A stretch of DNA of 39,626 nt from a virus, in the IMG/VR virus record IMGVR_UViG_3300030382_003464, positions 1-39,626 of that record; one strand, written 5' to 3'. Shown here piece after piece: positions 1 through 39,626 of the stretch (its first letter is position 1; every line of letters begins with the position of its first letter). A program made the translations under genes and the position numbers. Under the pieces are notes generated by a model, which was not told the origin of the DNA, did not search any database, and worked only from the letters and a program-made list of their open reading frames with translations.

Positions 1-2131
1 TACCTATATTTCTAAAAGGTCCTATACTTAATTTACTAAATTTCTTTGAGTTATCCAAAGGTTCTAAAGATTTATCTCTTTCTTTTCTCTTAGAGTAGCC
101 TCTATTTGCTTGTTGAATCTTAACAAATGCAATAAGTGCAGCAAATGCAACTAGTCTATCCACATTAAGTCCAGGGAAATATTGTAACATTTCTGTAAGT
201 AACATTTCATCAGGAATTCTTTCTACACCATATTTAACACTCATAACTTCACCATTATCATCTAATTCTTCATCTGTTGCTTCTCTAATAAATTCAATAG
301 CATATGATATAAAATGATTCTTAAATAATGTTCCTGTATTTTTCCAACCATATTCTTGATATACAGTTCTATTTGATCCAAGATCCTTTAAAAATAGTAT
401 CTGTTGTTTAGGTACAAGATATTTTTGTTTCTTTCTTGCTATCATGTGTTGAATAAAAAGAGATATATTATTCTCAACTAAAGTCCAAGCATTATACCAT
501 TCTATAATTAATTCTAATTGTTCATGTGTTTTATTTATATCATCATATCTACCACACCATGATGCAACAACTTTATCACCTTCAATAAATACTTCTAAAC
601 CTTCTGATGTTTCTTTTGTTACTTCAACAGCATTTTTATATACAAATATTGAACATAATGAATCTGATGTAGTTGTTTTACCTTCTGATACCGGGTCAAT
701 AGATGCATAGTATGTTCCAAATTCAGGATTATCTATTGGTCTTTCCCATACAACTAAAACACCTGTTTTATCTTCTCTCTTTTTATTTACTGGAAATTCT
801 CTTATTGGTAATTTTTTTGTTCTACTTGCTTTTATACCATCTTGATCTCTTTCTAATTTAATATATTCATATGAATATTCTTTTTCTTCAACTCTTCTAA
901 TTTGTTTAGACAATAAACTCTGTGGAAAAATTGATTCTTTTCTATATGCAAATGCCTCAGCAATATCAATTGGTTTCTGTGAGATTCTTAATTGAAATGC
1001 TTCAGCTTCTAAATCTTTTTTCCATTCTTCTCTTTCTGTTCTAATTGATTTAAGTGCTTCTTTAATTTTAGAATTACCATATTGATCTATAAAAGGAGGC
1101 ATTGACCATTGTTCTGGAATAAATAAACCTGCAATACCAATAGTACCTTTATCATCCATTAAATCTGTTTGAACTCCTAATATACCATTAGCTTCTGGAT
1201 TAAGAATAAATGTCTTTAAAGGTTTACAATGATCAAGATCTCCAACAGATCCTGCAGCTATAAATTGTCCAGTTGTCATCATTCCTGAAGTAAATGCAGG
1301 ACGTAGGTATTCATATGTTTTATCCATCTTAGGAGCAATACCTGCTTCTTCATGAAAAAAGTATGTACATGGACCACCTACTCCTGCTGTTGCATTTTTT
1401 TCAAAAGATGATCCTTGTATTTTAGATCTAAGACCTTTCTGTGTTTTTCTATTATTTATTCTAACTTCAATCTTTTGTTCCCATAATAATACTTTTCCAG
1501 GATTAGAAGGTCTATACCAGGCAGTATGTTCATTTAAAAATGTTTGATATTCATCTAAAAATTTCCATGATCCTTTATCATTAATATAATCTTTTAAAGC
1601 TGCACCAATTTTTAATACAGCTCCTTCTTCAAACCAATACATATTTATTAGTTTACCCATATGAAAATAGGATGATGCAATCTGTCTTTTCTTAAGTATT
1701 GCAACATGTTTATAACTAATCTCAGCCATTAATTCATATAATGCCATATGATATTGAGCATCTCTTACTTTTGCAAAACCATATTCTTTTTCTTCTTTAT
1801 CATAAATAGGAAGAAAATTTAACCACATATAATAATCCCTAGTAAGATACCATGTTTTTCCTTTATTCTTATATATTACACCTTCTCTACATTTATTTTT
1901 TTGATCTTCCCAATAGGTCATAAAATCTTTTGATCTCATTGGTTTATCACAATAAAAACCTTGTTTATTAAATATTCTAGCTTGTTCATTAAATATAAAG
2001 GAAGTTTTATCAAACTTATATTTACCAGGTTCTTTAAACATTAAATCAATAAATTCTCTAAAAGATTCTACTGATTCAAACTCGGTTGTAGTCCAAGTAC
2101 CATTATTGTATGTAGGTATAATTCTATACAC
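1..2131 (-). CDS. terL: Terminase large subunit (TerL), 3' end cut by window edge
   Basis: Packaging motor: an ATPase that pumps DNA into the prohead plus a nuclease that cuts the concatemer. The reading frame is open from position 2131 to the window edge (710 codons visible) with no stop, so the C-terminus lies outside. An in-frame TAA directly precedes the GTG at 2131, so I take GTG as start; it overlaps the end of groES by 8 bases. Visible motifs: a degenerate P-loop region KKRQIASS near residues 148-155 (compare RQ.GKT in T4 gp17-type terminases), Walker B FFHEEAG with the acidic pair at 261-262, and a nuclease core with SIDPVSEGK (D479) and VENN (E553). Known family: TerL. Inference: it closes the late minus-strand operon. 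The lack of a canonical GK[T/S] is the main oddity. Confidence 0.85.
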   Translation of the reverse strand, partial: MYRIIPTYNNGTWTTTEFESVESFREFIDLMFKEPGKYKFDKTSFIFNEQARIFNKQGFYCDKPMRSKDFMTYWEDQKNKCREGVIYKNKGKTWYLTRDYYMWLNFLPIYDKEEKEYGFAKVRDAQYHMALYELMAEISYKHVAILKKRQIASSYFHMGKLINMYWFEEGAVLKIGAALKDYINDKGSWKFLDEYQTFLNEHTAWYRPSNPGKVLLWEQKIEVRINNRKTQKGLRSKIQGSSFEKNATAGVGGPCTYFFHEEAGIAPKMDKTYEYLRPAFTSGMMTTGQFIAAGSVGDLDHCKPLKTFILNPEANGILGVQTDLMDDKGTIGIAGLFIPEQWSMPPFIDQYGNSKIKEALKSIRTEREEWKKDLEAEAFQLRISQKPIDIAEAFAYRKESIFPQSLLSKQIRRVEEKEYSYEYIKLERDQDGIKASRTKKLPIREFPVNKKREDKTGVLVVWERPIDNPEFGTYYASIDPVSEGKTTTSDSLCSIFVYKNAVEVTKETSEGLEVFIEGDKVVASWCGRYDDINKTHEQLELIIEWYNAWTLVENNISLFIQHMIARKKQKYLVPKQQILFLKDLGSNRTVYQEYGWKNTGTLFKNHFISYAIEFIREATDEELDDNGEVMSVKYGVERIPDEMLLTEMLQYFPGLNVDRLVAFAALIAFVKIQQANRGYSKRKERDKSLEPLDNSKKFSKLSIGPFRNIG

Positions 2132-2402
2132 TTACAATAATTGCTAATATATCTTGTTTATTTATTAGCAAGTGTTGTTCTCCTTCATGAGACATGTTTA
2201 CTGGTTGTGCATATTCACCATATTGAATAAGATCTCCTTCTTCAATACCTTCTACATCATCACCTACAGATACAACATATGCCTTTAATTCTTTAGTTTG
2301 TGCTGCATCAGGAATATAAATATTTGTATCTCCATAAGTTTCTTTTGCTTGTATTTGTTTAACTAAGACTTTATTTCCAATTGGTATTACTTTATCTGCC
2401 AT
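2124..2402 (-). CDS. groES: GroES-like co-chaperonin (Cpn10)
   Basis: A 92-residue protein with the Cpn10 layout: an N-terminal strand IPIGNKVLVKQ, a mobile-loop region around residues 20-36, the GDDVEGIEEGDLIQYGEYA core, and a closing ILAIIVSV strand. Co-chaperonins cap GroEL and set its folding chamber; T4 gp31 is the classical phage example and is needed to fold its capsid protein. No GroEL gene is in this window, so it presumably works with the host chaperonin. It lies directly upstream of terL in the late operon, fitting a role in virion assembly. The start ATGGCAGATAAA is preceded by an A/T-rich leader. Identification is firm; the client protein is inference. Confidence 0.9.
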   Translation of the reverse strand: MADKVIPIGNKVLVKQIQAKETYGDTNIYIPDAAQTKELKAYVVSVGDDVEGIEEGDLIQYGEYAQPVNMSHEGEQHLLINKQDILAIIVSV

Positions 2403-2425
2403 TTTTATTGATTTTAAATTAATTA

Positions 2426-2944
2426 TTATAATTGATCATATGCAAGTCCTTGTCCACCACGGACAGAACTTTTTTGTTCTTCTTTCATATCATTATATGC
2501 TCCTTTAAATGATTGTCTTATTGAATCAAAATTCTTAGCAGCACTAACAAGTGAATTTATATTACCATCTCTTCCATGTTCTATTTGTGTATTCTCCATA
2601 TACTTTGCCAGTTTATCTATCATAGATTTAATTCCTTTATATGCTCTAAAAGTTGGAGTTTCATATAATTGAGCACATTTATCTAAGGCATACATTATTT
2701 TTGGACATTCTAATGATTCAGTCATATCGATTTCATCAAGAATTACTTCTTGTTTATCAACTTCAATAACATTAAAGAAAGGATTTAAATCAGGATCAGG
2801 ACAAGTCATATAAAATAAATATTGATATACTGATAGATGTGTATCAGGATATTCATCCATTATTTCTTTTAGAAATTTTAAAGTATAACAATGTTGAGTT
2901 GGTACTACTTTACCGTTTGATATATCAAATAATTTTGCTAACAT
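2426..2944 (-). CDS. Conserved phage protein of unknown function, terminase-adjacent
   Basis: A 172-residue soluble protein starting MLAKLFDISNGK. I chose the ATG at 2944, which overlaps the upstream stop by 7 bases; a GTG at 2965 would add 7 residues. Recognisable segments are an HCYTLKFLKEIMDEYPD stretch, FYMTCPDPDLNPFFN, and a well-ordered C-terminal half with HGRDGNINSL and VRGGQGLAYDQL. The same style of protein is common next to packaging genes in Bacteroidota phage genomes, but I know of no assigned function. Position between the nuclease and groES in the late block suggests a packaging or head-completion role (inference). No signal peptide or membrane segment. Confidence 0.6.
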   Translation of the reverse strand: MLAKLFDISNGKVVPTQHCYTLKFLKEIMDEYPDTHLSVYQYLFYMTCPDPDLNPFFNVIEVDKQEVILDEIDMTESLECPKIMYALDKCAQLYETPTFRAYKGIKSMIDKLAKYMENTQIEHGRDGNINSLVSAAKNFDSIRQSFKGAYNDMKEEQKSSVRGGQGLAYDQL

Positions 2945-3768
2945 ATTGAATTTTCTTTTAACCACATTATTAATGATCTTACTTCATCTTTTAAGTATGG
3001 TAGTTCATACATTTTTAATTCTTTTACTACAGGTTCATTATTTATATATTTAGTAATTGGATATCCATATTTATCTTTACTTTCTTCCTCAAATTTGACA
3101 TGTTGTATTATGAGTTTACCTGGTTTCAATTTTGGATTATGTTTTAATATAATATACATATAAAGACTTAACTGTATATTATAATGGTTTAAATTACAAT
3201 CATCAAGGTGTGATAAAGGTTTAAACATTTTAGATGTTATACCTTCCCAGTTTGTAAAACCTTTTTCTTTTATTTCTTTATTAGTTTTATAATCTGTAAT
3301 ATTTACTTTTCCATTAACAATTGTAACTAAATCTGCTTGACCACATATACATGCTGATTTTAGATATGCAAAGTGTTCAGGATACACTCCGTCACTTAAT
3401 TTTTGATCTGGAGCTATTTTAATACCACTTTTATCCATTATTGGCTTTATGATAGGTACTTCTATACCTTCACGTTCTATTGTCTTAAAATCAAGTAATC
3501 CACGTTCTCTTTCATCATGATACCAGTTACCTAATTCAATTGCACGCTCACTTTCTTTTTTCCAAATATTTAAAACTTCTTTTGGTTTAAGACCATACCA
3601 CTTTGAACGTTTATTTTTACAAGACTTTTTTGCAACAGTATCAGAATCAAATTTAGGTTTAAACTTACTTATAAATGTAGTTACACTTGTCCATTTAATC
3701 TGATCTTTTTCTAAATTCTCATCTAGACTCTCATATTTATGTCCATCTTCTTTAAATATTACAGCCAT
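2938..3768 (-). CDS. PD-(D/E)XK family nuclease (RecB/Cas4-like)
   Basis: A 276-residue protein. The catalytic signature is visible: QADLV (D146), then, 13 residues later, ITDYKTNKE giving D159-x-K161, the standard D...(D/E)xK metal-binding triad of restriction-fold nucleases. The N-terminus (HKYESLDENL, then VTTFISKFKP) and a HYNIQLSLYMYIIL helix after the core match the YqaJ/Cas4/RecB-like group, where a Q-x-x-x-Y motif follows the active site. It starts at the ATG at 3768, overlapping the previous stop by one base (TAATG). Position in the packaging block suggests DNA-end processing or packaging-related cleavage rather than replication. A second, distinct PD-(D/E)XK protein occurs at 32981-33979. 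Confidence 0.75.
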   Translation of the reverse strand: MAVIFKEDGHKYESLDENLEKDQIKWTSVTTFISKFKPKFDSDTVAKKSCKNKRSKWYGLKPKEVLNIWKKESERAIELGNWYHDERERGLLDFKTIEREGIEVPIIKPIMDKSGIKIAPDQKLSDGVYPEHFAYLKSACICGQADLVTIVNGKVNITDYKTNKEIKEKGFTNWEGITSKMFKPLSHLDDCNLNHYNIQLSLYMYIILKHNPKLKPGKLIIQHVKFEEESKDKYGYPITKYINNEPVVKELKMYELPYLKDEVRSLIMWLKENSIC

Positions 3769-4127
3769 TATTTTTGTACTTTAATGTTAGAGTCATTATC
3801 AGCAATATTATTCTTATTATTTATCTTTCTTATAATTTCTGCTTCTTGTGCAGCTGTAACATGAGCTTCCCATTTACCTTTTGGGCATGCTGCAGATAAT
3901 GAACGTATTTTAAAAGGTAATGCACAACCACAATCAGCACAACATGGTTGAGTACCACTTACTGCACATTTACCACCTATAGTATCAAGTTTATCACACT
4001 TCTTACATTCAATCCATCTATGATTTGCTATTTCTTCAATCCATGGTTTTCTAAACATGTTATTTTTAATACCATCAACTATATGATCAATATTCTTTAA
4101 ACCTTTAAATAATTTACTTAGTTTCAT
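3768..4127 (-). CDS. Small cysteine-rich, probably metal-binding protein
   Basis: A 119-residue protein with a dense cysteine cluster in the middle: ECKKCDKL (CxxC), GKCAVSG, QPCCADCGCA and AACPKGKW, about eight cysteines within roughly 45 residues. This suggests two zinc-ribbon-like knuckles or a metal cluster. The cysteine-rich core ending in CPxGKW is a recurring type in Bacteroidota phage late operons, with no function known to me. The N-terminal 25 residues are basic and amphipathic (LSKLFKGLKNID); the C-terminus is low-complexity and Asn-rich. It starts at ATG 4127, overlapping the stop of the HU-like gene by 14 bases. Possibly a virion or packaging accessory (inference only). Confidence 0.55.
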   Translation of the reverse strand: MKLSKLFKGLKNIDHIVDGIKNNMFRKPWIEEIANHRWIECKKCDKLDTIGGKCAVSGTQPCCADCGCALPFKIRSLSAACPKGKWEAHVTAAQEAEIIRKINNKNNIADNDSNIKVQK

Positions 4128-4500
4128 CTTTCCATCTTTTTTTATTGGTTATTTCTTCTTCTATTCTAATCTTAGCTTTTTCCATCTTATTTAGTTTATC
4201 TTTTACAGGTAAATGATTACCATATCCAACATATGTTGTTTTTTCTATATTACCTAGCATATCTTTATGTCTTTTAATTGCTCTATCTAATCTACCTTTT
4301 CTTAATGTAAAGGTTCCAAGATTAGGAAGTAATATGCGTGTATATTCTAACTCTTCCAAATTCTTTCTTATCTCATTATAAAAGAATCTTATTAATTCTT
4401 CTACAAGATCTTCATGAACTTCACACTCTTCAGCAATCGTCTTAAAAAATTCTTTATAAGACTTTGGATTTAAGTGATTATTTTTATCCTCTAATCTCAT
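4114..4500 (-). CDS. HU/IHF-like DNA-bending protein
   Basis: A 128-residue protein. The HU/IHF-family features are an N-terminal helical pair with DLVEELIRFFYNEIRKNLEEL and the strand-turn ILLPNLGTFTLRKGRL, which matches the invariant GxF of HU/IHF body strands. The following basic segment (RLDRAIKRHKDML) would be the DNA-binding arm. HU/IHF proteins wrap and bend DNA. Phage versions near packaging genes may condense DNA or assist terminase site choice; IHF-like proteins are a recurring part of crAss-like genomes. Overlaps its neighbours by 14 and 17 bases, so it is translationally tied to the late operon. It diverges from bacterial HU, so the family call is good but the role is inferred. 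Confidence 0.7.
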   Translation of the reverse strand: MRLEDKNNHLNPKSYKEFFKTIAEECEVHEDLVEELIRFFYNEIRKNLEELEYTRILLPNLGTFTLRKGRLDRAIKRHKDMLGNIEKTTYVGYGNHLPVKDKLNKMEKAKIRIEEEITNKKRWKDETK

Positions 4501-4849
4501 CAGTTACACCAAGTATTTTAAAGTCAAGTAATATCTGACCATCTACTTGTATCTTCATATTTGGATTTAGTACAATATTTTTATTATCCATAATAATTAG
4601 ATTCTTTTTCTTAGCCTTTTGTACTGCATTTCTACAAGATTGTGGACTTTTAAATATATTTAATTCTGAGATATGCTTACAAAAATCAGTTACATTAATA
4701 GAACCCTTTTTAGCTAGTTCAAGAAGACATTCTAAATCTGATTTACTTAATTGTAAATCATTAAGAAAGCAGAAAGTGATGATCTGATACTTAATCACAC
4801 CATCCTTCTGCATCTTAATTCTTTTTTCTACTGTATTTACGAGAGCCAT
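4484..4849 (-). CDS. Small protein, possible winged-helix domain
   Basis: A 121-residue protein of unknown function. Residues about 25-90 read as alternating short helices typical of a winged-helix fold (KSDLECLLELAKKGSINVTDF, then a recognition-helix-like SPQSCRNAVQKAKKKN, then a beta pair LIIMDNKNIVLNPNM). The helix 'PQSCRNAVQKAKKKNLI' is reminiscent of DNA-binding replication or regulatory proteins. It overlaps the upstream gene by 13 bases at its ATG (4849) and the downstream HU-like gene by 17 bases. DNA binding is an inference from pattern only; no sequence family recognised. Confidence 0.5.
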   Translation of the reverse strand: MALVNTVEKRIKMQKDGVIKYQIITFCFLNDLQLSKSDLECLLELAKKGSINVTDFCKHISELNIFKSPQSCRNAVQKAKKKNLIIMDNKNIVLNPNMKIQVDGQILLDFKILGVTDEIRG

Positions 4850-5469
4850 GATGTAGGAATGTCTTTGCTTTCTAATAATGTATATGTAAAGTTATTACTC
4901 CATGTATCTCTAGCTTTTCTACATATTTTCATAAACTTTTTAAAATCATCATTAGCTGCAATAACTTGACATCCTGCACTCCATCTATCAACTTGAGTAG
5001 ATTTTTTATGGGCATATTTAGTAGCTCTATGAATATTAATCCCAAATAATCCTGTATCAGTTGTTTCTGTATTTAAATTATAAATATCATCTCTGTTATT
5101 ATCTCTATATACAGTAACTGGATTTTGTTGACCTAATGCTTCATATCTACCTTGATGTTTTCTAATCTTATGTGATTTAGGATACTGTCCTGGTTTTAAT
5201 ACAGCAGTACCTTCCTCATCAACAATAGGATCTTCCATATAAAACTTTCCTGGATCAGTAGTACAATCAAATTCATGATACTGCCATTCACCATCCTCAT
5301 CTTTATAGGATATAGTTATAGTATCATCAAATTTATTAGTTACTTTATTTGCAGTTGCGGAATTTCTAATACCAATGATGTTAACATTGTATACTCCTGA
5401 CTCAAAAAATTTATGATTTTTTGAATCCATAGCTCTTCTAATTTTCTCTAAGCTATACTTATTCGCCAT
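4837..5469 (-). CDS. L,D-transpeptidase-like (YkuD-type motif) protein
   Basis: A 210-residue protein from the ATG at 5469 (a TTG three codons upstream is less likely). Its C-terminal half contains INIHRA (H147) followed 17 residues later by S-A-G-C (C167), matching the YkuD active-site spacing H-x(14-17)-[S/T]-H-G-C, except that the second histidine is alanine. YkuD enzymes act on peptidoglycan peptides through the cysteine. The first half is beta-rich (GVYNVNIIGIRN, DDTITISYKDEDG, WQYHEFDCTTDPG). No signal peptide, so the protein would act from the virion or rely on a holin for export. A phage cell-wall-active enzyme, lysin or virion-associated, is the best reading; the altered motif leaves doubt. 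It overlaps the previous gene by 11 bases. Confidence 0.55.
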   Translation of the reverse strand: MANKYSLEKIRRAMDSKNHKFFESGVYNVNIIGIRNSATANKVTNKFDDTITISYKDEDGEWQYHEFDCTTDPGKFYMEDPIVDEEGTAVLKPGQYPKSHKIRKHQGRYEALGQQNPVTVYRDNNRDDIYNLNTETTDTGLFGINIHRATKYAHKKSTQVDRWSAGCQVIAANDDFKKFMKICRKARDTWSNNFTYTLLESKDIPTSWLS

Positions 5470-5812
5470 TAGTTTCAACTTTTTTTAACTTTCTTACTGG
5501 TTCTGGTACTGGTGGAACAGGTGGTGCAGTATCCATATTAGGATTCCATTGTTGCCCAGCCTGACTTTGCTGCTTTGCTTCTTGTTCTGCTTTTTGAGCT
5601 GCCATTGTCTGTGCAATAAACTGTTGTGCTTGTAATCTTTCAGCACGTAACTTCTCAATATCTCTCAATAAAGTCTCATATTCAGACTGAACCTTTAAAT
5701 GTTTGATATTCTCTTTGTACCAAGCAGTAATTTCAGCTTTTTTTGCTGCCATTTCCTTTTCACTTAGTTGTTCATTTGTGGGAGTTGTGTTCTCCGTAGT
5801 TGATTTTGCCAT
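5459..5812 (-). CDS. Coiled-coil protein with Pro-rich tail, likely virion or assembly part
   Basis: A 117-residue protein of unknown function. Residues 15-85 are a continuous heptad-rich helix (ITAWYKENIKHLKVQSEY, RDIEKLRAERLQAQQF), followed by Gln/Ala-rich sequence (EQEAKQQSQAGQQ), a Pro-rich linker APPVPPVPEPV and a basic end. Such small helical proteins occur among tail/neck and scaffold-type genes of Bacteroidota phages, but I cannot name it. It has its own promoter candidate (TATCTTTG on the minus strand at 5844-5851, 32 bases before the ATG), so it probably begins a transcription unit running through terL. Confidence 0.55.
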   Translation of the reverse strand: MAKSTTENTTPTNEQLSEKEMAAKKAEITAWYKENIKHLKVQSEYETLLRDIEKLRAERLQAQQFIAQTMAAQKAEQEAKQQSQAGQQWNPNMDTAPPVPPVPEPVRKLKKVETNGE

Positions 5813-5931
5813 TTTTTATGGTTTTTAAATGATTAATATAATACAAAGATACAAAAAAAACTTTATAAATTTAAATAAATACTAAAAATTTAAAAAAAAA
5901 TTAATAATAATAGTTGTGTAACTCTAGTAAT
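5813..5931 (-). promoter_or_regulatory. Promoter region with Bacteroidota -7 box TATCTTTG
   Basis: Minus-strand reading of 5844-5851 gives TATCTTTG, an exact match to the TAnnTTTG -7 element used by Bacteroidota primary sigma factors. It sits in an extremely A/T-rich gap 32 bases upstream of the 5812 start. The run TTTTTTTGTATCTTTGTA is shared exactly with the promoter of the isolated minus-strand gene at 22189-22905. No good TTG/TTTG -33 box is seen 19-21 bases upstream here, only an AT tract. Predicted from sequence, not proven. Confidence 0.55.
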
Positions 5932-6276
5932 TTAGGAGGATTTTTCTTTATGTTCTATTGTATTATTTTCAGTAAATAGATTCATAATATCTCTAATCTT
6001 TGCACATTTTTCATATTCTTCTTCTTCAATAAAGTAATCCATCATATTTTGCATACTATCCCAATTTCTTTCTGTATCTAAGGGTTTTTCTGGATCATGT
6101 GCTAGTATGATACCATGTATGTTATCTGTCTCTTTTAAGATGAACTTTAAAGTTGTACTACCCACTATGATCTTAAATGAATTTCTAAATGCTTTGTCAA
6201 GAAGTATATACTCAGCTTGTAGTTTTTGTGACTCTGTAAGTTCTTCGTATTCATCTAATGGATTCATTTCTGACAT
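5932..6276 (-). CDS. UVR-motif protein (UvrB/UvrC-type helical hairpin)
   Basis: A 114-residue protein. The segment around residues 75-102 (MMDYFIEEEEYEKCAKIRDIM) matches the UVR motif, the helical hairpin by which UvrB and UvrC contact each other (pattern yE.Aa.lRD.i). The rest (SQKLQAEYILLDKAFRNSFK, FILKETDNIHGIILAHDPEKP) matches no nuclease or helicase domain. Stand-alone UVR proteins are also found as adaptor parts of McsA-like and phage proteins, so repair is only one option. Its own TAACTTTG element lies 20 bases upstream. Acts in the cytoplasm; role unknown, motif reasonably clear. Confidence 0.6.
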   Translation of the reverse strand: MSEMNPLDEYEELTESQKLQAEYILLDKAFRNSFKIIVGSTTLKFILKETDNIHGIILAHDPEKPLDTERNWDSMQNMMDYFIEEEEYEKCAKIRDIMNLFTENNTIEHKEKSS

Positions 6277-6295
6277 AGTATTATGTTTTTGGTTG

Positions 6296-6303
6296 CAAAG
6301 TTA
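6296..6303 (-). promoter_or_regulatory. Bacteroidota -7 box TAACTTTG upstream of the UVR gene
   Basis: Minus-strand TAACTTTG fits TAnnTTTG and lies 20 bases upstream of the ATG at 6276, within the 71-base gap after the giant gene. It implies that the UVR gene is not solely dependent on read-through from the giant gene. No terminator hairpin is visible in the gap. Confidence 0.5.
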
Positions 6304-6347
6304 TAAAGAAATATATATAACTTCCTAATTATTATTCATTTATTTTT

Positions 6348-9300
6348 TTAATAGTCTAGCCAAAAAGGTTTTAATGCAGTAGGATCAGCATTAAATGGAT
6401 GTTTAGGTGTATCAAAATATTTTTTGAATATATTTCTATTATCCCATTTATAATCTCCTACCATTCTTTCTAAATCTAGTTCTTCTGCTTTCTTAAGTTG
6501 TTTAATTAATTTTTGATTCATATCTTTATAACTTGACTTCATTGTTGGTCCTTTCCAAGTGGGTTTTGAATAATCAGGTACTAATCCAAATGGCCCAGGA
6601 CCTTCTTTCATATGAGTATAGGTTGGGGGAATATTATTTAGTATGTTATCAATATTATCTAGTTGTTTATTTATCGCATTATCAACTCTTTCCAACTTAT
6701 GTGGTAGTGGTTTTCCTGGATTATTAATCTTAAATAGTTTAATTTCTTCAGTAGTCTTTATTTTATATTGTTGTAATTTAGTTACTCTGTTTATAAAATA
6801 GTCTTGTTTAGCAACATATTCTATATCATTTTTTAAAAGTTCTTCCTGTACTTTAGGTGCATTATTATCTATCCAAGTCTTACTTCTTGGATTATACGTA
6901 TGAGTTGCTGATTGACCAGGATTAGTCCAATACCCAAATTTTTTAGAACCAAAACGTTCTATAGCATCCTTAATAGGATTAATAAGATACTGCTTAGTTC
7001 CTTTTACTAATGGTCCAGCAGAGAATGGAAGTATACCAAACATTGCATATAAGGCTGCATCAGTGTTTTTACCTTGTTGAGCATGGTCATATGCATTAAT
7101 AAAGTCTGGTACAGGATTAACCATAGCAGAAGCATCAAGCCCCATTTTTCTTGCATCTTCTGGAGTATTTTCATAACCAAAGTAATCTCCTATAGTATTC
7201 ATCATGTACTCACCATCTCTTCTTAATCCTTTAGCATTTACAAATTTTCCTAATTTAGAATCTTCAAACTCATTCCATCCATTCTGAGCCTTTGGTAATT
7301 CACCTTCATTTTGATATTTATTAACAAAACCACCTTTTTGATATTCCATTTTTAAATCTAAATTAGGCATATCTACACCAAAATATGGTTCGATACCACC
7401 AGGACTAATTTTGATTACTTTAGCTTTTCCAGGTACATCAGCATCTTTTAACATTTTATTTATTTTATTAACTGCTTCATCTGCCCATTCTTTAGTCTGT
7501 TTATTTGCTCTGTCAACAGTACTGCTCATATCTTTTGACAGCGTATTTAATTGTACTCTACCTCCATATATATCTTCTCCTTGAACTTGTGGACCAGATG
7601 GTACATGTGAAAATTTTCCTCTTTTAATTCTATTTAACATAAGTTTATAACTATCTAGACTTAAAGTTGCAGAACTACTAATAGTAGCACCTTTTGGAAC
7701 ATATTCTTCTAGATATTTTAAAGCTTGTCCTGCATCTATAGGGCTTTCCATAGACATATCTAAATAATAAGAATTTGGTTTATCTGTTCTTTTTATTAAC
7801 TGCATCATATTTTTATCATCTCCTAAACCTTTATATATTTGTACCATTTCATCACCCCCTCCTCCCTTAGATCCTTGTACACTTATTCTAAAATTACCTT
7901 TTCTTCCTGGTAAATTCCCTTCTCTTATTATATACTTACCAGGTTTACCAGTACTTTGATCTATAGGAGTTTTATCAATTAGTTTATTATCAAATGAAGT
8001 TTTAATTTGACCAAATTCATTATAGACCGTACCTCTTGGAGTAGGAGCTGATTTAAAAAGATTCTTAACTGGATTAATAATATGTTTTTTAGTTCCTTTT
8101 ACTAATGGACCTGCACTAAAAGGTAATATTCCAAATCCTGCATATAAAGCTGCGTCAGTATATTTTCCTTCATCCCATTTAGTTCCAGCATGTACAAAAT
8201 CTGGTCCAGGATGAAATACAGCTGCAGCATCTAGTGCAAAATCTTTTCCTTCATCTGATTCATATCCAAAATAATCACCAACAGTTGCCATTAAATGATC
8301 CTTATCTCTTCTTAAACCTTTTGCATCTACAAATTTTCCTACTTTAGATTTTTCAAACTCATCCCAAGCACCTTCTGATTGATACTTAGGTAACATTTTC
8401 TTATACTTAGCAGCACTCTGTGAATATCTATCATTAGCATATATATCATCACTCTTTACTTCTTTACCTGCTTGTGCTTCATCATTATCATTATAAATGG
8501 AAGTTTTATTATTCCATATACTTGGTTTATGTTCTTTTATTATACCACCTGCAGGTACAAATTGTGAATTAGAACCAACAGGTCCATATTTATCACCTTC
8601 TTGATTAGGATCATAATAAGGATTTTGTGTATATCCTACTTTACCACCAGAATTCTTCTGACCATCCATATACATATTAGCCATTGTTACTGGAACCGCA
8701 AGAGCACCGGCAGTATGACCCATATTTGATAATACAGCATTAGATGATAATGCACCAAGTGCCTCTGCTGCTATTATACCTTTTTTTGTTGTATTACCAA
8801 TAGCTGATGCAGTCTCTAAACCTGCTTGTGCATGTGGTGTTTTTGATGATCTAAGATCTAATGCCCAATTATATTGACCTCCATACTTAGCATTTAACAC
8901 CGGAGGAAGGTCATCACTTATTTGATCAGTTGCATCTGCAAAATTATTCATAAACCATATTATATCTTCATCATTAAAATATTTAAATAATCTTTGACCT
9001 ATACCTTCTTTATTTTTTGCTTTCTTAAGATCTTCTTTTGTAAATTCTTTAAAATCTCCAGTTGAATTAAATATATTTTGATCTTGTAAATCATGTCTAA
9101 ATTCTACTAAGTCTGATCTAGTTTCATGTGCTCTTGCATCATGATGATCTTTATCTATTGTACCATCTTGTAACTTTTTATTTCTTGATGTTATTTCTTT
9201 ATTTATAATATCATCTATAGTTAACATTCTTTTATCAGCATGTCCAAATTCATGTGCTAGTATACCTTTTCTAGTTGCATTATCATGTGCATCATTATCT

Positions 9301-12300
9301 TCATCACCCATTACAATAGTTGGTCCCATTGTTTCATAATTAGAAAAATATCTAGATCCTCTATGACCCCAACCACCATCTGTTCCAATACCCACATCAT
9401 CTGTAATTATATATGGATTTTCCATAAATTTTTGTGTTTCTTCATCTCCGTAATCTATATAACTTGGATTATTAGCTCTACTTCTCATCTTATCAAGAAG
9501 AGTATTATAATAGTTACCTTGTATATAATCTTTAAACCAATCTACAGTACCTTTAAAATCATTATAATCAGGATTTAATTCTGGTTGAGAATAAGTTCCT
9601 GCTGTATAATCATAATGTTGATCTGTATATGGACCCATACCAGCATATTGCCAATCTTCAAATTGAGGATTTTCCCAATTATATACATAAGGTATAAGCC
9701 TTTTTAAACCTCCAGTTGTTTTTTGTTGAGTAAAATCAATTACATCTCCTTCTTTTATTACTCCTTGAGTCTCTTTTCCATCTTGAGCTAACTCAGCTAT
9801 AGTATTAGATAATGTAAGATTATTATCTACAGTAAGATCATTATCAAGAGATGGAAGAGAAGGCATTGCAGTTCTACTTTGTGCAGCATCTTCATAGTAA
9901 CTTGGAGGTCTTGTACCTGAACTCCCTCTTGCATTATGAGGCGCACCATCCATATACTTAGGTAATTCACCACCAATTTCCCAGCCTCCAAATACATTAG
10001 TACCTACTCTAGTATTATCTTGTACTGCTGGTGGAATTTGAAAATCAACTGGAGGATAATATTCTTCTGTCATTGAATGTGCATTTCCTTCAACATCTGT
10101 TGGATAAACTCCTATAGGTAAAGGTAAGTGATCTGGTGCTACAGCTATTTTTTCCTTTTGTATATCCATCCATGGTTTAAGATAGGTAGTAAGAAATATT
10201 TTATTTCTTCTTGGGACATTTCTCTTATATTCTTTTTCTACTGAATTAAAATCTTTATCATGTATTGCTTTAGCAAAATTTTTGAATGTTTCATGAAAAC
10301 CACCCTTTACATTAAATGTATAGTCATTCAACATAAACTGTTCTCTCTCAGTTAAATCATTCCATTTATTATCACCAAATCTTTGATTGTAGTATATCTC
10401 ACTTAGTCTAAGTTTTTCATCTATATCCTCACCTAATAAATCTAGTGCTTGGGTTTCATTAATACCATCTTTGTATTCATCTAGTATATCCCTATCTACT
10501 GGAGCATGACCATGACCTATTGTTGCACGTTTTTCATCTCCTACATAGTGTGGGTAATATTTACCATCCTCAAAGATCTTATAATATGTTTTACCATCCC
10601 ATTTACCATCTGCCCCTAATTTTTTTACAGCAGAGTCTTTTGCTCTAATGTAATCATGCCCACTTTCAGTATCTAATGCAAAATCAATATATTTTTGTCT
10701 TTCACCACCATCTTGAAATTCTATACCTGTTTGTGCTTTTGGTAGTGAACCACCATATTTAATTGATTTAGTTCCCAGCAATCTTAACTCTTCCGCACCC
10801 ATATCTTGTATATCTTGTTTCTCTTTTATTTCATCTGATGCATCAGCTAAGTTATTCATTAACCATACTACATCTTTTGGTTTATATAATCTTAATAATC
10901 TTTGATTCTTTATTGGATCTTGTTTAATAAATTCATTTAACATTTCTAGAGTAAAGGGTTCCTTTTTTGGATCTTTATCTACAGTATATATACCAAGTTT
11001 ATCTAACATATATCTTACTCCCATTATATCTGCACGTGTTTCATATGGACTTAAATCATGCTCTCTTTGATGACGTAATTTACCTTCTGCAGTATTATCT
11101 ACATCTGGAAATGGACTGTAAAAAGGCATCTTATGATACAGACCTTCACTTGAATCCCAAAAAGGATTATCTGGATGTGTTCCATGTGAACCTATGACAT
11201 CTGTATCACTCTTATAGGTACTAATCATTCTGTCCATTATTTCCTTATACATCTTTTCAGGTATTGTAAAACCTGCTTTTGTATTTCCATAACCTCCTAT
11301 ATCTTCTAACGCATGTACTAAATGACCATACTCATGAGCTATTATTTGTTCTATTGAAGCACCAGTCATTTCTTCAAAATTATCCATCATAGCTGGAGTT
11401 ATGTGAATTTGTTTATCTTCAGGATCCAATCCAGTTAATTTATCCCAAGCTGTTTCTAGATGTCCTTCTGCTACAGCTCCTGTACCAGCTAAAGGACCAA
11501 ATCTATTTTCATATGTATGTACTTGGTCAACATCAAAATCTTGATCTTCTCTAAAATGGTTCCAAAATAGATATTCTACTTCACCTGATTTTTGTTTTTC
11601 ATCAGAATATTGACTTGTTGCATAATGTTTATATTGTTTACTATCTAAATATTTTTTATACCAATCATTTACATCTTTTGCATATTTATTTAATGTCATA
11701 TGATAATTGTATGTATCTTTTTCTTCTTCTGCTTCTTTAGCTTTTAGATTTTTTTCATACAAATCTTTAAAATCTTGTATATATTTATCCCCAAGTTCCT
11801 GACTTAATCTACCAGACTTTACCGACTTATTTATTTCTTCTGTTACACCTTCTAATTGCCACTTAAACTCATCCTCATCTAAAACATTATAAACATCTAG
11901 ATTAGTAGATTTTTCAAATGCTGTTTTTGGATTCATTTCATTTTGAACATATTCAAATACATTAATTTCTTTACCTGTTTGATTTTTTTCAAATCTTTTC
12001 AAATTCCCTAAATCATAAAGAAGTTTATGTCTATTACCTTCTAAACCCTCATGAATAAGTTTACTTAATTCTTCAGGATATAACTCTCTGTTTAATTCCT
12101 TTTCTTTTCTTTGTACAATTTTTGCTACCTTACTAGGATCAAGAGATTTATATTTATCAGGATTTCTAGCAATAACTTTACCAATAGCTTGTTGGATGTC
12201 CCCCACATAATCTGGAGCATTCCAATCTACAAAGTAATCAAAAGCCTCTTTTTCAGTCATATTTTCAGTCTTCATTATATGAGGTATAACATCTTCCCTA

Positions 12301-13391
12301 AGTTTAATTCTATCATATAATTTTATAGGATCAAATTTAAAGGTTTCAACTCCCCTCTCATTTAAGACATCTTCTCCACTAATCCACCCAGTAGGTAATT
12401 CACCTTTTACAGACTTATCAACCATCTGTCTAAAATACAAAAACTCTTCTTCAGTAGCATTAGGATTACCCTTAAACCAATCTTTTCTTATACCCTCCTC
12501 AAATTGGAGATTAAAAGCTTTCTCCAATTCATCTGCTGCTTCGTATTTACCTTCCTTAATTAATTTATGATATTCATCAATATGCTTATAAAATCCTGTA
12601 AGAACATCTCTAGAATCTTTTAATTGCTTTACCTTTTTCCAATCATCATTTTTAATAGCCTCTTCTATGTACTTATCTGTTTTTTTCTCTAATGATTCTC
12701 TTGTAGGTTTAACTATTTTATTTGTTACTACCTTCCTACCAGGATTTTTAAATCCTACAAAAGGATTTACTAACATATCCGCAACACCTTTTTTACTAAA
12801 TAAAGAATAAGCAGGCATTGTTTGAGCAGCAATTAACATTTCTAGAGGATTCATAACAGATCTTGCAACTCCTCTAGCAGCATGTTTACCTCCTACTAAT
12901 TCTCCTTCATGCGTGAAGAAACTTCCATTATCAGTTTCATCAATTTCTATATCTGGGGGAGTAGTAGTATATGCTGTAGCATTAAATCCACCACCATCTT
13001 GTGCTTTCCACGAACCTTCACCATATTCCAAAGCATCTTTTTTATTAGGACCGAAGTGGATTAATTCACCACGTCTCTTAGCTTCTAACATTGCAGGTCT
13101 CCAATTATCTGGATTCTCTTTTATCATCAATTCATATGTATCATCCCAACTTCCATCTTCATTTTGAAATAATGTAGGAAAAGAAACCCAATTAATACCA
13201 TCAATTGTTTCAGTCTTCATTATATGTGTTGAATGACTTCCATCAGGATTGTTTCTTACATCCTTTCTTTTTGGTGCTTCAAACTCTATTCCTGTTTGTG
13301 CTTTCCCTCCGTTAACAGAAGGATTTGCGTCTTGATCCGGATTTTCTACCATTCCTAACCAATCCACTGTTGCATTAAAACTTTTTCCCAT
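6348..13391 (-). CDS. Giant multidomain virion/cargo protein: two zinc metallopeptidase domains, GH24 lysozyme, internal duplications
   Basis: A 2347-residue protein. I chose the ATG at 13391 (MGKSFNATVDWLG); an ATG at 13508 would place the promoter box inside the coding region. Order: an N-terminal segment ending in a GEGSWK motif; helical region to about 600; metallopeptidase 1 with H686-E-Y-G-H690 and an ETRAD motif near 784; GH24-type lysozyme about 890-1060 with TIGHGH at 957-962, candidate catalytic E909 and the family motif DYTFNVKGG; metallopeptidase 2 with H1380-E-F-G-H1384 and ETRSD near 1420; a hydrophobic Ala/Gly-rich stretch near 1530-1570; two copies of a roughly 115-residue module (about 1666 and 2030); and a unique C-terminus. 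Recurring short linkers (KAQTGIEF, LPKAQTGIEF, LPKYMDG, LPKYQSEG, LPKAQNG) separate the domains. Both MNNxADAxD blocks end the peptidase domains, showing duplication. Likely carried in the virion to breach the cell wall and act on host proteins at entry (inference). Confidence 0.75.
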   Translation of the reverse strand: MGKSFNATVDWLGMVENPDQDANPSVNGGKAQTGIEFEAPKRKDVRNNPDGSHSTHIMKTETIDGINWVSFPTLFQNEDGSWDDTYELMIKENPDNWRPAMLEAKRRGELIHFGPNKKDALEYGEGSWKAQDGGGFNATAYTTTPPDIEIDETDNGSFFTHEGELVGGKHAARGVARSVMNPLEMLIAAQTMPAYSLFSKKGVADMLVNPFVGFKNPGRKVVTNKIVKPTRESLEKKTDKYIEEAIKNDDWKKVKQLKDSRDVLTGFYKHIDEYHKLIKEGKYEAADELEKAFNLQFEEGIRKDWFKGNPNATEEEFLYFRQMVDKSVKGELPTGWISGEDVLNERGVETFKFDPIKLYDRIKLREDVIPHIMKTENMTEKEAFDYFVDWNAPDYVGDIQQAIGKVIARNPDKYKSLDPSKVAKIVQRKEKELNRELYPEELSKLIHEGLEGNRHKLLYDLGNLKRFEKNQTGKEINVFEYVQNEMNPKTAFEKSTNLDVYNVLDEDEFKWQLEGVTEEINKSVKSGRLSQELGDKYIQDFKDLYEKNLKAKEAEEEKDTYNYHMTLNKYAKDVNDWYKKYLDSKQYKHYATSQYSDEKQKSGEVEYLFWNHFREDQDFDVDQVHTYENRFGPLAGTGAVAEGHLETAWDKLTGLDPEDKQIHITPAMMDNFEEMTGASIEQIIAHEYGHLVHALEDIGGYGNTKAGFTIPEKMYKEIMDRMISTYKSDTDVIGSHGTHPDNPFWDSSEGLYHKMPFYSPFPDVDNTAEGKLRHQREHDLSPYETRADIMGVRYMLDKLGIYTVDKDPKKEPFTLEMLNEFIKQDPIKNQRLLRLYKPKDVVWLMNNLADASDEIKEKQDIQDMGAEELRLLGTKSIKYGGSLPKAQTGIEFQDGGERQKYIDFALDTESGHDYIRAKDSAVKKLGADGKWDGKTYYKIFEDGKYYPHYVGDEKRATIGHGHAPVDRDILDEYKDGINETQALDLLGEDIDEKLRLSEIYYNQRFGDNKWNDLTEREQFMLNDYTFNVKGGFHETFKNFAKAIHDKDFNSVEKEYKRNVPRRNKIFLTTYLKPWMDIQKEKIAVAPDHLPLPIGVYPTDVEGNAHSMTEEYYPPVDFQIPPAVQDNTRVGTNVFGGWEIGGELPKYMDGAPHNARGSSGTRPPSYYEDAAQSRTAMPSLPSLDNDLTVDNNLTLSNTIAELAQDGKETQGVIKEGDVIDFTQQKTTGGLKRLIPYVYNWENPQFEDWQYAGMGPYTDQHYDYTAGTYSQPELNPDYNDFKGTVDWFKDYIQGNYYNTLLDKMRSRANNPSYIDYGDEETQKFMENPYIITDDVGIGTDGGWGHRGSRYFSNYETMGPTIVMGDEDNDAHDNATRKGILAHEFGHADKRMLTIDDIINKEITSRNKKLQDGTIDKDHHDARAHETRSDLVEFRHDLQDQNIFNSTGDFKEFTKEDLKKAKNKEGIGQRLFKYFNDEDIIWFMNNFADATDQISDDLPPVLNAKYGGQYNWALDLRSSKTPHAQAGLETASAIGNTTKKGIIAAEALGALSSNAVLSNMGHTAGALAVPVTMANMYMDGQKNSGGKVGYTQNPYYDPNQEGDKYGPVGSNSQFVPAGGIIKEHKPSIWNNKTSIYNDNDEAQAGKEVKSDDIYANDRYSQSAAKYKKMLPKYQSEGAWDEFEKSKVGKFVDAKGLRRDKDHLMATVGDYFGYESDEGKDFALDAAAVFHPGPDFVHAGTKWDEGKYTDAALYAGFGILPFSAGPLVKGTKKHIINPVKNLFKSAPTPRGTVYNEFGQIKTSFDNKLIDKTPIDQSTGKPGKYIIREGNLPGRKGNFRISVQGSKGGGGDEMVQIYKGLGDDKNMMQLIKRTDKPNSYYLDMSMESPIDAGQALKYLEEYVPKGATISSSATLSLDSYKLMLNRIKRGKFSHVPSGPQVQGEDIYGGRVQLNTLSKDMSSTVDRANKQTKEWADEAVNKINKMLKDADVPGKAKVIKISPGGIEPYFGVDMPNLDLKMEYQKGGFVNKYQNEGELPKAQNGWNEFEDSKLGKFVNAKGLRRDGEYMMNTIGDYFGYENTPEDARKMGLDASAMVNPVPDFINAYDHAQQGKNTDAALYAMFGILPFSAGPLVKGTKQYLINPIKDAIERFGSKKFGYWTNPGQSATHTYNPRSKTWIDNNAPKVQEELLKNDIEYVAKQDYFINRVTKLQQYKIKTTEEIKLFKINNPGKPLPHKLERVDNAINKQLDNIDNILNNIPPTYTHMKEGPGPFGLVPDYSKPTWKGPTMKSSYKDMNQKLIKQLKKAEELDLERMVGDYKWDNRNIFKKYFDTPKHPFNADPTALKPFWLDY
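6971..7303 (-). repeat. Internal module copy B of the giant protein
   Basis: Encodes the second copy of a module of about 110 residues: WNEFEDSKLGKFVNAKGLRR, then a DYFGYE block, DASAMVNPVPDF, DAALYAMFGILPFSAGPLVK and LINPI. Copy A lies at 8065-8394. Protein identity is high in blocks (GKFV.AKGLRRD, ILPFSAGPLVKGTK) while the DNA has drifted, so the duplication is old but under constraint. The pattern (aromatic start, P.PDF, ALYA, ILPFSAGP.VKG) recalls pre-toxin spacer domains of polymorphic toxins; that link is only a suggestion. Confidence 0.7.
8065..8394 (-). repeat. Internal module copy A of the giant protein
   Basis: First copy of the module described for 6971-7303: WDEFEKSKVGKFVDAKGLRR, DYFGYES, DAAAVFHPGPDF, DAALYAGFGILPFSAGPLVK and IINPV. 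It begins right after the linker LPKYQSEG, as copy B begins after LPKAQNG, so linker plus module were duplicated together. Downstream of copy A is a unique segment of roughly 240 residues with a GSKGGGGDEM loop; downstream of copy B is a different C-terminus, so each module precedes a different effector-like tail. Confidence 0.65.
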
Positions 13392-13616
13392 ACTATAATA
13401 TACTAAAATTACAGGACCTATACAAGTATCCCCACGGCCTTTTACAAAACGGGGGACACCCCCTACAAACATACCCCATAGTTTTAAAAAAAGTTGTATG
13501 CATGGCATTGTAGTTGGGTCCTAGCCAATCAGCTCCCTCACTTTTTCCTGTCTGTGTGTACCCCCCGGTGCATCAGTCAACTTAAATAATTTTTTATTAA
13601 TTAAAACAAATTTATC
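13392..13616. promoter_or_regulatory. Divergent control region between late and early blocks
   Basis: A 225-base gap between the giant minus-strand gene and the first plus-strand gene, richer in G/C than its surroundings. On the minus strand TATGTTTG (13466-13473) fits the Bacteroidota -7 box and would start a leader of about 70 bases for the giant gene. Just downstream of it is a G5-ACA-C5 inverted repeat (13451-13463). On the plus side no TAnnTTTG is visible; the leader before 13617 ends in a TTAATTAA-containing A/T tract like several other plus-strand genes. The C-rich stretches CCTCACTTTTTCCTG and ACCCCCCGG remain unexplained. Confidence 0.5.
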
Positions 13617-13943
13617 ATGAAAAAGAAAGTATTTTTCAAAAAAATCACAGCTTCAAGGAAGGCTGTAGTGTTCTGTGTTAAGAAACCTTCAGCACAACAA
13701 GTTGCACAATCAGGTAAATCAACCACAGTAAACTTTAAAATGGGTGATGCTACCGTAACTGGCCGTAAGGCTTTTCACAACTTTGGAACTCAGTACTTCG
13801 TTCAGTTAGACTGTACGTCACTGAACAAATCACAACAACCAAAGGTTGGTGATGAGTTCACAATTGTTGCCACTGACAAGCCAGTTGTCAACAACACAAC
13901 CGGTGAGGCAATGCCTAACCTGTTCTGGGGTTACGCTGGGTAA
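13617..13943 (+). CDS. Unknown early protein, unusual codon use, probably highly expressed
   Basis: A 108-residue protein of no family I recognise. It starts with a strongly basic segment (MKKKVFFKKITASRKAVVF) and continues as beta-rich sequence (STTVNFKMGDATVTG, FGTQYFVQLDCTSLN, GDEFTIVATDKP) ending in an aromatic tail FWGYAG; the beta region could be an OB-like or small-barrel fold. Codons are clearly less AT-biased than in neighbouring genes (many C-ending codons such as AAC, ACC, TTC), suggesting translation tuned to host tRNAs or a different origin. It is the first plus-strand gene beside the divergent control region, stands alone, and is followed at once by strong hairpins and a terminator. 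An early abundant DNA- or RNA-binding protein is a reasonable guess, no more. Confidence 0.6.
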   Translation: MKKKVFFKKITASRKAVVFCVKKPSAQQVAQSGKSTTVNFKMGDATVTGRKAFHNFGTQYFVQLDCTSLNKSQQPKVGDEFTIVATDKPVVNNTTGEAMPNLFWGYAG

Positions 13944-14011
13944 CCAGCTGGGAGAACTGTTGAGTTCTCTCTCTTCTAAAGTGGATCACTATCATAGTGA
14001 CTCCTCTTTAG
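13924..14011 (+). other. Stacked hairpins at the stop codon and 3' region of the first early gene
   Basis: Three inverted repeats in a row. GCTGG-gtaa-CCAGC spans the stop codon, and the overlapping GGTTAC/GTAACC pair offers an alternative fold. AGAACT-gttg-AGTTCT follows. Then comes a long hairpin with CTAAAG/CTTTAG at its base, GGA/TCC, and TCACTAT-c-ATAGTGA at its top (about 13976-14011). No U-tract follows directly, so this looks like a 3' protective or processing structure rather than a simple terminator. Confidence 0.6.
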
Positions 14012-14052
14012 CAGGTAACCAAACCATACTCACTCAGAATTGAAGGTCACTC

Positions 14053-14104
14053 AGTACATTTTTGATTAAATAGTACTCAAACCTTCTTCTGTCTTGGTTT
14101 TTTT
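14053..14104 (+). terminator. Probable intrinsic terminator of the 13617 gene
   Basis: AAACC (14079-14083) pairs with GGTTT (14096-14100) across a 12-base loop and runs into seven T residues (14098-14104). It is preceded by a second small hairpin AGTAC/GTACT (14053-14077). The stem is short, so efficiency is uncertain, but the placement after an isolated gene fits termination. Confidence 0.5.
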
Positions 14105-14143
14105 GAAGAATATGTTAGAGAAACTCTGTGAGGGTAATCACAA

Positions 14144-14170
14144 TTACCACATATTACCACTTCTTACCAC
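14144..14170 (+). repeat. Three direct repeats TTACCAC at exact 10-base spacing
   Basis: TTACCAC occurs at 14144, 14154 and 14164 with a constant 10-base period (ATTACCAC, ATTACCAC, CTTACCAC), about one DNA helix turn. The first copy also forms an inverted repeat with GGTAAT just upstream (GGTAAT-caca-ATTACC). Helix-phased direct repeats are typical of binding sites for a protein array, such as an operator or replication iterons. They lie in noncoding DNA between the first early gene and the next operon. Confidence 0.6.
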
Positions 14171-14200
14171 ATGAGTAACTGATAACACCATATAAAGGAT

Positions 14201-14296
14201 ATAGCTATCATAAGAGCATAAACATTCAATTAGGTATGAACATGGAGGTAGACACTATGTAAGTGTTCACATGTTCTAACTCTTATGTATAGTTAT
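14201..14296 (+). ncRNA. Long structured RNA element in the early leader
   Basis: ATAGCTATCATAAGAG (14201-14216) pairs with CTCTTATGTATAGTTAT (14280-14296), giving about 16 pairs with one G-U and one bulge. Inside, GAACATG (14238-14244) pairs perfectly with CATGTTC (14270-14276), and ACACT-atgta-AGTGT caps the structure. The pairing is too long and nested to be chance. It is not a tRNA: there is no T-arm signature and the base stem is too long. No U-tract follows. It is either an independent small RNA, an RNase III-type processing site, or a leader element for the small-gene operon that starts about 60 bases downstream. Confidence 0.65.
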
Positions 14297-14354
14297 ACTC
14301 TCTCTATAGAGAATGAGCATATTAGTATCCCAAATCTTAAAAAATAATATAGTT

Positions 14355-14555
14355 ATGACAATAGAAGAATTAAGAAAGAACTTACCTGAGTTAACTGAAC
14401 AAGAACTACAGTACTGCATGTTCATGATGAATAAGGATGAAAGAGAAGCAGAGAATAGAAAGAAAGATAAGAGTCGTGCTAAAGGACAAGTTATAACAAG
14501 TAAAGGTAATATAAGATATGATGAGTTTGATGATGAGGGATATATGGGAGGTTAA
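14355..14555 (+). CDS. Small early protein, unknown function
   Basis: A 66-residue, highly charged protein starting MTIEELRKNLPELTEQEL. I prefer the ATG at 14355; an upstream ATG at 14313 would add 14 residues but lies immediately at the end of the structured leader. Helical N-terminal half, then a very basic segment (ENRKKDKSRAKGQ) and an acidic end (YDEFDDEGYMGG). No family recognised. First gene of a run of very small plus-strand genes, a pattern typical of phage early host-takeover regions. Confidence 0.5.
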   Translation: MTIEELRKNLPELTEQELQYCMFMMNKDEREAENRKKDKSRAKGQVITSKGNIRYDEFDDEGYMGG

Positions 14556-14568
14556 AAAATTTAAAGAC

Positions 14569-14760
14569 ATGGCGGAAAATAGAAAAAAAAAGAATAAAGA
14601 GTTAAAAGGTAAAACATTTGTTAATAATCTTTGGAGTAGAACACCTAAGAAAATAAATGGTAGTTATCCTAAGCTTACTGGTATTGATCGTAAGTTTAAG
14701 GAGGCAGAGTTAGATGCTGACTATAATGCTATGTCTGACTACTATGAGGATTATCCTTAA
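14569..14760 (+). CDS. Small basic early protein, unknown function
   Basis: A 63-residue protein from the ATG at 14569 (MAENRKKKNKELKG), 13 bases after the previous stop; an ATG at 14518 in the same frame would overlap the previous gene by 38 bases and is less likely. Basic N-terminal half, acidic aromatic C-terminus (NAMSDYYEDYP). No recognisable domain. It resembles the preceding small protein in its basic-then-acidic layout. Confidence 0.5.
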   Translation: MAENRKKKNKELKGKTFVNNLWSRTPKKINGSYPKLTGIDRKFKEAELDADYNAMSDYYEDYP

Positions 14761-14975
14761 CAGTTATCTAAGCGGGACAACTTAACGTTGTCTGTAAATA
14801 AATCTTTTGAGGTGAGGTCTCACATAAGTAAGTGAACAGCCAAAGAATACTCTTAGGGTGAGTTTCATATCTATATGGTATGTGTAATTCCACTGCGCTT
14901 AATATTATAATCAATTATCAGGTTTACTTACTAACCAACATTTGTCGTAAAATGAAAAGATAATTGATTGAGAGG
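14761..14975 (+). other. Noncoding interval with a three-way-junction RNA (14909-14969)
   Basis: No credible gene in these 215 bases. AATCAATTATC (14909-14919) pairs perfectly over 11 bases with GATAATTGATT (14959-14969). The enclosed loop carries two smaller hairpins, GGTT/AACC and CATTT/AAATG, so a three-way junction is the natural fold. Upstream, GACAAC-ttaac-GTTGTC (about 14776-14792) and GTGAG-gt-CTCAC (about 14811-14822) are further short inverted repeats. The next small gene begins 7 bases after the junction, so it may gate translation. Confidence 0.5.
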
Positions 14976-15107
14976 ATGAGCTTGAGAGATAATGGTCATA
15001 CATTCGTAAGGTATAAAGTGGAGAGGTACGGTGGAAGAGTTCCATTTAGTGCTGCTAAGTCCTTAATTAGAGCTTTACACCATTATTCTCATTCTCTTTC
15101 TATCTAA
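14976..15107 (+). CDS. Small early protein, 43 residues
   Basis: Starts MSLRDNGHTFVRYKVERYGG and ends in a short helix (AAKSLIRALHHYSHSLSI). The ATG at 14976 has an AGAGG stretch immediately before it, too close for a normal ribosome-binding site, and lies just past an 11-bp RNA stem. Composition is less AT-biased than the flanking noncoding DNA. No family recognised; the coding call rests on an intact frame, position and composition. Confidence 0.4.
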   Translation: MSLRDNGHTFVRYKVERYGGRVPFSAAKSLIRALHHYSHSLSI

Positions 15108-15120
15108 TTATAATACTATT

Positions 15121-15276
15121 ATGGCTAAATTAAATAACAAACAGAAGAGAGGTATACGTAGACAAGTAGACATTGACCTTGGTGTTAATGATCCTTCTCA
15201 TAGTATACATAAGAATAAGAAGAAGTATAACCGTAAAGCTAAACATAAAAAGAAAGATGATCATGGAAATAATTAA
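15121..15276 (+). CDS. Small very basic early protein, 51 residues
   Basis: MAKLNNKQKRGIRRQVDIDLG, then NDPSHSIHKNKKKYNRKAKHKKKDD: about a third Lys/Arg/His. Likely nucleic-acid binding by charge alone. It overlaps the next start by 14 bases (ATG at 15263), consistent with coupled translation. No known domain. Confidence 0.5.
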   Translation: MAKLNNKQKRGIRRQVDIDLGVNDPSHSIHKNKKKYNRKAKHKKKDDHGNN

Positions 15277-15526
15277 AATATTTATGTTAATCACAGCTAT
15301 ATCTAGCAATTCAAATGAATTGATACAAGAGTATAGTTATTCTACACATGTAATCACAGAAGATAGTATTAATTGGTATGGTGATTGTAGTAATGATACT
15401 ATAATATGTGAGAAAAATGAAGAAATAGGAAATATATTAACACGAATTACAATCAAACATAACTTAGAAGATATGGATTATATAATTATTTATCCTGACT
15501 CAATAAGTTATACAATAAGAAAATAA
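15263..15526 (+). CDS. Small protein with short hydrophobic N-terminus
   Basis: An 87-residue protein from the ATG at 15263 (MEIIKIFMLITAISSNSNEL). The first 14 residues are hydrophobic, like a short signal or anchor, but there is no lipobox cysteine. The remainder is polar and beta-like (YSTHVITEDSINWYGDC, NDTIICEKNEE) with two cysteines that could pair if the protein is exported. Unknown function; a periplasmic or membrane-facing early protein is possible. Confidence 0.45.
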   Translation: MEIIKIFMLITAISSNSNELIQEYSYSTHVITEDSINWYGDCSNDTIICEKNEEIGNILTRITIKHNLEDMDYIIIYPDSISYTIRK

Positions 15527-15532
15527 AATATT

Positions 15533-15643
15533 ATGACATTTATTAAAGTAATATACTATTATTTTGGAACTATTGCAATATGGTTTATAATTGCAGTAAT
15601 ATTATTTATAATCATTTTAATATTTAAAAATAATAAAAGATGA
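15533..15643 (+). CDS. Tiny single-pass membrane protein, 36 residues
   Basis: MTFIKVIYYYFGTIAIWFII continues into VILFIIILIF and ends KNNKR: one transmembrane segment of about 22 residues with a basic cytoplasmic tail. Its stop overlaps the next start (ATGA at 15640). It could be an early membrane-acting peptide; holin-like action is not supported by its early position. Confidence 0.5.
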   Translation: MTFIKVIYYYFGTIAIWFIIAVILFIIILIFKNNKR

Positions 15644-15819
15644 ATGATAAATGGTGGCTCATAGAAACTTTCTTAAAGAAAGATAAACAATATACAGTTG
15701 GTGGACCAAGATCTAACTGGAGAGTTAAGGTATATCCAAAACCTAGAGTTTGGATCACAGAAGATACAATCAAGGAAGCTGAAAAATTTAATAAACGTAA
15801 TAAAAGAAAAAAATCATGA
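15640..15819 (+). CDS. Small basic protein, 59 residues
   Basis: Starts MNDKWWLIETFLKKDKQYTV and ends in a Lys/Arg-rich helix (KEAEKFNKRNKRKKS). Aromatic-rich N-terminus and two valine-rich strands (NWRVKVYPKPRVWI). Linked to both neighbours through ATGA overlaps, strong evidence that this chain of tiny frames is translated. Function unknown. Confidence 0.5.
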   Translation: MNDKWWLIETFLKKDKQYTVGGPRSNWRVKVYPKPRVWITEDTIKEAEKFNKRNKRKKS

Positions 15820-15947
15820 GACTAGTATTTGAAAAAATTCCAATGTTTGCAATTATTCCAGCAATAGTATGGGATATTGAAGATGATCACATAACTATAG
15901 GTATATTACTCGGTATATTTATAATTGCAATAGAATATCAAAGATGA
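15816..15947 (+). CDS. Tiny membrane protein, 43 residues
   Basis: MRLVFEKIPMFAIIPAIVW, then a charged loop DIEDDH and a second hydrophobic stretch ITIGILLGIFIIAI ending EYQR: a two-segment hairpin or a single long segment. Joined to the previous and next genes by ATGA overlaps. Unknown function. Confidence 0.5.
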   Translation: MRLVFEKIPMFAIIPAIVWDIEDDHITIGILLGIFIIAIEYQR

Positions 15948-16582
15948 AGAATCCTAATTTTAATTATACAAACTTGAAAGAAAGGTCTGAAAGATATGGG
16001 ACTACTACTATTATTGGTAGAAAGTCTCAGTTTAAGGGGAATTCAGTGAGTGTATACACAGCTGAACAAAATGAGATAACTGTTGTTAACTCATATTATA
16101 CAGATCATACTAGACAAATCTATTCCATTAAAGATAACAAGACTATTATTGATTACAATATTAATGGTGGTTTTAATCTTAAATGGTTAGAAAAGAAAAT
16201 GAGAAAGACATGTATGGATTTACTTATTCATCCTGCAGCAGGTATAACTGTTGAGGTAATAATGAATAGTAATATGTGTTGTAATTTTGATTTTTATGGA
16301 TATTATTTAACACATAAAGAGAGTAAAGAAGGTCTTATGTTTCAAGGTAATATTGATAACCTTAGTAAACTAAAGGAATTGAGACATATTCTCAGTGATG
16401 TTAGAAAGATTATTAAAAGAGTTAATCTAGCAGAGTTAGTAAAACATACAATAGATTATGACACAGGTGAATTAATACAGATAGCTGAACTAATAGATCC
16501 TGAAGATCAAGGAACAAGGTTACTTATTAATTATAATAAGTTGCTGAAGTTTGACAGAAGAATGAGTGATCATTCTGAGTGA
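15944..16582 (+). CDS. Unknown 212-residue protein
   Basis: Beta-rich N-terminal half (GTTTIIGRKSQFKG, VSVYTAEQNEITVV, RQIYSIKDNKTIIDYN) and a helical C-terminal half (LKELRHILSDVRKIIKRVN, LAELVKHTIDYD). Two adjacent cysteines lie in NMCCNFDFYGYY. No catalytic motif or family recognised. Last gene of the coupled early run, followed by a clear terminator at 16592. Translation start is shared with the ATGA of the previous gene. Confidence 0.55.
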   Translation: MKNPNFNYTNLKERSERYGTTTIIGRKSQFKGNSVSVYTAEQNEITVVNSYYTDHTRQIYSIKDNKTIIDYNINGGFNLKWLEKKMRKTCMDLLIHPAAGITVEVIMNSNMCCNFDFYGYYLTHKESKEGLMFQGNIDNLSKLKELRHILSDVRKIIKRVNLAELVKHTIDYDTGELIQIAELIDPEDQGTRLLINYNKLLKFDRRMSDHSE

Positions 16583-16591
16583 GTGAATGAG

Positions 16592-16633
16592 GGAGAGAAC
16601 TTATATATGGGTTCTCTCCTTTATTCTTTTTAT
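16592..16633 (+). terminator. Intrinsic terminator after the early small-gene run
   Basis: GGAGAGAAC (16592-16600) pairs perfectly with GTTCTCTCC (16611-16619) around a 10-base loop, followed by TTTATTCTTTTT. Nine G/C-containing pairs plus an imperfect U-tract. Confidence 0.7.
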
Positions 16634-16650
16634 AAACCAAAACAAGTATT

Positions 16651-16989
16651 ATGACAGGAACATTAGATTTTGAATTGTTGGATGACCATAGGGTACCTCC
16701 AACTATTAAACCAATGATTAAGTTACATGATTTATTAGTAAAAGGATGGAGAAGAGATAAGGAAGTTAAACTACCTAAACTTATATCTAAGATGGAAAAA
16801 GGTATATCAGAACAAGTTGAAGAGATGGTTAAGATAGAAAACCAAACACAATTTGTTAGTTTAAGGTTAGTTGAAGTTCTTAATAGTATAAGAAAATTAA
16901 TTGATGAACCAACTGATGATAACATAAGAGAGGCATTGATTAAACTATTAGACAAAAGTTGTGACAAATTAGAAAAAAAATATAAGTAA
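16651..16989 (+). CDS. Unknown helical protein, 112 residues
   Basis: Mostly helical with a short ordered start (DDHRVPPTIKPMIKLHDLL) and a heptad-like middle (LISKMEKGISEQVEEMVKIE, VSLRLVEVLNSIRKLIDEP). No family recognised. Its stop overlaps the next start by one base (TAATG at 16989), so the two are co-translated. A long frame on the opposite strand is a shadow. Confidence 0.5.
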   Translation: MTGTLDFELLDDHRVPPTIKPMIKLHDLLVKGWRRDKEVKLPKLISKMEKGISEQVEEMVKIENQTQFVSLRLVEVLNSIRKLIDEPTDDNIREALIKLLDKSCDKLEKKYK

Positions 16990-17480
16990 TGGCAATAGAA
17001 TTATCAGACTCAGTATTAATAAGAATACTACGTAATCATATTAAAGAAAATATAAATAAAGATTTTGTAATAGATCTAATCAACAGTAGACTCAGTGATA
17101 TAGACAAGGGTATATTATTAGAAATATTATTAAGTGAGGATCCATTTGAATCTCTTGATCAAGATGACATAGTCTGGGTTAAGATTAATAAATATGATTC
17201 ATCACAATATGGATGTCAACAAACATTAAGAGATCTTAATTTAATTCAAGATGATTATATAGTAGGAAGAATATCTGACTCTGATAATTATGGTTCTGAT
17301 TTTGATAAGTGGCACTATAAGTTTAAGGTTGAGATACTTATACTTAGAGAAGATAAATGGATGATTAATGAAGACTTAACAGTTGATAGAAAAGACATTA
17401 AACATATCACTGATTCTAAATTAAATGATGAATTAAGAAAAGCTTACAAGAATAAGCGGACTGAAGTCATTGAAGGATAG
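16989..17480 (+). CDS. Unknown 163-residue protein
   Basis: Acidic, mixed alpha/beta. Helical start (SVLIRILRNHIKENINKDF), then a strand-rich centre around DDIVWVKINKYDSSQYG and WHYKFKVEILILREDKW. The regular run of strands could be a small barrel, but no known fold is recognised. Co-operonic with the preceding gene by one-base overlap. Confidence 0.5.
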   Translation: MAIELSDSVLIRILRNHIKENINKDFVIDLINSRLSDIDKGILLEILLSEDPFESLDQDDIVWVKINKYDSSQYGCQQTLRDLNLIQDDYIVGRISDSDNYGSDFDKWHYKFKVEILILREDKWMINEDLTVDRKDIKHITDSKLNDELRKAYKNKRTEVIEG

Positions 17481-17500
17481 CTATATTACTCCTATTTATT

Positions 17501-17857
17501 TTGAGTCAGTATAATTATTATCTAAAAGATACTCATCTTATACCACAGTTGTTATATATATTTGCAGAAACTGTTAAGGAACAAGCAAATAATAATAGCA
17601 TGTTATATCAATTAAAAAATGGAAGAACTATTGAATTATCTTTAGAACAATTCTTGGAGATGAGTGATTTAGAACTTGAGGAGTTAGAAGGATTAGGTGT
17701 ACAACATACAATGGAGATTACTAATCCATTCTATAATACTTATCAAAAGAATACAAGAGAAAAGAAAGAAGACCTAACAGATGAACATGAGTTAGGTAAG
17801 ATAAATGAAAAGGTCAGAAGAGATGACAAATACTTTCATAACAAAGATGATGATTAG
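17501..17857 (+). CDS. Unknown 118-residue acidic protein (TTG start)
   Basis: The frame has no ATG until residue 34, so the TTG at 17501 is the best start (N-terminus SQYNYYLKDTHLIPQLLYIF); the alternative is a shorter protein from SMLYQLKNGR. Contains LSLEQFLEMSDLELEELEGL, an acidic helix pair, and a charged Lys/Glu/Asp tail. No family recognised. Followed by a strong terminator at 17883. Confidence 0.45.
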   Translation: MSQYNYYLKDTHLIPQLLYIFAETVKEQANNNSMLYQLKNGRTIELSLEQFLEMSDLELEELEGLGVQHTMEITNPFYNTYQKNTREKKEDLTDEHELGKINEKVRRDDKYFHNKDDD

Positions 17858-17882
17858 ATAAACTATTCATCATTATACATAC

Positions 17883-17937
17883 AAAGGATATATTATACTA
17901 GTGATCACTATCACGGGTATGGTATGTCCTTTTTTTA
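17883..17937 (+). terminator. Strong intrinsic terminator
   Basis: AAAGGATA (17883-17890) pairs with TGTCCTTT (17925-17932; one G-U), with ATAC/GTAT and GTGAT-cact-ATCAC stacked inside, followed by a run of T to 17936. It separates the early small-gene region from the 17975 gene, which must therefore have its own promoter in the 40 bases before it. Confidence 0.75.
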
Positions 17938-17974
17938 TTCAAATCAAATTAATTAATAATCAAAAAAGAAAGCT
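17938..17974 (+). promoter_or_regulatory. AATTAATTAAT leader motif before the acidic-tailed protein gene
   Basis: After the terminator only about 37 bases remain before the ATG, and they carry AAATTAATTAATAATC. A near-identical string precedes the 18818 gene, and shorter AATTAATTAA versions precede 25756 and 29444. It may be part of a phage-specific promoter or a ribosome-recruiting A/U-rich leader; no TAnnTTTG box is present. Confidence 0.35.
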
Positions 17975-18682
17975 ATGGCTAAAGTAGAGAACAAGGTAGA
18001 GATTGTGCCTAATGATCAAGGAGCAAAAATCCGTGTATCAGTAAACAATCCAGAATACGCACATGTACTATTAGTACAAAACAAAACATGGATAGCACCA
18101 TCAGGGTGGGTACGTCAAAGACGTATGAGCACATTATTAAATGGTAAAACTGAACTCATTCAGGAGTTAGGATTAAATAAGAAGAAATATTTACCAGGTC
18201 AAATAGTTATTAAAGAACAACTTGAACCATTCTCATGTTCTTCTGATGGAGACAGAGATATTAAATATGCTGGAGATACAGGAGTCATTTGTTGTAAAGA
18301 TGGTGAAATTATATATAGAAAATGTTTCTATGATGCAAGTGGTATTGACACAGATGTATTTGTACAACATACTAATGGAGATGCAATCAGAGAAGCTAAT
18401 GCTGCTAGAGTAGAAGAGAATAAAGTAACAATGGATGATGATGCATCAATGGTTAATGGTGAAGAATTCTTTACTAAGAATGAAGAAACAGATTCAGCTC
18501 AAATAGATCTTGAAGATTCAATTGCTGAAGTAGAAGCAACAGAGAATCATAATGAAGAAGATGGAGAAACAACTGAAACAAAAGTTGTTGAAGCTGCTGA
18601 AGAAGAGGAAATAGAGGAAGAGGAAGAAGAACTAGTAGAGATAGAAGAAGATGAAGAAGATATAGAAACATTTGAAAAGTAA
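17975..18682 (+). CDS. Conserved phage protein with long acidic tail
   Basis: A 235-residue protein. Residues 1-140 form an ordered domain with IRVSVNNPEYAHVLLVQ, GWVRQRRMSTLLNGK, LPGQIVIKEQLEPF, AGDTGVICCKDGE and YRKCFYDASG. This domain is familiar from Bacteroidota phages but has no function I can name. Residues 150-235 are a highly acidic, Glu-dominated tail (EEEEIEEEEEELVEIEEDEE). Acidic tails of this kind occur in single-strand binding proteins, DNA mimics and histone-chaperone-like proteins. It is a single-gene unit between two strong terminators, indicating tightly controlled and probably high expression. Confidence 0.55.
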   Translation: MAKVENKVEIVPNDQGAKIRVSVNNPEYAHVLLVQNKTWIAPSGWVRQRRMSTLLNGKTELIQELGLNKKKYLPGQIVIKEQLEPFSCSSDGDRDIKYAGDTGVICCKDGEIIYRKCFYDASGIDTDVFVQHTNGDAIREANAARVEENKVTMDDDASMVNGEEFFTKNEETDSAQIDLEDSIAEVEATENHNEEDGETTETKVVEAAEEEEIEEEEEELVEIEEDEEDIETFEK

Positions 18683-18691
18683 AATCATATT

Positions 18692-18772
18692 AGAGGTGGT
18701 TCGGACTGCTATGTATACGCAACCATTAAACTCAAGTGGAGGAGCAGCTCAACGCTTGAACCTCTTTTTTTC
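18692..18772 (+). terminator. Three-way-junction RNA ending in an intrinsic terminator
   Basis: Base stem AGAGGT (18692-18697) with ACCTCT (18760-18765), followed by a T-rich tract. Inside are two arms: GGTT/AACC (18698-18701 and 18721-18724) with a 19-base loop containing the palindrome GTATAC, and CAAGTG/CGCTTG (18733-18738 and 18753-18758, one G-T pair) with GAG-cag-CTC at its tip. More elaborate than a simple terminator needs to be. Confidence 0.6.
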
Positions 18773-18817
18773 TTTTATATACACAATTAATTAATAACTC
18801 ACTTAGAAAATCATATC

Positions 18818-19312
18818 ATGCAATTTAATAAGGAACAAATCCAAAAAATAGAAAGAGAAAGAAGACTCAACAAACTAGAGTACCTTGGTATACTCAATGA
18901 TTACCAAACAATTACTAAAAATTTAGTACAAACTGTAATATATAGTGAACTAAATCAACAACAACATTTCTTATTTAAGAGAGTGTTACATGGTTTAAAT
19001 GTATATAAACCAATAGAATTAGAGAAGATGCACTGGGATAAAAAGAGAAGAATAAAGAAAGTATGGAGACGTGCACAAAATGTTATAAACAGTTGGAAAC
19101 AAATGATTTGTAATAAGAGATCTAATGAAATTCTTAGTATCTTTACATCAAGTAAATTAGCTAAAAGTATAATTAATACACCGGTTAATGAAACTGATGA
19201 AAAATTTATTAATGATATGCAATTAAAAACATTAGGTATAACCTATGAAGATCTTATAATTAAATTTATAAGTGAAGGATTATTACCACGTAATTATTAT
19301 AGCTTGAAATGA
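18818..19312 (+). CDS. Unknown basic helical protein, 164 residues
   Basis: Predominantly helical and basic, with KIERERRLNKLEYLGILNDY at the start and a central KKRRIKKVWRRAQNVINSWK cluster that may bind nucleic acid. The C-terminal half reads as helices separated by short loops. No family recognised. Its leader carries AATTAATTAATAACTC, nearly the same as that of the 17975 gene. Ends overlapping the HNH gene start by four bases, so they are likely co-translated. Confidence 0.5.
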   Translation: MQFNKEQIQKIERERRLNKLEYLGILNDYQTITKNLVQTVIYSELNQQQHFLFKRVLHGLNVYKPIELEKMHWDKKRRIKKVWRRAQNVINSWKQMICNKRSNEILSIFTSSKLAKSIINTPVNETDEKFINDMQLKTLGITYEDLIIKFISEGLLPRNYYSLK

Positions 19313-19725
19313 AAGCTAAACGCAAACTGTGTGTTGGCTGTGGCAAAGAGCAATTCATCTGGAAGAGTGAAGGTAGGTATAAATATTGTAAGGGATGTTG
19401 GCTAACTAAGGTCCCAACTAAACCAATCAAACGTACACCAATCAAACCATCTCAAAAACCAATGAAGAAGAAGTCATCTAAGATGAATGCTCTTGACTCA
19501 GTCTATTCACAATTAAGATATACATACCTTATAAAGTATCCATTATGTTGTGCATCATTGCCGGGTTGCACCAAGCAATCTACTGACATACATCATAAGA
19601 AAGGTAGAGGTAAATATCATAATGATCCAACAACATGGTTATCTGTTTGTAGAACATGTCATGATTGGATTGAGACACATCCAATAGAAGCAATAGAATT
19701 GAATTTATCAATTAAAAAAAATTAA
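19309..19725 (+). CDS. HNH endonuclease
   Basis: A 138-residue protein. The N-terminal CVGCGKEQF...YKYCKGCW is a zinc ribbon-like pair of CxxC knuckles; a basic Pro-rich linker follows (PIKRTPIKPSQKPMKKK). The C-terminal region carries CASLPGC, DIHHKKGRG (the HH of the ββα-metal motif) and CRTCHDWIETHP with the closing CxxCH. The whole fits the HNH family, which includes homing enzymes, packaging-associated nucleases and RecA-dependent Ref-type nucleases. Location at the head of the replication region favours recombination or host-DNA cleavage over a packaging role. No intron-like insertion around it. Confidence 0.8.
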   Translation: MKAKRKLCVGCGKEQFIWKSEGRYKYCKGCWLTKVPTKPIKRTPIKPSQKPMKKKSSKMNALDSVYSQLRYTYLIKYPLCCASLPGCTKQSTDIHHKKGRGKYHNDPTTWLSVCRTCHDWIETHPIEAIELNLSIKKN

Positions 19726-19726
19726 A

Positions 19727-19912
19727 ATGGGAAGACATAGAGCATTAGAGATATGTAGGAATATTACACAGACATTAAGTAAAGAATTACATGCAACATG
19801 TACTCAGTTTTTAAATCCAATGTTTGATAGACCTAAAGTATCTAAATCAATACTTAAAAAGCAAAAGAAAAATTTAATGAGAAAATATAATATTAATAAA
19901 GAAGAATTATAA
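19727..19912 (+). CDS. Small basic protein, 61 residues
   Basis: MGRHRALEICRNITQTLSKE followed by a Lys-rich C-terminus (KSILKKQKKNLMRKYNINKEEL). Starts one base after the HNH stop. Helical, basic, no family recognised; could be a DNA-binding accessory to its neighbours. Confidence 0.45.
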   Translation: MGRHRALEICRNITQTLSKELHATCTQFLNPMFDRPKVSKSILKKQKKNLMRKYNINKEEL

Positions 19913-19913
19913 C

Positions 19914-20231
19914 ATGCATATACCTAAAAGTGTACTAAAAAAATTAAAACTTAGAAAAGAATCTGAATTTGAAAAAGAAACTAAAGAGTTGGAAGAACTC
20001 AGAGCTATAGAAAATACTGAAAGATTCAAGGCATCTATGGATGTTGTGGATAAGGTTGGTAAAGAGATAGGAGAGATGAGAGAGTGGGCACCATATTGTA
20101 GTGATGCTAAGACATACTTTCCTTTTCCTATGGATATATTAAAGCTTACTAAAGAACAACTATTACAAATGCTTATACATTGTTATGGTACTGCTAAACA
20201 TTTAAAAGATAAGTTAGATGGGAAGAAATGA
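19914..20231 (+). CDS. Unknown helical protein upstream of the helicase
   Basis: A 105-residue protein: an amphipathic, charged N-terminal helix (LKKLKLRKESEFEKETKELE), then an ordered region WAPYCSDAKTYFPFPMDILK and a C-terminal helix LLQMLIHCYGTAKHLKDKL. It overlaps the SNF2-like helicase start by 14 bases, implying linked expression and perhaps a partner function. No family recognised. Confidence 0.45.
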   Translation: MHIPKSVLKKLKLRKESEFEKETKELEELRAIENTERFKASMDVVDKVGKEIGEMREWAPYCSDAKTYFPFPMDILKLTKEQLLQMLIHCYGTAKHLKDKLDGKK

Positions 20232-21321
20232 AGTACAACAAGATGCATTAGATATTGCTACTAGTAATAATAGATGTGGTTTGGGTATTAGTATGGGTGT
20301 TGGAAAAACTAGAATAGGAATCCAACATCTACAAGCTAACTATAATCCATTTATTAAAGCACTAGTTGTAGTACCTAAACTATCAGTGAAGAAAGCCTGG
20401 GAAGATGAGTTAAATAAAATGAATCTTACAGATAGACTAACTGATCATATTACTTATAGTACCTATCTCAGTATAAATAAGCATAATCCAAATGATTTTG
20501 ATATAGTATATTTAGATGAGTGTCATAGTCTATTAGATAATCATGAAAATTTTTTAAGCTCTTACACGGGGAAGATACTGGGACTAACTGGTACACCACC
20601 TAAAAGAAAAGGAAGTGAGAAATATAGAATGGTACAGAGATATTGTCCTATCAAATATGAATTTAGTGTTGACCAAGCATCTGATAATAAGATACTTAAC
20701 CAATATCAAATCATTATACATCACTTACGTCTATCAGGCTTGAAGACAGTAGAAAAAGTTAACAAGCAATCAGGAGGTACGTGGTATACATCTGAAATAG
20801 ATGACTATACATATAATACTAATAGGCTACAAGAAGCAGATACTATGCAAAAGAAAAAGTTTTTTGGTATCATGCGTATGAAATCCATGATGAACTATAC
20901 TACTAAAGAGTTATATGCTATAGGTATGTTAAAGCATATGGGTGACAAATGTATTGTGTTTGCTAATACACAAAAACAAGCAGATAAAATGTGTAAGTAT
21001 AGTTACCATTCAGGAAACAAAAACTCTGAAGATAACTTAGAGTTATTTAGTGATGGCAGAATTGATCAGTTATCATGTGTATTACAATTAAGTGAAGGTG
21101 TTAGTATACCTGGGCTTAAGCAAGGTATTATAATGCATGCATATGGTAATGAAAGAAAGACTGCTCAAAGAATTGGTAGACTATTAAGATTAAATCCAAC
21201 AGAGACTGCTACTTGTCATATACTTTGTTATAAAGATACACAAGATGAAAAGTGGGTAACACAAGCATTATCAGGATTTGATCAAAGTAAAATTAAATTT
21301 TATAACCCTTTAGATAATTAA
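20218..21321 (+). CDS. SNF2/DEAD-like superfamily 2 helicase
   Basis: A 367-residue helicase. Motif I GISMGVGKT (K30), motif Ia VVVPKLSVKKAW, motif II YLDECHSL (DECH at 100-103), motif III GLTGTPP, and in the second RecA domain SEGVSIPGLKQ and motif VI AQRIGRLLRL. The compact size and VVPKLS..AWEDEL fit the SNF2-like phage helicases of the UvsW type used for branch migration, fork remodelling and recombination-dependent replication. The GQ-type N-terminus (MGRNEVQQDALDIA) supports this. Upstream of the main replisome genes, in line with an early recombination/replication role. Confidence 0.8.
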   Translation: MGRNEVQQDALDIATSNNRCGLGISMGVGKTRIGIQHLQANYNPFIKALVVVPKLSVKKAWEDELNKMNLTDRLTDHITYSTYLSINKHNPNDFDIVYLDECHSLLDNHENFLSSYTGKILGLTGTPPKRKGSEKYRMVQRYCPIKYEFSVDQASDNKILNQYQIIIHHLRLSGLKTVEKVNKQSGGTWYTSEIDDYTYNTNRLQEADTMQKKKFFGIMRMKSMMNYTTKELYAIGMLKHMGDKCIVFANTQKQADKMCKYSYHSGNKNSEDNLELFSDGRIDQLSCVLQLSEGVSIPGLKQGIIMHAYGNERKTAQRIGRLLRLNPTETATCHILCYKDTQDEKWVTQALSGFDQSKIKFYNPLDN

Positions 21322-21324
21322 AAG

Positions 21325-21516
21325 ATGGATCATAAGAAAAAAATGTTAATAATGATGGGATGTATTTTAGGAGTATACTTAATTGCTATAGTAATAGGTA
21401 TAGCTTTTCTTGTATTTTTAGCAACAAGTGAATGGATTAAAGCTGGAGTAGTATTATTTATAGAACTATGTCTATTCTTTATAGGTAGAACACTTAGAAA
21501 ACAATTATGGCAATAA
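21325..21516 (+). CDS. Small membrane protein, two transmembrane segments
   Basis: A 63-residue protein. KKKMLIMMGCILGVYLIAIV and a second hydrophobic stretch (IKAGVVLFIELCLFFIG) with basic ends (RTLRKQLWQ): a two-pass hairpin. It starts three bases after the helicase stop. Function unknown; may act at the host inner membrane. Confidence 0.5.
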   Translation: MDHKKKMLIMMGCILGVYLIAIVIGIAFLVFLATSEWIKAGVVLFIELCLFFIGRTLRKQLWQ

Positions 21517-21548
21517 TATTAATGAATATTCAAAAATAAAATATAATT

Positions 21549-21767
21549 ATGGGAAAAATGAAAGAAATCTACATGAAAATGGTAGAGAAAGAACAATACG
21601 AAATGATGTATGGAATACCTCAAGAACCAATAGAAATGGATATATTATGTCCCAATTGCATGAATAAGAAATTAATGTTTAATACCTCAACAGATATAAA
21701 ATGTTCACATAATGGTTGTGGTCATGAATTTATTCTTGTAAATGCTGAAACAGTGAGATACAAGTAA
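21549..21767 (+). CDS. Small zinc-ribbon protein
   Basis: A 72-residue protein with DILCPNCMNKKLMFN and IKCSHNGCGHEFIL: CxxC separated by about 17 residues from CxxxxC, a classical zinc ribbon. The N-terminal helix (KEIYMKMVEKEQYEMMYG) precedes it. Likely a DNA-, RNA- or protein-binding adaptor. Overlaps the next start by one base (TAATG). Confidence 0.55.
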   Translation: MGKMKEIYMKMVEKEQYEMMYGIPQEPIEMDILCPNCMNKKLMFNTSTDIKCSHNGCGHEFILVNAETVRYK

Positions 21768-22192
21768 TGATCACTATCATCGTTCTCTCTGATCCAGGAG
21801 ATGAACAGCCAGGAACATATATAATAAAAACAACTATGAAACAAATATTCAATACAATACTGATCAAACGTGATAATAAGTTAGAACATACAGTAAAAGC
21901 TAAGGAAGGTATCCTTAAAGATATAATTAAAGAACTTCCTGAAGGCACTAAAATAGAAGTCTTTGCTAATACCATAGGTACAAAGGGTAGTAACGCTCAA
22001 TTAGCTAAAATTCATGCTATGATCCGGCAATTAGCCAATGATCTTGGTGAGGATCCTATAACATTAAAAGATCATGTAAAAAATCAAGCAATGATTGATA
22101 AATCATTTGCAGATTGTGATATAGAAGAATTAAATTCTATTATACAAGCTATATTGACATTAGGAGATTGGAATGGGTCTAATTTACGTTAA
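21767..22192 (+). CDS. Conserved phage protein, NinB-like candidate
   Basis: A 141-residue protein. The C-terminal two thirds carry TIGTKGSNAQLAKIHAMIRQ, ANDLGEDPITLKDHVK and KSFADCDIEELNSIIQAIL, a pattern shared by recombination-region proteins that resemble lambda NinB (ssDNA-binding, recombination mediator). I consider that similarity suggestive rather than proven. The N-terminal 23 residues (ITIIVLSDPGDEQPG) may be an extension: the ATG at 21767 couples to the upstream stop, but a second ATG at residue 24 (MKQIFNTILI) is also a sensible start. Its 3' end overlaps the convergent minus-strand gene by 4 bases. Confidence 0.5.
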   Translation: MITIIVLSDPGDEQPGTYIIKTTMKQIFNTILIKRDNKLEHTVKAKEGILKDIIKELPEGTKIEVFANTIGTKGSNAQLAKIHAMIRQLANDLGEDPITLKDHVKNQAMIDKSFADCDIEELNSIIQAILTLGDWNGSNLR

Positions 22193-22905
22193 AATTTTTC
22201 CATTTTACCTTCCATTCCTTTTTGTTTTCTTATAGGTATAACATAATCAGTTGGATTAATGAGTTCTTCATCTATAATTTCACCTTCTTCAAGTTTTATA
22301 CCAAATCTACCTTGAAGTTCATCTTCAGCAGAATGACTTGTATCAACACTTTTCATATCATGTTTTTTAAGATATTCAGCATCAATAACTAATCCACCAG
22401 TTTTTTCATCAACTCTAAGGCCCATACGGTTAGCTAATTCTGTTTCATCAAGAGGATCAACACCAGTAGCATCGTCTCTTTTATCTAACTGCATTGCTTC
22501 ATCAAATGCTTTAAACCATTCTGCTTTATCAGCTACTCTAGATTTCTTTTGTGTAACTCCAGCAACATTAATAGTATTTAATAAAGTCATTACTGCCCAT
22601 ACACAAGTTTCATATCTAGTAATTTTATTAGGTGGTATATCTTTAAAGTTATCTTTAATCCTATATAGAGCTCTAATAACTCTAAATGATTCTTCATTTT
22701 CCATTAGATACTCTAATCCTAATCTTAATGCATTAACAAATTCACCATTAAGATTAACTTGTACTATCTCAGTATCAGGTAAATATGTAAAACAATCATC
22801 AGGAAGTTTTTTTATTTCTTTAAGTTGTTCTAAAAATTGTGGAGAAGCATTTTCAAGTAATTTTTCCTCACCTTTTTTTAATTTTCTTGTTGTCTTTTTT
22901 GCCAT
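22189..22905 (-). CDS. Isolated minus-strand conserved phage protein
   Basis: A 238-residue soluble protein embedded in the plus-strand block. Basic start MAKKTTRKLKKGEEKLLE, helical middle with LRLGLEYLMENEESFRVIRAL, RIKDNFKDIPPNKIT and AVMTLLNTINVAGVTQKK, and an acidic C-terminal half. The central helix block is familiar from phages of aquatic bacteria without a function. It has its own promoter, sharing an 18-base string with the late-region promoter at 5844, so it probably belongs to the minus-strand (late) programme. Candidate virion or assembly factor by regulation only. Confidence 0.55.
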   Translation of the reverse strand: MAKKTTRKLKKGEEKLLENASPQFLEQLKEIKKLPDDCFTYLPDTEIVQVNLNGEFVNALRLGLEYLMENEESFRVIRALYRIKDNFKDIPPNKITRYETCVWAVMTLLNTINVAGVTQKKSRVADKAEWFKAFDEAMQLDKRDDATGVDPLDETELANRMGLRVDEKTGGLVIDAEYLKKHDMKSVDTSHSAEDELQGRFGIKLEEGEIIDEELINPTDYVIPIRKQKGMEGKMEKF

Positions 22906-22928
22906 GATTTTTTATTATTTCTATAGTA

Positions 22929-22936
22929 CAAAGATA
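22929..22936 (-). promoter_or_regulatory. Promoter of the isolated minus-strand gene (TATCTTTG)
   Basis: Minus-strand TATCTTTG fits TAnnTTTG and sits 24 bases from the ATG at 22905. A TTG (in CATTGG) lies 19 bases further upstream, the proper place for a -33 element, making this the best complete promoter in the window. The string TTTTTTTGTATCTTTGTA is identical to that at 5844. Confidence 0.65.
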
Positions 22937-22968
22937 CAAAAAAATTACTATAATCCAATGATAATTAG

Positions 22969-22976
22969 TATATTTG
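22969..22976 (+). promoter_or_regulatory. Divergent promoter of the core replication operon (TATATTTG)
   Basis: Plus-strand TATATTTG fits TAnnTTTG, 22 bases before the ATG at 22998. The -33 area holds only TTAC at about 20 bases distance. It faces away from the 22929 promoter, so the 92-base gap is a compact divergent promoter pair. Confidence 0.5.
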
Positions 22977-22997
22977 TAAATCCAAAAACCAACACAT

Positions 22998-23603
22998 ATG
23001 TTAGAACTTTTGCAAGAAATGCTGAAGGATAAGATTACACCAAATCAACTCCTTCTTTTATATGGACTTGATGAGTCTATACACTTTCCACAAATTAATC
23101 CACATCTAGAAGTGAAGGGATTAAAAAAAGAAGGATATATAATTATGAATGAAGACATTGATACTGGTGCAGAACTGACTATCAAAGGCAGACAATTGAA
23201 AATAAAGTATGATAATTATTTTCTTAAATCAAAAAAGAAAACTAATTCTATTCTAATGGGTAAGGATTATATCAAAAAAGTAGAAGAATATAGAGAAATA
23301 TTTCCTGCAAAAAAATTACCAAGTGGTAAGCCTGCAAGAGTAAATGTTAAAACATTAACAAAGAACTTTACATGGTTCTTTAATGAATATAATGTAACAT
23401 GGAATCAAGTAATAACTGCTACTAAAAGATATGTAAATGAGTATGAAGTAAATGATTTTATGTACATGCAAACAAGTCAATATTTTATATGTAAATCAAG
23501 TCAAAATAAAATTAAACAATCACAACTCATGGACTATGTTGATATGATCAAAGATGGAATAGATGATGATGATATTAACCATTTTAAAGAGAAAGTAGTA
23601 TGA
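22998..23603 (+). CDS. Helicase-associated replication protein (candidate loader/organiser)
   Basis: A 201-residue protein. N-terminal winged-helix-like region (KDKITPNQLLLLYGLDESI, LKKEGYIIMNED, LTIKGRQL), then a C-terminal domain with PSGKPARVNVKTLTKNFTWF and ATKRYVNEYEVNDFMYMQ. It precedes the DnaB-like helicase with a 4-base overlap. An N-terminal winged helix plus that neighbour suggests an initiator or helicase-loader function; there is no P-loop, so it is not a DnaC-type ATPase. Inference from context. Confidence 0.5.
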   Translation: MLELLQEMLKDKITPNQLLLLYGLDESIHFPQINPHLEVKGLKKEGYIIMNEDIDTGAELTIKGRQLKIKYDNYFLKSKKKTNSILMGKDYIKKVEEYREIFPAKKLPSGKPARVNVKTLTKNFTWFFNEYNVTWNQVITATKRYVNEYEVNDFMYMQTSQYFICKSSQNKIKQSQLMDYVDMIKDGIDDDDINHFKEKVV

Positions 23604-24547
23604 ATAAAGGAGCATGGGAGGGACAACATAAGGCTTTTACAGAGGCTCTTAGATATATGCTTGATAGACAATCAGGTAAAGAAAAATCAATATATACACC
23701 ATGGCATAAGTTTAATGATGCTGTGACAGATGGATTAGAATGGAATACTCTTACTGTAATTGGTGGAAGACCTGGTTCAGGCAAGACATTAATAAAAGAT
23801 CAAATAATTAGAGAATCATTTGTATTAAATCCTGAAGATGATTTTAGAGTATTAGAATTTCAATTTGAAATGGTTGGTAGAACCTCTGCAATAAGAGAGT
23901 TTAGTTCATTAACTGGTCAAACATATAAACAATTATGTAGTGCAGGTACAGTATTAACTAATGATACATTTAATAAATGTCATATGTATGCTAAAGAAAG
24001 GATTAAAAATCCTGTGGATATTGTATCTACACCTATGACTGTTAATCAAATGAGAGAACAAATTGATGCATATTTTAATGAACACAATAAAAAGACAATC
24101 ATTACGTTGGATCATACACTCCTTGTAAAGAGAGCACCCTATCAAAATAACCGGTTAGATATGTTATTTGAATTAGGAGAACTTTTTACACAAGTTAAAC
24201 GTGAATATCCATGTATGTTTCTTACATTATCACAACTTAATAGAAATATAGATAATCCTGACAGAGCTGTAGATGGTAAGTATGGTAACTATGTACTTGA
24301 ATCAGATATATTTGGTTCAGATGCAATGTTACAACATGCTGATACTTTAATTGGTCTTAACCGGCCAGCTAAACAAAAGATTAGATTATATGGTCCTGAT
24401 AGATATATCATACAAGATGACAAAACATTAGTAATGCATTTTCTAAAAGCAAGAAATGGGGATGCCCGTATGAGTTTCTTTAAAGCTGCTTTTGAAAGAA
24501 TGCAAATCCAGGAGATGGACACACCTCCACAACAACAAAGAAGATGA
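23600..24547 (+). CDS. dnaB: DnaB-like replicative helicase (short form)
   Basis: A 315-residue RecA-fold helicase. Walker A GGRPGSGKT (K62), Walker B-type strand TIITLDHTLL, the motif FLTLSQLNRN, and a C-terminal HFLKARNGDARMSFF arginine/strand region. It lacks the N-terminal helical domain of full DnaB (about 450 residues), as in many phage versions. It would unwind the fork ahead of the family B polymerase encoded downstream. The sequence DNPDRAVDGKYGNYVLESDI corresponds to the DnaB sensor/arginine-finger loop region. Starts inside the previous stop and overlaps the next gene by 4 bases. Confidence 0.8.
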   Translation: MNKGAWEGQHKAFTEALRYMLDRQSGKEKSIYTPWHKFNDAVTDGLEWNTLTVIGGRPGSGKTLIKDQIIRESFVLNPEDDFRVLEFQFEMVGRTSAIREFSSLTGQTYKQLCSAGTVLTNDTFNKCHMYAKERIKNPVDIVSTPMTVNQMREQIDAYFNEHNKKTIITLDHTLLVKRAPYQNNRLDMLFELGELFTQVKREYPCMFLTLSQLNRNIDNPDRAVDGKYGNYVLESDIFGSDAMLQHADTLIGLNRPAKQKIRLYGPDRYIIQDDKTLVMHFLKARNGDARMSFFKAAFERMQIQEMDTPPQQQRR

Positions 24548-25047
24548 GTAAATTAAGTACTAAAAAAAAGATGACACCTCAAGAGCGTAAAGCTAGAGTT
24601 GAGGAGTTATTACAAGAACATAAAGATTATTTTCATACTAATAATATGGATAACCCTGCATATATACCTAAGATGGCTTATAGGCCAAGTGGTAAGGATG
24701 GATTACATGTATCATTCTTTCCTAGTGAATTGGAAAATAACCAAGACATCTATACAGAATTTGTAAGTATTGAATATGAAACAGAAGATCCTAAAAGAAC
24801 TCTTTATTTATTAAAATATAACCCTCATTGGAAAGAAGAGTATGAATTAATTACAAGTAACTCAGGATTTCAAAGACATATTGTACCTTGTGATGAACTT
24901 AAACCTATTAAGGATGTTACAAGTAAAGGTACAGCACCCACTACACAATCACCAATTGAATTAACAGACCCGGATGAAAGAGATATAGTGGATGTCTTAA
25001 AGGGTATTGAAAAAGCATTATTAAGTATTAATCAAAAAATCAAATAG
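24544..25047 (+). CDS. Unknown protein in replication operon, 167 residues
   Basis: Basic N-terminus (MSKLSTKKKMTPQERKARVE), a beta-rich central part (KDGLHVSFFPSEL, YTEFVSIEYETEDPKRTLYL) and a helical end (DVLKGIEKALLSINQKIK). No family recognised. Sandwiched by 4-base and 1-base junctions between helicase and Sak4-like ATPase, so a replication accessory is likely. Confidence 0.5.
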   Translation: MSKLSTKKKMTPQERKARVEELLQEHKDYFHTNNMDNPAYIPKMAYRPSGKDGLHVSFFPSELENNQDIYTEFVSIEYETEDPKRTLYLLKYNPHWKEEYELITSNSGFQRHIVPCDELKPIKDVTSKGTAPTTQSPIELTDPDERDIVDVLKGIEKALLSINQKIK

Positions 25048-25048
25048 A

Positions 25049-25729
25049 ATGGCACAAAGCGTATTAGTCATAGCTGACTCAGGGACTGGAAAGTCTACAG
25101 CAATTAGGACATTAGATCCTAAAGAAACATTTATAATTAACATTGCAAATAAACCTCTACCTTTTCAAGGTTGGAAGAAAGATTATACTATGATCTCTAA
25201 AGAAAATCCAAAAGGTAATATGACATCAGCTTCTACAGCGCCTGGTATCATTAAAGCAATGCAACATGTTAATGATAAAATGCCACATATAACTAATTTA
25301 GTTATAGATGATTGGCAATATATGTCCAGCTTTGAATACTTTGATAGAGCTAATGAAAAAGGATATGATAAGTTCACTCAGATTGCAGCTAACTTAGCAC
25401 AAGTTGCTAAGATGCCTAAAGATATGAGGGATGACTTAACTATATTCTTTTTAACTCACTCAGAGGAAACAACAGATGTTAATGGACATAGAAAGGTTAA
25501 GGCAAAAACAATTGGTAAAATGATTGACAACACCTTAACACTAGAAGGTCTATTCTCTATAGTATTATTCGGTAGAGTAAAAAAAACTGAGGATGGCCTA
25601 GAGTATGGGTTTGATACAGAAAATAATGGAGAAAACACATGTAAATCTCCAATGGGAATGTTTAAAGATTCCTTTATAGATAATGACCTACAGTTAGTAA
25701 AGAACTGTATAACAGAGTATGAACAATAA
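25049..25729 (+). CDS. Sak4-like RecA-fold ATPase (recombination mediator)
   Basis: A 226-residue protein. Walker A ADSGTGKST (residues 9-17), Walker B-type NLVIDDWQYM, and IFFLTHSEE as the sensor strand. Short RecA-core ATPases of this layout are the Sak4 group, which work with a phage single-strand binding protein in strand annealing/recombination. The next gene is an SSB-like protein, exactly the known Sak4 neighbourhood. Expected role: DNA annealing and repair during replication. Confident on the ATPase fold, fairly confident on the Sak4 group. Confidence 0.7.
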   Translation: MAQSVLVIADSGTGKSTAIRTLDPKETFIINIANKPLPFQGWKKDYTMISKENPKGNMTSASTAPGIIKAMQHVNDKMPHITNLVIDDWQYMSSFEYFDRANEKGYDKFTQIAANLAQVAKMPKDMRDDLTIFFLTHSEETTDVNGHRKVKAKTIGKMIDNTLTLEGLFSIVLFGRVKKTEDGLEYGFDTENNGENTCKSPMGMFKDSFIDNDLQLVKNCITEYEQ

Positions 25730-25755
25730 TCAATTAATTAATTAAAAAAAAAATT

Positions 25756-26442
25756 ATGTTAAACACTAAAGACATGTCCGTTGGGAGCGGCAAAGCAAGA
25801 CCATTAATGGGTCCTGGAAACACAGTAGTAAGAATTAATTCTATTACATTAGATCAAACACCATATGACAGAGATGCATATAATATAAATCTACATATGG
25901 AAACTCAACCAATTGAAGGAGAATTTGAAGGATTTTTTAGAGATAAAGATAATGAATCTAAAGGTAGATATGAAGGCCAGATTGGAAGAGTAAGAGTTTC
26001 ACCATTTCCTTTCAAGGATACTACATTACCTAGTGGTAGAGAGATTAATAAAGATCAAGAGATTTTAAAGTCTATGATATTCCTAGGAGAAGTATTAGAT
26101 AAAAGAGATGAGTTAGATTCTATTGAAGCAGAAACAATTGCTGATTTTATGAGTCAATGTAATACTCTCTTCTCAAATAGTGATTACTTTAATGTTTGTT
26201 TAGCTAGCCGTGAATGGGAAAATAAAGAAGGATATATAAACAATGATTTATATCTTCCTAAACTATCTAGAGATGGTGTACCAGCTGAACAATTAGAAAT
26301 GGAAGGAGATAACTCTAGACTAATTGAGTTTAATGCAGATACGCATGTTAAACCAGTAGTTAAAAAGAATACACCTGCTAATGGACAAGCTACTAAGTTT
26401 GAGCCTGCAGCATCAGTATCTGGATCAGACTTTGATCTTTAA
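25756..26442 (+). CDS. Single-strand DNA-binding protein-like
   Basis: A 228-residue protein. The body is beta-rich (TVVRINSITLDQTPYDRDAY, NINLHMETQPIEG, GQIGRVRVSPFPF) and fits an OB-fold. The low-complexity linker (KKNTPANGQATKFEPAASVS) ends in an acidic/aromatic tip SDFDL, the layout of SSB C-termini (compare DDIPF) that recruit partner proteins. Follows the Sak4-like ATPase and precedes primase. The leader carries AATTAATTAATTAAAA before the ATG. Family assignment rests on layout and context, not on close sequence identity. Confidence 0.6.
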   Translation: MLNTKDMSVGSGKARPLMGPGNTVVRINSITLDQTPYDRDAYNINLHMETQPIEGEFEGFFRDKDNESKGRYEGQIGRVRVSPFPFKDTTLPSGREINKDQEILKSMIFLGEVLDKRDELDSIEAETIADFMSQCNTLFSNSDYFNVCLASREWENKEGYINNDLYLPKLSRDGVPAEQLEMEGDNSRLIEFNADTHVKPVVKKNTPANGQATKFEPAASVSGSDFDL

Positions 26443-26457
26443 TAAATAATTTAGGCG

Positions 26458-26509
26458 GGGACTAACATAAAGGCGCTTTTGCCAAACAGTTAATACTATT
26501 GTTAGTCCC
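26458..26509 (+). terminator. Three-way-junction hairpin between SSB and primase genes
   Basis: GGGACTAACA (26458-26467) pairs perfectly over 10 bases with TGTTAGTCCC (26500-26509). Inside are two small arms: GGC/GCC around GCTTTT (26472-26483) and AGT/ACT around TAAT (about 26488-26497). A TTTTT follows nine bases later, just before the primase ATG at 26526. It can act as an attenuator or as an mRNA-processing/translation switch; the U-tract is offset from the stem, so full termination is doubtful. Confidence 0.55.
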
Positions 26510-26525
26510 TGTCTACTTTTTAATT

Positions 26526-27500
26526 ATGATTAGTACAAAGAATTTTATCAGTGAAAAAGATGAGATAAAAAGTAGTTGGGTATTTGAATACTACTTGGAT
26601 CTACCAGAAAGATTAACAGGACAAGATGTTAAAATCAAATCCATATTTAATCCTAATGAGAGAACACCAAGTATGTTTATTTATCTAGATACAACTCATA
26701 ATGAATATAGGTACAAGGATTTCTCTACTGGTAATCAAGGAAGTAAGATTGATTTAGTTTTAGCATTATTTAATTTAACATATTCTCAGGCATTATTCAG
26801 GGTAGTTGAAGACTACAATACATTCATTAGAGAGAATGGTTCTATAAAAGATGTAGAATATATACCGGTTGCTAAATATCAGGTAGACTATATCAAGAAC
26901 CGTGATTGGAATGCAATAGATGGAAGCTATTGGTTACAATATAATATAGGGTCAAGTTTGTTGACCACATATAATGTTAGACCAATTGAGTACTATACTA
27001 TGGTTAAAGAAGAGATGGATGATATAAGTAAAATTACTATTCAGAATCCTATGATCTATGGATACTATGATAAGAGTGGAGAAATATATAAGATATATCA
27101 ACCTAAACAGAAGAGACATAAGTTCATAAAAGTTAAATCTTATCTTCAGGGCCTGGATCAATTAACATATGAAAAGAAATACTTAGTTATATGTGCATCA
27201 CTTAAAGATGCGCTATGTATACTTAGTTTTAATTTTGGTATAGAAGTTATTGCTCCTGACTCAGAGAATACTATGATTAAACCATATGTAATCCAAAATC
27301 TTTTGTCAAAATATAAAAAAGTTGTATGTTTGCTGGATAATGATGAGGCTGGACATAATGCAATGAAGAAGTATAATAGATTATACAACATTGAATCAGT
27401 CAAATTAAAATCTGAAAAAGATATTTCTGATGCAGTTCAGAAGTACGGGGCTGAGTTAATACAGCCTAAATTGTTTAAGTTAATAAAAAGTATTTTATGA
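26526..27500 (+). CDS. DnaG-type primase with atypical TOPRIM domain
   Basis: A 324-residue protein from the ATG at 26526; an in-frame TTG at 26499 lies within the RNA stem and is unlikely. The N-terminal part (NPNERTPSMFIYLDTTHNEYR, KDFSTGNQGSKIDLV) is the fold of the DnaG zinc domain (phage/plasmid primases show F.DF..G..GD.i.lv) without the cysteine ligands. The C-terminal TOPRIM core shows LVICASLKDALC, VIAPDSEN, and VCLLDNDEAG. The canonical TOPRIM glutamate (EG in EG..D) is absent: the equivalent residues are A-S. The D-x-D pair is kept. Lays primers for the helicase/polymerase pair. Confidence 0.75.
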   Translation: MISTKNFISEKDEIKSSWVFEYYLDLPERLTGQDVKIKSIFNPNERTPSMFIYLDTTHNEYRYKDFSTGNQGSKIDLVLALFNLTYSQALFRVVEDYNTFIRENGSIKDVEYIPVAKYQVDYIKNRDWNAIDGSYWLQYNIGSSLLTTYNVRPIEYYTMVKEEMDDISKITIQNPMIYGYYDKSGEIYKIYQPKQKRHKFIKVKSYLQGLDQLTYEKKYLVICASLKDALCILSFNFGIEVIAPDSENTMIKPYVIQNLLSKYKKVVCLLDNDEAGHNAMKKYNRLYNIESVKLKSEKDISDAVQKYGAELIQPKLFKLIKSIL

Positions 27501-27886
27501 AATGGTTCATACCAGGTAATGTACCAAGCTCTAAGAATAGTAGACGGTGGACAGGAAAGTATTTCATAGCAAGTAAAACTGTTATGAAGTATAGAAAAGA
27601 AACTGAGAAACTATTTAAAGCAAATACTGTATCCTTCCAAAAAGAATTCAGTAAGTATGAGTTACCTGTGTATGTTCATTTCACTTTTATTAGAGGCACC
27701 CGTCATAAGTTTGATTATATTAACCCAGCACAAACAGTGCAGGATGATATGGTTAAACACGGATGGATTGAAGATGATAATTGTGAGTTCATTATACCTT
27801 GCTTTGAAGAATACAAGTATGATAAAAAAAATCCAGGAGTAATAATAGAAATTAAAAATGACAAAAATAAAAAAAACAATACTTGA
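27497..27886 (+). CDS. rusA: RusA-like Holliday junction resolvase
   Basis: A 129-residue protein, the usual RusA length. Starts MKWFIPGNVPSSKNSRRWTG, then KYRKET, FTFIRGTRHKFDYINPAQ, QDDMVKHGWIEDDN. The pattern D...N...D..v....i.DD is the RusA catalytic layout (D73, N76, D83/D84, D93/D94). The second Asp of the typical D-x-D-N is Ile here (DYIN), as in some Bacteroidota phage versions. Cuts four-way junctions so that concatemers can be packaged. Overlaps the primase by 4 bases and the next gene by 29. Confidence 0.8.
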   Translation: MKWFIPGNVPSSKNSRRWTGKYFIASKTVMKYRKETEKLFKANTVSFQKEFSKYELPVYVHFTFIRGTRHKFDYINPAQTVQDDMVKHGWIEDDNCEFIIPCFEEYKYDKKNPGVIIEIKNDKNKKNNT

Positions 27887-28262
27887 TTATAAATCTTTCA
27901 AAAATATATTAGCCATGTTTACATCCTCATCTAGTGAGGATTTTTTTTTGGCAGTAAAAATATGGCAAGGTTGTAAAAAAAATATAACTCTTAATACTAT
28001 AATAGCTAGACATATAGGCAAAACTGAATATAAAAAAGAAAGAGAAATGCATAAAAGATTACTTGAATTTACAAAGATCTATAATACATTTAATCTTGAT
28101 ACAACTTTTTATAAACTAATCAATAAGATGAGAGAAGAAGTTAATGATACTCTTTCTATTAGATTAATTAAAGAAGAAGTGAAGTACACTGTTAACACAT
28201 TAATAGATTATCACAATCTATTAGATATAATTAAATTAGAAATTAAAAATATTAAAATATGA
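27858..28262 (+). CDS. Unknown 134-residue protein containing an in-frame terminator
   Basis: Helical, basic protein (SFKNILAMFTSSSS, IARHIGKTEYKKEREMHKRL, LINKMREEVNDTLSIRLIKE). No family recognised. The start at 27858 overlaps RusA by 29 bases; its early codons TCCTCATCTAGTGAGGATTT also form a perfect terminator hairpin with nine T residues. If transcription stops there when translation is poor, the gene acts as an attenuator for the VWA/AAA module downstream. It overlaps the next gene by 4 bases. Confidence 0.5.
   Translation: MTKIKKTILDYKSFKNILAMFTSSSSEDFFLAVKIWQGCKKNITLNTIIARHIGKTEYKKEREMHKRLLEFTKIYNTFNLDTTFYKLINKMREEVNDTLSIRLIKEEVKYTVNTLIDYHNLLDIIKLEIKNIKI
27923..27949 (+). terminator. 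Textbook intrinsic terminator inside a coding sequence
   Basis: ATCCTCA (27923-27929) and TGAGGAT (27935-27941) form a perfect 7-bp stem with a TCTAG loop, directly followed by nine T (27941-27949). It lies about 65 bases into the 27858 gene, in frame and without disrupting it. It marks the boundary between the core replication genes and the VWA-metallopeptidase/MoxR module. Confidence 0.75.
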
Positions 28263-29422
28263 TACACATAGCAGACATAGTTGCAAGAGCAGCTAAAACG
28301 TTAATGTTCTCAGAGCCTTTCTATGGCTTATTCCTAGTAGGACTTAACAAAAAATATAGAAAAGACTTGCCCACGGCAGGTGTAAGTAAAAATGGTATAG
28401 GTATTCAATTAGCTATTAACCCAGAATTTTTTGAAAAATTAAATGAATATCAAAGAATTGGTTTACTTAAACATGAATTGTTACACGTCTCATTTGGACA
28501 CTTAGTAATGAGAGATAGGTTTAAATGCCCTAAATTATTTAATATAGCTGCAGATTTAGAAATTAATCAGTATATAGGTGATGACTATCTTCCTGAAGGT
28601 GGTGTTACTATGGAAATGTTTAAAGATCTTAACCTAAAGAGAAGAGCAGGTACTACATATTATTATGAAAAGTTAGAGGAAGCGCAGTGTGAAGGTAACT
28701 GTCCTACTTTAGAAAACATTCTTAATCAAATGTGTGGTAACAGTATATATGATCATCCAACATGGGATGAGTTTGAAGAATTATCTGAAGCAGAAAAAAA
28801 GTTAGTTCAAAAACAAATTGAACATCAACTTAAAGAAACAGCAGATGCTACTGAGAAAAGACAAGGTCATATACCCGGTGAATTAGCAGAGATCATTGAT
28901 AAATTAAGAATTCTTGAACCACCATCATTCCCATGGAAACAATATCTAAGAAGATTCGTAGGGAATTCTAGCATTAGTTATACAAAAAAGCTTAGGCGTA
29001 AGTATAATAAAAGATATACTGGAAATCCTGGTCTCAAAATTAAATTCAAAAATCATATTCTTGTTGGTGTTGACACATCTGGATCAGTATCCAATGATGA
29101 ACTTAAAGAATTTATGAATGAGTTATGTCATATGCATAAGACGGGTCATCAAATCACTGTAGCACAATGTGATACACAAATAGGTAGTATAGAAGTATTT
29201 AATCCTAAGAAAGATTGGGATATAACTGGAAGAGGAGGTACTGACTTTCAACCAGTTATAGATCATTATAATGAAAAGAAAGGGACCTATACGGCTCTAA
29301 TATATTTAACAGATGGAGAAGCATATACTCCAGAGAACTGTCCAAAGAATGCATTATGGGTACATAGTACTATGTGTAATATTAATGAAAATTTACCCGG
29401 ACAAAAAATTCAACTAAATTAA
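28259..29422 (+). CDS. VWA-domain protein with metallopeptidase domain (DUF2201/COG3864-like)
   Basis: A 387-residue protein. N-terminal half: HELLHVSFGH, a HExxH zinc site (H72, E73, H76), followed by NIAADLEINQY, the third-ligand helix of the putative metallopeptidase domain. C-terminal half: VGVDTSGSVS (D272-x-S274-x-S276, the MIDAS metal site) and LIYLTDGEAYTP, a von Willebrand A domain. This pairing is the DUF2201/VWA-like family, which almost always sits beside a MoxR-type ATPase, as here. Such pairs remodel target proteins: the ATPase supplies force and the VWA part recognises targets. Peptidase activity has not been shown for the family to my knowledge. Confidence 0.8.
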   Translation: MIHIADIVARAAKTLMFSEPFYGLFLVGLNKKYRKDLPTAGVSKNGIGIQLAINPEFFEKLNEYQRIGLLKHELLHVSFGHLVMRDRFKCPKLFNIAADLEINQYIGDDYLPEGGVTMEMFKDLNLKRRAGTTYYYEKLEEAQCEGNCPTLENILNQMCGNSIYDHPTWDEFEELSEAEKKLVQKQIEHQLKETADATEKRQGHIPGELAEIIDKLRILEPPSFPWKQYLRRFVGNSSISYTKKLRRKYNKRYTGNPGLKIKFKNHILVGVDTSGSVSNDELKEFMNELCHMHKTGHQITVAQCDTQIGSIEVFNPKKDWDITGRGGTDFQPVIDHYNEKKGTYTALIYLTDGEAYTPENCPKNALWVHSTMCNINENLPGQKIQLN

Positions 29423-29443
29423 TTAAAAAAAAACAAAAAGAAA

Positions 29444-30715
29444 ATGGCAGAAGTAAATTTAAACATTGAGGAACTAGACTCATTTATTGCACACATTGTA
29501 AAGAATAATAGATTCTTACAGGAACAAGGAAAAAATCCAGTTGCTATTGAAGTAGTGGGTGAGTCAGGTATTGGTAAGACTACTAGTATAATGGACATGG
29601 CTAAAAATCATAATCTTGATTTTGTTAAATTAAATTTAGCTCAGATAGAAGAGTTAGGAGATCTAGTAGGATTTCCTGTTAGACAATTTCAAATGTATAA
29701 AGAAAAAAAAGTTAAAATTAGTAACCCGGCTGATATAAATTATAACTCCTCACAAAGAGCAGCTGCTGCTGAGGATTTAACTAAGTTAGGAACTCCTACT
29801 ACTAAGAAAATTGGTTCTTGGGTAGATGAATTAGCAGTTGACAACTATCTTAAGAATGGTTGGAAGATGACTGGTAAGAATAGAATGTCTTACTGTGCAC
29901 CTGAATGGATTGCTGATAGAAAAAAAGGTGGTATCCTTTTACTTGATGATTGGAACCGTGCTGATGTTAGATTCATTCAAGCATGTATGGAACTAGTTGA
30001 CCGTCAGACATATATATCATGGACATTACCACAAGATTGGCATATTATATTAACTGCTAATCCTGATAATGGTGATTACATGGTTAATAGTGTTGATACA
30101 GCACAGAAGACTAGATACATTACAGCAAACCTTAAGTTTGATATTAATGTATGGGCTAAGTGGGCAGAAGAAGCAGGTATAGATTCAAGATGTATTAACT
30201 TTTTATTGATGCACCCTGAGCTTGTGAGTCAAGAGACTAATGCTAGATCTATATCAACGTTCTTTAATGCTATATCAGGTATTGAGAGCTTTGAAGAGAA
30301 TCTATCTCTTATTCAAATGATTGGTGAAGGTAGTGTAGGTGATGAGTTTTCATCTATGTTCACTATGTTTATTAATAATAAACTAGATAAGCTAATTACT
30401 CCTATGGATCTATTAACTCACACTGATGAGAAATATATTTTAGGAGAATTAAGAAGTTGTATTGGTAAAGATGATACATATCGTGCAGATATAGCATCAG
30501 CTTTAGCAACAAGACTTGCAAACTATTCTATTGTATACTCTAAGGAGAATACAGTTAATCAGAAAATAACTGATAGATTGATTGCACTGTGCACTAAAGA
30601 TTACTTTACTGATGATCTTAAGTACTTGGTTGTAAGAACTATCTTTAATGGTAATAAGCAGAAGTTTAATAAGATGATGATGAACCCTGCAATAATTAAA
30701 ATGACTGTAAAATAA
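29444..30715 (+). CDS. MoxR-like AAA+ ATPase, partner of the VWA protein
   Basis: A 423-residue AAA+ protein. Walker A GESGIGKTT (K45), Walker B GGILLLDDWNRA (D168-D169), sensor 1 IILTANPDNGDYMV, and a long helical C-terminal domain. MoxR-type ATPases act with a VWA partner as metal-dependent chaperones or protein-loading machines (RavA-ViaA, NorQ-NorD, CbbQ-CbbO are the known examples). The leader has AATTAATTAA and A-rich sequence before the ATG. Its stop overlaps the next start by one base. Confidence 0.8.
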   Translation: MAEVNLNIEELDSFIAHIVKNNRFLQEQGKNPVAIEVVGESGIGKTTSIMDMAKNHNLDFVKLNLAQIEELGDLVGFPVRQFQMYKEKKVKISNPADINYNSSQRAAAAEDLTKLGTPTTKKIGSWVDELAVDNYLKNGWKMTGKNRMSYCAPEWIADRKKGGILLLDDWNRADVRFIQACMELVDRQTYISWTLPQDWHIILTANPDNGDYMVNSVDTAQKTRYITANLKFDINVWAKWAEEAGIDSRCINFLLMHPELVSQETNARSISTFFNAISGIESFEENLSLIQMIGEGSVGDEFSSMFTMFINNKLDKLITPMDLLTHTDEKYILGELRSCIGKDDTYRADIASALATRLANYSIVYSKENTVNQKITDRLIALCTKDYFTDDLKYLVVRTIFNGNKQKFNKMMMNPAIIKMTVK

Positions 30716-31758
30716 TGGCAAAGAAAACAGTATTTCAAACAATTGATAATGCTGATGTTATTAATCTTGGTATAGAAGATGGTGTGCACTTTGGAGTGTT
30801 CACCTCTTCTAGCCTAGATGATATAGCAACAGTATTAGTAACAGAAGAAATAGATATATATCAAGAGATAGAAGAATTATTAATAAATGAAACTACTAAT
30901 GATTTAACCATTTTAAAAAAAGGATTTGTTCTGCCGGGATGTACAGTCTCTGCAGATAGAATAAAAGAGGCTGCTAAAGAACATAGTATAACTATTACTA
31001 ATGATTATGAGTCAGCAGATTTTATAATTACTGATGGAATAATAAGTCAAGATGCAGGAACAAATGCCAACTATCCAACTACAGCAATGCTTGTTGAGTT
31101 TCGTAATGGTTTATTGCTTCATGATTATAAAAATCAAGTTATTGATTATCATAACAAAACAGGTAATACCGTGTTCTGGGATAAAAGATGTAATCAATAT
31201 TGGAACTTGCGTGATTTTGAATATGGGTCAGCACCATATGATTCATATGTACTAACAGGTCTTGCTATTGCTTTAGCATCTAAGATTAAGTCAGGAGATA
31301 TGCACGTTATGGAAACTGAAACTCTTTTGAATTCATCTGCTAATATACAAACATTAACTGATCAATTACTTGGTGATATAAAAGGTATGTTACACAGTAG
31401 TGATGACCGGGAGATGTTAGGCGCATTATTACCTACTATAGATTATAGAAAAACTCCTGCATTAATGTGGAAGCTTGCTGGGTTATTAGCTGGTAAAGAG
31501 TACTATTGGTCTAGAAATAAGGACCTTAAGTATTGGTGGTCAAATGCTAACATTGATATACTAGGTTATATGAATGCTGAGGAAGCTGTTATGCATTATC
31601 ATGAGAATAATAAGCTTGACACAGAGAATTTTAAAATGTTAGAACCTATATGTAGAGAAGAGATTAGTATATCTAATAGATCTTTATATGTATTTAAGGT
31701 AGCAGTAAGTCCTAAATGGAGAAAATATTTAACTAATAAAACTAAAAAAAATGGATAA
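30715..31758 (+). CDS. BRCT-like domain protein A, paralogue of the next gene
   Basis: A 347-residue protein. Residues about 64-108 (ILKKGFVLPGCTVSADRIKE, then ITNDYESADFIITDG) match the BRCT fold outline: strand, helix, strand, then AD-hydrophobic-(V/I). A helical domain follows (GDIKGMLHSSDDREMLGALL), then an acidic/aromatic C-terminus (YYWSRNKDLKYWW). The same order of blocks recurs in the next protein, so the two are diverged paralogues. BRCT domains bind phosphorylated partners or DNA ends. Coupled by one base to the AAA gene and by 8 bases to its paralogue. No enzyme motif. Confidence 0.5.
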   Translation: MAKKTVFQTIDNADVINLGIEDGVHFGVFTSSSLDDIATVLVTEEIDIYQEIEELLINETTNDLTILKKGFVLPGCTVSADRIKEAAKEHSITITNDYESADFIITDGIISQDAGTNANYPTTAMLVEFRNGLLLHDYKNQVIDYHNKTGNTVFWDKRCNQYWNLRDFEYGSAPYDSYVLTGLAIALASKIKSGDMHVMETETLLNSSANIQTLTDQLLGDIKGMLHSSDDREMLGALLPTIDYRKTPALMWKLAGLLAGKEYYWSRNKDLKYWWSNANIDILGYMNAEEAVMHYHENNKLDTENFKMLEPICREEISISNRSLYVFKVAVSPKWRKYLTNKTKKNG

Positions 31759-32971
31759 GGAAATATTTAATTTAACTTTTGATGTAGAAAAATATTATCA
31801 AACAATAGATAAGAACAGTGTCCTTCAAAAAGATGATATTAAATTCCAATCAAAAGGTCTACGTATAGGAGATCATCATTGGAATGGTGGGAAAGAACGT
31901 TCATCTGATATTATTAAGGAAATAACAAAAAGAAATGTTGATTGGACAAATGTTAAGACAATGTATAGATTTCCTAATCTTTCTTTATCTAGAGATAAGC
32001 TTTCTTTATTAAAGGATAAGTATGGGACCAAGGTTATCAGAGATCAAAATAAGGCAGATGTATGTGTTATATCTAATAAGACTATAGAAAAACTTATTAG
32101 TGCTGATATGTACTATGGTGGTACTTGGACTATTAAACAATTCAATAAAAAGAAAATGCCTCAGTTAAAAAACATAATGACTGCTGAAGCATATGTATAT
32201 TTAGAAGGTGCGTTAGAACATCTTCAAGATGATTGGTATGTACACGGTCCAGATAGGTATAACTCTTGGAATACAACTGATCAATTCAAGAAATCTCCAT
32301 TAACATATTTTACAGATGATTTAAATGGTACTTGTTGGAGATCAGAAGAAGATGCTGGTAGTGGTGCATTATATATTGGTAATAAACATCTATCCGCATG
32401 GAATGCAATAAATGATCCAAACAAAATTTTCTTATCAGATGTATATGTGAATGAAGTTTGTTCTGAAGATTCTATTATGCTTGATTGGAAACAATATGAA
32501 AACATTAGAAAAATGTTAGGTGCTACTAGTGAAGATAGAAGTATTGCAATGACCCTTATGGCTAATTGCAAGATTGAAGAGTCTAAAACAGTCCTTGGTT
32601 TATTATTTTATCACTATGGTGATTCAATGAAAGGAACTAATACTTGGAATCAAGTAGCATTTAAAACATTACGTAAACAATTTGATCACTATATGATTAG
32701 TGGTTGGAATTCAGCTCATACAAGTACATTTAGTAGTTTGATAAAGAAGTTAGCTGAAGACAATGCATTAACTGAAGAGGCAATGAAACACATATGTAAA
32801 TTAGTATTTGAAAGAGTATTAATGAGTGGTTGTGGATTTAGTCAGGAACACTGTGCATTTGAAATGAAACTTGAAGATGTTAGATTAACTCAAACTTACA
32901 AAGATAAATTAATAAAAGAAGAGAAGACTCTTTCAGAATTAGTAACGGCAGGGAATGACCTTCCATTTTAA
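31751..32971 (+). CDS. BRCT-like domain protein B, paralogue of the previous gene
   Basis: A 406-residue protein. Residues about 72-115 (MYRFPNLSLSRDKLSLLKDK, then VIRDQNKADVCVIS) parallel the BRCT-like region of protein A. A matching helical block follows (ENIRKMLGATSEDRSIAMTL, then KTVLGLLFYHYG). The spacing I..ML.....DR.....L agrees between the two. Additional unique sequence near 120-230 (WTIKQFNKKKMPQLKN) may be a second lobe. No catalytic motif seen. Position after AAA and VWA genes suggests substrates or adaptors of that machine. Confidence 0.5.
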   Translation: MDKEIFNLTFDVEKYYQTIDKNSVLQKDDIKFQSKGLRIGDHHWNGGKERSSDIIKEITKRNVDWTNVKTMYRFPNLSLSRDKLSLLKDKYGTKVIRDQNKADVCVISNKTIEKLISADMYYGGTWTIKQFNKKKMPQLKNIMTAEAYVYLEGALEHLQDDWYVHGPDRYNSWNTTDQFKKSPLTYFTDDLNGTCWRSEEDAGSGALYIGNKHLSAWNAINDPNKIFLSDVYVNEVCSEDSIMLDWKQYENIRKMLGATSEDRSIAMTLMANCKIEESKTVLGLLFYHYGDSMKGTNTWNQVAFKTLRKQFDHYMISGWNSAHTSTFSSLIKKLAEDNALTEEAMKHICKLVFERVLMSGCGFSQEHCAFEMKLEDVRLTQTYKDKLIKEEKTLSELVTAGNDLPF

Positions 32972-32980
32972 ATTTATATT

Positions 32981-33979
32981 ATGATAAAAGATTCAAATAA
33001 AGAGAAAGTGTTCCTAGAAGCATGTGCTTCTGGGACCTTTCAGTTTAGTTATTCTTCATTGAATAAACTTATATTTTCACCTAAGTTGTTCTATAAGGAT
33101 TATATACTTAAGGATAGGGAGGAGAGAACAGATAAGCATCTGATTCAAGGTAAACTTATACATTTACTATTGTTACAACCAGAAGAGTTTGATAATAATT
33201 TTGTATTACTACCTGCAAAGCTACCGTCTGAAACATTGCGTAAGGTCTTAAAAAATATTACGCTCTACACGGATGCTATAGAGTTGGTTCTAGTTGAGGA
33301 TAAAATAATTTCAGATTCTTTAAAAGAGGTAGGACTATACCAATCATTAAAGGATGAAAATAAACGTGTAGCTAAGGTACGTACTCCTGAGTGTGAAGAC
33401 TACTATAGATTTTTATGTACAACTAATAAAGATATTATAGATGAAGATACTCTAGAGAAATGTAAAGCTTCAGTAGAATTAATTAAAGATAACAAGTCTG
33501 TAATGGATTTGCTTGAAGATAATACTACTGACTTTGAAATGGATTCAATAGAAGTATTTAATGAAGCTCCTCTTAAATGTTCTCTTGATGGATATACATT
33601 TGGACTTAAAGGTATAGTTGATAGATATGTTATAGATCATGATAAAAAGGTGATCACTATCATAGACATCAAAACTACTGGTAAAACCATTGTAGACTTC
33701 CCTGAGACCGTAGAATTCTATAATTATTGGCTCCAAGCAGCCGTTTATATGACACTTGTTGCAAAAAATTTAGAAAAAAAGACTCAAGATTACAAAATTA
33801 ATTTTAACTTTATAGTAATAGATAAGTATAATCAGATCTATAACTTCCCTGTTAGGGAGACTACTATGAATGCCTGGGGAGATGGTATGAGTGGTATATT
33901 GGGCATGGTTAACTACCATGTTAAAGAAAATAGATTTGATCTTCCATATGATTTCTTAACTAAAACTATAAGTTTATAA
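32981..33979 (+). CDS. PD-(D/E)XK exonuclease-like protein (RecE/DUF3799-type)
   Basis: A 332-residue protein. Catalytic core: LKGIVDRYVIDH (D214), then ITIIDIKTTGKTIVDFP with D229-x-K231, followed by the helix YNYWLQAAVYMTLV carrying Q for the Q-x-x-x-Y motif. The N-terminal part (SYSSLNKLIFSPKLFYKDYI, then HLIQGKLIHLLLLQPEEFD) is typical of the RecE/PDDEXK_1-like group (S.S.L...aSP..........G...H...Lep). In phages, such enzymes resect dsDNA ends for recombination, here plausibly with Sak4 and the SSB. Distinct from the PD-(D/E)XK gene at 2938. Confidence 0.8.
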   Translation: MIKDSNKEKVFLEACASGTFQFSYSSLNKLIFSPKLFYKDYILKDREERTDKHLIQGKLIHLLLLQPEEFDNNFVLLPAKLPSETLRKVLKNITLYTDAIELVLVEDKIISDSLKEVGLYQSLKDENKRVAKVRTPECEDYYRFLCTTNKDIIDEDTLEKCKASVELIKDNKSVMDLLEDNTTDFEMDSIEVFNEAPLKCSLDGYTFGLKGIVDRYVIDHDKKVITIIDIKTTGKTIVDFPETVEFYNYWLQAAVYMTLVAKNLEKKTQDYKINFNFIVIDKYNQIYNFPVRETTMNAWGDGMSGILGMVNYHVKENRFDLPYDFLTKTISL

Positions 33980-33982
33980 TTT

Positions 33983-34639
33983 ATGTATAAAGAATATTTT
34001 CAAAAAAGCAAAGTGTTTCTCTATCCTCTGTTAGATATACCCAAAGGACAAAAATTTGTACCAACGGGAACATATTTAGCATGGGAAGGTGAGATCCAAT
34101 TTAGTGACATGAAGTTCATGTGTCTATATAAACAAAGAGAGAGCAAAGCGTTTTTTAAATTTGAAGATAAGTATCTGTTAGGTAATATATTATTTGATGA
34201 CTATCAAAAGTTAGATAAGACTATACATTTATACATATTTGACTTTTCTAAATTTCCACATGATTGGAGAGCATTAATGAATGGAAAATACTCAAGATTT
34301 ACAGATAGATCTAAAAAGATTATAACAGATTTTTTTGAAGGTTCAGGTAAAGTAACAAATTATGTAGAAAGTTATATATATCCAGATTATTATCATGAAG
34401 ATGTAGCTGAAGATTTAGCTGTTGGAATGGATTTATTACAAAAAGTATGGGAATTATGTGACAAACCTAATCTAGAAAAAGAAACTTTAAAATTAAAAGC
34501 GCCAGAAGCTAGGTTGTTTGAAAATAATAATATATCTTTGCAAGATAATTTAAAAAAAAAATCAAATGGCAAAAAAAACAACAGCTCTAGCAATAGAGAA
34601 AAGCATGATGGCAACAACATCAAACTGGGGTCCAAATAA
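33983..34639 (+). CDS. Unknown 218-residue protein with low-complexity tail across a poly-A run
   Basis: Ordered N-terminal part of about 180 residues (KVFLYPLLDIPKGQKFVPTG, LYIFDFSKFPHDWRALMNG, SRFTDRSKKIITDFFEG); conserved-looking in crAss-like-type phages but with no function I know. Its last 30 residues (NLKKKSNGKKNNSSSNREKH) lie downstream of a ten-base A run (34552-34561) and overlap the next gene by 74 bases, an unusual overlap here. One base less in the run would fuse it to the 34566 frame; one base more would end it soon after. So the tail may be a slippage product or a sequencing artefact. Confidence 0.5.
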   Translation: MYKEYFQKSKVFLYPLLDIPKGQKFVPTGTYLAWEGEIQFSDMKFMCLYKQRESKAFFKFEDKYLLGNILFDDYQKLDKTIHLYIFDFSKFPHDWRALMNGKYSRFTDRSKKIITDFFEGSGKVTNYVESYIYPDYYHEDVAEDLAVGMDLLQKVWELCDKPNLEKETLKLKAPEARLFENNNISLQDNLKKKSNGKKNNSSSNREKHDGNNIKLGSK

Positions 34640-35033
34640 GACCTTTAAATTAATTCCAGTCTCTAAAGACTGTCCATACGTAGAAGCAATATTTGATCCA
34701 GGTAGTAAAATACTAGCTGTTATATCAACAACTGCTAAAGAAACTTATCATATGGTAGATAAACTAGATGATAACGGTGATCCTCAAAAAATGAAGATCC
34801 AAAGAAAACAAGATGGTTCTGACATTAAAAAAGAAAGAAGACTTCTTAAAACGTATGCTGAATATTATATTACAGATAAGGATGAGATAGAACTTTTTAT
34901 AAATGGTTTCTGTATTAATGCAGATATGTTTGATTATAAACAATATCTAAATGCAGAAGCAGAACCTCAACCTGATCCAAGAGCATTGCCCGCTGACAAA
35001 GCTACCAATATGAATATAGATTTGGTAGGTTAG
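34566..35033 (+). CDS. Unknown 155-residue protein
   Basis: MAKKTTALAIEKSMMATTSN, then a beta-rich region (GPNKTFKLIPVSKDCPYVEA, KILAVISTTAKETYHMV, AEYYITDKDEIELFINGFC) and a Pro-rich end. The ATG directly follows the A-rich leader, consistent with Bacteroidota-style translation initiation. The order of strands could be a small DNA-binding fold, but I recognise no family. Followed by a strong terminator at 35065. Confidence 0.5.
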   Translation: MAKKTTALAIEKSMMATTSNWGPNKTFKLIPVSKDCPYVEAIFDPGSKILAVISTTAKETYHMVDKLDDNGDPQKMKIQRKQDGSDIKKERRLLKTYAEYYITDKDEIELFINGFCINADMFDYKQYLNAEAEPQPDPRALPADKATNMNIDLVG

Positions 35034-35064
35034 TCAATTTTTTTTTAATTAACCAATCCAGAAC

Positions 35065-35087
35065 AAGGAGCTTAGGCTCCTTTTTTT
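35065..35087 (+). terminator. Intrinsic terminator after the nuclease operon
   Basis: AAGGAGC (35065-35071) pairs perfectly with GCTCCTT (35076-35082) around TTAG, followed by seven T. It ends the transcription unit that starts upstream of the VWA gene. The polymerase gene downstream needs another promoter or read-through. Confidence 0.75.
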
Positions 35088-35105
35088 GGCACTATACATT
35101 AAATT

Positions 35106-35207
35106 ATGAATATAATAATATTTCTAGTAATACTACTTGCTATATTACGCCTTGGAAGATATGCATTAAGAAAAGGCCGTGAAATAGAAGAACAAAAAAA
35201 TAAATAG
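35106..35207 (+). CDS. Tiny membrane protein, 33 residues
   Basis: MNIIIFLVILLAILRLGRYA followed by a charged tail (LRKGREIEEQKNK): a single transmembrane anchor with a short cytoplasmic tail. It begins after the terminator and ends two bases before the polymerase ATG. Its coding status is uncertain given its size; the frame is intact and well placed. Confidence 0.4.
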   Translation: MNIIIFLVILLAILRLGRYALRKGREIEEQKNK

Positions 35208-35209
35208 AT

Positions 35210-37114
35210 ATGAAAAAACATTGGGTAATGGACTATGAAACACTTAAAAATTGCTTTGTAGGTGTATTCAAACATTATAAAACTAATGAGATAAAGATAT
35301 TTGTTATTCATGATCTTAAAAATGATCTAAAAGAATTCTTAGAATTTCTTTCTGACAATATAAAGAATAGGGAATGGCATATATCTTACAATGGTCTTGC
35401 ATTTGATGCACAGATAACACATTATATTATAGATAATGCTGAATATCTGATGAGCATAAAACCATCTGAAGTTACTGAGATATTATATAAAGAAGCTCAA
35501 GCTATTATAGGTAGATCTAATAGAAGAGAGTTTCAGAAGTATCCTGAATGGCGTATGCGTATAACACAAATAGATGTATTTAAGTTAAACCACTGGGATA
35601 ATATGGCCAAAAGATCTAGTTTAAAATGGATAGAATATACTATGGATTGGGATAATATTTTAGATATGCCTATTCATCATGAGTCAGAGATAACTACTCA
35701 AGAGCAATTAGACACTATCGTAGAGTATTGTATTAATGATGTTGAGGCCACCAATGAGATCTATAACCGGTCTAAAAGTTTAATTGGTTTAAGACTAAAT
35801 CTATCTGAACAGTATGATATTAACCTTATTAATGCTTCTGAGCCACGTATATCTAAAGAATTGTTTAGTTATTACTTAAGTGATGATTTAGGTATATCAA
35901 AAAGGGACCTTAAAGCAATGAGAACATATAGAGAAACCATTAAGTTAGATGGAATTATATTGCCTTATGTAAACTTTAAGACACCTGAATTCCAGATGTT
36001 GTTAAATAGATTTAAAACTGTTGAATTAGACCCTACTAACATTAAAGGTGCATTTAAATACTCTGTTACTTATAAAGGTGTAAAGACACACTTTGGATTA
36101 GGTGGAGCACACGGTGCTGCTAGAGCAGGAGTATATGAGTCTGATGAAGAAAAAATTATAATGTCTTCTGATGTTACTAGTTTCTATCCTAATCTAGCTA
36201 TAAAGAATGAGTGGTCTCCCGCACATTTACCTTCTGAGCAGTTTTGCAGGCTATATAACTGGTTCTTTACAGAAAGAAAGAAAATCCCTAAGAATGATCC
36301 TATGAACTATGTATATAAGATTATACTAAATAGTACATATGGTCTATCTAATGATAAGAATTCTTTCCTATATGATCCTGAGTTCACTATGCGTATCACC
36401 ATTAATGGTCAACTAACATTAATGATGTTATATGAAATGATCATGGAAGCTATACCAGATGCTATACCTTTACTACAAAATACAGATGGTATTGAAACAA
36501 TTATTCCTAAATCAGCTGAAGAAGAATATCTTAAAGTCTGTGCCCGCTGGGAGCGCATAACAGACTTTAATCTTGAACATGATAAGTATAAGAAAATTGT
36601 TCTTGCTGATGTAAATAACTATATAGCAATAAATACTGACGGTAAAGCTAAATGCAAGGGACGGTTTGAATTTAAAAACTTAGCTCTGCATAAGAACAAG
36701 TCTAAACTAGTTATACCTAAAGCTATATATGAATACTTTGTTAATGATGTATTACCTGAAGACTATCTTAAGACTAATAAGAATATATTAGATTATTGTA
36801 TTGGTAGTAAAACAAATAGTGGATGGCAACTAACAGCCACTGGCCTAAAGGATGGATTAAAAACTGAAGAAAAACTACAAAAGATAAACAGATATTACGT
36901 TAGTAATCAAGGGATTAAGATTCTTAAAATAAATAAAAATGATGGTAGAATTATTCAACTTGAAGCTGGTCAATGGTTACAAACTGTATTTAATAAGATG
37001 GAACAACAAGAATGGGAAAAATATAATATTAATATAAAATATTATATGCAAACTATTGAAAAAGAAATCAATAATATTCTTGGTGTATCATCCAATCAAT
37101 TAGAATTATTTTAA
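35210..37114 (+). CDS. Family B DNA polymerase with 3'-5' exonuclease
   Basis: A 634-residue polymerase. Exonuclease: ExoI MDYETL (D8, E10), ExoII YNGLAFD, ExoIII EYCINDV, all intact. Polymerase: motif A SSDVTSFYP (D321), motif B KIILNSTYG (K370), motif C QNTDG (D426), where the usual D-T-D is N-T-D; the retained Asp is the metal ligand. Shorter than cellular family B enzymes, as in crAss-like phages. The C-terminus ends NQLELF, a fit to the bacterial sliding-clamp motif QL[S/D]LF (E. coli Pol II ends similarly), so it can recruit the host beta clamp. Main replicase of the phage. Confidence 0.85.
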   Translation: MKKHWVMDYETLKNCFVGVFKHYKTNEIKIFVIHDLKNDLKEFLEFLSDNIKNREWHISYNGLAFDAQITHYIIDNAEYLMSIKPSEVTEILYKEAQAIIGRSNRREFQKYPEWRMRITQIDVFKLNHWDNMAKRSSLKWIEYTMDWDNILDMPIHHESEITTQEQLDTIVEYCINDVEATNEIYNRSKSLIGLRLNLSEQYDINLINASEPRISKELFSYYLSDDLGISKRDLKAMRTYRETIKLDGIILPYVNFKTPEFQMLLNRFKTVELDPTNIKGAFKYSVTYKGVKTHFGLGGAHGAARAGVYESDEEKIIMSSDVTSFYPNLAIKNEWSPAHLPSEQFCRLYNWFFTERKKIPKNDPMNYVYKIILNSTYGLSNDKNSFLYDPEFTMRITINGQLTLMMLYEMIMEAIPDAIPLLQNTDGIETIIPKSAEEEYLKVCARWERITDFNLEHDKYKKIVLADVNNYIAINTDGKAKCKGRFEFKNLALHKNKSKLVIPKAIYEYFVNDVLPEDYLKTNKNILDYCIGSKTNSGWQLTATGLKDGLKTEEKLQKINRYYVSNQGIKILKINKNDGRIIQLEAGQWLQTVFNKMEQQEWEKYNINIKYYMQTIEKEINNILGVSSNQLELF

Positions 37115-37122
37115 TAACTTTG
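37115..37122 (+). promoter_or_regulatory. Bacteroidota -7 box TAACTTTG before the DUF932 gene
   Basis: TAACTTTG fits TAnnTTTG and begins one base after the polymerase stop, 16 bases before the ATG at 37138, giving a very short or almost leaderless transcript. No clear TTG at -33. Confidence 0.45.
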
Positions 37123-37137
37123 TAAAAAATTAAAAAA

Positions 37138-37974
37138 ATGGGACATAAAAAACCAAAATTTACAACAAGGGCTTATTTAGAGACAGCCCCTCTTCCTAAA
37201 CATGGTAAAACTTATACTGTAGTATCACATAAGGAAGTAATAGATCATACAGATGGTCTATTAAAATCACATGGATTCTCTATAAAAAAGCAAATATTTA
37301 GATCTAATATGAATGCCAAGGTAGCACAGGGAATATACTATATTACTTCTGACATAGCTCAATCTGATGAAGATTTAGGTATGATGTTTGCTTGGACTAA
37401 TTCATATGATAAGAGTACACGGTTCCAGTGCGGGATAGGTGCTCATGTTTTTGTATGCAATAATGGTTTGATCCATGGAGATCTTGATACATTTGCTAGA
37501 AAACATACAGGTACTGCTAACTCTGAAGTATCTGGCGCTATTGCTACACATATTGGTAAAGCTAATCATACATTTAAAGAACTTGTTACTAATAAAAATG
37601 ATATGAAAGATATTCCTCTAACTATAACTCAGCAATCTGAACTTATGGGAAGGTTGTTTGTTGAAGAGAAATTACTTGATTCACAACAAATGTCTTGTGT
37701 TAAATCTGAAATGGAAAAAGCATCATATGCGTATGGTGTTGGTTCTGAAACAGCATGGATATTCTATAATCATGTAACACATGCTTTTAAGCAAACACAC
37801 CCAAGGAATTGGATGGAAAATCAAGCTAAGTTTCATAAGTTTATGACTAGTGAAATATTAAGTGCGCATACTATTAAACAGAATGATACACCAAATTCAC
37901 AAGATATTGATGTAGATAATGTAGATAGTAATGAAGAAGAAATAGTAGATGCTAATAATTTCTTTGATATGTAA
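37138..37974 (+). CDS. DUF932-family phage/plasmid protein
   Basis: A 278-residue protein. KTYTVVSHKEVIDHTDGLL, then the segment YYITSDIAQSDEDLGMMFAW, then NSYDKSTRFQCGIGAHVFVCNN, the family signature (N.yD.s.....g....vC.N). The end is acidic (DVDNVDSNEEEIVDANN). DUF932 proteins are common on phages, plasmids and conjugative elements and are thought to affect DNA transfer or replication, but no activity is known to me. Has its own promoter candidate at 37115. Starts 24 bases after the polymerase stop. Confidence 0.7.
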   Translation: MGHKKPKFTTRAYLETAPLPKHGKTYTVVSHKEVIDHTDGLLKSHGFSIKKQIFRSNMNAKVAQGIYYITSDIAQSDEDLGMMFAWTNSYDKSTRFQCGIGAHVFVCNNGLIHGDLDTFARKHTGTANSEVSGAIATHIGKANHTFKELVTNKNDMKDIPLTITQQSELMGRLFVEEKLLDSQQMSCVKSEMEKASYAYGVGSETAWIFYNHVTHAFKQTHPRNWMENQAKFHKFMTSEILSAHTIKQNDTPNSQDIDVDNVDSNEEEIVDANNFFDM

Positions 37975-37976
37975 TC

Positions 37977-38405
37977 ATGAGTGAAGAAAAAAAAGATAAA
38001 CATAACAAACATTATTGGGATACTAAACGTAATATGGATCATACAGGAATACAAAAAGTAATGATGTCTGTACCAGACGGATTAGAATTTAATAAACCTT
38101 ATTCTTTAGGAAGTGATTTTGATATAGATAGAAAAAAGCATCCTGTATATACAGGGGTGGTTAAATATTTTCCTGATGCATTAATGGAAATCTCAAAAGT
38201 TTCATGTATAGGTAATAAACAACATCATCCAGATGAACCCTTACATTGGGATAAAAATAAGAGTCCTGATCATTTAGATGCTTTAATGAGACACTTATTA
38301 GAAGCAGATGACTTAGATGATGATGGAGTATTACATCTTGCAAAGGTAGCTTGGAGAGCACTAGCAGCTCTTCAAAGTAAATTAGATAAAAAAGATTTAA
38401 AATGA
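37977..38405 (+). CDS. dATP/dGTP diphosphohydrolase-like protein (DUF5664)
   Basis: A 142-residue helical protein. The segment FPDALMEISKVSCIGNKQHH, then DHLDALMRHLLEADDLDDDG, then LHLAKVAWRALAALQSKL matches the MazG-related domain named dATP/dGTP diphosphohydrolase (typical: eA...va.v...G..K......DAL.RH......G...D......HLAh.awna.al). The conserved acidic and His residues (D, RH, E, D, H) are present. Phage members remove specific dNTPs, sometimes to permit base substitution in the phage DNA. It shares a four-base overlap with the next tiny gene. Confidence 0.65.
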   Translation: MSEEKKDKHNKHYWDTKRNMDHTGIQKVMMSVPDGLEFNKPYSLGSDFDIDRKKHPVYTGVVKYFPDALMEISKVSCIGNKQHHPDEPLHWDKNKSPDHLDALMRHLLEADDLDDDGVLHLAKVAWRALAALQSKLDKKDLK

Positions 38406-38566
38406 GTAAAAAGAAAGAAAAAACAAATAGAAAGTTAGAAATTTTAAATGAAATTAATTATATAGATAAAAGAATGAAGAAAGCTTGGAAGAAAGATAAT
38501 TCAGAAGAAAGATCTAAATTATTATCTCAAAGAAATACTCTAAAAAGTAAATTAAAAGGATCATAA
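38402..38566 (+). CDS. Small basic helical protein, 54 residues
   Basis: MSKKKEKTNRKLEILNEINY, then DKRMKKAWKKDNSEERSKLL and SQRNTLKSKLKGS: nearly all helix-forming, with heptad spacing of leucine and isoleucine. Its start overlaps the previous stop (ATGA at 38402) and its stop abuts the next start (TAAATG), so translation is coupled. Function unknown. Confidence 0.5.
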   Translation: MSKKKEKTNRKLEILNEINYIDKRMKKAWKKDNSEERSKLLSQRNTLKSKLKGS

Positions 38567-38659
38567 ATGTTAGAAAGAGACATATTATATGCAATTATAG
38601 GATTAGGAATAATTTTATATTTAATTTACAAACATTGGAAGAGAAATGGACTCCTCTGA
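38567..38659 (+). CDS. Tiny membrane protein, 30 residues
   Basis: MLERDILYAIIGLGIILYLI followed by YKHWKRNGLL: one transmembrane segment and a short basic tail, encoded directly after the previous stop and overlapping the next gene by 14 bases. Coding status rests on the tight coupling. Confidence 0.4.
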   Translation: MLERDILYAIIGLGIILYLIYKHWKRNGLL

Positions 38660-38858
38660 TATAAAAAGTTTAACTGATCTAGGTTATTGGCCTGTAGTAA
38701 TACCTACCAGAAATGGAAAAAAATGGAGAACATCCATTTATAAAAAAGTAAAAGGTACTTGGATTAGAGATAAACAAAGATTATTCAATAGCCCATATAA
38801 AGCATATGAGTGGGCCATTGAATATCTTGGTAATATCTATTATGCCGCTGAAAAGTAA
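38646..38858 (+). CDS. Unknown 70-residue protein, last plus-strand gene
   Basis: MDSSDIKSLTDLGYWPVVIP, then a beta-like RNGKKWRTSIYKKVKGTWIR and a C-terminal helix with YKAYEWAIEYLGNIYYAAEK. Compact, positively charged, no family recognised. Its 3' end overlaps the convergent minus-strand virion-like gene by 19 bases, so there is no room for a terminator between the two blocks. Confidence 0.5.
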   Translation: MDSSDIKSLTDLGYWPVVIPTRNGKKWRTSIYKKVKGTWIRDKQRLFNSPYKAYEWAIEYLGNIYYAAEK

Positions 38859-39241
38859 CCGTACTCTATCCGTGCTGTTCCTGCTGCAGAAGATGCTACT
38901 TTTATTACTGACTCAGGAGCTATAGGAATATATAAAAACTCTCCTAATTCTAATCTAGCTATTGTAGCTTCTGAATCTGGACCTTCAGCACAATCTATTG
39001 TCATTACAAGTGTAACAAAATTTTGACCAACATCTCCTGTATTCTTTATATATAAGAATGTTCTTGTTGGTGTTGCTGCTGCAGTTGTAACTATAGCTAC
39101 TTCTCCTGCTGCTGCTATATCAAATCCACCTGTCTCAACAGCCGGTGCTGCTACAGTTGAATTCTTACTATAATCTATAGCAATAGGATCAGATGTAATA
39201 CCAGTACCACTAATCATTAATCTAGTTGAAATTGTTGCCAT
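38840..39241 (-). CDS. Small Ala/Thr/Val-rich virion-like protein, paralogue of the next
   Basis: A 133-residue, almost cysteine-free protein, rich in Ala, Thr, Val and Ile with regular strands: TRLMISGTGITSDPIAIDYS, then FLYIKNTGD, ARLELGEFLYIPIAPESVIK, TARIEYGYFSAA. It reads as an all-beta capsid decoration or tail-fibre-type domain. Its G/C-richer codons and composition differ from the replication genes. The minus-strand gene at its 5' side (39274 on) has the same block order, so they are tandem duplicates. Confidence 0.55.
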   Translation of the reverse strand: MATISTRLMISGTGITSDPIAIDYSKNSTVAAPAVETGGFDIAAAGEVAIVTTAAATPTRTFLYIKNTGDVGQNFVTLVMTIDCAEGPDSEATIARLELGEFLYIPIAPESVIKVASSAAGTARIEYGYFSAA

Positions 39242-39273
39242 TTTTTTTAATTATTATTTATTATTTACTTTTT

Positions 39274-39626
39274 TTAAGCTGTTGTCCAATATGCCCATTC
39301 TGCAGTAGTAGCCAAAGAACCTTTAAGATTTAAATTAGCTGAAACTTCAGGTATAGGTAAAAACGCCCATTCACCTGGTCTTAATAGTCCAAGTGATTGT
39401 GCACCATATTGTATCTCTACAGTTGCTGCTGTTGTTGGTTCAGTATTTCTTATATATACATAACCACCACCAGTAGGAGTTGCCAATAGCGTTACAAACC
39501 CTGTTGTTACTGCTACTGCACCTGATTCAATAGTTGGATTACCAATAACCATAGATATACTTCTACTAATTTCTACAGTTTGAGTAGTCATTCCCGCTCC
39601 TGATAGAGTTACAGCTGCCGTAATTG
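39274..39626 (-). CDS. Virion-like beta protein, 5' end beyond the right edge
   Basis: The frame is open across an internal ATG at 39591 up to the window edge, and the extra codons (ITAAVTLSGAG) align with ISTRLMISGTG of the neighbour. The real start therefore probably lies outside and the visible part is partial. Shared blocks: YVYIRNTEP versus FLYIKNTGD; RPGEWAFLPIPE versus ELGEFLYIPIAPE; AEWAYWTTA versus ARIEYGYFSAA. Function unknown; a head-decoration or tail structural protein by composition. Confidence 0.55.
   Translation of the reverse strand, partial: ITAAVTLSGAGMTTQTVEISRSISMVIGNPTIESGAVAVTTGFVTLLATPTGGGYVYIRNTEPTTAATVEIQYGAQSLGLLRPGEWAFLPIPEVSANLNLKGSLATTAEWAYWTTA

Follow-up and report, generated by a model that had tools for sequence, protein, structure and literature searches.

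Pairs of a MoxR-type AAA+ ATPase and a VWA protein are already known from phages, including phage N4 (gp24 is the AAA ATPase and gp25 is the vWFA protein), other Schitoviridae such as LUZ7, and jumbo phages. In the group 2.2 jumbo phages, the VWA protein has the same domain architecture as the one that we describe here and also has a MoxR partner, but virion assembly was proposed as its role and no partner family was described (Iyer et al. 2021, PMC7824862). The rubisco activase CbbQ/CbbO, RavA/ViaA, and midasin (Rea1) also combine an AAA+ motor with a VWA adaptor that has a MIDAS. In contrast to our locus, these act on other targets and lack BRCT-like or SSB-tailed partners, and CbbO, as described, has no zincin domain. 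Finally, MoxR-vWA ternary systems of bacteria include a dedicated third protein, either VMAP or iSTAND (PMC7159879).

We analyzed a 39,626-nucleotide stretch of viral DNA (IMG/VR record IMGVR_UViG_3300030382_003464), which we will call the window. A sequence-only reading had pointed out four adjoining open reading frames on the + strand (28259-32971), which encode a VWA-metallopeptidase, a MoxR-like AAA+ ATPase, and two proteins that we call P3 and P4, and had described them as joined by small overlaps or short gaps. The coordinates bear this out: there is a 21 bp gap between the VWA and AAA+ genes, a 1 bp overlap between the AAA+ gene and P3, and an 8 bp overlap between P3 and P4. However, the unit has five genes, not the four that had been proposed, because the upstream gene P0, which overlaps the start of the VWA gene by 4 bp, encodes a third relative of P3 and P4. 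On the other side, a 9 bp gap separates P4 from a PD-(D/E)XK nuclease gene. The features of the locus are:

25756-26442, + strand: putative phage SSB (228 aa) with a conserved acidic tail of the (D/S)DF(D/E)L type, between Sak4 and the primase
26499-27500, + strand: neighbouring DnaG-type primase with Toprim (Pfam, PHROG)
27497-27886, + strand: neighbouring RusA-like Holliday junction resolvase
27858-28262, + strand: P0 (134 aa), a third P3/P4 family member that consists of the shared helical block alone (residues about 16-98)
28259-29422, + strand: VWA-metallopeptidase (387 aa), with an N-terminal zincin-like DUF2201_N domain and a C-terminal VWA domain with MIDAS
29444-30715, + strand: MoxR-like AAA+ ATPase (423 aa)
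30715-31758, + strand: P3 (347 aa), an orphan with a BRCT-like block and then a helical block
30919-31032, + strand: BRCT-like core of P3 (residues about 69-106, FVLPGCTVSADRIKEAAKEHSITITNDYESADFIIT)
31324-31707, + strand: helical block of P3 (residues about 204-331, from AlphaFold secondary structure and profile alignment to P4)
31751-32971, + strand: P4 (406 aa), an orphan paralogue of P3 with an SSB-like C-terminal tail
31958-32071, + strand: BRCT-like core of P4 (residues about 70-107)
32462-32830, + strand: helical block of P4 (residues about 238-360), common to P0 and P3
32939-32968, + strand: P4 tail LVTAGNDLPF, which resembles the SSB C-terminal peptide (DDDLPF/DDDIPF)
32981-33979, + strand: neighbouring PD-(D/E)XK (RecE-like) exonuclease (Pfam, PHROG)
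35210-37114, + strand: neighbouring family B DNA polymerase (phrog_1252, 1.6e-141)

The VWA and AAA+ genes had been read as the known DUF2201/MoxR pair, and the domain matches agree. The VWA protein matches the Pfam families DUF2201_N (2e-18; 67.4 bits versus a cut-off of 23.2) and DUF2201 (1.4e-16; 61.2 bits versus a cut-off of 26.4), as well as phrog_1314 (5e-64). Its motifs are those of a zincin (HELLH at 72-76 and N.A.D..IN) and of a MIDAS (DTSGS at 272-276, GGT, and TDG). Among 91 unique homologues, the zincin motifs HExxH and NxAxDxxxN are kept in all 91, as are GGT (91/91) and [TS]DG (91/91), and DxSGS is kept in 85/91. By sequence, this is a DUF2201 metallopeptidase-VWA protein, similar to N4 gp25, and a predicted zincin. 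(We rejected PHROG's name for it, "HNH endonuclease": its Pfam matches and motifs are those of the DUF2201 zincin and VWA.) The ATPase contains Walker A (GESGIGKT), Walker B (ILLLDDWNRAD), TANPD, and AQKTR motifs, and it matches phrog_1297 (3e-32); its Pfam AAA matches are weak. Using strict patterns, the AAA+ motifs (Walker A, Walker B, sensor, and Arg-finger) were found in 82-91 of 91 unique homologues. When the ATPase profile was compared to PDB, the AAA modules of midasin were the closest sequence match (4.5e-6). The ATPase and the adjoining VWA gene, with its full MIDAS, are thus a predicted MoxR/VWA chaperone pair.

P3 and P4 had been suggested to be ancient duplicates. BLASTP of the two window proteins as single sequences gave only E = 0.08, but their profiles (71 P3 and 69 P4 homologues) aligned by hhalign with P = 2.7e-7 over 281 collinear columns. 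As controls, eight other operon families were compared to P3, P4, and P0, and the best of these gave P = 0.0015, with the others at 0.08-0.7. (A hhalign match between the primase and P3, at 16.6%, was taken as chance.) An HMM built from P3 only picks up the window's P4 at E = 2.9e-6, and the HMMs of P3 and P4 both match a single-copy protein from the relative L048 (2.6e-11 and 1.5e-23). These profile comparisons indicate that P3 and P4 are real paralogues. The P0 family (89 sequences) aligns to the P4 family with a probability of 92.9% (P = 3.6e-7, P4 columns 234-330), and the P0 HMM matches 40 of 69 P4 homologues at E < 1e-3.

P3 and P4 have no family in Pfam, PHROG, or NCBIfam, and P0, P3, and P4 had no match in PADLOC or NCBIfam; with the PADLOC defence models, the module gave only a weak P-loop match of the ATPase (DolB, 0.0042). 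In BFVD, P4 has four matches (E from 3e-10 to 3e-6), all from podoviral phages, crAss-like ones among them. A tblastn search of 50,697 phage records with P3, P4, and the single-copy protein of L048 found no match. For the single-copy protein of another relative (L055), the one match was weak and lay in a pair of near-identical Vibrio phages, with no adjoining VWA/AAA pair. Against PDB sequences, the P3 profile had no match, and the five matches of the P4 profile were short or repeat-like (designed PPR proteins and ferritin).

The BRCT-like fold that had been suggested for P3 and P4 stood up in part. Both proteins gave good AlphaFold models (pLDDT 87 and pTM 0.79 for P3; pLDDT 86 and pTM 0.73 for P4), and Foldseek aligned P3 to the BRCT of PARP1 (probability 0.87) and to another BRCT (0.77, rmsd 1.8 over 44 columns), and P4 to the BRCTs of PARP1 (0.82, rmsd 2.0 over 51 columns) and MCPH1 (0.54). 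For both models, BRCTs were the only PDB matches with probability above 0.45 among the 50 matches listed. The E-values of these matches, which cover 44-60 columns, were 0.36-1.3 and not significant. The P3 profile also aligns in register with the BRCTs of LigA (P = 0.0016 at full length and 2e-4 for the block alone; controls had P ≥ 0.19); the P4 profile by itself had no BRCT signal. The Pfam BRCT model (PF00533) had no match in the window genome at E ≤ 10, it stayed short of its cut-off for the best of 31 P3 members (0.047), and it was absent from the families shown for 32 P4 members. In the predicted structures, P3 and P4 would share with LigA and PARP1 a beta-alpha-beta-beta core of about 45-50 residues, but in P3 and P4 the similarity is below significance and the block is fused to a helical block. 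Because the Foldseek E-values are not significant and the Pfam model is not matched, we consider the BRCT-like assignment, which draws on predicted structures, to be moderately supported.

P4 ends in a putative SSB-like tail. SSB proteins end in DDDIPF in E. coli and in DDDLPF in S. aureus SsbA (PMC5531588), and LPF-type ends (DLPF or DDLPF, on a disordered tail) were found in 24 of 74 unique complete P4 proteins, as compared to 0/84 for P3 and 1/94 for the putative SSB family. In the AlphaFold model of the window's P4, the last 7 residues (400-406) have low pLDDT and are disordered. P4 itself is not an SSB, and the operon's putative phage SSB ends instead in DF(D/E)L. Given the SSB-like end of P4, complexes that replicate or repair DNA may be what the machine targets.

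The four-gene order had been expected to persist in related phages, and it does: across 75 distinct loci, each with at least 2.8 kb downstream, VWA-AAA-P3-P4 is present in 67, and the remaining 8 have a single P3/P4-like gene. The gene order is constant, with P0-VWA-AAA-P3-P4 within SSB-primase-RusA-...-exonuclease-P6-P7-PolB. P0, P3, and P4 are the fastest-evolving genes of this replication operon: they have the lowest protein identity and the highest dN/dS (0.39 for P4, 0.29 for P0, and 0.24 for P3, versus 0.06-0.18 for the other genes). dN/dS is below 1 throughout, except in a single pair that has hardly any synonymous changes. In one pair of sequences, the 8.3 kb of DNA that end at position 31750 are 98.5% identical, and identity then falls to about 57-72% through P4; this putative P4 swap adjoins a contig end. 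The sequence-only reading had missed P0, the SSB-like end of P4, how fast the partners evolve, and the relation to crAss-like phages.

The module is carried by many ocean viruses related to crAssphage. A 123 kb contig of one relative (L008) matches Crass_capsid (PF23898, 8.3e-32) and P22_portal (6.8e-8), and because of the capsid match we assign the lineage, by sequence, to the crAss-like phages (Crassvirales). We used the capsid for placement because the Pfam model Terminase_6N had no match in six relatives. In phi14:2, the phage with the best match to the polymerase, the module is entirely missing from the 24 kb that we examined. A scan of genome contigs found phage-like contigs in a Pseudomonadales MAG and a Campylobacteraceae MAG, with binning too weak to name a host.

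How does this set differ from the known pairs? In the N4-type pair of Schitoviridae such as LUZ7, the VWA-metallopeptidase and AAA+ genes are homologous to ours, but the AAA gene comes first, a different small ORF lies between them, and P0, P3, and P4 were not found. Nor were P0, P3, or P4 detected with the comparable pairs of Bacillus phage BpSp and Cyanophage S-TIM5. Overall, in none of six annotated phages that we checked did we find them next to the VWA gene, so they are dispensable for the existence of a phage MoxR/VWA pair. In LUZ7, the pair adjoins the genes of a DNA helicase and a DNA polymerase; in Moorella phage MTATph1 it adjoins a helicase gene, and in BpSp it is near topoisomerase genes. 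The VMAP and iSTAND systems resemble our locus in having a MoxR-vWA core and a co-encoded, dedicated, fast-evolving third protein; in contrast, they are cellular and have effector domains (PMC7159879). P3 and P4 themselves matched no curated family. As the sequence-only reading had supposed, we found no published description of the P0-VWA-AAA-P3-P4 set in the searchable literature.

Our preferred explanation, which falls a little short of an even bet, is that the five genes encode one MoxR/VWA remodeller that is associated with replication and has its own, diversifying adaptors or targeting proteins. It is based on the gene set and its order, homology, paralogy, motifs, the replication-operon context, the tail, and rapid evolution. 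The BRCT-like core and the neighbours of the pair in LUZ7, MTATph1, and BpSp also count in its favour, and the ternary MoxR-vWA systems offer a precedent for a third partner (PMC7159879). The machine would comprise a MoxR-type AAA+ ring, the VWA-metallopeptidase as substrate receptor, and the three paralogous partners. By analogy with CbbQ/CbbO and midasin (PMC4660213), the ring would supply the force and the MIDAS site of the VWA domain would grip an acidic residue of the target. In P3 and P4, a BRCT-like protein-binding module would be joined to the helical module common to all three partners, and this helical module probably attaches to the VWA/AAA+ core or to other partners. Against this explanation, we count the absence of the LPF tail from two thirds of P4 homologues, the six annotated phages in which no P0, P3, or P4 was found beside the VWA gene, and a BRCT likeness below formal significance; operon context alone is no proof of a role in replication.

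In a bolder version, which we think rather unlikely as a whole, the five genes would encode a previously undescribed phage machine whose MoxR/VWA-zincin core is directed to its targets by three paralogous, fast-diversifying BRCT-like/helical adaptors. One adaptor would mimic the SSB tail of the host, and the machine would take apart or rewire complexes that form on ssDNA in replication, repair, or defence, with P4 as an exchangeable specificity cassette. The machine might act in counter-defence, as the sequence-only reading had suggested, or in host takeover, remodelling or unfolding a complex that the host uses for defence, replication, or repair, with P0, P3, and P4 as target-recognition subunits in an arms race. 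The rates of change in these three genes, the P4 divergence in the otherwise near-identical pair, and the match of P4's LPF ends to bacterial SSB ends (PMC5531588) would fit, but the swap is next to a contig end, dN/dS is nearly always below 1, the proteins are not similar to known defence or anti-defence families, and a module so nearly universal is more often a core function than an accessory anti-defence one; we consider this unlikely.

It is less probable still that the pair is a virion-assembly chaperone that folds, assembles, or proteolytically processes structural proteins, with P3 and P4 as assembly factors or substrates. The virion role in jumbo phages was proposed by analogy to Acidianus two-tailed virus (PMC7824862), and in S-TIM5 the pair is near virion genes. 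However, in the loci seen, our module sits among the genes of the replication operon. In the 123 kb relative, the genes for capsid, portal, and terminase lie far from it and on the other strand, and the SSB-like tail and LigA-like BRCT block point towards DNA transactions. We are just as doubtful that P0, P3, and P4 are dedicated substrates that are cleaved by the metallopeptidase or unfolded by the AAA+ ring, for instance as a timed switch. The invariant zincin motifs and the peptide-processing associations of bacterial MoxR/VWA systems (PMC7159879) are consistent with this, and the tail could mark P4 for turnover, as LPF serves as a degron for ClpXP in some Streptococcus mutans strains, but E. 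coli does not recognise the LPF degron (PMC5143411). Paralogy and structured domains better suit adaptors, and adaptors or targeting subunits fit the data for P3 and P4 somewhat better than plain substrates do.

The metallopeptidase-VWA/MoxR pair is present in hundreds of phage records, and virion assembly is the only published proposal that we found for it. In a widespread lineage, the pair has been kept with three dedicated partners in a replication operon, which provides a testable handle on the pair's target. The replication genes of crAss-like phages also gain an unnamed protein family. If the SSB-like docking tail is what it seems, it would give a phage machine a direct route into the DNA-repair and replication complexes of bacteria.

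The sequence-only reading had proposed a four-gene operon of a VWA protein, an ATPase and two BRCT-like paralogues. We found all four open reading frames on the + strand of the window, which covers bases 1-39626 of an IMG/VR virus record of 48,488 bp:

28259-29422, + strand: VWA, a DUF2201 metallopeptidase-VWA protein, 387 aa
29444-30715, + strand: AAA, a MoxR-like AAA+ ATPase, 423 aa
30715-31758, + strand: P3, orphan protein, 347 aa
31751-32971, + strand: P4, orphan protein, 406 aa

In the same operon, these genes are preceded by a putative SSB (25756), a primase (26499), a RusA resolvase (27497) and a small gene, P0 (27858). Downstream of P4 come a PD-(D/E)XK exonuclease (32981), a pair of small genes and, at 35210, a family B polymerase; a DnaB-like helicase, Sak4 and a further DNA helicase lie directly upstream of this stretch. 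A DUF932 protein (7e-17; 37138-37974, + strand) comes directly after the polymerase. The putative SSB (25756-26442, + strand, 228 aa) has no Pfam or PHROG family, and nearly all of its 94 unique homologues have an acidic (D/S)DF(D/E)L-type C-terminus; it is likely a new SSB family of crAss-like phages. Elsewhere in the window (6351-13508, - strand), a 2386 aa open reading frame with no PHROG match contains two HExxH motifs (AHEYGHLVHALEDIGG and AHEFGHADKRM) and may be a virion protein that carries a pair of zincin domains.

The first two genes are indeed the known DUF2201/MoxR pairing. In the VWA protein, both DUF2201_N and DUF2201 exceed their Pfam cut-offs, and the motifs HExxH, N.A.D..IN, GGT and [TS]DG occur in 91/91 unique homologues (DxSGS in 85/91). 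The ATPase falls in phrog_1297; among PDB sequences, midasin AAA modules match it best. In N4-like phages, the counterparts are gp25 (VWA homologue) and the nearby gp24 (ATPase). The VWA family is present in 534 phage records. Its PHROG name (phrog_1314), "HNH endonuclease," conflicts with the matched domains (DUF2201 zincin and VWA); the label, which many phage records also carry, is apparently an error that has spread by copying. In some related loci (L097, L098, L126-L129, L132, L140 and L147), about 400 bp separate the VWA and AAA genes, which leaves space for a small inserted gene.

The phage lineage is crAss-like: genes for a Crassvirus capsid protein (8e-32) and a P22-like portal lie on a related 123 kb contig (L008), and the ATPases of this contig and the window are ~90% identical. 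(L168, a 123 kb relative, has a 5257 aa open reading frame at 2759-18529, - strand, in the size range of crAss-like giant RNA polymerases or virion proteins.) Papers on crAss-like phages place primase, DnaB, SNF2 and an AAA+ ATPase in the replication block, and their main text does not name VWA, BRCT or MoxR (PMC7886860, PMC10136315).

In IMG/VR, this ATPase occurs at hundreds of loci (at least 523 confirmed relatives in one scan). Among 97 loci with distinct ATPases, 75 had at least 2.8 kb downstream and were counted. The neighbourhood is kept: P3/P4-like genes were present in 75/75 (two in 67, one in 8); where there are two, the first is in some loci a shortened version of ~160 aa. P3/P4 folds also matched four proteins among viral structure models (E 3e-10 to 3e-6), from CrAss-like virus ctYsL76 (1), Podoviridae ctz6O13 (2) and an uncultured phage (1). 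A tblastn search of 50,697 phage records with P3 and P4 gave no match. Annotated phages that carry a related pair, the N4-like ones among them, lie outside this group and lack P3/P4: beside the VWA gene, we found none of P0, P3 or P4 in LUZ7, MTATph1, BpSp, S-TIM5, AD45-P1 or Vibrio phage pv27 (whose single P4-HMM match, E=0.03, is at chance level), nor in the stretch examined of phi14:2, which is without the module.

P3 and P4 had been read as ancient duplicates. Pairwise BLASTP of the window's own proteins is not convincing (E=0.08), but family alignments of IMG/VR sequences (hhalign) gave P=2.7e-7 over 281 collinear columns. Furthermore, a single-copy protein from another locus (L048) bridges the two, since both the P3-only HMM (2.6e-11) and the P4-only HMM (1.5e-23) find it. 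The P0 family aligns with the P4 family across the helical block alone (P=3.6e-7); against P3, P4 and P0, eight other operon families gave P=0.0015 at best and otherwise 0.08-0.7. By sequence, P0 is a third paralogue. Thus, the four genes do stand together, but the unit has five: P0-VWA-AAA-P3-P4.

The BRCT-like claim for the other block of P3 and P4 holds with moderate confidence. AlphaFold models from alignments of 31 (P3) and 32 (P4) sequences were confident (pLDDT 87 and pTM 0.79; pLDDT 86 and pTM 0.73). Whole-chain PDB comparison gave no significant match for either; among the 50 matches listed for each model, only BRCT domains exceeded a probability of 0.45 (for P3, PARP1 at 0.87 and another BRCT at 0.77; for P4, PARP1 at 0.82 and 0.57 and MCPH1 at 0.54). 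We also built a profile of 11 LigA-type BRCTs taken from public records; its alignment with the P3 profile falls exactly on the motif, with P=0.0016 at full length. Trimming to the block, with bounds chosen once its position had been seen, gave P=2e-4, while ten other operon profiles gave P≥0.19. On the other side, P3 and P4 do not reach Pfam BRCT, and the P4 profile does not match LigA.

The three paralogues change quickly. Between random locus pairs, median protein identity is 32% for P0, 33% for P4 and 42% for P3, versus 46-81% for nine neighbours (polymerase 69%, ATPase 81%). Pooled dN/dS for close pairs is 0.39 (P4), 0.29 (P0) and 0.24 (P3), versus 0.06-0.18 for neighbours, by the crude Nei-Gojobori method with few, phylogenetically non-independent pairs. 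This shows relaxed or diversifying change and does not prove positive selection. The DNA of one locus (L014/L001) matches the window at 98.5% identity over 8.3 kb; this stops at 31750, one base short of P4, and beyond it identity is 57-72%. This looks like an allele swap near the contig end; because the contig ends inside P4, a chimeric assembly is possible. L084 and L133 are a milder case (P0 65%, P3 65% and P4 46% identical, other genes 86-97%).

P4 of the window ends in NDLPF, and its model is disordered from residue 400 on. LPF-type ends occur in 24/74 unique complete P4 proteins, 0/84 P3 and 1/94 of the putative SSB family. The lone SSB case (L055) ends in SDLPF, and the single P3/P4-like protein of that locus has no such tail. 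In bacteria, partner proteins dock on the SSB tail, which ends in DDDIPF or DDDLPF (PMC5531588). In some S. mutans strains, though not in E. coli, LPF also serves ClpXP as a degron (PMC5143411), so docking by the P4 tail is an inference.

It is improbable that the partners are substrates or that the tail marks P4 for degradation. Virion assembly, the role proposed for a MoxR-vWA pair with an N-terminal metallopeptidase in group 2.2 jumbo phages (PMC7824862), seems a similarly poor prospect for a unit encoded between primase and polymerase genes. Counter-defence, which had also been suggested, is doubtful too, if less so.

The core VWA/MoxR pair is already known; we did not find the partner family, the three-member arrangement or the SSB-like tail described in the open-access literature searched, which misses most subscription papers. 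Set beside the observed gene set, order, homology, motifs, tail and rates, the reading that we tentatively prefer, at a little under an even chance, is a remodeller directed at replication or recombination with dedicated adaptors. The AAA+ ring would power remodelling and the VWA MIDAS would bind the target, as in CbbQO (PMC4660213). P0, P3 and P4 would dock through a helical block common to all three, with targeting that differs between them, and the P4 tail may lead the machine to SSB-binding proteins.
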